Positions 1-41,011 of a stretch of 41,011 nucleotides of DNA are shown one piece after another. The stretch is from an archaeon (GTDB lineage Archaea > B1Sed10-29 > WALL01 > JAGHAM01), in NCBI GenBank assembly GCA_021107635.1, contig JAIOSL010000039.1, positions 1 through 41,011 on the forward strand, written 5' to 3'. Every line of letters begins with the position of its first letter. The stretch's first letter is position 1. The notes below the pieces were generated by a model that saw nothing but the letters and a program-made list of their open reading frames with translations, ran no database searches and was not told the origin of the DNA. The translations under genes and the position numbers were made by a program.

Positions 1-210
1 AACCTAATTGAAAAAGAAAACAAATTTGTATTTGTAGTAGACAAAAACGCAAACAAACAAGAAATCAAAAAAGAAATCGAAGAACTCTACAACCTTGAAG
101 TCACAAGCGTTAAAACACTCATCAGCATGAAAGGCGAGAAACGAGAATTCGTAAAATTGAAGAAAAAAAATGCAGCATCAGAACTCGCAACCAAACTAAA
201 CTTAATATAG
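1..210 (+). CDS. rpl23: Ribosomal protein uL23, C-terminal part
   Basis: The reading frame is open from the first base of the window and stops with TAG at 208-210, giving 69 residues. The visible part (FVFVVDKNANKQEIKKEIE, then YNLEVTSVKTLI) is the typical uL23 beta-alpha-beta core. uL23 binds 23S rRNA at the peptide exit tunnel of the large subunit. It lies directly before uL2, its usual place in the archaeal S10/spc-type operon. The N-terminus lies outside the window. Family recognition comes from the motif and the gene order. Confidence 0.9.
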   Translation, partial: NLIEKENKFVFVVDKNANKQEIKKEIEELYNLEVTSVKTLISMKGEKREFVKLKKKNAASELATKLNLI

Positions 211-217
211 TGAGATC

Positions 218-922
218 ATGGGAAAACGAATTAGAGCACAAAGACGTGGAAGCGGATCACCAAAATACACAGCACCATCCCACCGCTATAGAACAGCCGC
301 AAAATACAAGCAAGGCCAAGCCAAAGGCACAGTAGTAGATTTCACTAAAGACCCATCCAAAAGCGCAATACTTATGAAAGTCCAATGGGACGACGGAGAA
401 AAAACCACATACATCGCCCCAGAAGGAATTGCAATCGACAATGGAATCGACCAAGGAACCAAAAACGTTGCACTAGGCAACATCATGCACTTAATAGACA
501 TACCAGAAGGAGTACCATTCTTCAACATAGAAAAAGCTCCAGGCGACGGAGGCAAAATGGTACGATCAAGCGGAGCAAGCGCGACAGTAGTAGCAAAACA
601 AAAAAAACAAGTCGTAATAAAACTCCCATCCAAAAAACTCGTTCCACTAAAACAAGACTGCAGAGCCACTATCGGTGTAGTAGCCGGTGGAGGACGTACA
701 GACAAACCACTCGTCAAAGCAGGCAGCAGATACTACAAAGCAAAAGCAAAAGGACAAGTGTATCCAGTTGTCAGAGGAGTAGCAATGAATGCAGTATCAC
801 ACCCACACGGAGGCAGCCAACACCACACAGGTAAAGCAAGCACAGTGAAAAGAGACACTCCACCAGGAAGAAAAGTCGGACACATAGCAGCTAGACGCAC
901 TGGACGCAAAAAGAGGAAGTGA
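218..922 (+). CDS. rpl2: Ribosomal protein uL2
   Basis: This 234-residue protein starts MGKRIRAQRRGSGSPKY and ends in the basic tail TGRKKRK, as archaeal uL2 does. The conserved C-terminal stretch VRGVAMNAVSHPHGG (about residues 187-201) holds the histidine-rich loop known to lie near the peptidyl transferase centre. uL2 is needed for subunit association. The start ATG follows AGTGAG, a weak Shine-Dalgarno that overlaps the end of uL23. Length and order are normal. Confidence 0.97.
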   Translation: MGKRIRAQRRGSGSPKYTAPSHRYRTAAKYKQGQAKGTVVDFTKDPSKSAILMKVQWDDGEKTTYIAPEGIAIDNGIDQGTKNVALGNIMHLIDIPEGVPFFNIEKAPGDGGKMVRSSGASATVVAKQKKQVVIKLPSKKLVPLKQDCRATIGVVAGGGRTDKPLVKAGSRYYKAKAKGQVYPVVRGVAMNAVSHPHGGSQHHTGKASTVKRDTPPGRKVGHIAARRTGRKKRK

Positions 923-926
923 AGTA

Positions 927-1301
927 ATGGCAAAATTCATCTACAAAGGAAAAACACTTGAAGAACTCCAAAAAATGAGCATAGAAGAATTCTCCAAACT
1001 AGTGCCATCCAGACAAAGAAGAAGCCTCAAAAGAATAGACGAAAGCAAAAAAAACTTCATAAAAAACCTAGAACAAGGCAAAGGACTAGCAAGAACACAC
1101 TACCGAGATCTAGTAGTAATCCCCGCAATGGTAGGCAAAAAAATTGCAGTATACAACGGAAAAGAATTCAAGTACATTGACGTTCAACCAGAAATGATCG
1201 GACACTTCCTAGGCGAACTAGCACTCACAAGAAAAAATATTAAACACTCAGCCGCAGGAATCGGAGCAACACGATCAACCAAATTCATATCAGTCAAGTG
1301 A
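927..1301 (+). CDS. rps19: Ribosomal protein uS19
   Basis: The protein has 124 residues and carries the uS19 signature around LARTHYRDLVVIPAMVGKKI and the C-terminal motif GHFLGELALTRKNIKHSAAG. uS19 sits in the head of the small subunit with uS13. Its ATG lies 4 bases after the uL2 stop, and the Shine-Dalgarno is formed by AAGTGA, which includes that stop codon, so translational coupling is likely. Its own end (AAG TGA) likewise supplies the ribosome-binding site for uL22. Confidence 0.97.
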   Translation: MAKFIYKGKTLEELQKMSIEEFSKLVPSRQRRSLKRIDESKKNFIKNLEQGKGLARTHYRDLVVIPAMVGKKIAVYNGKEFKYIDVQPEMIGHFLGELALTRKNIKHSAAGIGATRSTKFISVK

Positions 1302-1306
1302 TAACA

Positions 1307-1732
1307 ATGAGAGGATACTCCACCCAAATAAAAGGCGCAAAAGCATACGGCAGCGAAATAAACATTTCGCGCAAACACGCAGTAGAAGTATGCACCGCAA
1401 TACGCGGAAAAAGACTAGAGAAAGCCAAACAATTCCTCCAAGACGTCACAGAAAAAAAACAATTCGTCGAACTACACAAACACAAAAAACAAGTACCACA
1501 CCGCACCGGCGGAACACCAGGAAGATACCCAGTGAAAGCAGCAAAAGAGATACTAAAAGTCCTAGAAAACGCTGAAAACAACGCAGAGAACAAGGACATG
1601 GAAGGAGACTTAATAGTCAAACATGCAGCTGCACACTACGGAAGAACATACCAAAGAAGAGCCCCAAAAGGCAAATGGAAAACATCAAACATTGAAACCA
1701 CAAACATTGAAATTATACTCACAGAGGCGTAA
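1307..1732 (+). CDS. rpl22: Ribosomal protein uL22
   Basis: I choose ATG 1307 (MRGYSTQIKGAKAYGS, 141 residues). GTGAT at 1298-1302 is well placed as its Shine-Dalgarno, although GTG 1298 would extend the frame by three codons. The motif KHAAAHYGRTYQRRAPKGKW near the C-terminus is the uL22 hairpin that reaches into the exit tunnel. The Shine-Dalgarno contains the stop codon of uS19. It stands in its usual place between uS19 and uS3. Confidence 0.95.
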   Translation: MRGYSTQIKGAKAYGSEINISRKHAVEVCTAIRGKRLEKAKQFLQDVTEKKQFVELHKHKKQVPHRTGGTPGRYPVKAAKEILKVLENAENNAENKDMEGDLIVKHAAAHYGRTYQRRAPKGKWKTSNIETTNIEIILTEA

Positions 1733-1735
1733 ATA

Positions 1736-2413
1736 ATGCTAGAACGATCATTCGTACAGGACGGAAAAAGAGACGTCAAGCTCGACGAATACTTCAAAAA
1801 CAACCTTCGCAGAGCCGGATACGTCGGATGTCATGTCCAAAAAACACCAATAGCAATGCGCATAGTACTTAGAGTAGAACGCCCAGGATTAGTCATCGGA
1901 CGCAAAGGCTCAGCAATAGAACAAATGACACGAGACCTAGAAGCTAAATTCAAACTCGAAAACATCCAAATAAAAGTTGAAGAAGTCTCCGTACCAGAAC
2001 TAAACTCCGCAATCATGGCCAGAAGAATAGCCAGCTCACTTGAACGAGGACTACACTTTAGAAGAGTCCTGCACTGGAGCCTAGAAAAAATAATGGCCTC
2101 AGGCGCAAAAGGCGCAGAAATAGTCGTCAGCGGCAAACTAGTCGGAAAAGGCGGCAAATCACGCACAGAACGCGTCAGCGCAGGATACCTGAAAAAAGCA
2201 GGAGAACCAGCAAAACAAGTACTAGAAGCACAAGCACAAGCAATCAAAAAAGCAGGAATCATAGGCGTAACAGTCAAAATAGTCCCACCAAACGTCGTAT
2301 TCCCAGACAAAGTAAAAGTAACAGGTGAAGAATTTGGCAGTACTGAAACCAAAAGAAATCAGGAAAATGAACCAAAAGGAAATCCAAAAGAAACTCCAAG
2401 AGCTAAAAACTGA
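1736..2413 (+). CDS. rps3: Ribosomal protein uS3
   Basis: This 225-residue small-subunit head protein has an N-terminal KH domain with the GRKGS loop (in RPGLVIGRKGSAIEQM, about residues 50-65). The C-terminal domain includes GAKGAEIVVSGKLVGKGGKSR. After about residue 196 it has a hydrophilic, low-complexity tail rich in Glu, Lys and Asn. About 80 bases of this tail are also read in another frame as the start of uL29, so the tail is probably under dual coding constraint. Start ATG 1736 lies 3 bases after the uL22 stop. Confidence 0.96.
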   Translation: MLERSFVQDGKRDVKLDEYFKNNLRRAGYVGCHVQKTPIAMRIVLRVERPGLVIGRKGSAIEQMTRDLEAKFKLENIQIKVEEVSVPELNSAIMARRIASSLERGLHFRRVLHWSLEKIMASGAKGAEIVVSGKLVGKGGKSRTERVSAGYLKKAGEPAKQVLEAQAQAIKKAGIIGVTVKIVPPNVVFPDKVKVTGEEFGSTETKRNQENEPKGNPKETPRAKN

Positions 2414-2576
2414 ACTTGCAAGAGAACAATCCGCCGTTGCCAGTGGCACGCGCCCAGAAAACGCAGGTAGCATAAAAGAGCTCAGAAGAGCAATCGCAAG
2501 AATACTTACAATACAGCAAGAAACACCTGCTGTTACAATAAAAAAAGATAAGGAGGTTGGAAAAAAGAATGACTGA
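2334..2576 (+). CDS. rpl29: Ribosomal protein uL29
   Basis: uL29 lies at the exit tunnel of the large subunit. The best start is TTG 2334, giving (M)AVLKPKEIRKM, which matches the usual archaeal uL29 opening. AGGTGA at 2323-2328 lies at Shine-Dalgarno distance; GTG 2325 is the alternative in-frame start. From TTG the protein has 80 residues. The coiled two-helix core is visible in IQKKLQELKTELAREQ and SIKELRRAIARILTIQ. The first 80 bases overlap the uS3 tail in another frame, and the last bases overlap aIF1. Confidence 0.9.
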   Translation: MAVLKPKEIRKMNQKEIQKKLQELKTELAREQSAVASGTRPENAGSIKELRRAIARILTIQQETPAVTIKKDKEVGKKND

Positions 2577-2871
2577 AGTCTGCCCAAAATGCGGACTCCC
2601 GAAAGACCTATGCGTCTGCCAGGAAATCGCCAAAGAAGCCCAAAAAATCAAAATTCGAACCGAAGTCAAACGATACAGAAAAAAAATGACTGTCGTCGAA
2701 AACCTGGAAGGCATAAACCTAGACGAACTCGCCAAAAAACTCAAACGAAGAATGGCATGCGGCGGAACCGTCAAAAACAAACGCATTGAGTTACAAGGAG
2801 CCCACGCAGAAAAAGTCAAAAGAGCGCTCATCGCGCTTAATTATCCAGAGGATTCAATTGAAATCGTCTAA
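2569..2871 (+). CDS. Translation initiation factor aIF1 (SUI1 family)
   Basis: From ATG 2569 this is a 100-residue SUI1/eIF1 protein. Family knowledge: aIF1 binds the small subunit near the P site and checks start-codon selection. It has a cysteine motif near the N-terminus (CPKCGLPKDLCVC, residues 5-17), a possible zinc knuckle as in archaeal aIF1, and the SUI1 core KLKRRMACGGTVKNKRIELQ followed by GAHAEKVKRALI. A full-strength Shine-Dalgarno AAGGAGGT (2550-2557) precedes the ATG by 11 bases. It overlaps uL29 by 8 bases. Confidence 0.93.
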   Translation: MTEVCPKCGLPKDLCVCQEIAKEAQKIKIRTEVKRYRKKMTVVENLEGINLDELAKKLKRRMACGGTVKNKRIELQGAHAEKVKRALIALNYPEDSIEIV

Positions 2872-3148
2872 GAAAAACCTAAAACAACTCGCCGAACACA
2901 CCATAATAGGCCTTAAATGCGAAATCACAAACAGTTCACAGAGAAACATCGTTGGCCTCAAAGGTAAAATAATTGACGAAACCCTCAACACAATAACCAT
3001 AGAAACAAAAAACGGCGAAAAACAAATCCAGAAAAAAACCACAACATTTCAAATCCACTTTCCAACCGAAACAATCGAAATAAAAGGAACCACACTAACA
3101 CAAAGACCCCATGAAAGACTCAGAAAAATATGGAGGAAAATCAAATGA
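2858..3148 (+). CDS. rnp1: RNase P protein component 1 (Rpp29/Pop4)
   Basis: Rpp29 is a protein subunit of archaeal RNase P, the enzyme that matures tRNA 5' ends. The Sm-like core is recognisable: TIIGLKCEITNSSQ, then NIVGLKGKIIDETLNTITIE and QKKTTTFQIHFP. I choose TTG 2858 because GAGG at 2848-2851 lies 6 bases upstream, giving 96 residues; the frame stays open further upstream with no good start. It overlaps the end of aIF1 and the start of uS17. The position between aIF1 and uS17 is the conserved archaeal one. Confidence 0.85.
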   Translation: MKSSKKNLKQLAEHTIIGLKCEITNSSQRNIVGLKGKIIDETLNTITIETKNGEKQIQKKTTTFQIHFPTETIEIKGTTLTQRPHERLRKIWRKIK

Positions 3149-3420
3149 CCACCGGAAAAAAACAAAAAAATACCCTCAAAGTAAGAGGAAACGTATTCAA
3201 AGGAACAGTAGTCAGCGACAAAATGAAAAAAAGTGTGGTCGTTGAAAGAAAACTCCTCAGATACCTCCCAAAATATGAAAGATATGCTCGAACACGCTCA
3301 AGAATCACCGCACACGTTCCAGAAGGAATGGAAGTCAAAACAGGAGACAACGTTGAAATAGGTGAAACAAGACGCATCAGCAAAACCAAAAACTTTGTCA
3401 TACTCAAGGTGGAAAAATGA
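3145..3420 (+). CDS. rps17: Ribosomal protein uS17
   Basis: This 91-residue OB-fold small-subunit protein has the uS17 motifs VFKGTVVSDKMKKSVVVE and YERYARTRSRITAHVPEG. ATG 3145 is preferred over ATG 3130 because GGAGG (3132-3136) lies 8 bases before it, and it forms an ATGA overlap with the Rpp29 stop. uS17 binds 16S rRNA early in assembly. Its stop overlaps the uL14 start in the same ATGA fashion. Confidence 0.95.
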   Translation: MTTGKKQKNTLKVRGNVFKGTVVSDKMKKSVVVERKLLRYLPKYERYARTRSRITAHVPEGMEVKTGDNVEIGETRRISKTKNFVILKVEK

Positions 3421-3815
3421 AAGGGCTAGCATCCAAAATGACCAAAAGCCTACAAATAGGCTCAACAATAAAATGCGACGACAATAGCGGAGCCAAAACC
3501 CTTGAGATCATTGCAGTACTTAGATACAAAGGAAGAAGGCGCAGAATAGCAAGAGCAGGAGTAGGAGACGTAATCATCTGCTCAGTCAAAAAAGGAAAAC
3601 CAGAAATTCGTAAAAAAGTCGTCAGAGCAGTCATAACAAGACAAAGAAAAGAATTCAGAAGAGCAAACGGCTTGCGCATTAAATTCGAAGACAACGCAGC
3701 AGTACTAGTAGACGACACAGGCCTTCCAAAAGGAACAGAAATCAAAGGAGTCGTCGCAAAAGAAGTCGCAGAACGCTTCGCCAAAATAGCTACCCTAGCA
3801 AAAAATGTGGTGTAA
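3417..3815 (+). CDS. rpl14: Ribosomal protein uL14
   Basis: The protein has 132 residues and starts at ATG 3417, which overlaps the uS17 stop (ATGA); GGTGG precedes it. The core is clear: GSTIKCDDNSGAKTLEIIAV, then VGDVIICSVKKGKPEIRKKV and FEDNAAVLVDDTGLPKGTEI. uL14 forms part of an inter-subunit bridge and contacts uL19 or eL24 regions. Length and sequence are ordinary for Archaea. Confidence 0.97.
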   Translation: MKGLASKMTKSLQIGSTIKCDDNSGAKTLEIIAVLRYKGRRRRIARAGVGDVIICSVKKGKPEIRKKVVRAVITRQRKEFRRANGLRIKFEDNAAVLVDDTGLPKGTEIKGVVAKEVAERFAKIATLAKNVV

Positions 3816-3819
3816 AACA

Positions 3820-4179
3820 ATGAAACACGGCAAAACCCAACAAAAAAGAAAACAAAGAAAAAATCTGTTCACAGCCCCACTACACCAGCGCAAGCGCGGA
3901 GTATCAGTCACACTAAACAAAGAATTACGCGAAACACACAAAAAAAGAAACGTTCCAGTAAGAAAAGGCGATAAAGTCAGAGTACTACGAGGCAACTTCA
4001 AAAAACACGAAGATGAAGTCACACGAGTCAACCTAATAGACTACAAAATTTACGTTAAAGGCATAAACAACAAAAAAGCAAACGGAGAAGAAACCCCAAG
4101 ACCCGTTCACCCCTCAAACCTCATGATAACCGAACTTAAACTAGAAGACAAAAAAAGGTCCAAACTCCTGAAAAGGTGA
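3820..4179 (+). CDS. rpl24: Ribosomal protein uL24
   Basis: From ATG 3820 this is a 119-residue protein with the archaeal/eukaryal uL24 N-terminal extension (RKNLFTAPLHQRKRGVSV) and a KOW motif (VRKGDKVRVLRGNFKKHEDEV). ATG 3805 is in frame, but it would overlap uL14 and lacks a better ribosome-binding site; GGTGT at 3809-3813 favours 3820. uL24 is an early 23S rRNA binder. Its final codons AAA AGG TGA provide the Shine-Dalgarno of eS4. Confidence 0.95.
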   Translation: MKHGKTQQKRKQRKNLFTAPLHQRKRGVSVTLNKELRETHKKRNVPVRKGDKVRVLRGNFKKHEDEVTRVNLIDYKIYVKGINNKKANGEETPRPVHPSNLMITELKLEDKKRSKLLKR

Positions 4180-4186
4180 AAACAAC

Positions 4187-4912
4187 ATGGCAAAAAAAGG
4201 AGAAAAAAAGGTAATGAAAGTATTCGCCGCAAGCAAGGCGACCAAAGTACTGAGAAGAAGCCCAAGCTTCGTCACCAAAGCACGAGCAGGACCACACGCA
4301 AAAGATAAAGCACTCCCACTAAGCATAGTACTAAGAGACCTCATGGGCATCGCAAAAACCGCAAGAGAAGCCAGAGTAATACTAAACGAAAGAAGAGTCA
4401 TAGTAAATGGCAAAATAACCAAAGACCAAAAAATGCCAATAGGATTTATGGACGTCATCAGCTTACCTTCAATAAGCAAACACTACATCATGGTCTACAA
4501 CAAAAAAGGAAAATTAGACATACATGAAACCGATAAACCAACCTTCAAACTATCCCGAATCCAAAACAAAACCATGACCAACAAAGGCCTACAACTAAAC
4601 CTACACGATGGACGCAACATGATAGTAAACAAAAATGAATACAACACAGGTGGAACACTCAAACTAGCAATCCCACAACAAAAAATACTAGAATACTATC
4701 CAATGGAAGAAGGTAACATTGCCTACGTTACCGGCGGAAAACACGCAGGAGACATAGCACACATACAATCAATGCTAGAAGGCACACAAACCAGAGCCCC
4801 CCTAGTAGTACTCAAATCAAAAAACACAGAATTCCAAACAAGAAGAAACTACGTGTTCATACTCGGAACCAAAACACCCTCAATAAAAATCAACGAAGAG
4901 GATGAAGCATGA
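4187..4912 (+). CDS. rps4e: Ribosomal protein eS4
   Basis: This 241-residue archaeal/eukaryal small-subunit protein has an N-terminal eS4 segment, an S4-type RNA-binding stretch (AREARVILNERRVIVNGKIT) and a KOW-like region (EGNIAYVTGGKHAGDIAHI). It follows uL24 by 7 bases, with AGGTGA (ending in the uL24 stop) as Shine-Dalgarno. It is separate from the uS4 gene at 19161. Nothing looks unusual. Confidence 0.95.
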   Translation: MAKKGEKKVMKVFAASKATKVLRRSPSFVTKARAGPHAKDKALPLSIVLRDLMGIAKTAREARVILNERRVIVNGKITKDQKMPIGFMDVISLPSISKHYIMVYNKKGKLDIHETDKPTFKLSRIQNKTMTNKGLQLNLHDGRNMIVNKNEYNTGGTLKLAIPQQKILEYYPMEEGNIAYVTGGKHAGDIAHIQSMLEGTQTRAPLVVLKSKNTEFQTRRNYVFILGTKTPSIKINEEDEA

Positions 4913-5400
4913 TCAGGATAAGCAAAGTCACAGTAAACATAGGAGTAGGAAACGCAGGAGAAGAACTAGAACGCGCAGAAAAACTACTTGAAAAGCTGTG
5001 TGAGCAAAAACCTGTCAGAACCCTCTCCAAAAAAAGAATCCCAACATGGAGTATCAGGAAAAAACAAGCCATCGGCGTAAAAGTCACACTCAGAGGAGAA
5101 AAAGCAAACAAATTCCTGAACATGGTCCTAGAAGCCAAAGAACGCACTCTTGGAACAGAACAATTCGACACAAACGGAAACTTTGCATTTGGAATAAGAG
5201 AATACATTGAAATACCCGGAGTAAAATACGACCCAGAAATAGGAATTTATGGTTTTGACGTATGCGTAACACTAGAAAAAAACGGATACAGAATCAAAAA
5301 ACGAAAAAGACAAAGAAGACGCGTACCACCAAACCACAAACTCACAAAAGAAGAAGCCATTGAATGGCTAACAGAAAACATGAAAGTACAGGTGAAATAA
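4909..5400 (+). CDS. rpl5: Ribosomal protein uL5
   Basis: uL5 binds 5S rRNA and contacts P-site tRNA. The 163-residue protein starts at ATG 4909, overlapping the eS4 stop (ATGA). Diagnostic sequence includes SKVTVNIGVGNAGEELERAEKLL truncated here to its conserved VNIGVG core, RTLSKKRIPTWSIRKKQAIG, and FAFGIREYIEIPGVKYDPEIG. The C-terminus KLTKEEAIEWLTENMKVQVK is helical. Its stop is directly followed by the TTG start of uS14 with no gap. Confidence 0.96.
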   Translation: MIRISKVTVNIGVGNAGEELERAEKLLEKLCEQKPVRTLSKKRIPTWSIRKKQAIGVKVTLRGEKANKFLNMVLEAKERTLGTEQFDTNGNFAFGIREYIEIPGVKYDPEIGIYGFDVCVTLEKNGYRIKKRKRQRRRVPPNHKLTKEEAIEWLTENMKVQVK

Positions 5401-5562
5401 TTGTCCGACAAAAAACACAAGAAAAAAATCCCAAAAGGGGAACCAGGCAGAAAATGTGAAAAATGCGGGACCGCCAGAGGATTAATAAGAAAATATAAAA
5501 TGAACATCTGTAGAAGATGCTTCAGAGAAAACGCCGAAAAAATGGGATTCAAAAAATACTAG
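5401..5562 (+). CDS. rps14: Ribosomal protein uS14 (zinc-binding short form)
   Basis: This short gene (53 residues, TTG start) fills the gap between uL5 and uS8. The translation SDKKHKKKIPKGEPGRKCEK, then CGTARGLIRKYKMNICRRCF and a final GFKKY is the archaeal uS14 pattern. It has two CxxC pairs (KCEKCG and ICRRCF) that bind zinc. uS14 sits in the small-subunit head. TTG 5401 is the only sensible start: it follows the uL5 stop immediately and AGGTGA lies just upstream at 5391-5396. Confidence 0.93.
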   Translation: MSDKKHKKKIPKGEPGRKCEKCGTARGLIRKYKMNICRRCFRENAEKMGFKKY

Positions 5563-5572
5563 AGTGATAATA

Positions 5573-5962
5573 ATGTTAATGGACCCAATTGCAGATGCAA
5601 TGTCAAACATCAAAAATGCCGACAGAATAGGCAAAACAGAGTGCAAACTCAAACCTGCCAGCAAACTACTAGGCAACGTACTCAAAGTAATGCAAAAATA
5701 CGAATACATCGGCGAATTTGAATACATAGACGACGGCAAAAGCGGACAATACAAAATCAACCTACTAGGCCGCATCAATGACTGCAATGCCATTAAACCA
5801 AGACTAGAAATCAAAAAAGACGGCTTCGAAAAATATGAAAAAAGGTTCTTACCAGCACAAAACTTTGGAATACTAATAGTCTCAACATCAAAAGGAGTCC
5901 TCAGTCAACAAGACGCAATGGAAACAAATGTCGGAGGACAATTAATAGCATTCGTATACTAG
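5573..5962 (+). CDS. rps8: Ribosomal protein uS8
   Basis: uS8 binds the central domain of 16S rRNA. From ATG 5573 the protein has 129 residues; GTGAT at 5564-5568 is the Shine-Dalgarno, and ATG 5579 (MDPIADAM) is a possible alternative. The N-terminal DPIADAMSNIKNADRIGK and C-terminal GILIVSTSKGVLSQQDAM are classic uS8 segments. The end AFVY is normal for Archaea. It is closely followed by uL6. Confidence 0.96.
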   Translation: MLMDPIADAMSNIKNADRIGKTECKLKPASKLLGNVLKVMQKYEYIGEFEYIDDGKSGQYKINLLGRINDCNAIKPRLEIKKDGFEKYEKRFLPAQNFGILIVSTSKGVLSQQDAMETNVGGQLIAFVY

Positions 5963-5970
5963 TGAGCAAA

Positions 5971-6525
5971 ATGACACTCGCAGCAAAAATTGAACAAGAA
6001 ATAGAAATACCAGAAGGCGTGACCATACAAATAGAAACAAATAAAGTCACAGTAGTAGGACCAAAAGGCCAAATAACAGAAGAATACAAGATAGGCCCAA
6101 TCAAAATAGAACAAGCAGACAACAAAATCAAAATCAGCGCAAGCTTCCCAAAAAAACAACAAAAAGCAATGATAGGAACAATCAAAGGCAAAATCGAAAA
6201 CATGATCAACGGAGTCAACCATGGATACGAATACAAAATGCAAATCGTATACTCCCACTTCCCAATGAACGTCAACGTAGAAAATCAAAACATAAAAATC
6301 AAAAACTTCCTCGGAGAAAAACACCCAAGAACCTCCAAAATCCTCGGAAACACACAAGTAAAAATCAAAGGCCAAGACATAACAATCACCGGAACAAACA
6401 AAGAAGAAGTAGGCCAAACCGCAGGAAACCTTGTCCTAGCAACCAAAGTTGGAAGACGAGACCAACGAGTCTTCAAAGACGGAATATTCATAGTCGAAAA
6501 AAATGTGATGAAAAATGACGCCTAA
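5971..6525 (+). CDS. rpl6: Ribosomal protein uL6
   Basis: From ATG 5971 this is a 184-residue large-subunit protein with the two-repeat uL6 fold. The conserved segments are PEGVTIQIETNKVTVVGPKG, MINGVNHGYEYKMQIVYSHF and GRRDQRVFKDGIFIVEK. GTG 5962 is an in-frame alternative that overlaps the uS8 stop; GTGAG just upstream acts better as the ribosome-binding site for 5971. The gene end overlaps the eL32 start by 11 bases. Confidence 0.95.
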   Translation: MTLAAKIEQEIEIPEGVTIQIETNKVTVVGPKGQITEEYKIGPIKIEQADNKIKISASFPKKQQKAMIGTIKGKIENMINGVNHGYEYKMQIVYSHFPMNVNVENQNIKIKNFLGEKHPRTSKILGNTQVKIKGQDITITGTNKEEVGQTAGNLVLATKVGRRDQRVFKDGIFIVEKNVMKNDA

Positions 6526-6808
6526 ATTCACAAGACAAAATAGCCACAGAAAAAAGCGTCTGGGTACAAAATGGCGCAAACCTAGAGGCATCGACAGCAA
6601 ACAAAAACAAGGCAAAAAAGCCAAAGGTGCAAAACCAAGAATAGGCTACGGCAAACCAAAAACCGAAAAACCCACGCTAATCCGAAACATAACAGACCTC
6701 GAAAAAGCACAAGGAAAAATCACAATTGCATCAATAATAGGAAACAAAAAAAGAGAAGAAATAATCAAACAAGCAGAACAAAAAAAACTCGAAATAACAA
6801 ACAGGTGA
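6515..6808 (+). CDS. rpl32e: Ribosomal protein eL32
   Basis: This 97-residue protein carries the eL32 core RKKRLGTKWRKPRGIDSKQK, the IGYGKPK motif and a C-terminal RNITDLEKAQ...IASIIGNKKREEI region. It is shorter than many archaeal eL32 proteins because the segments around the core are trimmed, but the core is complete. ATG 6515 overlaps the uL6 end, with GTGATG just upstream. The final codons AAC AGG TGA form the Shine-Dalgarno of eL19. Confidence 0.93.
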   Translation: MTPKFTRQNSHRKKRLGTKWRKPRGIDSKQKQGKKAKGAKPRIGYGKPKTEKPTLIRNITDLEKAQGKITIASIIGNKKREEIIKQAEQKKLEITNR

Positions 6809-6812
6809 ACAA

Positions 6813-7244
6813 ATGAAGCTTGACCAATTAAAAGCACTGGCCTCAAGAACAAAAAAAGTCGGAAAAAATCGCATAGAAATAACCGATGAAGAAGCAGCAG
6901 CAGAAGCCATCACTCGTGAAGACGTTCGAGAACTCCTCAAAAACAAACAAATCAAAATCAAGAAAAAACAAGGAGTAAGCACAGCACGCGCAAAAATCAA
7001 AAAAATAAAACAACAAAAAGGACAAAGACGAGGACCAGGAAAACGCAAAGGAACCCGCAAAACCAGAACCAAGAAAAAAGAAACCTGGATGAAAAAAGTC
7101 CGCGCACAACGCAAAAAACTCAAAGAAGAACAACTAGCCTCACCAGAAGACTACAGAAAAACCTACAGAATGGTCAAAGCAGGATATTTCAAAGATGTTA
7201 AACACCTCACAGCATATATCAAAGCAAAACGGGGAAAACAATGA
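6813..7244 (+). CDS. rpl19e: Ribosomal protein eL19
   Basis: eL19 is a long helical large-subunit protein that takes part in an inter-subunit bridge. This copy has 143 residues and ends soon after the basic GQRRGPGKRKGTRKTR motif and the helical WMKKVRAQRKKLKEEQ. The usual N-terminal opening is reduced to MKLDQLKALASRTKKVGKNR. The Shine-Dalgarno AGGTGA includes the eL32 stop. The stop overlaps the uL18 start (ATGA). Confidence 0.94.
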   Translation: MKLDQLKALASRTKKVGKNRIEITDEEAAAEAITREDVRELLKNKQIKIKKKQGVSTARAKIKKIKQQKGQRRGPGKRKGTRKTRTKKKETWMKKVRAQRKKLKEEQLASPEDYRKTYRMVKAGYFKDVKHLTAYIKAKRGKQ

Positions 7245-7789
7245 AGCTCTCACAAACTTACTCAATGAAACTCAAGCGCAGAAGAGAAGGCAAAACAGAC
7301 TATAAAAAACGCCGAGCTCTTCTAAAATCAGGCAAGCCCTGGCTAGTAGCAAGAGTAAAAAACAACATAGTCATCGCACAAGTAGTAGACTATGAACCAA
7401 GCGGAGACCTAATCAAAGCCAGTGCATCATCAACAGAACTAAAAAAATACGGATGGAAAGGCCACACAGGAAACCGCTCCGCAGGATACCTAACCGGCTA
7501 CCTCTGCGCAAAAAGAGCACTAGAAAATGGAATAAAAACAGCAAACCTCGACATCGGCCTCCACTCTCCAGTATCAGGATCAGGAGTATTCTCCATCCTA
7601 AAAGGAGCAGTAGACGCAGGCCTAAAAATACCTCACGACTCAAAATGCTTCCCCAACGAAGAAACGTTCGACAAAACCATAGAAAAGATCAAACCAAAAC
7701 TGGACAGTAAAAAGGTGGTAAAGTGCGACAAAGAAGAACCAAACAAAAAAGAGAAGAAAGAGAAAAAGAAAGAAAAGAAAAAGAATTAA
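7241..7789 (+). CDS. rpl18: Ribosomal protein uL18 with basic tail
   Basis: uL18 binds 5S rRNA together with uL5. The core is clear in KRRREGKTDYKKRRALLKSG, the GHTGNRSAGYLTGYL motif and ANLDIGLHSPVSGSGVFSIL. After about residue 150 there is an unusual Lys/Glu tail ending KKEKKKEKKKN. The last 67 bases of the gene are also the start of uS5 in another frame, so this tail may exist because the uS5 N-terminus is encoded there. Confidence 0.94.
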   Translation: MKLSQTYSMKLKRRREGKTDYKKRRALLKSGKPWLVARVKNNIVIAQVVDYEPSGDLIKASASSTELKKYGWKGHTGNRSAGYLTGYLCAKRALENGIKTANLDIGLHSPVSGSGVFSILKGAVDAGLKIPHDSKCFPNEETFDKTIEKIKPKLDSKKVVKCDKEEPNKKEKKEKKKEKKKN

Positions 7790-8406
7790 ACGAGTGGACA
7801 GCAAAAACACGCGCAGGCAAACTAGTCCAAAACGGAGAGATTAAAACACTAGAACAACTCTACCAAAAAAACCTGCCAATACTTGAACCACAAATCGTAG
7901 ACTACCTAATCCCAGAACTAAAAGAAGAAGTAATCGACGTAAAAATGGTAAGAAGGACCACAGACTCAGGACGCAAAGGTTCATTCGTCGTAACCGCAGT
8001 AGTAGGAAACCACAATGGCTACATAGGAGTAGGAACCGGAAAAGCAGTTAACACCAGACCCGCAATACAACGCGCAATACGAGACGCAAAACTAAACATT
8101 GCCACCATAGTAAGAGGATGCGGATCATGGGAATGCGGATGCGGCAACCCACACTCAGTACCATTTAAAATCACAGGCAATTCCAGATCAGTAAGAGTTA
8201 CATTAATCCCTGCACCACGCGGAACCGGACTAGTTTCCGGAGAAACCGCTAAAACAGTGCTTAGACTCGCAGGAGTCAAAGACACATGGAGCAGAACAGA
8301 AGGCAAACCACAAACCACATTCAACTTCGCAAAAGCAACATTTGAAGCACTCAAAGCCACACGCAAAATACGCGGAAGAAAACAAGAAAAAAGTGAACAA
8401 AAATGA
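7723..8406 (+). CDS. rps5: Ribosomal protein uS5
   Basis: This 227-residue protein starts at GTG 7723 behind the Shine-Dalgarno AGGTGGT (7713-7719). The N-terminal 25 residues are a charged Arg/Lys/Glu stretch encoded inside uL18. The uS5 double-stranded-RNA-binding domain includes RRTTDSGRKGSFVVTAVVGN and NGYIGVGTGKAVNTRPAI. The C-terminal domain has the PRGTGLVSGETAKTVLRLAG motif. uS5 acts in decoding accuracy at the mRNA entrance. Its stop overlaps the uL30 start (ATGA). Confidence 0.95.
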   Translation: MRQRRTKQKREEREKERKEKELNEWTAKTRAGKLVQNGEIKTLEQLYQKNLPILEPQIVDYLIPELKEEVIDVKMVRRTTDSGRKGSFVVTAVVGNHNGYIGVGTGKAVNTRPAIQRAIRDAKLNIATIVRGCGSWECGCGNPHSVPFKITGNSRSVRVTLIPAPRGTGLVSGETAKTVLRLAGVKDTWSRTEGKPQTTFNFAKATFEALKATRKIRGRKQEKSEQK

Positions 8407-8873
8407 ACAGAATAGCAGTAATACGCATAAGAGGCGACTCACGCATAGACTACAAAAGAAAAGACACAATGAAAAAACTACGCTTACTAAAAGTAAACCA
8501 CTGCTCAGTAATCAAAGACACGCCCCAATACAAAGGCATGCTCCAAAAAGTAAAAGATTACATCACATGGGGAGAAATCAAAGAACCAGAAATGATAAAA
8601 CTCCTAGAAAAAAGAGGCAGATTACCAGGAAACAAAAAACTCACAAACGAATACATGAAAGAAACCACCAAATACAGCACAATAGAAAAATTCACAAAAG
8701 AATTCATGGAAGGCAAAATAGAACTCAAAGACATCCCAGAACTAAAACAATACTTCAGACTAAACCCACCAAGAGGTGGATACGGCACCATCAAAACGCA
8801 ATACGCCAACAAAGGTACTCTTGGATACAGAGGCGCAGCAATGGATAAACTGCTTGACCGAATGCTCAGGTGA
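8403..8873 (+). CDS. rpl30: Ribosomal protein uL30
   Basis: This is the archaeal long form of uL30, with 156 residues. The N-terminus IAVIRIRGDSRIDYKRKDTM continues with MKKLRLLKVNHCSVIKDTP. The C-terminal half contains FRLNPPRGGYGTIKTQY with GTLGYRG, typical of archaeal and eukaryal uL30/L7. ATG 8403 overlaps the uS5 stop. The last codons CTC AGG TGA form the Shine-Dalgarno of uL15. Confidence 0.95.
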   Translation: MNRIAVIRIRGDSRIDYKRKDTMKKLRLLKVNHCSVIKDTPQYKGMLQKVKDYITWGEIKEPEMIKLLEKRGRLPGNKKLTNEYMKETTKYSTIEKFTKEFMEGKIELKDIPELKQYFRLNPPRGGYGTIKTQYANKGTLGYRGAAMDKLLDRMLR

Positions 8874-8877
8874 AAAA

Positions 8878-9288
8878 ATGGCACGCAAAGACAGAAAAAT
8901 AATGAAAAAAAGAGGAACACGCACCTGTGGAAAAGGTCGCAAAGGCTCACGCAGAAAAAACTCAGGCCGAGGAATGGCAGGATCGCACAAACATAAATAC
9001 AGTTGGATACTTAAATACGAGCCAGACCACTTTGGCAGAAAAGGAATGGCACAACCAGGAAGAGCAGCCAAACCAAAAACAGTAAACATTGGTTACTTAA
9101 ACCAGTACGCAGAAAAACAACAAATAAAAGAAATAGACCTTTCCAAACTCGGCCTCGAAAAAGTCCTAGGCGGCGGAAAAATAGACAAAGCACTCACAAT
9201 AAAAGCAACATACTTCACAGAAAAAGCCAAACAAAAAATCGAGGCAGCAGGAGGAAAAGCCATACAACCTAAAACGGTGACAGCATGA
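8878..9288 (+). CDS. rpl15: Ribosomal protein uL15
   Basis: From ATG 8878 the protein has 136 residues: MARKDRKIMKKRGTRTCGKG and a glycine-rich N-terminal arm typical of uL15, then the compact C-terminal domain (VNIGYLNQYAEKQQIKEIDL; VLGGGKIDKALTIKAT). AGGTGA, ending in the uL30 stop, is its Shine-Dalgarno. The C-terminal domain is related to eL18, which also occurs in this window at 21087. The end overlaps the secY start (ATGA). Confidence 0.95.
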   Translation: MARKDRKIMKKRGTRTCGKGRKGSRRKNSGRGMAGSHKHKYSWILKYEPDHFGRKGMAQPGRAAKPKTVNIGYLNQYAEKQQIKEIDLSKLGLEKVLGGGKIDKALTIKATYFTEKAKQKIEAAGGKAIQPKTVTA

Positions 9289-10781
9289 GCTTTGAATTCC
9301 TTGATCCAATAATACGCCTGCTACCAGAAGTAAAAAAACCAACGGTACCCCCACCATTCAAAAAAAGAATCATGTGGGTTATCGTAGGTCTAATCATATT
9401 CTTCATACTAGGAGAAATCACACCATTCGGAGTGCTAAGCAAAAGCTTTTGTGAAGCAAACCCTGGAATACAAGGATGTTCAAGACTAGGCTTTCTCCAA
9501 AACGTTCAAACCATCCTAGCATCAAACATAGGAACACTTGCCACGCTAGGAATCGGACCAATAGTAATGGCCTCGATAATTCTTCAATTACTGTCAGGAG
9601 CAGAATTAATCAAAATTGAAAAAGAACGCTATCAAGGAGTACAAAAACTAGCAGCAGTACTCTTCTGTTTCTTTGAAGGCGCGATCTACGTCTACACAGG
9701 ATTCATTCCAATAGAACCAAGCACAATAACCCTCCTCCCCATACCAATGCTAGAAACAATCCTATCACTAAACCATATACTAGTACTAGTTCAAATTGCA
9801 CTAGGATCAATAATTTTACTATACCTTGACGAAGTAATTGCAAAATGGGGATTTGGATCAGGAATAGGACTATTCATCGTAGCAGGAGTCGCAAAATCAA
9901 TAGTATGGGGCTCACTAAGCATTTGGCAACAATCAGGAAGATTCATTGGAATCATCCCACAATTCCTTAACGACCTCATGATAGAAGGAATACTAAAAAT
10001 AGACATAATAATGCCAATTATATTCACATTAATAGTCTTCCTAATAGTAGTATACATAGAAGCCATGCGAGTAGAAATCCCATTAACTCTAGGAAGAGTC
10101 CGAGGTATTGGAGGACGCTATCCACTCAAATTTCTATATGCATCAAACCTTCCAGTAATCTTAGCAGCTGCATTATTCGCAAACGTACAATTATTTACAA
10201 ACGTCCTAAACAACATGGGCATACGTATACTAGGAATGGTTGACACAGCAGGAACACCCATTTTTGCACTAAATTTAGATCCAGCAAACTTTACTGTGCC
10301 AATAGCATACATGGTAAGAGCACCATACGGCATCCTAGGAACCCAAGCCTCAATAGATCGATATTTACTCCAAGCCAACCAAGTAATCTTTGGAATACCA
10401 CTAGAAGCAATACACATAGTCTGCTACACCATAATCATGATAGCAGCATGTATAATATTCGGAAAATTCTGGATAGAAACCACAGGAATGAATGCCAAAC
10501 AAGTATCAGAACAATTACGAAACGTAGGCTTTTCTGTCCCAGGATTCCGCAGAGACGCAAGAGTCATGGAAAAAGTACTCAATAAATACATTCCAGTTAT
10601 AACCGTACTAGGCTCAGCGAGCGTGGGTTTACTCGCAGCAGGCGCAGACCTGACAGGAGCACTAGGAAGTGGAACCGGAATCCTATTAAGCGTAGGAATA
10701 CTCTATAGACTATACGAAGAACTAGCCCAAAGCCAACTAATGGAAATGCATCCAGCACTAAGAAACTTTTTAGGTGGTTAA
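9285..10781 (+). CDS. secY: Preprotein translocase subunit SecY
   Basis: This 498-residue polytopic membrane protein is the pore subunit of the Sec translocon. A plug-like segment (TPFGVLSKSFCEANPG) and successive hydrophobic helices are evident. The cytoplasmic loop YIEAMRVEIPLTLGRVRGIG and the motif RFIGIIPQFLNDL are typical of archaeal SecY. The C-terminal helices end in PALRNFLGG. It terminates the main ribosomal block, as is usual. No adenylate kinase gene follows it; the EMC3-like gene comes next after 3 bases. Confidence 0.96.
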   Translation: MSFEFLDPIIRLLPEVKKPTVPPPFKKRIMWVIVGLIIFFILGEITPFGVLSKSFCEANPGIQGCSRLGFLQNVQTILASNIGTLATLGIGPIVMASIILQLLSGAELIKIEKERYQGVQKLAAVLFCFFEGAIYVYTGFIPIEPSTITLLPIPMLETILSLNHILVLVQIALGSIILLYLDEVIAKWGFGSGIGLFIVAGVAKSIVWGSLSIWQQSGRFIGIIPQFLNDLMIEGILKIDIIMPIIFTLIVFLIVVYIEAMRVEIPLTLGRVRGIGGRYPLKFLYASNLPVILAAALFANVQLFTNVLNNMGIRILGMVDTAGTPIFALNLDPANFTVPIAYMVRAPYGILGTQASIDRYLLQANQVIFGIPLEAIHIVCYTIIMIAACIIFGKFWIETTGMNAKQVSEQLRNVGFSVPGFRRDARVMEKVLNKYIPVITVLGSASVGLLAAGADLTGALGSGTGILLSVGILYRLYEELAQSQLMEMHPALRNFLGG

Positions 10782-10784
10782 AAA

Positions 10785-11288
10785 ATGACTGAAATACTTG
10801 GAATAACATTATTATACCCTGAAGCAATCTTTGCAGTAATCGGAATATCAATAGGCGTGTCCCTCTTCTCAGCAGCAGTCCACAGAAAACTAGTAGACCG
10901 CAACAAAATGGATGAAATCCGAAAACGCATAGAAACACACCAAAAAGAAATGCTCACAGCACAAAAAGCAGACGACAAACAAAGACTCAAACAACTAGAA
11001 CACCAACAAGTAGAAGTCATGGGCCTAATCAAAAAAAACTTTATGATGAGCATGAAACCACTCGTCATAACAATGCCAGTATTCCTAGTAATCCTCTACT
11101 TCATGAGAACATGGTATGACCCACTAGGAGCACTACTCAACCTTCCAATAAACATACCATTCATAACCTATGCAGTAGAAGAAATGGGAATAACAAACGG
11201 AATGAGCTGGTTTGGAATATACTTTATATTTGCAATAACCACAAGCCTAAGCCTAGAACTAATAACAAGAAAAATACTCAAAAAGTGA
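10785..11288 (+). CDS. EMC3/TMCO1-type membrane insertase (DUF106, Oxa1 superfamily)
   Basis: This 167-residue protein has three membrane segments (about residues 12-32, 90-107 and 141-158) and a charged coiled-coil between the first two (about 38-75), rich in Lys, Gln and Glu. This layout, and the place after secY and before eL34/cmk, match the archaeal DUF106 family. That family is known to be the archaeal relative of YidC/Oxa1/Get1/EMC3 insertases. Its probable role is insertion of membrane proteins next to SecYE. The last codons AAG TGA give the Shine-Dalgarno of eL34. Confidence 0.88.
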   Translation: MTEILGITLLYPEAIFAVIGISIGVSLFSAAVHRKLVDRNKMDEIRKRIETHQKEMLTAQKADDKQRLKQLEHQQVEVMGLIKKNFMMSMKPLVITMPVFLVILYFMRTWYDPLGALLNLPINIPFITYAVEEMGITNGMSWFGIYFIFAITTSLSLELITRKILKK

Positions 11289-11293
11289 TAACA

Positions 11294-11545
11294 ATGAATT
11301 GCCCAACATGCGGAAAAAAACTAGCAGGAACCGGAAAAGGACCAAAAAGCAAAACAAGACCAAATCGAAAATTTGGTGGCGTGCTCTGCCACTCCTGCAC
11401 AGAAAGAACAATAAAACTCAAAACCAGACTCGATGAAAAAACAATCACAAAAGACGACATAGAACCAAAATACCAAAAATATGTACAACAAGTCGTAATC
11501 AACACAACCGAAAAACCAAAAAGACAAACCAAAAAAAAGAAGTGA
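11294..11545 (+). CDS. rpl34e: Ribosomal protein eL34, N-terminally short
   Basis: From ATG 11294 the protein has 83 residues. It has one zinc-type pair at the start (CPTCGKKLAGTGKGPKSK) and the second in FGGVLCHSCTERTIK, which is the C-terminal half of eL34. The basic N-terminal region of about 40 residues that usually precedes the first CxxC is missing, and the preceding bases encode the EMC3-like protein in another frame. A Lys/Thr tail follows the core. GTGAT at 11285-11289 is the Shine-Dalgarno. Confidence 0.85.
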   Translation: MNCPTCGKKLAGTGKGPKSKTRPNRKFGGVLCHSCTERTIKLKTRLDEKTITKDDIEPKYQKYVQQVVINTTEKPKRQTKKKK

Positions 11546-11549
11546 ACCC

Positions 11550-12218
11550 ATGACACTCCTCGAAAAAACAAAGGAGACAATAAAAAACATAAACCAACAA
11601 ACAAACAGAGGAGTCCTCATAGTAATCGGAAGCCAAAACATCAAACACGGAACAGGCCGAAGCAGCATATCAAAAAAACTCGCTCAACAACTAAACGCCA
11701 TCCACTACTCAACAGGAGACAAATTCCGTGAACTCGCCAAAAATGCAGGAATGACCATCAGTGAATACGCACAACACACCCAAAAACATCCAGAAATAGA
11801 CCAACACTTCGACCAACAAGTCCAAAAAGAAGTCTACAAGCTCATCAAACAACAAAAAAACGTGATCGCAGACAGCAACCTGCTAGCACACTTCCTGACA
11901 CCAGATGTTAGCATTGCAATAGATACCAACGACACCACACGCGCAAAACGCGTCTACAACAAACACCGCCAAGGAGACAAAAAATACCAAAACACACAAG
12001 ACGCACTAGAAGACCTTGACAACCGCATGCACGCAGACCAAAAAAGATACAAAGCACTATACAACATAGACTCTGAAGAACTATCAAAAACATATGATTG
12101 CCACGTACGCAACGACGGCACACTCGAAGAAACACTTAAACAAGCCATTACGTGCGTGTACAAAAAACTCTCACACGACAAAAAAGAAGGTGAAAAAATA
12201 TGCAAGTATTCGAAGTAG
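11550..12218 (+). CDS. cmk: Divergent CMP kinase-like protein
   Basis: This 222-residue protein stands exactly where archaeal cytidylate kinase is normally found, between eL34 and eL14/truB. Shared features are STGDKFRELAKNAGMTISEY (residues 54-73), EIDQHFDQ (82-89) and a LID-type region RAKRV...DNRMHADQKRYKALYNID (131-174). The phosphate-binding loop is altered: GSQNIKHGTGRSS (27-39) has extra residues and no lysine. The segment that usually carries a CMP-binding Arg reads DSNLLAHF (108-115). Archaeal Cmk often lacks the P-loop Lys, so activity is possible but uncertain. Confidence 0.75.
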   Translation: MTLLEKTKETIKNINQQTNRGVLIVIGSQNIKHGTGRSSISKKLAQQLNAIHYSTGDKFRELAKNAGMTISEYAQHTQKHPEIDQHFDQQVQKEVYKLIKQQKNVIADSNLLAHFLTPDVSIAIDTNDTTRAKRVYNKHRQGDKKYQNTQDALEDLDNRMHADQKRYKALYNIDSEELSKTYDCHVRNDGTLEETLKQAITCVYKKLSHDKKEGEKICKYSK

Positions 12219-12430
12219 GAAGAATATGCAACAAAATAAGAGGAAGAGAAGCAGGAGAAAAATGCACTGTAGTCGAAGTAATCGATGAAAAATACGTACT
12301 AGTTGATGGACCAAACGTCAAAAGAAGACGCTGCAACATCGGACACCTTGAACCAACAAACCAAAAAATAACAATAAAAAAAGGCGCCACAAAAAAAGAC
12401 GTAACAGAAGCATTCAAAACCATCAAGTGA
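12200..12430 (+). CDS. rpl14e: Ribosomal protein eL14
   Basis: This small 76-residue protein has the eL14 SH3-like core: FEVGRICNKIRGREAGEKCT, VVEVIDEKYVLVDGPNVKRR and CNIGHLEP. It is an archaeal/eukaryal large-subunit protein. Its ATG overlaps the end of the Cmk-like gene by 19 bases, and AAGGTGA at 12187-12193 is the Shine-Dalgarno. The order Cmk, eL14, TruB is the conserved archaeal arrangement. Confidence 0.92.
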   Translation: MQVFEVGRICNKIRGREAGEKCTVVEVIDEKYVLVDGPNVKRRRCNIGHLEPTNQKITIKKGATKKDVTEAFKTIK

Positions 12431-12434
12431 GCAC

Positions 12435-13331
12435 ATGATCACACTAAGGCACGAAAAACCCATCCCACACAAACAAGAAAAATCCTTTCTGATTCTAGAC
12501 AAACCACCAGGACCGAGCTCACATGAGGTAACAGCCTGGACCAAAAAAATGCTAGGCGTAGCAAAAGCAGGACATAGCGGCACGCTTGACCCAAAAGTCA
12601 CAGGAGTTCTAGTAATAGCACTAAACAAAGGAACCAAACTACTACGCGCATTCCAAAACGCAGACAAAGAATACATCTGCATCGCCAAACTTGAACCAAT
12701 GCCCCCCAAAAACAAACTGGAACAAACCCTGAACAAATTCCAAGGCTACATCAAACAAATGCCACCAAAAGAAGCTGCTGTAGCAAGAAAACTACGCAAA
12801 CGCATTATATATGAACTTGAACTGCTCGAAATCAAAGAAAATATGATACTATTCCGAGTAAAATGCCAACACGGAACATACATCAGAGTGCTCGTCAGCG
12901 ACTTAGCGCGTGCGCTTGGCGTTAAAGGAACAATGATGGAACTCAGGAGAACACATGCAGGAACGTTCAGCGAGGACAATGCCATAACAATGCAGGAACT
13001 ATCTGATATAGTTAGGGTCAAAAAACAAGAAAAGGTCTTGCTCTCTCCTTTAGAAGCGCTCTCACACATAAAAAAAATATGGGTAGGCAATAAAGCAGTA
13101 AGCGCACTTTGTCATGGAGCCAACCTTGCCTTTCCAGGAGTCATAGCTTTCGATGAAGGCATAAAAAAAGGCGAGCTAGTTACGCTACTCACAGCATCTA
13201 ACGAAGTAATCGGCCTTGCGAATGCCCTAAAAGACTCTGAAGAAATTCAAGACGCGCAAGGATTCGTAGCAGACACTAAGGCAATCATTCTAGACAAACA
13301 ACTATATCCAAAACACTGGAAAAAAGACTAG
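12435..13331 (+). CDS. cbf5: tRNA/rRNA pseudouridine synthase TruB/Cbf5
   Basis: This is the archaeal Cbf5/dyskerin homologue, the catalytic subunit of H/ACA RNPs and, in Archaea, also able to make tRNA psi55. The catalytic Asp is D52 in GHSGTLDPKVTGVLV. Other family motifs are FLILDKPPGPSSHEVTAW and CQHGTYIRVLVSDLARALGV. A PUA domain follows from about residue 215 (WVGNKAVSALCHGANLAFPG), ending LYPKHWKKD. The length of 298 is slightly short. The eL14 stop (AAG TGA) lies inside its ribosome-binding site. It is the last gene of the first operon. Confidence 0.93.
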   Translation: MITLRHEKPIPHKQEKSFLILDKPPGPSSHEVTAWTKKMLGVAKAGHSGTLDPKVTGVLVIALNKGTKLLRAFQNADKEYICIAKLEPMPPKNKLEQTLNKFQGYIKQMPPKEAAVARKLRKRIIYELELLEIKENMILFRVKCQHGTYIRVLVSDLARALGVKGTMMELRRTHAGTFSEDNAITMQELSDIVRVKKQEKVLLSPLEALSHIKKIWVGNKAVSALCHGANLAFPGVIAFDEGIKKGELVTLLTASNEVIGLANALKDSEEIQDAQGFVADTKAIILDKQLYPKHWKKD

Positions 13332-13352
13332 AAACACATACACTATTTTTGT

Positions 13353-13423
13353 TTAGGTATAGACCTAAGTATTGCGAAAACCTTTTAAAAGAGACCATAA
13401 CCATAGTTAGGTTAAGCTTAGGT
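13353..13423 (+). promoter_or_regulatory. Promoter with repeated TTAGGT half-sites before the membrane regulator
   Basis: A perfect inverted repeat TTAGGTATAGACCTAA lies at 13353-13368. A palindromic TATA box CTTTTAAAAG follows at 13382-13391, which predicts transcription start near 13413. Two further direct TTAGGT copies lie at 13407-13412 and 13418-13423, 11 bases apart (one helical turn). The last copy overlaps the Shine-Dalgarno AGGTGG. The layout resembles an autoregulated operator flanking the core promoter of a winged-helix gene. Binding is an inference. Confidence 0.6.
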
Positions 13424-13430
13424 GGCCAAA

Positions 13431-14513
13431 ATGAACGACCTCCAACATATAATACTTCAAATCACACTCATGTTAATCTTCATAGTGGGCGCGATGGCAT
13501 GCCTCGGAAACCCAAATGGTGTCTCTATTTCCTTCCCCCCGGAAGCGTATGACTCCGAGCAAGCACACTACTTTTGCCAGCAAGCGCCCGCTTGTAACGA
13601 AAAAAACAATAGCATTCTTTACATCACAGAAGAAAACCTCGCTGCCAGTGTTGGACAAATTGAAGGCAAAGGCCTGCCAGTAGTTAACATTGAAATTCCA
13701 GTTGATGATAAAGGCAATGCCACTTTTGAGTACAACACATGGAATCAAGCCTATGAAAAAGAACTAGGACTCCTCTCAAAAGCTAAAGTCTTAGCGCTAA
13801 CAGAAGAAGACATTCAAGGAATAATTAAAGAAAAACTAATTGCAGGATATATACTAGTCTATTCTAATAAAGACGGAGTAGCAGAAACCTTCAGAGCTAA
13901 AACCACAATAGAACAAGACTCAGGAACGGGAGGAGCAAGCGCAGGAGCAATACCCACCACAGAATACTGCAGTGGACCAGTAATAACCATCGGTGACCTC
14001 CCAAAAAAGAACAATCTGCCAGTAAGCCCACCGCAAGAAGAAAAAGAGGACATAATAACCATACCAGACATTTCTCTTCCATTCTTAACTCCAATGTCTG
14101 CTCCAGCAGCAACTCAAGAAAGCATAGGAAACAACACCCCAATAAAAGAAAAACCAAAGAATTTTGTAGTAACACAATACTGGTGGCTGATACTAATTGT
14201 TTTCGCAATTACGCTATTAGTCTTCAAACTCCAACTTGGAGGAAAAGAAGAAGAAATCACCACAGAAGACTTCAGTGTCCTCTCAGCACCAAGAAGAATA
14301 GAAATGATGCGCTCTCTGACAGAACGCAACAAAACATTAACAGAACTCTCAAAAGAAGAAGACATTTCTCTCCCAACAGCAAAAGAACACCTAGAAAAAC
14401 TAGAAAAAAGCGGTTTAGTACGCAAACTTGACACAGGCCACAAATGGAAATACTATGAACTAACACGCAAAGGCGACCGAATTCTCAAATCAACTGACAC
14501 CAAAAACAATTAA
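13431..14513 (+). CDS. Membrane-anchored winged-helix transcription regulator
   Basis: From ATG 13431 (AGGTGG upstream) the protein has 360 residues. An N-terminal hydrophobic signal or anchor (about 7-24) is followed by an extracellular domain with a few cysteines and a Pro/Glu linker. One membrane helix (YWWLILIVFAITLLVF, about 246-261) leads to a cytoplasmic winged-helix domain of ArsR/MarR type (LSAPRRIEMMRSLTERN; LSKEEDISLPTAKEHLEKL; KWKYYELTRKGDRIL). It looks like a one-component surface sensor. The extracellular ligand is unknown. The two genes downstream may be its targets or partners. Confidence 0.75.
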   Translation: MNDLQHIILQITLMLIFIVGAMACLGNPNGVSISFPPEAYDSEQAHYFCQQAPACNEKNNSILYITEENLAASVGQIEGKGLPVVNIEIPVDDKGNATFEYNTWNQAYEKELGLLSKAKVLALTEEDIQGIIKEKLIAGYILVYSNKDGVAETFRAKTTIEQDSGTGGASAGAIPTTEYCSGPVITIGDLPKKNNLPVSPPQEEKEDIITIPDISLPFLTPMSAPAATQESIGNNTPIKEKPKNFVVTQYWWLILIVFAITLLVFKLQLGGKEEEITTEDFSVLSAPRRIEMMRSLTERNKTLTELSKEEDISLPTAKEHLEKLEKSGLVRKLDTGHKWKYYELTRKGDRILKSTDTKNN

Positions 14514-14551
14514 ATAGTCAGATTGAGAAGAAAGTTTGAACGGTGAACAAA

Positions 14552-15865
14552 ATGAAAAAACTAGCTTTGCTTGGAATACTACTTATAACCGCAATGGTAA
14601 TAGGCTGCACCCAACCAAAAGAAGTCTGCGCAACAGGCCCTGACTGCAAATGCGTGAAGTATACAATCGAACCAGGTGCAGTGTACTCTCCTGCTAGAGA
14701 CTGTACCTTAGTCAATGGTATCAAAAAATGTACCGTGATAACAGATGAAAAAGGAACAACAAGCTGCAAAGAAGTTCTGGCCACAGAAGAAGATCTTAAA
14801 TCATACTGCAGGAACCAGATTACCTCTCTCTACAAATGCAAAGATGGCTACTTCAAAATTTTAAAAAGTGAATCCCAAAGCCCGTTCGAAATGCTCAAAC
14901 CAGGCCACCCCGCAGAAACATGCAACCTCGTAGCAGGTTATGCATTGAGCGAAAACTGTCAAGCTGGTGGTAGTGACTACTGTTCAGAAGAAAATCTTTG
15001 CGAAGGCTCAGGCCTAGCAAACCCCGCATCAGTGCATTGCGAAGAACAAGGAGGAACACTTCAAATGTACAACAAACCAGAAGGAACAATAGGCTACTGC
15101 AAGTTTTCTGACGGGAGCGCGTGTGAAGAATGGGACTATTATAATGGTAAGTGCGTTCAAGGAGACTGTGAAATAAAGTGTGATGCAATAGGAACCAGGA
15201 GCGAAGGCTGGTACTTTAGATGTGAAAACATTATTTCAAAGCATGAGGGAAGACTAGTATACGCAAACTGCGCAGACAAATCTCCAATTGAACCGACTCC
15301 ATTCTGTGGATCATCCACAAACGCAGCATGTGAAACCAATTCAGATTGTGTTGCAGGAGGATGCAGTGGACAAGTATGCGAAGGAAAAGACGAAGGAACA
15401 ATCACCACCTGCGAATACCTGCCATGCTATAGTGCTGCTTCCTATAACTTGACCTGCCAATGCATTGACAAACAGTGCAAGTGGAAAGAAAAACAAGAAA
15501 CACCTGGAACACTCAATGGAACAGTAACTCTAATCCAAGGGAACTGTATGCCAGGACCAGAACTAGATCCCTCCTGTACAACAAACCCTATATCAACAAC
15601 AATATACATCCGAGAACCTGCCACCACGGAAGACCTCGAAAACAACACAAGTGATTACTTTATAACACTGATTAAGCAAGTAGAATCAGACGAGAATGGC
15701 TATTACGAAGTCGAACTGCCGTCTGGAACATACAGCGTGTTCGTGGACGACAACAACGAAGAATACTGCAATTCGTTTGGAGGCCAGGGCGAAGCCTGTC
15801 AAATCACTGTCGAAGAAGAAACAACGACAGAATACAACATAAAAATCGACCATGCAGCATGGTGA
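14552..15865 (+). CDS. Cysteine-rich lipoprotein with C-terminal carboxypeptidase-regulatory-like domain
   Basis: From ATG 14552 (GGTGA upstream) the protein has 437 residues. The signal MKKLALLGILLITAMVIGC ends in a lipobox with Cys19, so it is probably a secreted, lipid-anchored protein. The mature part carries many cysteines, spaced like small disulfide-rich modules (for example CVAGGCSGQVCEGK). The last 120 residues look like a carboxypeptidase-regulatory/CNA-B type beta-sandwich (GTLNGTVTLIQGN; DENGYYEVELPSGTYSVFVD). Specific function is unknown. It ends TGG TGA, the ribosome-binding site of the next gene. Confidence 0.7.
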   Translation: MKKLALLGILLITAMVIGCTQPKEVCATGPDCKCVKYTIEPGAVYSPARDCTLVNGIKKCTVITDEKGTTSCKEVLATEEDLKSYCRNQITSLYKCKDGYFKILKSESQSPFEMLKPGHPAETCNLVAGYALSENCQAGGSDYCSEENLCEGSGLANPASVHCEEQGGTLQMYNKPEGTIGYCKFSDGSACEEWDYYNGKCVQGDCEIKCDAIGTRSEGWYFRCENIISKHEGRLVYANCADKSPIEPTPFCGSSTNAACETNSDCVAGGCSGQVCEGKDEGTITTCEYLPCYSAASYNLTCQCIDKQCKWKEKQETPGTLNGTVTLIQGNCMPGPELDPSCTTNPISTTIYIREPATTEDLENNTSDYFITLIKQVESDENGYYEVELPSGTYSVFVDDNNEEYCNSFGGQGEACQITVEEETTTEYNIKIDHAAW

Positions 15866-15870
15866 AACAA

Positions 15871-16734
15871 ATGCCAAAAAGAAAAGTTAAAGAAACTAGA
15901 AAAAGACTGATACAAAAACCCTTGTTCAAACCAGAAGAACTAAACATCAAAAAATTAACCCAAAAACCAATCACAATTAAAACCAAAAAGAAACTTGAAC
16001 AAACACAATTATTCAAAAAAAATCCAAATGAAAAAACCCCAAAACATAAAAATAAAAGAAGAATAAGACAAGACCCAAAAGCTCTCCAAGAAGAAATTCA
16101 AAAAGCACTAGGAAAACAAGTAGATAGAGAGTATTATGAAGGAAAATCACTCCAACTTGAAGGATACAAACCAAGCCGATGGACAAGAGGAACCATCCAA
16201 CAAATAGACGAAACAAGCCTTGCAAGCCAAATGATAATCCAAAACCCGAAAGAAGAAAAAAAAACCGCGGAACTGAAAGAACTTGCCAGAAAGAAAAACA
16301 CACCCAATAAATACAAAAATTTAATCAAAGAAATCAAAGGAAAAAAACGTGAACAAAACAACATCCAACTCAAAAAACAAAAAACTAGCCTAGTAGACAA
16401 ACACCTAAACCCGGAAAAATACTATAAAGACAACCCAAAAGGAATCATGCAAGACCTCACCACAACCGAAAAACAAATCGACGAACAAATGAGAGGAAGC
16501 AAAGGCGCAGACAAAATACCCCCACACATAATCGTACAAGAAGACGCAAAATATGAACCAGGCGCATGGACAAGAAGAAACCTTCCAGACCTCAAAGACA
16601 CAAACATAACAAGCCAGAAAATAGAACCAGACCCAGAAACCGAACGATTAAAAAAACTAGTCAGAAAAAAAAACAAAAAAGAAAATAGATTCACAAAACT
16701 ACTGAAAAAATCAAAACAAATTAAAAGACCATAA
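15871..16734 (+). CDS. Very basic protein with an internal duplication, unknown function
   Basis: I do not recognise this 287-residue, Lys/Arg-rich protein without membrane segments. Two units of roughly 85-95 residues resemble each other, at about 68-153 and 188-280. Both run from (D/N)PK through Q(V/I)D to a conserved core: YKPSRWTRGTIQQIDETSLA at 99-118 against YEPGAWTRRNLPDLKDTNIT at 228-247. Both cores are followed by SQ, an acidic Pro segment and a basic LKxLxRKKN helix. The N-terminal 65 residues are a basic arm. It is translationally coupled to the lipoprotein gene. A nucleic-acid-binding role is a guess from charge alone. Confidence 0.6.
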   Translation: MPKRKVKETRKRLIQKPLFKPEELNIKKLTQKPITIKTKKKLEQTQLFKKNPNEKTPKHKNKRRIRQDPKALQEEIQKALGKQVDREYYEGKSLQLEGYKPSRWTRGTIQQIDETSLASQMIIQNPKEEKKTAELKELARKKNTPNKYKNLIKEIKGKKREQNNIQLKKQKTSLVDKHLNPEKYYKDNPKGIMQDLTTTEKQIDEQMRGSKGADKIPPHIIVQEDAKYEPGAWTRRNLPDLKDTNITSQKIEPDPETERLKKLVRKKNKKENRFTKLLKKSKQIKRP

Positions 16735-16751
16735 AATATAATAAGGGCGCT

Positions 16752-16837
16752 GCGGAGGTAGCAAAGCCTGGACCAACGCGCCAGCCTGGAAAGCTGGTGG
16801 GCGCAAGCCCCCGCGAGTTCGAATCTCGTCCTCCGCG
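16752..16837 (+). tRNA. tRNA-Ser (GGA)
   Basis: The acceptor arms GCGGAGG and CCTCCGC pair fully. The anticodon stem CCAGC/GCTGG encloses CTGGAAA, giving anticodon GGA. There is a long class II variable arm (GGGC GCAA GCCC), and the T arm is GCGAG TTCGAAT CTCGT. The discriminator is G, as expected for serine. The D stem is weak (two pairs plus an A/C mismatch). CCA is not encoded and no intron is present. A TATA-like TTAAAAG at 16721-16727, inside the end of the preceding gene, is at a suitable distance. Confidence 0.93.
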
Positions 16838-16891
16838 CTTCATACTCATTGTGAAAAAAGTCTGTGGACCAAAAGGACTAACATGTTACCT

Positions 16892-17485
16892 CTAGAAACA
16901 AGTTACGTTAGGACATTCAACCAAGTCTTCACAACTAATTTTTTCTTGCGTCCCTTTCCTCTTGTATAATTCATAGCAATAAGTACTTTTATGAGGTGAA
17001 TCGGAAGGAACATATTGACAAAAGTTTTGGCATTGAGCTACTTCATAATCGTAATTACCCGAGCTCTTCATAACCTCGATTAATTCTTCCTTAGACAAGT
17101 CACAACCATCACTATAATACCAAGGATCGCTAACTTTATTGGGGTTCCCACCACCAAAATCACACTGGCCAGTCAAGATATTAGTCCTGAAATGATCAGG
17201 AGTTACAGCAGGACTCACAAACGAGGCAGTGCTTAGAACAAACAAAACAACAGAAACAACTATAATCAAAATAAGTGCTGGAACACCAAAAATCACAGCT
17301 TTCTTAGTGTTCTTTGCTTTCACATGCTCAACAAAAAACAACACTAAAGCCAAGATAACAAAAAACATCGCTCCCAAACCAAGCGAGAAACCCACAAAAG
17401 AAACAAAAGAAACTGAATTAAAGTTTATGATTATTGAAATAACCAAAGATACAACTCCAACGAGTATCCAATGCAGCTTGTTCAT
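16892..17485 (-). CDS. Small membrane protein with cysteine-rich outer domain
   Basis: This 197-residue protein has three hydrophobic segments in the first 90 residues (about 4-22, 25-52 and 62-90). A C-terminal domain of about 100 residues, probably extracytoplasmic, follows with eight cysteines (for example CQNFC, CYEL, CPNVTC), suggesting disulfides. No family is recognised. It lies alone on the minus strand. A TATA box 26 bases before the ATG and no Shine-Dalgarno suggest a leaderless mRNA. Confidence 0.65.
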   Translation of the reverse strand: MNKLHWILVGVVSLVISIIINFNSVSFVSFVGFSLGLGAMFFVILALVLFFVEHVKAKNTKKAVIFGVPALILIIVVSVVLFVLSTASFVSPAVTPDHFRTNILTGQCDFGGGNPNKVSDPWYYSDGCDLSKEELIEVMKSSGNYDYEVAQCQNFCQYVPSDSPHKSTYCYELYKRKGTQEKISCEDLVECPNVTCF

Positions 17486-17508
17486 TCTTTTTATCTAAAC
17501 ACTAAACA

Positions 17509-17516
17509 TTAATAAA
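17509..17516 (-). promoter_or_regulatory. TATA box of the leaderless membrane-protein gene
   Basis: On the minus strand TTTATTAA is centred about 27 bases before ATG 17485, the distance at which archaeal transcription starts. The transcript would begin at or next to the start codon, and no Shine-Dalgarno is seen between the two. Confidence 0.55.
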
Positions 17517-17529
17517 GGGTTCCATTATG

Positions 17530-17554
17530 CGACAACCTGGAGGGGAAGGTTGCG
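17530..17554. other. Hairpin-forming intergenic segment
   Basis: CGACAACCT and AGGTTGCG form a stem of about 8 pairs with a bulged A, around the G-rich loop GGAGGGGA. A smaller hairpin follows (GTTGC GAA GCAAAC). The 127-base gap between the two minus-strand genes holds this structure and the terminator-like repeat; no gene or tRNA could be fitted. Confidence 0.35.
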
Positions 17555-17593
17555 AAGCAAACTCATAGCTCCGAACCCCACCCAAAGTTATTG

Positions 17594-17619
17594 CTAAAAC
17601 AAAGCTGTTACTCTAACAG
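17594..17619 (-). terminator. Putative terminator of the minus-strand lipoprotein gene
   Basis: Read on the minus strand, CTGTTA-GAG-TAACAG is a perfect 6-bp hairpin that spans the TAG stop (17615-17613). It is followed by the T-rich CTTTGTTTTAGC. A stem plus T-run directly at the gene end fits an intrinsic terminator, although archaeal terminators need mainly the T-run. Confidence 0.4.
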
Positions 17620-18332
17620 AACTCAGCCTTGCATTCAGCAGGATCATCCGTCATGTCACAATTCTGACACATCATCTCTTTGAACTCATCCATGTCGAAG
17701 TCGTCCTCGCCAGTTCCAGACATGGTATCTCCCAATCCTGCAAACATCTCGCTCATATCAGTGAACGTGACATCACTCGGAAGAACAAACTTAGAGTTGT
17801 CTACAATCCAAGGCCAGCATTGAAAATCATAGTCCACTTCTTGTTCTGCATATGGGTTACCTTCTCCAAGCTCTTTGAGTTCTTCATCAGTCATATTGAT
17901 ATACATCTTTATTCCATTATGCGGATCCATAGAAGACCACGTATAAAACCACTTGTCCTCGGCAATCACGTGTGTGCTTATTTTCTTGCCATCTACTGTA
18001 GCATCCACATCATTACGGGCTTTTTTGCCTGCCACGTATATCACACCAGAAAATGTAACTTCATCATCTGATCCTGAAAAAGTACACCTAATAGAATTAC
18101 CCAATGCTATTAAATCTTGCATGGAACCACTAAAACTCTCTGACTGTGGTGAATCATTTTGTTCACCTGCTCCACTGTCACCAGTTCCGCCTTCACCAGC
18201 TCCACTGGAAGTGCCTGGCTCAGTAGCTTCACCAATCTGGCCTTCATCAGTACATCCAATCATCAATACAGAACAAAGCATCAACAAAGTTAAAAGTGCT
18301 AGCATTCCTGATTTCGTTATATTAATCTTCAT
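17613..18332 (-). CDS. Acidic lipoprotein, unknown function
   Basis: The protein has 239 residues. A signal of 26 residues ends in the lipobox VLMIGC with Cys27 as lipid-modified residue. A Gly/Ser/Glu linker (about 35-65) follows, then a globular domain with FSGVIYVAGKKARNDVDATV and WFYTWSSMDP. The C-terminus is acidic with a cysteine cluster (MMCQNCDMTDDPAECKAEFC). The globular part resembles small secreted archaeal lipoproteins, but I cannot name a family. It is unlinked to the first lipoprotein except by class. Confidence 0.65.
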   Translation of the reverse strand: MKINITKSGMLALLTLLMLCSVLMIGCTDEGQIGEATEPGTSSGAGEGGTGDSGAGEQNDSPQSESFSGSMQDLIALGNSIRCTFSGSDDEVTFSGVIYVAGKKARNDVDATVDGKKISTHVIAEDKWFYTWSSMDPHNGIKMYINMTDEELKELGEGNPYAEQEVDYDFQCWPWIVDNSKFVLPSDVTFTDMSEMFAGLGDTMSGTGEDDFDMDEFKEMMCQNCDMTDDPAECKAEFC

Positions 18333-18335
18333 AAT

Positions 18336-18383
18336 ATCATATCCTAATTTTTAGTGTAGTATTCTTAACTTTAATCTTTAAAA
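18336..18383 (-). promoter_or_regulatory. Promoter and ribosome-binding site of the acidic lipoprotein gene
   Basis: On the minus strand TTTTAAAG (18383-18376) is a TATA box, predicting a start near 18354. AGGATATGAT (18345-18336) resembles the full archaeal Shine-Dalgarno AGGAGGTGAT and ends 3 bases before the ATG at 18332. Confidence 0.5.
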
Positions 18384-18510
18384 CTTTTACTTTTTCAAAG
18401 ATCTGTGGAATATGATTAGATTAATGAGAACTGCCATAAACAGATAAGGTGCACAGGACTTACAGCTGGACAAACACATAAAACATCAACCAACACAAGG
18501 ATAGAAAGCA

Positions 18511-18625
18511 TTTATATACCCCTTCATGCACAATAATAGGACACGGGCGAGCCCTCTCGGCGCAGACCTCGAAACACCACTGTTTTTGAGTCAAATCGCC
18601 TTCAATTACACAAAGTGATGCATAT
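18511..18625 (+). promoter_or_regulatory. Promoter and structured leader of the uS13 operon
   Basis: The TATA box TTTATATA (18511-18518) predicts a transcript start near 18540 and a leader of about 85 bases. That is long for this genome, where most promoters give short or no leaders. The leader begins with an unusually GC-rich stretch (18542-18570). It contains a hairpin CTCGAAAC/GTTTTTGAG (18568-18575 with 18582-18590, one bulge). AAGTGATG precedes ATG 18626. An autoregulatory role for uS13, uS4 or uS11 is possible but unproven. Confidence 0.55.
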
Positions 18626-19156
18626 ATGGCAAAAAAAGAGAATACTCCAAAAGAAGAACCAAAAAAAGCTCCAGTAAAAAGAGACATGAGAAACATAATC
18701 AGGATAGCAGGAAAAGACCTGAATGGAGACTATCCAATTCAAAGAGCTCTACTAGACGTAAAAGGAGTAGGTTTCACACTATCAAGAGCCATGACCAAAA
18801 AAATCACTGAAAAATTATCCATAGAACCAGAAACAAAACTAAGCTCGCTTGACGAAGAACAACTCAAAGCACTAACCGACATAGTAACAAGCCCACAAAA
18901 ATACGGAATTCCCTCATACCTACTAAACCGAAGAAAATCAAGGGAAACCGGAGAAGACGTACACTTAACAGGTCACGACCTAGACTTTAAAGTCCAAGAA
19001 GACAAAGGCCTCGAAAAGAAGATAGCCAGCTACAAAGGAATTCGTCATCAACTAGGCCTCACAGTTAGAGGACAACGCACACGCACATCAGGACGAAAAG
19101 GTGGCACAGTCGGAGTGCAAAAAACCGCTAAAATGAAGAAGGCACAGAAGAGGTAA
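18626..19156 (+). CDS. rps13: Ribosomal protein uS13
   Basis: This 176-residue small-subunit head protein begins with a Lys/Pro/Glu-rich extension of about 18 residues (MAKKENTPKEEPKKAPVK). The core follows: NIIRIAGKDLNGDYPIQRAL, DVKGVGFTLSRAM and the C-terminal SYKGIRHQLGLTVRGQRTRT. It heads the second ribosomal operon (uS13-uS4-uS11-Rpo3) behind its own promoter. The gene end AAG AGG TAA supplies AGAGG for uS4. Confidence 0.96.
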   Translation: MAKKENTPKEEPKKAPVKRDMRNIIRIAGKDLNGDYPIQRALLDVKGVGFTLSRAMTKKITEKLSIEPETKLSSLDEEQLKALTDIVTSPQKYGIPSYLLNRRKSRETGEDVHLTGHDLDFKVQEDKGLEKKIASYKGIRHQLGLTVRGQRTRTSGRKGGTVGVQKTAKMKKAQKR

Positions 19157-19160
19157 TTTG

Positions 19161-19769
19161 ATGGGACACCCTAGAAGACTAAGAAAAAAATACGCGACGC
19201 CCAGACACCCTTACCGCAAGGAAAGAATCGAAGAAGAAAACAAGCTCAAACACGAATACGGCCTGAAAAACAATAGAGAAATATGGAAAACCAAAAGTGA
19301 AATCAGGAAGTACAGAGCACAAGCAAGAAAAATCCAAGCAGAAACAACCGAAAAACGAGCCCAACTAGAAAAAGAATTAATGACCAAAATGAAGAAAATG
19401 GGACTCGTAATAGAAGGTGGTCTCGACGAAGTGCTTTCACTAACAGTCAAAAGTCTCTTAGACAGAAGACTCCAAACAATCATATTCAGGAAAGGACTAG
19501 CAAAAAGCATGAAACAATCACGTCAAATCATTACACACGGACACATCCAAATAAACGGAAGAAAAATAAACGTTCCAAGCTATACCGTACAAGTAAACGA
19601 AGAAACCACAATAGAATACCACGGAGAAATGCCAGTCCTAGAACCAACACCAGAACCACAACCAGAAGAAACTATAATTCCAGTAGAAACCAAACCATCC
19701 GTGCCAGCACCAAGAGAGATATCAACAAAACCAAAAATTCCTGGACCAATCGGAGGTGAAAAGCAATGA
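19161..19769 (+). CDS. rps4: Ribosomal protein uS4
   Basis: From ATG 19161 the protein has 202 residues. The N-terminus [20 protein letters not shown] is diagnostic of archaeal uS4. The S4 RNA-binding domain is at about 103-150 ([40 protein letters not shown]). After residue 160 there is a Pro/Glu-rich extension ([11 protein letters not shown], later PSVPAPREI) that looks disordered and is longer than usual. It starts 4 bases after the uS13 stop and overlaps uS11. Confidence 0.95.
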
Positions 19770-20155
19770 AAAAATACAACTGGGGTATAGCACACATATT
19801 TGCTTCATCAAATAACACAATAATCACAATCACTGACTTGACAGGAGCAGAAACAATAGCAAAATGCTCAGGTGGAATGGTAATGGACACAGACAGCAAA
19901 CAAGCATCACCATACGCAGCAATGGCAGCCGCTCAACGCGTCGCAGAAGAAGCAGTAAACAAAGGAATCACCGGCGTTCACATCCGAATCAGAGCTCCAG
20001 GAGGAATCAAAAGCAAACAACCAGGAGCAGGCGCGCAAGCAACGATAAGAGCACTAACCCGTGCAGGTCTTGACATAGGTAAGATAGAAGACGTTACACC
20101 AATACCACACGATGGGACTAAATCTAAAGGTGGTAAAAGAGGTAGAAGAGTATGA
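19766..20155 (+). CDS. rps11: Ribosomal protein uS11
   Basis: This 129-residue small-subunit platform protein contacts mRNA near the E site. The motifs are clear: [40 protein letters not shown] and [20 protein letters not shown]. The end [16 protein letters not shown] is conserved. The start overlaps the uS4 stop, with GGTGA just upstream. The end forms an ATGA overlap with the Rpo3 gene. Confidence 0.97.
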
Positions 20156-20925
20156 GCAAAAAGCTAAAACTGGAAATCCTGAAACAAGAAAATAATTACA
20201 TGAAATTCTTATTAACAAACACAGAACCAGCAATGGCAAACGCCCTGAGAAGAACCATACTCGGAGAAGTTCCAGTAATGGCAATAGAAGATCTGGTAAT
20301 ATATGAAAACACCTCTCCGGTCTTTGATGAATACTTAGCACACAGACTAGGACTGATACCATTAACAACAGACCTCAAAACATACAAAGATCCTGCTAGC
20401 TGCTGTGGAGGCAACTGTTCATCATGCAGCGCCACGCTAAGCATCGATGAAAGCGGACCAAAAATGATATATTCATCAAGCATAAAAACCACTGACGCAA
20501 AAATCAAACCAGTCAGCGGAAAAATAGTCATAGTAGAACTAATGGCAGGACAACGCCTAAGAGTAGAAGCAAAAGCTATCCTAGGAAAAGGAGAAGACCA
20601 TGCAAAATGGCAAGCAGGAAACGCAGCATACAAATTCCTTCCAACACTTAAACCAATAAAACTAGAAAACCAAGAACAAATAGCAAAAGACTGCCCGAAA
20701 AAAGCACTAGAAGTCAAAAAAGGAAAACTTACACTAGAAAGACCATGGGACTGCAGCATGTGCATGAAATGCAAAGACAAAGGAGCAGAAATAACACAAG
20801 ACGAAACATCAGTAGTATTTAGAGTAGAAACCAATGGCGGCCTAAGCGCGTTTGATGCAACCAAAAAAGCAATAGACCTGCTAAAAGAAAAAAATAAACT
20901 CCTGTCGGAGGAAATAAAAAAATAA
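20152..20925 (+). CDS. rpoD: RNA polymerase subunit Rpo3 (RpoD)
   Basis: Rpo3 pairs with Rpo11 and corresponds to eukaryal Rpb3 and the bacterial alpha subunit. Conserved N-terminal sequence includes [20 protein letters not shown] and [10 protein letters not shown] zinc-loop-like cluster CCGGNCSSC lies at 84-92. A ferredoxin-like insert has Cys181 (CPKKAL) and Cys201/204/207 (CSMCMKC), enough for one 4Fe-4S cluster. The 257-residue length is ordinary. It is followed within 9 bases by tRNA-Leu, so the two are probably co-transcribed. Confidence 0.95.
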
Positions 20926-20934
20926 AATTCAAGT

Positions 20935-21063
20935 GCGGGGGTGTCGGAGCGGTCAAACGAACAAGGTTGAGGGCCTTGTGGCTTAGTGCCTACGCGTGTT
21001 CAAAAAGAAGGGGTTTCACCCCTTTCTAAACCCCAACTGGGTTTGAAACTCACGTCCCCCGCA
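20935..21063 (+). tRNA. tRNA-Leu (GAG) with a T-loop intron
   Basis: Acceptor GCGGGGG/CCCCCGC with discriminator A. The anticodon stem CAAGG/CCTTG encloses TTGAGGG, giving anticodon GAG. There is a long variable arm with stem GGC/GCC. The T stem is GCGTG (20994-20998) and CACGT (21051-21055), but the T loop is interrupted by about 45 bases. Removing 21005-21049 leaves the canonical loop TTCAAAT. The gene lies between Rpo3 and eL18, so the tRNA must be released from an operon transcript. Confidence 0.88.
21005..21049 (+). other. Predicted tRNA-Leu intron at position 59/60
   Basis: TTCA (20999-21002) pairs with TGAA (21044-21047), flanked by three-base bulges AAA (21003-21005) and ACT (21048-21050). 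This is a bulge-helix-bulge core of the kind cut by archaeal tRNA splicing endonuclease. Cutting after the second base of each bulge joins TTCAAA to T. The intron also holds two hairpins, AAGGGG/CCCCTT and AAACCC/GGGTTT. The exact ends are ambiguous by one or two A residues. Confidence 0.75.
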
Positions 21064-21086
21064 TTTCATTTATCAACGGTGACAAG

Positions 21087-21311
21087 ATGGCAAAAATTCA
21101 AGTAAACCTGTGGAAAATCAGCAAAAACACTCAAAAAGGAGATACCATCCTAGTCCTCGGAAAAGTCCTGGGCGATGGCAATTTAGACCACCCAGTTAAC
21201 ATAGCTGCAGAAAGCTTCTCTGAAAGCGCAAAGAAAAAAATAGAAAGCGCTGGAGGAAAGATAATCAGCAAACAAGACGCAGAAAAAGCAAAAGCAAGGC
21301 TGATGAAATGA
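21087..21311 (+). CDS. rpl18e: Ribosomal protein eL18, N-terminally truncated form
   Basis: The protein has only 74 residues, while archaeal eL18 is usually about 115-120. The sequence matches the C-terminal two thirds: VNLWKISKNTQKGDTILVLG, KVLGDGNLDHPVNIAAESFS and KKKIESAGGKIIS. The missing helical N-terminus would have to be encoded where tRNA-Leu lies, so the short form is real and not a start error. GGTGA lies at 21079-21083. Given the intact C-terminal fold it is probably functional. The end overlaps uL13 (ATGA). Confidence 0.85.
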   Translation: MAKIQVNLWKISKNTQKGDTILVLGKVLGDGNLDHPVNIAAESFSESAKKKIESAGGKIISKQDAEKAKARLMK

Positions 21312-21727
21312 AAATCATAGACGCTCAAGGAGCAATACTCGGAAGACTCTCCGCAAAACTAGCTAAAGCACTGCTCAAAGGAGAAAAAATAATCGTAGTA
21401 AATGCAGAACAAGCAATCATGACCGGAAGCATGGACAACATCTACGCTAAATACAAACAACGCTTAGACAGAAGCGACAGAGGCAACCCCACCAAAGGAC
21501 CTCACTTCCCACGCACACCAGACAAATTATTCAAAAGAACAGTAAGAGGAATGCTCAACTACAGAACCGAAAGAGGAAAACGAGCACTAGACAACCTAAA
21601 AGTATATATTGGCACTCCAACTGAATACCAAGAAAAAACAGAAAAACATGATATACGACCTCCAAGAACAGATTATGTCACTATTTCAGAACTCTGTCAA
21701 GAACTTGGATGGAGGGATAGAACATGA
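21308..21727 (+). CDS. rpl13: Ribosomal protein uL13
   Basis: The protein has 139 residues. The motifs are IIDAQGAILGRLSAKLAKAL, the loop VNAEQAIMTGSMDNIYAKYK and FKRTVRGMLNYRTERGKRAL. The uL13-uS9 pair is conserved in all domains. The ATG overlaps the eL18 stop, and the end overlaps uS9. The length is typical of Archaea. Confidence 0.96.
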   Translation: MKIIDAQGAILGRLSAKLAKALLKGEKIIVVNAEQAIMTGSMDNIYAKYKQRLDRSDRGNPTKGPHFPRTPDKLFKRTVRGMLNYRTERGKRALDNLKVYIGTPTEYQEKTEKHDIRPPRTDYVTISELCQELGWRDRT

Positions 21728-22146
21728 CAGCTAAGAAAAAACTCGCAATAGCAAAAGCCAAAAAGAAAAATGCAGTAGCAAGAGTCAGAATAAAACAAGG
21801 TAAAAGTTCATACAAAATAAACGGCGTGCCAATAGAAAACTACAACAACGAACTCGCACGAGAAACCCTTATGATCCCAATAACCATTGCAACCCAAATA
21901 CTAGGAGAAAAAACTTCCACACTAGACATAGACGTAAACGTATCAGGTGGAGGAATAATGGGACAAGCAGAAGCAAGTCAAGTCGCAGTAGCAAAAGCAC
22001 TAGTAGAATACAGTGGAAGCGACAAACTCAAAAAAGCACTACTAGACTACGACAGAACCCTCCTAGTAGATGACGTAAGACGCAAAGAACCAAAAAAATA
22101 TCTGCGAAAAGGCGCAAGAGGACGACCACAAAAAAGTTACAGGTGA
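21724..22146 (+). CDS. rps9: Ribosomal protein uS9
   Basis: This 140-residue protein is known to reach the P-site tRNA anticodon with its C-terminal tail. Motifs: [40 protein letters not shown] and the invariant end [12 protein letters not shown]. The N-terminus has an Ala/Lys-rich opening ([15 protein letters not shown]). ATGA overlap with uL13. Its last codons TAC AGG TGA form the Shine-Dalgarno of Rpo10. Confidence 0.96.
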
Positions 22147-22150
22147 GCAA

Positions 22151-22357
22151 ATGCACATAGCAATACGCTGTTTCACATGCGGAAAATTAATAGGAAACCT
22201 ATGGGAAGACTTCGACAAAAGAACCAAGAAAGGAGAAAACCCAGAAAAAGTCCTGGACGACCTAGGACTAACGCGCTACTGTTGCAGAAGAATGATAATA
22301 AGTCACGTTAATGTCATAGACGACATTAAAAAGTACTCGAAGGGGGCCGTAGGGTAG
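22151..22357 (+). CDS. rpoN: RNA polymerase subunit Rpo10 (RpoN)
   Basis: This 68-residue zinc protein is equivalent to eukaryal Rpb10. The signature is [17 protein letters not shown] near the N-terminus and [15 protein letters not shown] in the middle, so four cysteines can bind zinc. The last five residues KGAVG and the TAG stop extend into tRNA-Pro: bases 22343-22357 belong to both genes. RNase P cleavage at the tRNA 5' end would remove the stop codon from this mRNA. The Rpo6 and enolase genes often found nearby are absent. Confidence 0.93.
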
Positions 22358-22437
22358 CTTGGCCCATCCTTCCAGCTATGCTAAACAAGCACTGGATTGG
22401 GGTGCTGGGAACTCGAGTTCAAATCTCGACGGCCCCA
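22343..22437 (+). tRNA. tRNA-Pro (GGG) with an intron at 32/33
   Basis: Acceptor GGGGCCG/CGGCCCC with discriminator A. The T arm is TCGAG TTCAAAT CTCGA. The anticodon stem is CCAGC (22372-22376) and GCTGG (22404-22408), separated by 27 bases. Removing 22378-22397 leaves the loop TTGGGGT with anticodon GGG. The 5' 15 bases overlap the Rpo10 coding sequence, whose TAG stop lies in the D arm. The gene is embedded between Rpo10 and uS2. Confidence 0.9.
22378..22397 (+). other. Predicted 20-base tRNA-Pro intron
   Basis: The precursor shows a textbook bulge-helix-bulge. The central helix is CCAG (22372-22375) with CTGG (22392-22395). The 5' bulge is CTA (22376-22378) and the 3' bulge ATT (22396-22398). 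The inner helix is TGCT/AGCA with loop AAACA, and the outer helix is CCTT/GGGG with wobble pairs. Cuts after the second base of each bulge give the 20-base intron at position 32/33, not the usual 37/38. Confidence 0.85.
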
Positions 22438-22456
22438 CTCAACAAGAGGTGTTCCG

Positions 22457-23071
22457 ATGACAGAAAATATAACCAAAAAAGAAGACGATCTGCTCGTACC
22501 AATAGAAACCTACCTAAAGGCAGGAATACACATAGGCTCACAATATAAAACAGGAAACATGAAACCATACATCTACAAAACCCGCCAGGATGGACTGCAT
22601 GTGCTAGACATACAAAATGTAGATTCTAGATTAAGACAAGCAGCAAACTTCCTAGCAAACTACGAGCCAAACAATATCCTAGTGATAGCAGGAAGAATTT
22701 ATGCTCGCAAACCAGCAAGACAATTTGCAGGAAACATTGGCGCAATGCTCTCAGTAAAACGCTTCGTGCCAGGAACACTAACCAATCCAAAAAACCCAAA
22801 CTTTGTTGAACCAGACCTAGTAATGGTATCAGATCCAGGCGTAGACAAACAAGCAATAATCGAAGCAGTCAAAATCAAAGTTCCAGTAATAGCATTATGT
22901 GATACTAATAACCTGCTCACCAACGTCGACATATGCGTACCAATAAACAACAAAGGCAAAAAAGCACTTGCACTAGCATACTGGCTACTCGCAAGAGAAG
23001 TCATGCTCAAAAGAGAAACAATAAAAAAGAGAAGTGAGTTTAAACCAGTAATAGAAGACTTTGAGGCATAA
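22457..23071 (+). CDS. rps2: Ribosomal protein uS2
   Basis: From ATG 22457 (GAGGTGTT at 22448-22455) the protein has 204 residues. Upstream in-frame codons would run into tRNA-Pro and are rejected. Motifs: YLKAGIHIGSQYKTGNMKPY, VAGRIYARKPARQFA-like sequence here IAGRIYARKPARQFA, and VIALCDTNNLLTNVDICVPI. The C-terminus SEFKPVIEDFEA is short and lacks the long acidic tail seen in some Archaea. uS2 joins the small subunit late. Memo follows after 2 bases. Confidence 0.95.
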   Translation: MTENITKKEDDLLVPIETYLKAGIHIGSQYKTGNMKPYIYKTRQDGLHVLDIQNVDSRLRQAANFLANYEPNNILVIAGRIYARKPARQFAGNIGAMLSVKRFVPGTLTNPKNPNFVEPDLVMVSDPGVDKQAIIEAVKIKVPVIALCDTNNLLTNVDICVPINNKGKKALALAYWLLAREVMLKRETIKKRSEFKPVIEDFEA

Positions 23072-23073
23072 AA

Positions 23074-23847
23074 ATGAGAAAACCCTACGTTGCAGGACAA
23101 TTTTACCCTGACTCCGTAGAGGAACTTACATCTATGCTAACCTCTTTCTTCAAACAAACCAAAACAAACCTAAAAAGCATAGCAGGAATAGCACCACACG
23201 CAGGATACGTATACTCAGGTCAAACAGCAGCACACACACACGCAGCACTAGACAAAGCAGATACTTACGTAATAATCGAACCAGACCACACAGGTGCAGC
23301 CATGGGAGGAAACATTGCCTACCCAAAAGGAAAATGGGAAACACCACTAGGAACAGTCAAAATTAACGAAACCGCACTAGAAACGCTACAAAACGTAGTC
23401 AGCATAAACGAAAAAGCACACGCTTTTGAACATTCAATAGAAGTACACCTACCATTCCTACAATTTCAAAACGACGACTTTGAAATCGTGCCGATAATAA
23501 TGGGAGACCAAAGCCTAGAATCCGCAAGACAATTAGGAAATGCTCTGGCCTCACTAAACTGTGCAGTAATAGCAAGCACAGACTTTTCACATTATGTTCC
23601 TCAAGCACTAGCACAAGAAAACGACAACTATGCCATCCAAAGCGTGCTCGACCTAGACGAAGCAGACTTTTACCGCCGAATAAGAGAACGCAACGTCAGC
23701 ACCTGCGGCAGAGGACCAATCGCAGCAGCAATAACATTCGCCAAACACAAAACATGCATTGAAGGAAGATTACTAGACTACTCCACCAGCGGTGACATAA
23801 CAGGAGATCCTAGTGTAGTTGGTTACGCATCAATAGCATTCATTTAA
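23074..23847 (+). CDS. Memo-family protein (COG1355)
   Basis: This 257-residue protein has the Memo fold motifs RKPYVAGQFYPDSVEEL at the start, GIAPHAGYVYSGQTAAHTHA, FEHSIEVHLPFLQF, and ASTDFSHYVP. The histidines at H48 and in EHSIEVH and SHY correspond to the metal/nitrogenase-like site of human MEMO1. Family function in Archaea is not settled. Its conserved position next to uS2 and mevalonate kinase in Archaea suggests a link with isoprenoid or membrane metabolism. A T-run (23853-23860) after the stop may end the uS13 operon transcript. Confidence 0.88.
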   Translation: MRKPYVAGQFYPDSVEELTSMLTSFFKQTKTNLKSIAGIAPHAGYVYSGQTAAHTHAALDKADTYVIIEPDHTGAAMGGNIAYPKGKWETPLGTVKINETALETLQNVVSINEKAHAFEHSIEVHLPFLQFQNDDFEIVPIIMGDQSLESARQLGNALASLNCAVIASTDFSHYVPQALAQENDNYAIQSVLDLDEADFYRRIRERNVSTCGRGPIAAAITFAKHKTCIEGRLLDYSTSGDITGDPSVVGYASIAFI

Positions 23848-23852
23848 GAAAA

Positions 23853-23863
23853 CTTTTTTTATA
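23853..23863 (+). promoter_or_regulatory. T-run and TATA box before mevalonate kinase
   Basis: CTTTTTTTATA lies just after the Memo stop. TTTTTATA is centred about 26 bases before ATG 23885, and there is no Shine-Dalgarno between, so the mevalonate kinase mRNA is probably leaderless. The T-run may also terminate the upstream transcript. Confidence 0.55.
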
Positions 23864-23884
23864 CCCCCTGCCTTAAACATATCC

Positions 23885-24784
23885 ATGACCATAGGAACAG
23901 CTCCAGGCAAAATAGTACTATTTGGAGAACACTCAGTAGTATATAATAAACCAGCGATAGCCGCACCAGTAACCAGCGTCAAAGCCCGCGTCCAGCTTGA
24001 ACCAGCGGAAAGATTTAGCATAGACTTTAAAAACGACGTAAACAAACAAAAAGCCTGGAAAGCCATTGAAAACACCGTAGACAATACCTTGGAAGCACTA
24101 CACATCAACGACAAAAACTTCAACATAACCATAGACTCAGAAGTTCCAATTGCATCAGGCATGGGAAGCGGAGCAGCAGTAGGCATAGCAACCATAAGAG
24201 CTATCACTAAACACTTTAACAAAAAACTAACAAAAAATCAGATTAGCAGCATAGACTTTAAAACCGAACAGCTCTTGCACACACACCCAAGTGGTATAGA
24301 CAACACAGTCATATCCCACGAAATACCCATAATATACCAAAATGGAGAACTCCAAAAAATAACCATAGGTAAACCACTCAACATACTCATAGCAAATACA
24401 GGCATACGCTCCAGCACAAAAGAAGCGCTCGAAGCTGTACGCACTGCATGGGAAAACAATCAAGCAGAATACGAAGGATACTTCAGACAGGCAGGCATGA
24501 TTGCACTAGAAGCAAAAAAGGCAATAGAGCTGGGTGAACTAGAAAACATTGGCAAACTAATGCAAGACTTCCAAGAATTCTACAAAAACATTAAAATGAG
24601 TCACCCAGCAAACGAAAAACTCATCCAAGCAGCACTCGACAACGAAGCACTAGGCTCAAAAATAAGTGGAGCAGGAAGAGGTGGATGTGTAATTGCACTA
24701 ATACAAAAAAATACTAAAGAACAAGTATACAACGCCTGGAAAAAACTTGACCCAGAAGTCATAATAGACACAAAGATACGCTAA
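23885..24784 (+). CDS. mvk: Mevalonate kinase
   Basis: This 299-residue GHMP kinase phosphorylates mevalonate to mevalonate 5-phosphate, opening the isoprenoid branch encoded downstream. Motif 1 is APGKIVLFGEHSVVYNKPAI (6-25). Motif 2, the ATP loop, is PIASGMGSGAAVG (88-100). The loop HPSGIDNTV holds the region after the catalytic Asp, and motif 3 is KISGAGRGGCVIAL near the C-terminus. It is the first gene of the isoprenoid locus and has its own TATA box. Confidence 0.94.
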   Translation: MTIGTAPGKIVLFGEHSVVYNKPAIAAPVTSVKARVQLEPAERFSIDFKNDVNKQKAWKAIENTVDNTLEALHINDKNFNITIDSEVPIASGMGSGAAVGIATIRAITKHFNKKLTKNQISSIDFKTEQLLHTHPSGIDNTVISHEIPIIYQNGELQKITIGKPLNILIANTGIRSSTKEALEAVRTAWENNQAEYEGYFRQAGMIALEAKKAIELGELENIGKLMQDFQEFYKNIKMSHPANEKLIQAALDNEALGSKISGAGRGGCVIALIQKNTKEQVYNAWKKLDPEVIIDTKIR

Positions 24785-24798
24785 ATGCCGAAACTACA

Positions 24799-24806
24799 TT
24801 TATTAA
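24799..24806 (+). promoter_or_regulatory. TATA box before ubiX
   Basis: TTTATTAA is centred 31 bases before ATG 24834, predicting a transcript with a leader of only about 5 bases. No Shine-Dalgarno is seen. The genes from UbiX through IPK follow without further gaps and are probably one operon. Confidence 0.5.
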
Positions 24807-24833
24807 CAAACAAAAACCCTATTAACTGATCAA

Positions 24834-25394
24834 ATGAAAGTTTTAGTAGCAATCACAGGCGCCAGTGGATTTCCCCTCGCAGTGAAAACACTGAAAGAAC
24901 TAGGAAAGAAAGAAATAGAACGACACCTAATCGTCAGCAAAAATGCACACAAAGTAAGAGAACAAGAAACAGAATTAACAAGCGAACAAATAGAACAACT
25001 ATGCGAACACTATTATAAACCAGACGCAATCCACACCAGTATCTGTTCAGGAAGCTATCCAATCAACGCAATGATTATTGTACCCTGCTCAATGAACACT
25101 CTCGCGAAGATAGCTGGAGGCATCGAAGACAACGCCATCACCAGAGCAGCAGGAGTAAACATCAAACAAGAACGAAAAGTTATACTAGTACCAAGAGAAA
25201 CCCCCTTACACCTAGCAGCACTAAAAAACATGGTGAAAGCAAAACAACAAGGCTGCTCAATAGTTCCACCAATGCTTGCACACCATACCAAACCAAAAAC
25301 AATCGAAAATAGCGAAAACTTTGTGATAGGAAAAATCCTTGAATTGCTAGGAATAGAACACACACTATACCAAGAATGGAACGTGAAAAAATGA
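24834..25394 (+). CDS. ubiX: Flavin prenyltransferase (UbiX/Pad1 family)
   Basis: This 186-residue flavoprotein makes prenylated FMN from FMN and dimethylallyl phosphate for UbiD decarboxylases. The flavin loop ITGASGFPLAVKTLKEL is at the N-terminus; SICSGSYPINAMIIVPCSMN and NTLAKIAGGIEDNAITRAAG follow; LVPRETPLHLAALKNM is the C-terminal signature. It overlaps the UbiD-family gene by 4 bases (ATGA), so one probably serves the other. The prenyl donor is itself a product of this pathway. Confidence 0.93.
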   Translation: MKVLVAITGASGFPLAVKTLKELGKKEIERHLIVSKNAHKVREQETELTSEQIEQLCEHYYKPDAIHTSICSGSYPINAMIIVPCSMNTLAKIAGGIEDNAITRAAGVNIKQERKVILVPRETPLHLAALKNMVKAKQQGCSIVPPMLAHHTKPKTIENSENFVIGKILELLGIEHTLYQEWNVKK

Positions 25395-26713
25395 ACCTAA
25401 AACAATTCCTAACAGAACTAGAAAAAAAAGAACTACTACTAAAAATAAACCAAAAAGTCAACCCAGAATACGAAATAGCAGCAATTCAAAACCAACTAAA
25501 AGAAAAAACAGTACTCTACGAAAACGTTCAAAACAGCGGATACCAAGTAGTTTCAGGCATATGCTCAACAAGACAACATTTTGCCATAGCACTAGGAATC
25601 AAAAAAAACGAGCTAATAGAAACCATGACCCACGCAATGAACAACCCAACTCAACCAGAACTAACCAAAAATGCTCCCTGTCAAGAAGTCTTCGAAGAAG
25701 CAAACCTAGACACCATTCCAATACTAACACACTTCAAAACAGATGGAGGACCATACATAACCTCCGCAGTAGCAATAATCAAAGATCCTGACTACGGAAG
25801 AAACGCATGCTACCACAGACTCATGAAAATAGACAAGAACTCATTCACAGCAAGAATAATCGAACAAAGAGGAACAGACACAGCAATGAAAAAAGCCTTC
25901 GCACAAAACAAAGAACTAGAAATCGCTTTTTGTATAGGACCACCAATTCAAGTACTACTCGCAGCAGCAATGTCACCAGGAAAAAGCGTGGACGAACTCT
26001 CAATAGCAAACACCATGCAAGAAACACCACTAGTGAAATGCAAAACCATTGACCTAGAAGTACCAGCAGAAACAGAAATAATACTAGAAGGAAAAATAAC
26101 CAAAAAACAAGGCCATGAAGGACCCTTTGTAGACCTAACAAACACCATTGATTTTGTGAGACAACAACCACATATTGAAATAAACTGCATGACCCACAAA
26201 CACGACCCAATATACCATGCCCTGCTACCAGCAGGACCAGAACACAAAAATTTGATGGGAATGCCACGAGAACCAACAATATACACAGAAGTCAAAAAAG
26301 TCTGCAAATGCAGAAACGTGCTTATCACACCAGGAGGCTGCTCATGGTTACATGCAATCATTCAAATAAACAAAAAACAAGAAGAAGACAGCAAAAAAGC
26401 CATTCAAGCAGCATTTAATGGACATACAAGCCTCAAACATTGTGTAATCATAGATGAAGACATTGACATTTACAACCCTGCAGACATAGAATGGGCAATA
26501 GCCACACGCTTCCAAGCAGACAAAGATATGATCATCCTAGAAAACCAACCATCCAGCTCACTCGACCCAAGCGCAGAAAAACCAGAAGGCCAAAAAGCCA
26601 GAACAGCCAAGCTTGGCATCGACGCAACCATGCCAATAAAAAACAGAAACAAATTCCGAAAAAAAGAATATGAACAAATTTACCTTCCAAAATACATGAG
26701 GCACGAAAAATGA
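25391..26713 (+). CDS. UbiD-family decarboxylase, probable anhydromevalonate phosphate decarboxylase
   Basis: From ATG 25391 the protein has 440 residues; GTGAA lies upstream and ATG 25376 is the alternative. UbiD features are HRLMKIDKNSFTARIIEQRG, FCIGPPIQVLLAAAMSPGKS, KKQGHEGPFVDLTNTIDFV and the C-terminal DIEWAIATRFQADKDM. In the archaeal mevalonate route, established for Aeropyrum pernix, a UbiD-family enzyme decarboxylates trans-anhydromevalonate phosphate to isopentenyl phosphate. The substrate is assigned here from neighbours (mevalonate kinase, UbiX, the dehydratase subunits, IPK), not from residues. Confidence 0.85.
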   Translation: MNLKQFLTELEKKELLLKINQKVNPEYEIAAIQNQLKEKTVLYENVQNSGYQVVSGICSTRQHFAIALGIKKNELIETMTHAMNNPTQPELTKNAPCQEVFEEANLDTIPILTHFKTDGGPYITSAVAIIKDPDYGRNACYHRLMKIDKNSFTARIIEQRGTDTAMKKAFAQNKELEIAFCIGPPIQVLLAAAMSPGKSVDELSIANTMQETPLVKCKTIDLEVPAETEIILEGKITKKQGHEGPFVDLTNTIDFVRQQPHIEINCMTHKHDPIYHALLPAGPEHKNLMGMPREPTIYTEVKKVCKCRNVLITPGGCSWLHAIIQINKKQEEDSKKAIQAAFNGHTSLKHCVIIDEDIDIYNPADIEWAIATRFQADKDMIILENQPSSSLDPSAEKPEGQKARTAKLGIDATMPIKNRNKFRKKEYEQIYLPKYMRHEK

Positions 26714-27348
26714 ACGCAGTAATATTTGATTTCGATGGAGTCTTAACCACCCAAACACTAGACATAGCAGTTAAAGAACTTGGAAAAATCCTGGGAAAAC
26801 CAATAGACAAAGAACGAATTGCACTGCTAGAAGGCACTCCAATAGAAGGCATAATCTCAGAATACATTGGCAAACCAATTGATGACCCGGAAGTAATCGA
26901 AATTGACAGAAAAAAACTTGAAATGTTCAGAAAAGACCGCAAAACCATCAAACTTCAAGAAAAACCAATAGAACTCGTAAAAAAACTTAACAAAAAAGGA
27001 ATCAAACTAGCAATAGCAAGCGGCTCCCGCAAAGAAAACCTGAATGAAATACTAGGAAAAACCAAAAACATGTTCAAAATAATCCTAACATCAGAAGACT
27101 TCAACAAAAACAAACCAGACCCAGAACCGTACCTGACTGCCGCAAAAAAGCTAGGAGTAACACCCAGTGAATGCATTGTCATAGAAAATGCACCCAGAGG
27201 TATCGAATCCGCAAAAGCAGCAGGCATGACATGCATAGCAATAACAACAACACTTAAAGCCACTCACCTCAAAAAAGCAGACATCATAGTAAACGATTAC
27301 GACCAACTAGAAAAAACAATATTTGAACTAATAGAGGCGAAAAAATGA
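26710..27348 (+). CDS. HAD hydrolase, beta-phosphoglucomutase-like (copy 1)
   Basis: This 212-residue HAD protein has motif I DFDGVLTT (nucleophile Asp7, acid Asp9), motif II IASGS, motif III Lys in NKPDPEPY, and motif IV IENAPRGIESAKAAGM. Motif IV has ENAP where many relatives have EDSP. A helical cap (about 15-90) follows motif I. It overlaps both neighbours by 4 bases, so it belongs to the isoprenoid operon. The substrate is unknown. A phosphatase acting on an isoprenoid phosphate intermediate is an inference from location only. Confidence 0.8.
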   Translation: MNAVIFDFDGVLTTQTLDIAVKELGKILGKPIDKERIALLEGTPIEGIISEYIGKPIDDPEVIEIDRKKLEMFRKDRKTIKLQEKPIELVKKLNKKGIKLAIASGSRKENLNEILGKTKNMFKIILTSEDFNKNKPDPEPYLTAAKKLGVTPSECIVIENAPRGIESAKAAGMTCIAITTTLKATHLKKADIIVNDYDQLEKTIFELIEAKK

Positions 27349-27986
27349 TAAAAGCAGTAATATTCGACTTTGATGGAGTCATAGCACCAACCATGGAAAA
27401 ACACGCCAAATCATACCAAGAAGTACTCTCAAAGATAGGAGTATGGATAAACCCAAAAGCAGTATACCTCGCAGAAGGCGCACTCCCAGAAGTAATGCTT
27501 TCAAGACTGCTCCAAAAACCAGTAGACCTTGAGATAAAACAATTAGCACGCAAAAAAAGTGAACTGTTCCGAAAACACAGAAAATACATAATACCCTACA
27601 AAGAAGCACTAACACTCGCAAAAAAACTCAAGAAAAAAGGCTATAAAATAGCTATTGCATCTGGAGGCCAAAGAAGAAATGGAGAAATAATTCTAGGAGA
27701 CCAAATCAAAATATTTGAGACATACTTAGATGGAACAGATGTTAAACAACACAAACCAGACCCAGAAGTCTACCTAAAAGCAGCAAAAACTCTTAAAGTA
27801 AAACCAAAACAATGCATAGTAATAGAAAATGCGCCCCATGGCATCACAGCAGCAAAAGCAGCAGGCATGACATGCATAGCAATAACAACAACACTCAACA
27901 AAGAAGACCTGGAAGAAGCAGACTTTATAGTCAACACATTCAAAGAAATCGAAAACAGAATTGAAATCATAAGCAAACTAAAGTGA
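27345..27986 (+). CDS. HAD hydrolase, beta-phosphoglucomutase-like (copy 2)
   Basis: This 213-residue tandem paralogue of the preceding gene has motif I DFDGVIAP, motif II IASGG, motif III HKPDPEVY and motif IV IENAPHGITAAKAAGM. The C-terminal core AAGMTCIAITTTL is identical in both copies, while the caps differ (for example the KHAKSYQEVL region here). That suggests duplication followed by change of substrate. ATGA overlap with copy 1; it is followed by the dehydratase large subunit. Function unknown. Confidence 0.8.
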   Translation: MIKAVIFDFDGVIAPTMEKHAKSYQEVLSKIGVWINPKAVYLAEGALPEVMLSRLLQKPVDLEIKQLARKKSELFRKHRKYIIPYKEALTLAKKLKKKGYKIAIASGGQRRNGEIILGDQIKIFETYLDGTDVKQHKPDPEVYLKAAKTLKVKPKQCIVIENAPHGITAAKAAGMTCIAITTTLNKEDLEEADFIVNTFKEIENRIEIISKLK

Positions 27987-27990
27987 ACCA

Positions 27991-29193
27991 ATGCAACTAA
28001 CACACGAAGAACAGAATGTTCTTAACGGTGAAGAAGGACCAGGCAAACAAAAAGCCATGGAAATACTAGTTGCACTAGGAAAAATCTACAACGCGACTAG
28101 ACTGTTCCCAATCAAAAGCGTGCAAGTAGCAGGCGTATCCTATAATAACCTAGGCGACGCAGGACTAGAATTCTTACAACAATGGGCAAACCAAAACGCA
28201 AAAGCAAGCGTGCCCGCAATGCTCAATCCTGCAGGCATGGACCTAAAAAACTGGCAAAACCAAGGAATCACCAAACAATTCGCTGAAAAACAACAAGACG
28301 TGATTCACGCTTACACTCAAATGGGAATTAAACCAGATTGCACCTGCACACCCTACCTAATCGGCATGCAACCAGAGTACGGCCAGCACGTCGCCTGGAG
28401 CGAATCCAGCGCAGTAACCTACATCAACTCCATTATTGGCGCGCGCACCAACAGAGAAGGAGGGCCATCCGCACTCGCATCAGCAATCATAGGCAAAACC
28501 CCATATTATGGCCTGCACCTACAAGAAAACCGTCAACCAGACATGCTGGTAAAAATCAAAACAGACCTAAAAAACTCCGTGGAATTCAGCGCGCTAGGAT
28601 ACCACCTTGGGAAAAACTATCCTGAAAAAATACCGTATATTACAGGAATAAAACATGCAACTCAAAGCAAACTGAAAGCACTTAGTGCAAGCATAGTTAC
28701 ATACGGAGGACCACCATTATTCCATATTGAAAACATTACAGCAGAAGCCAAGAAAAAAACAGTAAAAAAACCAGAAAAACAAAACATGATCGATGAAAAA
28801 GACATAAAAAAAGCCATTCAAGAAATAAACGATTCAGGTCCCATCGACCTAATATTCCTAGGCTGTCCCCACTGCTCACTAGAAGAACTAGAAAAGATAG
28901 CACTCCTACTCAAAAACAAAAAAGTACACAAAGAAACCTGGATAGCCACAGCCAGAAAAACCATGGAACGCGCAAAACACAAAGGTATCATTAAACCAAT
29001 AGAAACATCCGGCGCGAAAGTTGTTTGTGACACATGCGTAGCAGTAACACCACTCAAAGGACGATTTCATGGACTAGCAACAAATTCAGCCAAAGCATGT
29101 TATTACTCAAGAGGAACTAATGCACTACACTGCATGATCGGCTCTACAGAAAAATGCATTAAGATAGCAACAGAGGAAAACAATGAATGCTAG
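27991..29193 (+). CDS. Phosphomevalonate dehydratase large subunit (aconitase X type)
   Basis: This 400-residue AcnX-family protein dehydrates mevalonate 5-phosphate to trans-anhydromevalonate phosphate with an iron-sulfur cluster. Key segments are [40 protein letters not shown] (Cys117/119), [31 protein letters not shown] (Cys292/295) and [11 protein letters not shown] (Cys346/349). The small subunit overlaps its end by 11 bases. The assignment as the mevalonate enzyme, not another AcnX, rests on the surrounding pathway genes. Confidence 0.9.
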
Positions 29194-29563
29194 AGTAATA
29201 AAACACGGAACTGCAAAAGGCAAAGCTCTAGTATCAACACAATCAATCTCATTCTTTGGAGGAGTAGACCCAAACACAGGCAAAATAATCGAAAAAGGCC
29301 ACTCACTTGAAGGCAAAAGTATTGCAGGCAAAATACTAGTATTTCCCTGTGGAAAAGGAAGTACAGTAGGATCATATATCATCTATAGACTCAAAAAAAA
29401 CGGAAAAGCACCACTAGCAATAGTAAACAAAGAAAGCGAACCAATAGTAGCAGTAGGCGCGATAATAGCTGAAATACCAATGGTTGACCAAGTAAACATC
29501 AATAAAATTAAAAATAATGCAGATGTAATCATAAACGGAGAAGTGATAGAATGGAAGAACTAA
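29183..29563 (+). CDS. Phosphomevalonate dehydratase small subunit (AcnX swivel domain, DUF126)
   Basis: This 126-residue swivelling domain is the separate small subunit typical of archaeal AcnX. Motifs: [40 protein letters not shown] and the [20 protein letters not shown] loop. AGAGG precedes ATG 29183, inside the end of the large subunit gene, which favours equal production. It overlaps IPK by 13 bases. Confidence 0.92.
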
Positions 29564-30369
29564 TCCTCATGAAACTCGGTGGATCGGTAATCACTGAGAA
29601 AAACAAGCCAGACACTGAAATGCTTGACGTGATAAAAAGAGTAGTAAAAGAAATACACGAAGCCAGACAAGAACGTGACTTCAAGCTGATAGTAGGCCAT
29701 GGAGGAGGTTCATACCCACATGTGCCAGCAAGCCAATTCAAAACCAATGAAGGCGTGATAAATGATAATAGCTATGAAGGCATAGCAAAAGTCCAAGATG
29801 CAGCATCCAGACTCAACAGGATAATAGTACGTGAACTAATCAACGCAGGAGAAAATGCTTTAAGCATACAATTAAGCGCTTGCTGCGTAGCAGAAAACGG
29901 CAGACTAAAAGACATGTACCTGAAACCAATAAAAATGCTGCTCGACTTTAACATGCTGCCAGTGCCACACGGAGATGTCGCACTAGACATCAACCAAGGA
30001 TGCTGCATACTTTCAACAGAAGAAGTATTGAGTTACCTGGCAAGACAAGAATCCTTCTTCAAAGACTACCAACTAAAACGTATTATAGTCTGCGGACGCG
30101 TAGATGGAGTGTTTACAGGAGACCCAGAAAGTCAAGACAGTGAACTAATCAAAGAGATTACACCAAACACACTACCACAAATAGAAGATTATCTCGCTGA
30201 ATCCTCAGGCATTGATGTAACCGGAGGCATGGTACACAAAGTCAAAAGAATGATGGAAATCACAGACAAAAACATTCAAACAGAAATAATCAACGCTTTA
30301 CGACCAAACTATGTCAAACGGGCACTGCTCGGAGAAAAAAACCTGGGAACAGTTATAAAGAACGATTGA
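29551..30369 (+). CDS. Isopentenyl phosphate kinase
   Basis: This 272-residue amino-acid-kinase-fold enzyme converts isopentenyl phosphate to IPP. Motifs: [10 protein letters not shown] at the N-terminus; [13 protein letters not shown], with the substrate-phosphate His region; [14 protein letters not shown]; and [19 protein letters not shown] 29551 is preceded by AGTGAT. It completes the route mevalonate kinase, dehydratase, decarboxylase, IPK. The stop is followed by a 61-base gap with a new TATA box. A related but much longer kinase-like fusion comes next. Confidence 0.93.
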
Positions 30370-30387
30370 TTCCATAAACCAGCCAAG

Positions 30388-30397
30388 TTTATATAAA
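30388..30397 (+). promoter_or_regulatory. TATA box before the fusion gene
   Basis: TTTATATAAA is a strong palindromic TATA box in the 61-base gap between IPK and the fusion gene. It predicts a start near 30419 and a leader of about 12 bases. The fusion gene and the isomerase (4-base overlap) would form their own transcription unit. Confidence 0.6.
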
Positions 30398-30430
30398 CAA
30401 AAAGTGTAAAATTACTGCAAGGCGTGTTGT

Positions 30431-32437
30431 ATGGCAAGATATCTTAAAAAGAGAAGAACACTAAAAAAAGAATGGCTCTACAAAAAACTCAAAAAATGGA
30501 ACAGAGAATACAATACAAAAGAAGCCGAAGTAATCAAAGATATCAAAGCTAACAAAAAACTCCTCGACGCCTTCACTCATGAAGGATTCTTAGAACATGC
30601 ACTCAGAGCAAAATATGGAGATAATTCAGCTATTGCTATAGGTGGATCTAGAAGAAATAAATTTAAAGCAGTTCCTCCAAAAGACGAGAAAAAATTTCCT
30701 GACCTTGACATAGTTGTATTTCGCCCAGAAAATCAAAAAACCAAAACTGATTTTCCTAAATTAGATACACCTCTCCTAAGCTATCTAACGCTTACAAAAC
30801 TAGGTCTAGCAAAAAAAAGAGAGAACTATGCTGGAATAAAAGAAAAAATCAAAGGAAGAAAATTCCTCGACTTATACGTAATCGACAAAAAAATGCCAGA
30901 GATTCCTGAGTATAAATATGATGAACATACAGCAATAGTGAAAAACTTGGCACGAATAGAACTTAAAGCAATCAGAGACACACCATTCGTAAAAACTTGG
31001 GAAAAAGCAGAAAAAGCAAGAGCAATAGTCGAATTACTCTCAAGCGTTCCAAATTCAAACAAAGCCATGAGCATTGAAGAAATGACAAAAAATTGGGGAA
31101 AAACAATAGAATATCATCAATACGATGCATTCGACACAATAATGACAGAAAAGGAGAGAAAGAAACTGCCCAAAATGCAAGCAAAAGCAAGAAAAGGAAT
31201 AAACAAAAAAGACCTGGAATGCATTATACAACACTTAACAGAAACCGGCGCACTAAAAGAAAAAAATGGAAAGTACTCAATAAGCAAAAAGTATAAAGGA
31301 GATATAGGATTCGACGAACACAAAGTCATGGAAGACTACTGGAATGATATCAAACCGGGCAAACGCATTATAATTAAACTAGGTGGAGGTCTCATCGCAC
31401 CTAAAAAGCGAAAATACCGAGGGCTCGACAAACGAGTATTCAAACATCTCATGAAAGACATCAAAGAACTCCACGAAGACGGATACGAAATAGGAATTAC
31501 AATCGGAGGAGGCAAATATGGACACAGAGCAGTAGAAAAAGAACCTGGAGTAAAAGAATTCAGAGAAGAAAGAAACAAAATGTACGAAATGATAGATGGC
31601 GTAGCAAAAGGACTAGGAAAATCATTCGTAGGAATGAATGAAATGGACAAAAAAGAACAAGCAAAAGAAGCTAAAAAAACGTATGAAAAAATGGTAGAAC
31701 TTGAAATTCAACAAACAAAATTAAACAAGCTCCTCGAAAAAAACAACTACTTCCACGATGCCAACGACAAAATAAATCAAGCAATAGAAGAACTACACAT
31801 AATAACAAAAGTAGAAGCAAAAAGTCACGGACTCAAAATAAAAAGAGTAGTGCACCCAAAAGACGTAGTCTACCACGAACCAAAACCGCCAAAAGAAACA
31901 AAATCAGAACGAGACATCTGGAAACACGCAATAAAATATCTTTCAAGAGAAGGCGATTACAAAATAGGGAAAAACTCCCTCGATGAATACAAAGAAGAAC
32001 TAGAAAAAGGGAAAAATATCCCATCAGCATACGGAATGGTAATAAGAAGAAAAGGTCAAAAAATCGAAAGCCCGTACAAGATAGCATCTGCAGACAACCT
32101 CACAGAAGAAATAGCAAAACACACTAAAGCAGACAAAGTAATATTCGTCACAGACGTAAACGGAGTCTACACCAAAGATCCAAAAGAAAATAAAGACGCC
32201 AAACACATACCAAGAGGCACGCCAACAGAGATAAAAGCAAGAGTAAAAGACACAAAAACCAAAAAAATAGACGTGACTGGATCAATGGGAAACAAACTAG
32301 GCAGCTCAGAAACAATAGCAACCATGGGCATACCCGTACACATAATAAACGGAAAGAAAAAAGTAAGCATAATAAGAGCACTGAGCGGAGAAAACGTAGG
32401 AACAAGAATACTCCCAGAAAAAGGTGAGAAAAAATGA
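30431..32437 (+). CDS. Fusion of nucleotidyltransferase-like and isopentenyl-phosphate-kinase-like domains
   Basis: I know no protein of this architecture (668 residues). Residues about 50-150 look like a Pol-beta-type nucleotidyltransferase: IAIGGSRRNKF (68-78), PDLDIVVF (90-97) and a third acid in RKFLDLYVID (143-152). A helical region with a winged-helix-like segment (257-287) follows. From 312 on it is an amino acid kinase domain closest to IPK: IIIKLGGGLIA (313-323), GGGKYGHRAV (359-368), FVTDVNGVYTKDPK (572-585), KIDVTGSMGNKLG (612-624). A charged insertion of about 120 residues (405-525) splits it. The isomerase gene overlaps its end. All hallmark residues are kept, so both domains could be active. 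Substrates are unknown. Confidence 0.7.
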   Translation: MARYLKKRRTLKKEWLYKKLKKWNREYNTKEAEVIKDIKANKKLLDAFTHEGFLEHALRAKYGDNSAIAIGGSRRNKFKAVPPKDEKKFPDLDIVVFRPENQKTKTDFPKLDTPLLSYLTLTKLGLAKKRENYAGIKEKIKGRKFLDLYVIDKKMPEIPEYKYDEHTAIVKNLARIELKAIRDTPFVKTWEKAEKARAIVELLSSVPNSNKAMSIEEMTKNWGKTIEYHQYDAFDTIMTEKERKKLPKMQAKARKGINKKDLECIIQHLTETGALKEKNGKYSISKKYKGDIGFDEHKVMEDYWNDIKPGKRIIIKLGGGLIAPKKRKYRGLDKRVFKHLMKDIKELHEDGYEIGITIGGGKYGHRAVEKEPGVKEFREERNKMYEMIDGVAKGLGKSFVGMNEMDKKEQAKEAKKTYEKMVELEIQQTKLNKLLEKNNYFHDANDKINQAIEELHIITKVEAKSHGLKIKRVVHPKDVVYHEPKPPKETKSERDIWKHAIKYLSREGDYKIGKNSLDEYKEELEKGKNIPSAYGMVIRRKGQKIESPYKIASADNLTEEIAKHTKADKVIFVTDVNGVYTKDPKENKDAKHIPRGTPTEIKARVKDTKTKKIDVTGSMGNKLGSSETIATMGIPVHIINGKKKVSIIRALSGENVGTRILPEKGEKK

Positions 32438-33471
32438 ACCAAACAAAAAAAAGAAAGCTTGAGCACCTCGACATCTGCGCCAACCAAAACGTAGAAGAAG
32501 GAACCACCTGGCTAGAACACACTAAACTTGTTCCAGACGCCCTAACCAAACTAAACCCAACACAAATTGACACTAGCACAACACTCCTCGGCAAAAAACT
32601 ACGCGCCCCACTAGTCATTTCTGCTATCACAGGCGGAGTAGAAGAAGCAGGAAAAATCAACAGAGACCTCGCAGGAATCGCAGAACAATTAGGCATAGGC
32701 TTTGGAGTAGGAAGCCAAAGAGCAATGATAGAACACTCTGAAACATGGGAAACATTTTATGTTAGAGAACAAGCACCAACCACACTCGTGCTAGGCAATG
32801 TAGGCGCAGTCAACAATTACAGCGCTGAACAAATACTCAACGCAATGCAAAAAATCAAAGCAGACGCAATGTGTATGCACTTGAACGTCGCACAAGAACT
32901 TGCTCAACCAGAAGGTGACACTTCTTTTGAACACTGCCTAGAAAACATTAAAGCCGCATCAAAGAAACTGCCGGTTGTCGCTAAAGAAACAGGCTGTGGA
33001 ATAAACAAACAAAACGCGCTCGCACTAAAAGATGCTGGCGTCAAAGCTATCGACGTTGGAGGAAGAGGCGGAACAAGCTGGATAAAAGTAGAAGCCCTGC
33101 GCAAAGGAGCAGGATACGCTCCAATAGAATGGGGTATTCCAACAGCAGCATCAATTCTTGAAACTCAAGTAGGAGTGCAACTAATAGCAACAGGCGGAAT
33201 TAGAAGTGGAATACAAACAGCAAAAGCCATAGCCCTTGGAGCAGATTCTGCTGGACTAGCCCTGCCAGTCTTACGCTGGTACTACAAAAATGGAAAAGAA
33301 GGAGTCAAACAAGGCCTAGAACAAATGATACTTGAACTGAAAACCACAATGGCATTAACTGGATCAAAAGACATCAAAGCCCTAAAAAACTCTAACATTG
33401 TAGTGAACGGACCATTATTTGAATGGTGCCAATCAAGAAATATCGACGTCACAAGACTTGGCAACCGCTAA
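32434..33471 (+). CDS. fni: Isopentenyl-diphosphate delta-isomerase, type II (FMN-dependent)
   Basis: This 345-residue TIM-barrel flavoenzyme interconverts IPP and DMAPP. The family start is RKLEHLDICANQNVEEGTTW. The FMN and substrate regions include PLVISAITGGVEEAGKINRD, GFGVGSQRAM, MHLNVAQELAQPEGD, KETGCGINKQNA and DVGGRGGTSWIKVE. The C-terminal GGIRSGIQTAKAIALGAD binds the FMN phosphate. It is coupled by a 4-base overlap to the fusion gene. The gene converges with the minus-strand beta-helix gene, and their stop codons share bases. Confidence 0.94.
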   Translation: MNQTKKRKLEHLDICANQNVEEGTTWLEHTKLVPDALTKLNPTQIDTSTTLLGKKLRAPLVISAITGGVEEAGKINRDLAGIAEQLGIGFGVGSQRAMIEHSETWETFYVREQAPTTLVLGNVGAVNNYSAEQILNAMQKIKADAMCMHLNVAQELAQPEGDTSFEHCLENIKAASKKLPVVAKETGCGINKQNALALKDAGVKAIDVGGRGGTSWIKVEALRKGAGYAPIEWGIPTAASILETQVGVQLIATGGIRSGIQTAKAIALGADSAGLALPVLRWYYKNGKEGVKQGLEQMILELKTTMALTGSKDIKALKNSNIVVNGPLFEWCQSRNIDVTRLGNR

Positions 33472-34448
33472 CTGCCACAAAGAACAGTGTTACTTCCTTC
33501 ATCATGAACATCCTGATTAGCATGCGCGCAGATAAAAGTGTTGTTTGCAGTGCTATCAACACTCCAGACATAGTTTGGATTTTCTACTATGTACCAATCC
33601 CAAACAAGACAATGATCAAAATGATTTTCATCGTTGCTTATTGATTTCACGCCATCAAAGCTGAACTCAGCTGATTGTCCTTTTACATGCTCAAACACGT
33701 TACGGTTGAAGCCTTTTCCAGAAGATGGACTCACATCAAACCAAATCATAGTCTCAAACTGATCAATCCAAACATTCTTGAAATAATTCTCATCTCCAAA
33801 GCCAGTTGGATGATCGCACTCTAAATGGATGCCAGTCTCAGGACCATACATTTGAATGTTATCGAAAATATTCCAAGTTATCTCAGACCCTTCTTTTACC
33901 TCTAAATGGATACCATCGTGTTCTCTTACACTCCAGCCAACACCAGAAGTCCAAGAACTAGGATTAGTCATAACAATGTTTCTGAAAGTATTGTAACGTA
34001 CGCCTTCAGACGAACCAGGAAGATCATACAAACGAATAACTGACGATTCATGACCACTTACAGTTAACTCAATATGCACATTCCTTACTTCTGCATGCTC
34101 ACAATCAGAAACCTCAACAAAAGATAAATCTCCATCAAGAATCACTTCATGATACTCAAAATCCAATGCGATATTATCCTTTAACTGAATTGGGGCTGTC
34201 AAAGTTAGGTCATTTCCAATCCAAACAGTGCCACCCCCAACATCCTCAAGATCAGCTATTGCAATAGACAAGTTTGATTCTGCTACCTCCCAATAATTAC
34301 CTTTGGAATTTCTAATGAACGTTTCCTTATTGTCAGTGACAACAGTTATTTCTCTTGTAATAGACCCAATCAAATAAACCGTAAACAAAAATAAAAGCAA
34401 AGCTAGAACAACCTTTCCTTTATGCAATTCAATTAATTTCAAGTCCAT
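33468..34448 (-). CDS. Membrane-anchored beta-helix-like surface protein (third of tandem set)
   Basis: This 326-residue protein has an N-terminal anchor (about 12-30) ending in the set-specific VYLIGSITRE. A Ser/Thr-rich opening (DNKETFIRNSKGNYWEVAES) follows, then a pectate-lyase/tailspike-type beginning (GGGTVWIGNDLTLTAPIQLK). Recurrent short beta-strand turns (YNTFRNIVMTNPSSW, WNIFDNIQMYG, NYFKNVWIDQFETMIWFDV, NRNVFEHVKGQSA) indicate a right-handed parallel beta-helix. The start overlaps the preceding paralogue by 10 bases, with GTGAT as ribosome-binding site. Probably cell-surface; carbohydrate binding or cleavage is an inference from fold. Confidence 0.7.
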   Translation of the reverse strand: MDLKLIELHKGKVVLALLLFLFTVYLIGSITREITVVTDNKETFIRNSKGNYWEVAESNLSIAIADLEDVGGGTVWIGNDLTLTAPIQLKDNIALDFEYHEVILDGDLSFVEVSDCEHAEVRNVHIELTVSGHESSVIRLYDLPGSSEGVRYNTFRNIVMTNPSSWTSGVGWSVREHDGIHLEVKEGSEITWNIFDNIQMYGPETGIHLECDHPTGFGDENYFKNVWIDQFETMIWFDVSPSSGKGFNRNVFEHVKGQSAEFSFDGVKSISNDENHFDHCLVWDWYIVENPNYVWSVDSTANNTFICAHANQDVHDEGSNTVLCGS

Positions 34449-35434
34449 GGATTATCACAATATCGAGTATGTCTACCTTGATCATCAATATCAGAGATAT
34501 AATGCGCGCAGATGTAAGTTCGGCTAGAATCATTTCTGAGACTCCAATCGTTTACTGGGTTTGTTGGAGCCCACCAATCCCAAACAAGAACATGATCAAA
34601 ATGATTCCCATTATGACTAACATCTCTGACTCCATGCACGCTATAAGTTGCTGATTGGCCTTTCACATTCTGGAAGACATTCTGGTTAAAAGCTCCTGCC
34701 CAGCTCGGATCACAGATTGCAACATCAAACCAAATCATAGTCTCAAACTGATCAATCCAAATGTTTTCGAACTGATTCCCGTTACCCCAACCGGAACAAA
34801 CCGGTTGTTCAAGGTATATTCCTGTCTTGACACCATGCATTTGAATATCTTTAAAAGTGTTATAAAGAAAGTTAGTTCCTCCATTGTTTTCCAAGTGGAT
34901 GCCAACATGGTCATGCTTGCTGTAGCCGACTCCTTCAATCCAAGAACTAGGATTATTTATGTAAATATTCTCGAACGTGTTATATCGTACTCTGTCTGGC
35001 CACCCTGCACCTGGAGCAAGATACAAGTGAATTATTGATGCAGTATGACCATCAGTTATTTTGACTCGGGCATTCTTGACAGTAGCATGGCTGCAAGTTT
35101 GAGCTCTCACAAAACTTATGTCCCCATCTAAGTATACTTTATGATACTGAAAATCAACCATAATATTGTTTTTTAGCAGTATAGGCGAAGAGATTGTTGT
35201 TTCACCTCCAACCCAAACAGTTCCCCTATCTTCCCCTAAATCGTCAATGGCGACCTGTATGTTATCTCCATCAAGCTCCCAATAGTTTCCTTTACTGTTT
35301 CTAATTAGAGTGTCTTTGTTATCTGTTGAAGCGGAGATAACTCTGGTAACAGAACCAATCAAGTAAACAGACAACAATGTTACTGCTAAAATGACCGTCA
35401 CGGTCAAAACCTTGCTTGTGTTCTTTTTTATCAT
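34439..35434 (-). CDS. Membrane-anchored beta-helix-like surface protein (second of tandem set)
   Basis: From ATG 35434 the protein has 331 residues; an upstream in-frame TTG is rejected because the ATG forms a clean ATGA overlap with the first paralogue. Anchor about 8-28 with VYLIGSVTRV; then DNKDTLIRNSKGNYWEL and GTVWVGGETTISSPILLKNN. The beta-helix-type repeats include YNTFENIYINNPSSW, YNTFKDIQMHG and NQFENIWIDQFETMIWFDV, the last nearly identical to the third copy. Cysteines near positions 100 and 215 could form disulfides. Function as for the set is unknown. Confidence 0.7.
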   Translation of the reverse strand: MIKKNTSKVLTVTVILAVTLLSVYLIGSVTRVISASTDNKDTLIRNSKGNYWELDGDNIQVAIDDLGEDRGTVWVGGETTISSPILLKNNIMVDFQYHKVYLDGDISFVRAQTCSHATVKNARVKITDGHTASIIHLYLAPGAGWPDRVRYNTFENIYINNPSSWIEGVGYSKHDHVGIHLENNGGTNFLYNTFKDIQMHGVKTGIYLEQPVCSGWGNGNQFENIWIDQFETMIWFDVAICDPSWAGAFNQNVFQNVKGQSATYSVHGVRDVSHNGNHFDHVLVWDWWAPTNPVNDWSLRNDSSRTYICAHYISDIDDQGRHTRYCDNPWT

Positions 35435-36378
35435 CTTAATCCCGGAATACAAAATCTTGTTCTGCTACCTGCATCTGAAATGCTATGAACTCTAGTGGGA
35501 CAGATGTAAGCAGTACCTGCACTACCTGAGATGCTCCAGTCATAATTGGGAGAGGAAGCGGCTTCCCAGTTAGAAACACCACACTGATCGAAATGATTGG
35601 ATTGACCATTAATGTTTTTAAAACCATCTTTCGTCCAACTGCTAGCTCTTCCTTTAACCGCTTCAAAAACATTATGATTAAAATCCTTGTTTGCTATCCC
35701 ACAACCCTCAAACCAGACTAGCGTTTCAAAACCATCAACCCAAATGTTTTCAAATTGAAAACCGTTACCCCAGCCATTCGGACCTGGAGATTTTAAGTGC
35801 AAACCGTTCTTGCAGTTTTCTATTTGAATGTTTCTGAACGTGTTTATTGCCATGTTTGAAGTTCGTATATCCACTTTGATTCCAGTATACTCATGACTCA
35901 CAGAACTCGGGTTTTTTATGAGAATGTTCTCAAACACCATGTACCTGACTCTGTCAGCCCATACTGCACCAGGTGGATTGTATAAGAGGATTACAGGACT
36001 AGTATAGTCTTCAGGAACCTCCACTTTAACATTCTTTATTGCACCAAATCGACAAGCAGACACCTCCAAGAAAGGAACATCAGCATCTAACATGACTAAA
36101 TTGTTCTGGAAATCAACCATCACATAACTTTTAGGTTCTATTGAAGAAGAAACAGTTAAATTTCCGCCAACCCAAACCGTTCCTCCTGGCTCATCATTTA
36201 AATCATCTATAGCTGCTTGAAGATTTTCTCCTGACAGCTCCCAATATTTACCATTACTATTCCGTATGAATGACTCTTTAGTGTCATGAGAATCAGAAAA
36301 AGAACGAGTAACGGAACCGACTAAATAAATTCCCAAAACCAAAAAGGAAACAACAAGTAAAATTCTAAACCGCTCCAC
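35431..36378 (-). CDS. Membrane-anchored beta-helix-like surface protein (first of tandem set)
   Basis: It starts at GTG 36378 behind AGGTGTC and has 315 residues. The anchor is about 5-24 with IYLVGSVTRSF, followed by KESFIRNSNGKYWELSGENL, QAAIDDLNDEPGGTVWVGGN and beta-helix repeats (VFENILIKNPSS, NTFRNIQIENCK, FQFENIWVDGFETLVWFEG, HNVFEAVKGRAS). It is the most diverged of the three. It heads the minus-strand operon, with a TATA box at 36420-36411. Codon use in the three genes is less A/C-biased than in the plus-strand genes, which hints at different origin or expression. Confidence 0.68.
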   Translation of the reverse strand: MERFRILLVVSFLVLGIYLVGSVTRSFSDSHDTKESFIRNSNGKYWELSGENLQAAIDDLNDEPGGTVWVGGNLTVSSSIEPKSYVMVDFQNNLVMLDADVPFLEVSACRFGAIKNVKVEVPEDYTSPVILLYNPPGAVWADRVRYMVFENILIKNPSSVSHEYTGIKVDIRTSNMAINTFRNIQIENCKNGLHLKSPGPNGWGNGFQFENIWVDGFETLVWFEGCGIANKDFNHNVFEAVKGRASSWTKDGFKNINGQSNHFDQCGVSNWEAASSPNYDWSISGSAGTAYICPTRVHSISDAGSRTRFCIPGLR

Positions 36379-36410
36379 TTAAAGACACCTAAAATGAATT
36401 ACTCTAAAAG

Positions 36411-36420
36411 ATTATAAAAG
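36411..36420 (-). promoter_or_regulatory. TATA box of the beta-helix operon
   Basis: On the minus strand CTTTTATAAT lies about 37 bases before the GTG start at 36378, predicting a leader of about 11 bases. It is the minus-strand part of a 165-base divergent promoter region shared with the DUF4139 gene. Confidence 0.5.
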
Positions 36421-36442
36421 AATATCCATCTAACAAACCCTC

Positions 36443-36543
36443 TTGTTATAAATACACGTCTTTTGTAAGCATTTTTAGGGAAAAACCTAATCATTTACAC
36501 AGAATTTAATATTCTGGACGATAAAGGTATCCAGGTGATTTTA
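36443..36543 (+). promoter_or_regulatory. Divergent control region before the DUF4139 gene
   Basis: TTATAAAT (36446-36453) is a possible TATA box, giving a start near 36476. An inverted repeat TTAGG-N6-CCTAA lies at 36475-36490, the same arm sequence and total length as the repeat at 13353-13368. A second inverted repeat AGAAT-TTAAT-ATTCT (36501-36515) includes a TATA-like TTTAATAT. AGGTGAT (36533-36539) is the ribosome-binding site of ATG 36544. Which TATA is used cannot be told from sequence. Confidence 0.5.
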
Positions 36544-38079
36544 ATGAATAACAAAATACTCGCAGCAATATTTTTAGTTGTTGTTATGATAGCAGGAATA
36601 GCAATTTTTGTTCCACAACAAAACAACACAACCGAACCAACAAAAACAATAACCCAACAATACCCACTTGAGATAGTGGGAGAAGTGACCTCTGAACGAG
36701 CACCAATAACAGAACACCAAGAATTTATAGTCTCTTCCCCAGACGAAATGATTGAATTGGCAGGAGGAACGGAAGTTTCTCCAAGCACAGGCGTAGAAAT
36801 AACCATTTACAACCAGAATTTTGGCTTAGTCAAAGACAAAAGAGAAATTCCACTCCAGAGTGGGACCAACCTCGTCAAATTTACTGACGTAGCATCAAGA
36901 ATAGATGCCACATCAGTACACTTCAAATCGTTGACAGGCAACGCAAGAGTAATAGAACAAAACTATGAATATGACTTAGTAAGCACTGCAAAACTAATAG
37001 AAAAGTATATAGACAAAGAAGTAGCAGTCCACACAGGCGAAGATACATTCATAGGCACTCTACTAAGCTCAACTGGAGGCATAGTCCTACAAACCACGGG
37101 AGGAGTTGTAAGCATAAGTGAATACGACAACATTGAATTCCCAGAACTACCTCAAGGTTTGATAACCAAACCCACACTAGTCTGGCAAGTATTCACAGAT
37201 TTAGCAACAACACACAACGTAGAAGTATCCTATCTAACAGACGGCATAACCTGGAACTCCGACTACGTAGCAGTGATAAATAACGATGATACTGCCCTAG
37301 ACCTAGAAGGATGGGTAACAATAGACAATAAAGCAGGAACCAACTTCGCAGATGCACAACTCAAACTAGTAGCAGGAGACGTTAACAGAGTCACCCCACA
37401 ACCAGAACACCTCATGTATGACATAGCATACGGAGCAGGAGGAGATGCTGCGCCAAAAGGATTCAGTGAAGAATCCTTCTATGAATACCATCTCTACACA
37501 CTAGGAAGACCAACAACAGTCAAAGAAAACCAAATGAAACAAATAGAACTGCTTAGTGCAGAAGAAGTTCCAGTAACAAAAGAATACGTTTTCGAACCTA
37601 GCGGCTCATGGTACTCCAGCTCAAGCAGTGGAAAAGTCAAAACCATGCTGAATTTAAAGAATAGCGAAGAAAACGGAGTAGGCATGCCACTCCCGAAAGG
37701 TAGAGTAAGAGTATACAAAGCAGACTCAACAGGACAACTACAATTCGTAGGAGAAGACCAAATAGACCACACCCCAAAAGACGAAGAAATTAGAATCTTC
37801 ACAGGTAACGCATTTGATATCACCGGAGAAGCAACAACAACAAACCAAGAAAGCCTAGGACGCTGTTCCTCCAGAAAAACCAGACAAATCAAACTAAGAA
37901 ACCACAAAGAAGAAAACATAAAAGTCACCGTCATAGAATACATCGGCACTTCCTGGGAAATCACAGACAAAACACACGACTACGAAAAAACATCAGCAAC
38001 AAAAATCAACTTCAAAGTAGACGTACCAAAAGACGAAGAAACCACAATAGAATACACACTCTATTACGACTATTGTTAA
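36544..38079 (+). CDS. Secreted or membrane-anchored DUF4139 protein
   Basis: From ATG 36544 (AGGTGAT upstream) the protein has 511 residues. An N-terminal hydrophobic segment (about 5-24) is followed by a Thr/Gln/Glu-rich stalk. The DUF4139-type domain starts with ITIYNQNFGLVKDKREIPL and continues through DATSVHFKSL, WNSDYVAVINNDDTALDLEG and NLKNSEENGVGMPLPKGRVR, ending in strand-rich TIEYTLYYDYC. DUF4139 proteins are predicted surface or envelope proteins of unknown function. It is divergent from the beta-helix operon and may share its regulation. Confidence 0.75.
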   Translation: MNNKILAAIFLVVVMIAGIAIFVPQQNNTTEPTKTITQQYPLEIVGEVTSERAPITEHQEFIVSSPDEMIELAGGTEVSPSTGVEITIYNQNFGLVKDKREIPLQSGTNLVKFTDVASRIDATSVHFKSLTGNARVIEQNYEYDLVSTAKLIEKYIDKEVAVHTGEDTFIGTLLSSTGGIVLQTTGGVVSISEYDNIEFPELPQGLITKPTLVWQVFTDLATTHNVEVSYLTDGITWNSDYVAVINNDDTALDLEGWVTIDNKAGTNFADAQLKLVAGDVNRVTPQPEHLMYDIAYGAGGDAAPKGFSEESFYEYHLYTLGRPTTVKENQMKQIELLSAEEVPVTKEYVFEPSGSWYSSSSSGKVKTMLNLKNSEENGVGMPLPKGRVRVYKADSTGQLQFVGEDQIDHTPKDEEIRIFTGNAFDITGEATTTNQESLGRCSSRKTRQIKLRNHKEENIKVTVIEYIGTSWEITDKTHDYEKTSATKINFKVDVPKDEETTIEYTLYYDYC

Positions 38080-38091
38080 GACCCAAAGGGC

Positions 38092-39777
38092 ATGGTGAAA
38101 ACACATATAAACACAAAAAACGCTAAAAACATCATGCCCGATGAACTCATTCTCAAACACGTCCTAAAAAATGCAATCCAATATGGCAAAGCTAACCCAA
38201 AAGCCATACTAGGAAGCATACTAGGAGAACAACCCGAACTTAGACCAAAAGCAAAAGAACTGCTTCCTCAAGTAGAAGAAACCTGTCAGTTAATTGAAAC
38301 ATGGAGCGAAAACCAGAAAGTTAACAAAATCAGAAGAATCTGGCCAGACGCATTCGTCAAAAAAGAAAAAATCCAAAGCAGCACGCTAAAAGAACTGAAA
38401 AACATTAAAGAAACAATAATAGTACGCATAGCACCAAACCCCAATGGACCAGCAACAATGGGAAGCGCTCGAGGCATAATAATCAACGCAGAATACGCAA
38501 AAAGACACAAAGGAACATTCATAATGCGCTTTGATGATACAGACCCAGCCACTAAAGCACCAGTCAAAGACGCATACCAATGGTACCAAGAAGACGCAGA
38601 ATGGCTAGGCTGCAAGCCAGACCAAGTAGTAATAGTCTCAGAACACCTGCCACAATACTACAAATACGCTGAACAACTAATCAAAGCAGGACACTGCTAC
38701 GTCTGCTTTTGCAGCGCCGGAGAATTCAAAGCACTGAAAGACCAAGCAAAACCATGTCCACATCGAGACAGCAAACCGACCAAAAACATGGAAGACTGGG
38801 AAAAAATGCTTGATGGAACATACAAAGAAGGAGAAGCAGTACTACGCGTTAAAACAAACATTCAACATCCAGACCCAGCACTACGCGACTGGGTAGCTTT
38901 TAGAATCCTAGAAGCAAAACACCCACATGTAGGCAAAAAATACAGAGTATGGCCAATGCTAGACTTTGAAGGAGCCATTGAAGACCACCTACAAAACATG
39001 ACCCACATAATCAGAGGAAAAGATTTAACCGACTCCACACACAGACAAAAATTCTTATATGACTACCTAGGCTGGGAATATCCAACCACATCATACTGGG
39101 GAAGAGTTGCAATGCACGGCTTCGGAAAAATCTCCACCAGCAAAATCAGTGAAGGCATAAAAAACGGAGAATACACCGGCTGGGACGACCCACGCCTGCC
39201 AACAATACGCGCGCTCAAACGCAGAGGATTCCAACCAAAAGCAATCCGTGACTTTTGGTTAAGCCTAGGACTAACAGAAAAAGATATTTCAGCATCAATG
39301 AAAAATCTTGAAGCATTCAACAAAAAAATAATAGAAAAAGGAAACAGGTACTATTTCGTGCCAGAACCAATAGAAATAACCGTTAAAAACATCCCTCCAA
39401 CAAGACTCGCACTAAAACGTCACCCAGACAATCCAAAAGCAGGAGTAAAACGATACGAATTTGAAGGAGAACAAAAATTCCTAATTCCAAAAAAAGACGT
39501 GAGTAACTCTTTCAGACTAAAAGATGCATTCAACATCAAAAAACAAGGAGAAAACTATGTTTATGACGGAAAAGAACTAAAACCAAACCCAAAAATACAA
39601 TGGGTCACAGACAGCATAAATGTTAAAATAATGATGCCAGATGCTAACACACTAGAAGGAAAAGCTGAAAAATATCTAGAAGAAACCAAAATCGACGAAA
39701 TAATTCAATTTGAACGTTTTGGATTCGTAAGAATAGACTCAAAACAGCCATTAACAGCATATTACACGCAAGCTTAA
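38092..39777 (+). CDS. gltX: Glutamyl-tRNA synthetase (archaeal type)
   Basis: This 561-residue class I synthetase charges tRNA-Glu (and often tRNA-Gln in Archaea, for later amidation). The first signature region is RIAPNPNGPATMGSARG; the HIGH-equivalent reads TMGS, which I believe is within the range of archaeal GluRS. The second signature is FGKISTSKIS (KMSKS equivalent), followed by the archaeal GWDDPRLPTIRALKRRGFQP. A zinc-like cysteine set YVCFCSAGEF...PCPHR is present. The C-terminal anticodon domain is a beta-barrel as in GlnRS. ATG 38092 is 12 bases after the DUF4139 stop. Confidence 0.93.
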   Translation: MVKTHINTKNAKNIMPDELILKHVLKNAIQYGKANPKAILGSILGEQPELRPKAKELLPQVEETCQLIETWSENQKVNKIRRIWPDAFVKKEKIQSSTLKELKNIKETIIVRIAPNPNGPATMGSARGIIINAEYAKRHKGTFIMRFDDTDPATKAPVKDAYQWYQEDAEWLGCKPDQVVIVSEHLPQYYKYAEQLIKAGHCYVCFCSAGEFKALKDQAKPCPHRDSKPTKNMEDWEKMLDGTYKEGEAVLRVKTNIQHPDPALRDWVAFRILEAKHPHVGKKYRVWPMLDFEGAIEDHLQNMTHIIRGKDLTDSTHRQKFLYDYLGWEYPTTSYWGRVAMHGFGKISTSKISEGIKNGEYTGWDDPRLPTIRALKRRGFQPKAIRDFWLSLGLTEKDISASMKNLEAFNKKIIEKGNRYYFVPEPIEITVKNIPPTRLALKRHPDNPKAGVKRYEFEGEQKFLIPKKDVSNSFRLKDAFNIKKQGENYVYDGKELKPNPKIQWVTDSINVKIMMPDANTLEGKAEKYLEETKIDEIIQFERFGFVRIDSKQPLTAYYTQA

Positions 39778-39992
39778 CGAGTAGGAGCTTTTCTGACCCC
39801 ATCATAAACCAAAGCCAACCCCACCAAGACCAAAAGGCCATAAACTACAGAGTAAGTGCCACTATTCTGAACAGTATAACCAGTTGTTCCAATATAAGCA
39901 AGCCCAGCCACGCCAAAGACAGTCATGACAACACCAGCCAATAAAACAACTACTACACCAACAGCAATTATAACTTCTTCCCAGACTTTCAT
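39774..39992 (-). CDS. Small two-helix membrane protein
   Basis: This 72-residue hydrophobic protein has helices at about 6-30 and 46-64, separated by a Gly/Thr/Tyr-rich loop (YIGTTGYTVQNSGTYS), and ends KAPTR. No family is recognised. It converges with gltX, overlapping its last 4 bases. A TATA box 26 bases before the ATG and no Shine-Dalgarno suggest a leaderless mRNA, which supports a real gene. Confidence 0.6.
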   Translation of the reverse strand: MKVWEEVIIAVGVVVVLLAGVVMTVFGVAGLAYIGTTGYTVQNSGTYSVVYGLLVLVGLALVYDGVRKAPTR

Positions 39993-40014
39993 GCAAATAT
40001 TATAAACAACCTAA

Positions 40015-40022
40015 TATTTAAA
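40015..40022 (-). promoter_or_regulatory. TATA box of the small membrane protein
   Basis: On the minus strand TTTAAATA is centred 26-27 bases before ATG 39992, predicting transcription from the start codon. A second TATA-like TTTATAAT lies too close to the ATG to serve. Confidence 0.5.
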
Positions 40023-40033
40023 GATATTTGCAA

Positions 40034-40372
40034 TTATTGAGATAAGTGCTTTTTAATCCTACCAGAAAAGCTTTTATGATCAAAATACGTCTCTCCATCA
40101 AAACATTCAAACATCTCAACCATATCAGACAAAAGCCGCTTCTTAGAAAGCTCACCTGCCCTAACGCGCTCTAATAGTTCTACCACACTATCATTATCCA
40201 TGAAGGCATACTGTTTTTCACCAATGAAGGTATGGTTTTTATCTTTAATCATAGCTAAATGAACATCAGTAAATTGTTCACCACTCATGACAAGCTCACT
40301 CAATCCCTTTAAATCAGAAATACTAGCTCTTTTTTCAAAAGCTTCAGCAACAACATTGTTCTCCAAAGCCAT
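40034..40372 (-). CDS. Conserved-looking small protein of unknown function
   Basis: I place the start at ATG 40372 (112 residues, MALENNVVAEAFEKRASIS). A TATA box lies 25 bases upstream and the segment between lacks a ribosome-binding site, so the mRNA is probably leaderless. An upstream GTG at 40462 would add 30 hydrophobic residues but sits under the promoter of the divergent L7Ae gene. The protein is soluble, mixed alpha/beta in appearance, and ends in a basic SGRIKKHLSQ. No motif is recognised. Confidence 0.5.
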   Translation of the reverse strand: MALENNVVAEAFEKRASISDLKGLSELVMSGEQFTDVHLAMIKDKNHTFIGEKQYAFMDNDSVVELLERVRAGELSKKRLLSDMVEMFECFDGETYFDHKSFSGRIKKHLSQ

Positions 40373-40392
40373 GTGATAATTATACCAACCAA

Positions 40393-40400
40393 CATTTAAA
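40393..40400 (-). promoter_or_regulatory. TATA box of the small unknown gene
   Basis: On the minus strand TTTAAATG is centred about 25 bases before ATG 40372, which supports this start over the upstream GTG. Confidence 0.45.
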
Positions 40401-40466
40401 GACGTTACGAAATAGCCATTAAAACCAAAAAAAACACCACATAATTCACGCAAAAAATGCACAAAC

Positions 40467-40496
40467 CTTTAAATAAGGACTAGTGTACAATACTAG
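40467..40496 (+). promoter_or_regulatory. Promoter of L7Ae with inverted repeat
   Basis: CTTTAAATAA (40467-40476) is a TATA box predicting a start near 40498 and a leader of about 50 bases. Between the two lies the inverted repeat CTAGT-N7-ACTAG (40480-40496), in a position where a bound protein would block initiation. No regulator can be named. Confidence 0.5.
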
Positions 40497-40510
40497 AGAA
40501 CTCGTTTTTA

Positions 40511-40545
40511 GCTTCTCCAATGAAGTAAAAAACACGAGGTGAAGC
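40511..40545 (+). promoter_or_regulatory. Kink-turn/kink-loop-like leader hairpin that hides the L7Ae Shine-Dalgarno
   Basis: GCTTCTCC (40511-40518) pairs with GGTGAAGC (40538-40545) in an 8-position stem with one T/T mismatch. Then come a three-base bulge AAT (40519-40521) and tandem G-A/A-G pairs made by GA (40522-40523) and GA (40536-40537): the kink-turn layout of C stem, three-base bulge and sheared pairs. The far side closes as an A-rich loop, as in kink-loops. The Shine-Dalgarno GAGGTGA (40536-40542) is inside the structure. L7Ae binds such motifs, so feedback repression is likely. Confidence 0.65.
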
Positions 40546-40548
40546 AAA

Positions 40549-41011
40549 ATGCCTGAAGACGAAAAAATATATGATGCAGTAGAAGCCGCGTCAAACACTG
40601 GAAAAATAAGACGTGGGGTTAATGAAACAACAAAAGCAGTCGAACGAGAAAAAGCAAAAATAGTAGTTCTAGCTAAAGACGTATCACCAAAAGCAATTAT
40701 TATGCACATACCCGTACTCTGCGAAGAAAAAAAAATACCTTGCGTAGAAGTACCATCAAGAAAAGAACTTGGTGAAGCTTCAGGAATAGGTGTATCAGTA
40801 AGTGCACTGGCCATAGTCGAAGAAGGAGACGCCAAAAAGATTATAGAAAAACTCAAACAAACAACTATAATCGAAGAAACTCCAAAAGAAGAAGAGAAAA
40901 AGGAAACTCCGAAAGAAGCAGCTCCAAAGAAAGAAGACAAACCAAAAGAGAAAGAAACACCAAAAGACGAGCCTAAAAAAGAAGAAAAGCCAGCAGAGAA
41001 AAAAGAAACAC
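40549..41011 (+). CDS. rpl7ae: Ribosomal protein eL8/L7Ae, C-terminus beyond window
   Basis: From ATG 40549 (GAGGTGA upstream), 154 codons are visible and the frame is open to the window end. The L7Ae core is complete: GKIRRGVNETTKAVEREKAK, VVLAKDVSPKAIIMHIPVLC and KELGEASGIGVSVSALAIVE. L7Ae binds kink-turns in rRNA, box C/D and H/ACA RNAs and archaeal RNase P RNA. After residue about 105 there is a long Lys/Glu/Pro repeat tail (KEEEKKETPKEAAPKKEDKP and onward), absent from usual 120-residue L7Ae; its end is not in the window. Confidence 0.92.
   Translation, partial: MPEDEKIYDAVEAASNTGKIRRGVNETTKAVEREKAKIVVLAKDVSPKAIIMHIPVLCEEKKIPCVEVPSRKELGEASGIGVSVSALAIVEEGDAKKIIEKLKQTTIIEETPKEEEKKETPKEAAPKKEDKPKEKETPKDEPKKEEKPAEKKET

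Follow-up and report, generated by a model that had tools for sequence, protein, structure and literature searches.

The window (a 41,011-nt stretch of archaeal DNA, from a 60-contig assembly that is 88% complete) contains a mevalonate operon in which one gene encodes a nucleotidyltransferase (NT)-like half, a winged-helix segment and a kinase of the isopentenyl phosphate kinase (IPK) family. This raises the question of whether the fusion takes part in isoprenoid synthesis, as its location would suggest, or whether it represents another system that came to reside in this operon.

The fusion gene and its operon

The relevant features are the following:

23885..29563, + strand: GHMP kinase (probable mevalonate kinase), UbiX-like protein, UbiD, two HAD phosphatases, and aconitase X large and small subunits (Pfam/NCBIfam; GHMP kinase and UbiX read from the sequence)
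29551..30369, + strand: true isopentenyl phosphate kinase (NF040647, 198 bits; cut-off 120)
30388..30397, + strand: TTTATATAAA, a probable archaeal TATA box serving the fusion gene, whose ATG lies 33 nt further on
30431..32437, + strand: NT-like / winged helix / IPK-family kinase fusion, 668 aa (frame, Pfam, motif positions)
30548..30901, + strand: probable nucleotidyltransferase core, residues about 40-157, with GGS 71-73, D91, D93 and D147 (motif specificity and conservation)
31000..31310, + strand: helical linker and predicted winged-helix segment, residues about 190-293 (AlphaFold, fold matches, weak HTH matches)
31352..32413, + strand: IPK-family amino acid kinase (AAK) domain, residues about 308-661 (PF00696, NF040647, alignment with IPK structure sequences)
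32434..33471, + strand: type 2 isopentenyl-diphosphate isomerase, fni (TIGR02151, 360 bits)

The operon is of the archaeal, phosphomevalonate dehydratase/UbiD type, the aconitase X subunits being the phosphomevalonate dehydratase pair. As a preliminary description of this DNA had stated, the fusion gene lies between the true IPK and the isomerase gene and overlaps the second of these. The overlap spans 4 nt (32434-32437), the gene is a single open reading frame without a break, and all the motifs named in that description were recovered: GGS (71-73), DLD (91-93) and a third aspartate, D147 (FLDL, 145-148), in the N-terminal half, and KLGGG (316-320), GGGKYGH (359-365), DVNGVYTKDP (575) and DVTGSMGNK (614) in the kinase half. 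No RNA feature was detected with Rfam in 22000-41011.

The TATA-box candidate is located in the 61-nt gap 3' of the IPK gene, and TTTATATAAA occurs only once in the 41-kb window, compared with 0.07 occurrences expected by shuffling. Its uniqueness and location suggest a promoter of their own for the fusion and fni, from which the two could be transcribed independently of the genes before them. The lower G+C content of the fusion gene (0.359 vs. 0.36-0.44 in its neighbours) and the lysine content of its product (17.7%) give a hint of horizontal gain; the separate halves found in the relative described below are not lysine-rich.

On the other side of fni, three similar minus-strand proteins (33468-36378), which by eye resemble right-handed beta-helices, separate it from a glutamyl-tRNA synthetase-like gene. 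The one tested had no match in Pfam. In the closest genome (G001, same family as the window), fni and the glutamyl-tRNA synthetase-like gene are 23 nt apart.

A single relative, outside the mevalonate operon

A related system was found in one genome of another genus of the same order (G009), where the two halves are separate genes, NT-like (L035:1659-2702) followed by kinase (2699-3601), in the same order as in the window and with a 4-nt ATGA overlap. A frameshift artefact in this genome was rejected, as this stop/start overlap is the usual arrangement of coupled genes. The pair is followed by a converging dihydroorotase gene (pyrC), with that of IleRS (ileS) further along the contig (names read from the sequence). 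Just upstream, on the opposite strand, there is an 86-aa stretch that matches a single TBP repeat, half a TATA-binding protein (L035:990-1247). The mevalonate operon of this genome is on a different contig and it also includes a true IPK (NF040647, 209 bits). There, a CYTH (CyaB-like) protein (L053:434-961) is found between IPK and fni, the slot occupied by the fusion in the window.

In G001, IPK overlaps fni with nothing in between, and no fusion separates these genes in G010, where they are adjacent, or in G007, where they overlap. An ORF matching IPK is present in G005; fni was not located there and this junction was therefore left out of the count. The position of the fusion within the mevalonate operon is thus not conserved, the module lying at a separate locus in G009 and being absent between IPK and fni in the other three genomes.

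Searches of more than 600 archaeal genomes (sets of 394 and 301, partly shared) retrieved no further relatives. For the NT half, only chance-level matches of 15-17 bits were obtained in the 394 archaeal genomes, G009 aside, and likewise in the 301 genomes, which belong to another archaeal phylum. A search of its own phylum and another phylum (10 genomes) returned G009 or chance matches only, as did those of viral contigs (three scans), phages (with the whole protein) and plasmids (with the G009 NT half). In a single scan of genome contigs, with bacteria thinly covered, only remote AAK matches were found, to residues 550-662 and 554-590. Similarly, no open-access paper joining IPK, nucleotidyltransferase and fusion was found, subscription journals being outside the scope of this search. 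Two examples were found in all, the window fusion and the G009 pair, and the coupling of NT and kinase rests on one pair.

Since the two halves are fused in one genome and overlap in another, there is good evidence that the NT-like half and the kinase work together. Moreover, because the pair lies off the operon in G009 and IPK directly overlaps fni in G001, the window position is, as read from these genomes, a lineage-specific insertion with its own probable TATA box. Together, the separate locus, the intact IPK/fni junction and this putative promoter point to a functional link between the NT-like half and the kinase rather than to isoprenoid synthesis. The preliminary description had suggested that the protein could help to make a nucleotide-activated isoprenoid or could sense the pathway, and had asked whether the fusion always adjoins fni or ipk. 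In the one relative found, the paired genes do not, and the proposed role is not supported by the G009 locus or the G001 junction. As the operon position has been seen once and is not conserved, an isoprenoid role is just one option.

The two halves of the protein

The kinase domain is readily recognised. Pfam AA_kinase (PF00696) matches residues 311-640 (E 2.2e-31, 109.9 bits; gathering cut-off 24.9), and the best chains retrieved from the PDB by phmmer are IPKs, aligned to residues 312-367 and about 521-661. The IPK equivalog model NF040647 gives 106.3 bits for the fusion and 107.2 for its kinase half by itself, both below the cut-off of 120, whereas the G009 kinase scores slightly above it (126.4 bits). 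The IPK hallmarks announced in the preliminary description are indeed present: the window kinase retains the IPK histidine and phosphate-binding motifs (GGGKYGH, DVTGSMGNK), and its relative has GGGNYAH in the place of the first, DxTGxMxxK being found in both. The histidine of GGGxxGH is described as catalytically essential in IPK, and its conservation does not extend to the other members of the AAK family (PMC3857490). The IPK structure 8u0k has about 90 residues between this motif and the next conserved block, the window kinase about 180 (about 366-552). Comparison with IPK structure sequences showed that this expanded central segment lacks the IPK pocket motifs. In a tree of 32 kinases, those of the window and G009 group together next to the IPKs as a separate clade (support 98/97), although its placement as sister to the IPKs is tentative because the tree has only a midpoint root. 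The kinase half is probably active and would add a phosphate to the one already carried by a small phosphorylated substrate.

The fusion could be imagined as a second, regulated isoprenoid-monophosphate kinase acting on isopentenyl, dimethylallyl or longer prenyl phosphates, with an N-terminal half (possibly catalytically dead) and a winged helix that sense or control the mevalonate operon. Its location inside this operon, overlapping fni, the score of the G009 kinase just over the IPK cut-off, and the existence in other archaea of IPK domains fused to pathway proteins (for example, IPK-fni) would agree with such a role. However, a true IPK is already encoded in each of the two genomes (198 and 209 bits), the G009 pair lies near pyrC and ileS outside the mevalonate operon, the window kinase falls below the cut-off, and the central segment, which holds the acceptor site in IPK, is expanded and does not resemble that of IPK. 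We consequently regard this explanation as unlikely.

The N-terminal half is more difficult to place. Residues 1-305 have no match in Pfam, NCBIfam, PADLOC or the PDB, no curated NT family model of Pfam or NCBIfam is retrieved at E up to 10, and PHROGs and PADLOC gave nothing useful for the window protein. Alignments of the NT half against those of CCA, MNT and AbiEii with hhalign revealed no significant similarity. The GG[ST]...DhD...D set is invariant between the window protein and its G009 relative, at 35% overall identity. As a regular expression, this signature matches 6 of the 426 ORFs with 200 aa or more that the fetched loci contain, namely the fusion ORF (twice, once as a partial copy), its relative and three proteins similar to AbiEii or CCA-type NTs; this background takes in loci fetched for NT families and the rate is not genome-wide. 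In composition shuffles, it appears 0-1 times in 20,000.

Two AlphaFold predictions of the NT half from two-row alignments were of low confidence (mean pLDDT 47 and 41), and Foldseek found no significant fold match with these models. The low-confidence model of the relative has strands at each of the three NT motifs, as an NT fold would have. The winged-helix segment was modelled with a pLDDT of about 60-85 over much of 190-290 (best blocks 71-84), winged-helix proteins account for many of the best fold matches (none significant, E about 0.4-1.5), and the G009 relative shows weak ArsR and IclR HTH matches. The predicted winged helix is thus supported, while the NT fold is likely, judging from the motifs, yet unproven because AlphaFold confirmed the winged helix only.

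One could ask whether GGS, DLD and the third aspartate are convergent and the N-terminal half is not a nucleotidyltransferase, but a winged-helix or helical accessory domain of the kinase. The lack of database or fold support for an NT, together with the winged helix being the only confidently modelled part, would fit this explanation, which is nevertheless improbable given the specificity of the motif set, its invariance between relatives this divergent, and the predicted strands that flank each motif.

The preliminary description therefore holds in its reading of the domains, NT-like, winged helix and IPK-like kinase. Its Pol-beta assignment is borne out at the level of the signature, and the structure prediction and Foldseek comparison that it had recommended recovered the winged helix; the NT fold was not recovered. 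Likewise, of its proposal that nucleotide and phosphate transfer are joined, the pairing of the halves is strengthened by the overlapping G009 genes, and the NT fold is the part that was not confirmed.

A putative two-enzyme module and its comparison with known systems

The explanation that we favour, with a probability of about 0.45, is that of a rare two-enzyme module in one chain, carrying out two steps on a phosphorylated substrate, where we infer both activities and the shared substrate. The C-terminal kinase would perform phosphate-to-diphosphate chemistry on a small phosphorylated substrate, as in IPK, and the N-terminal half, as a probable nucleotidyltransferase of the Pol-beta superfamily, would transfer a nucleoside monophosphate either to that substrate or to the product of the kinase; the winged helix would assist in binding substrate or partner. 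Two translationally coupled genes could be the original state of the module or the result of its splitting, and its insertion into the mevalonate operon, together with a promoter of its own, would have taken place in the window organism. The genomic context in the window and in G009 indicates no substrate. A more ambitious and rather doubtful version of this proposal is a new bifunctional class: a kinase of the IPK family and a member of a new NT family would work one after the other on a single phosphorylated substrate, and might yield a nucleotide-linked isoprenoid or another nucleotide-activated diphosphate.

A toxin and antitoxin in one chain would be unusual, which counts against a toxin-antitoxin-like pair, with an NT half that modifies tRNA or protein and a kinase half that neutralises either the NT half or its product. 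This last explanation, recommended by the rare, patchy and overlapping pairing of an NT-like member with a kinase, by the lower G+C of the fusion gene, and by TakA, which also has a winged helix and belongs to a system in which neutralisation of an NT toxin by a kinase is established (PMC7205606), is the least probable, since the small-molecule AAK fold and the IPK histidine set this kinase apart from TakA, an atypical protein kinase, and the window protein has no PADLOC match.

The proposed two-enzyme module matters in that an NT-like half with no match in family libraries stands beside a well-studied isoprenoid kinase family, and its fused and split forms offer a testable case for new two-step chemistry in small-genome archaea. 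It also cautions against reading every second AAK gene of a mevalonate operon as one for isoprenoid synthesis.

Compared with IPK (NF040647; PDB 8u0k, 3ll9, 3k4o), the fusion kinase shares the AAK fold family, KxGG, the GGGxxGH histidine, TDVxGxY and DxTGxMxxK. It differs in its doubled central region (about 180 vs. about 90 residues) without the IPK pocket motifs, in the added N-terminal NT-like and winged-helix half, and in having a true IPK encoded next door. The NT half resembles Pol-beta NTs (archaeal CCA-adding enzyme, MNT, AbiEii) in having hG[GS][ST], DhD and the third aspartate in equal order, whereas 17-20 residues lie between GG[ST] and DhD and profile similarity is undetectable.

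In Mycobacterium tuberculosis, TakA phosphorylates the NT toxin TglT (PMC7205606). TglT-TakA (Rv1045-Rv1044) is similar in pairing an NT with a kinase, in adjacent genes, with a winged helix in one partner. In contrast, the kinase here belongs to a small-molecule family (AAK), and it is the NT side that carries the winged helix.

Other archaeal IPK fusions were also observed. IPK and the type 2 isomerase form one frame of 630-636 aa in three genomes (family f58; L086:1957-3867, L087:1372-3264, L088:1099-2991), and the mevalonate operon of G002 encodes an IPK with a C-terminally fused HAD phosphatase (L037:5147-6754). A radical SAM domain is found at the N-terminus of an IPK adjoining fni (L089:2244-4022), and G006 has a methyltransferase-Nudix-IPK-like fusion of 720 aa (L036:2765-4927), with a separate IPK also present. 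Like the window protein, these fusions join an IPK-family domain to another enzyme; the window protein differs from all of them in carrying an NT-like half.
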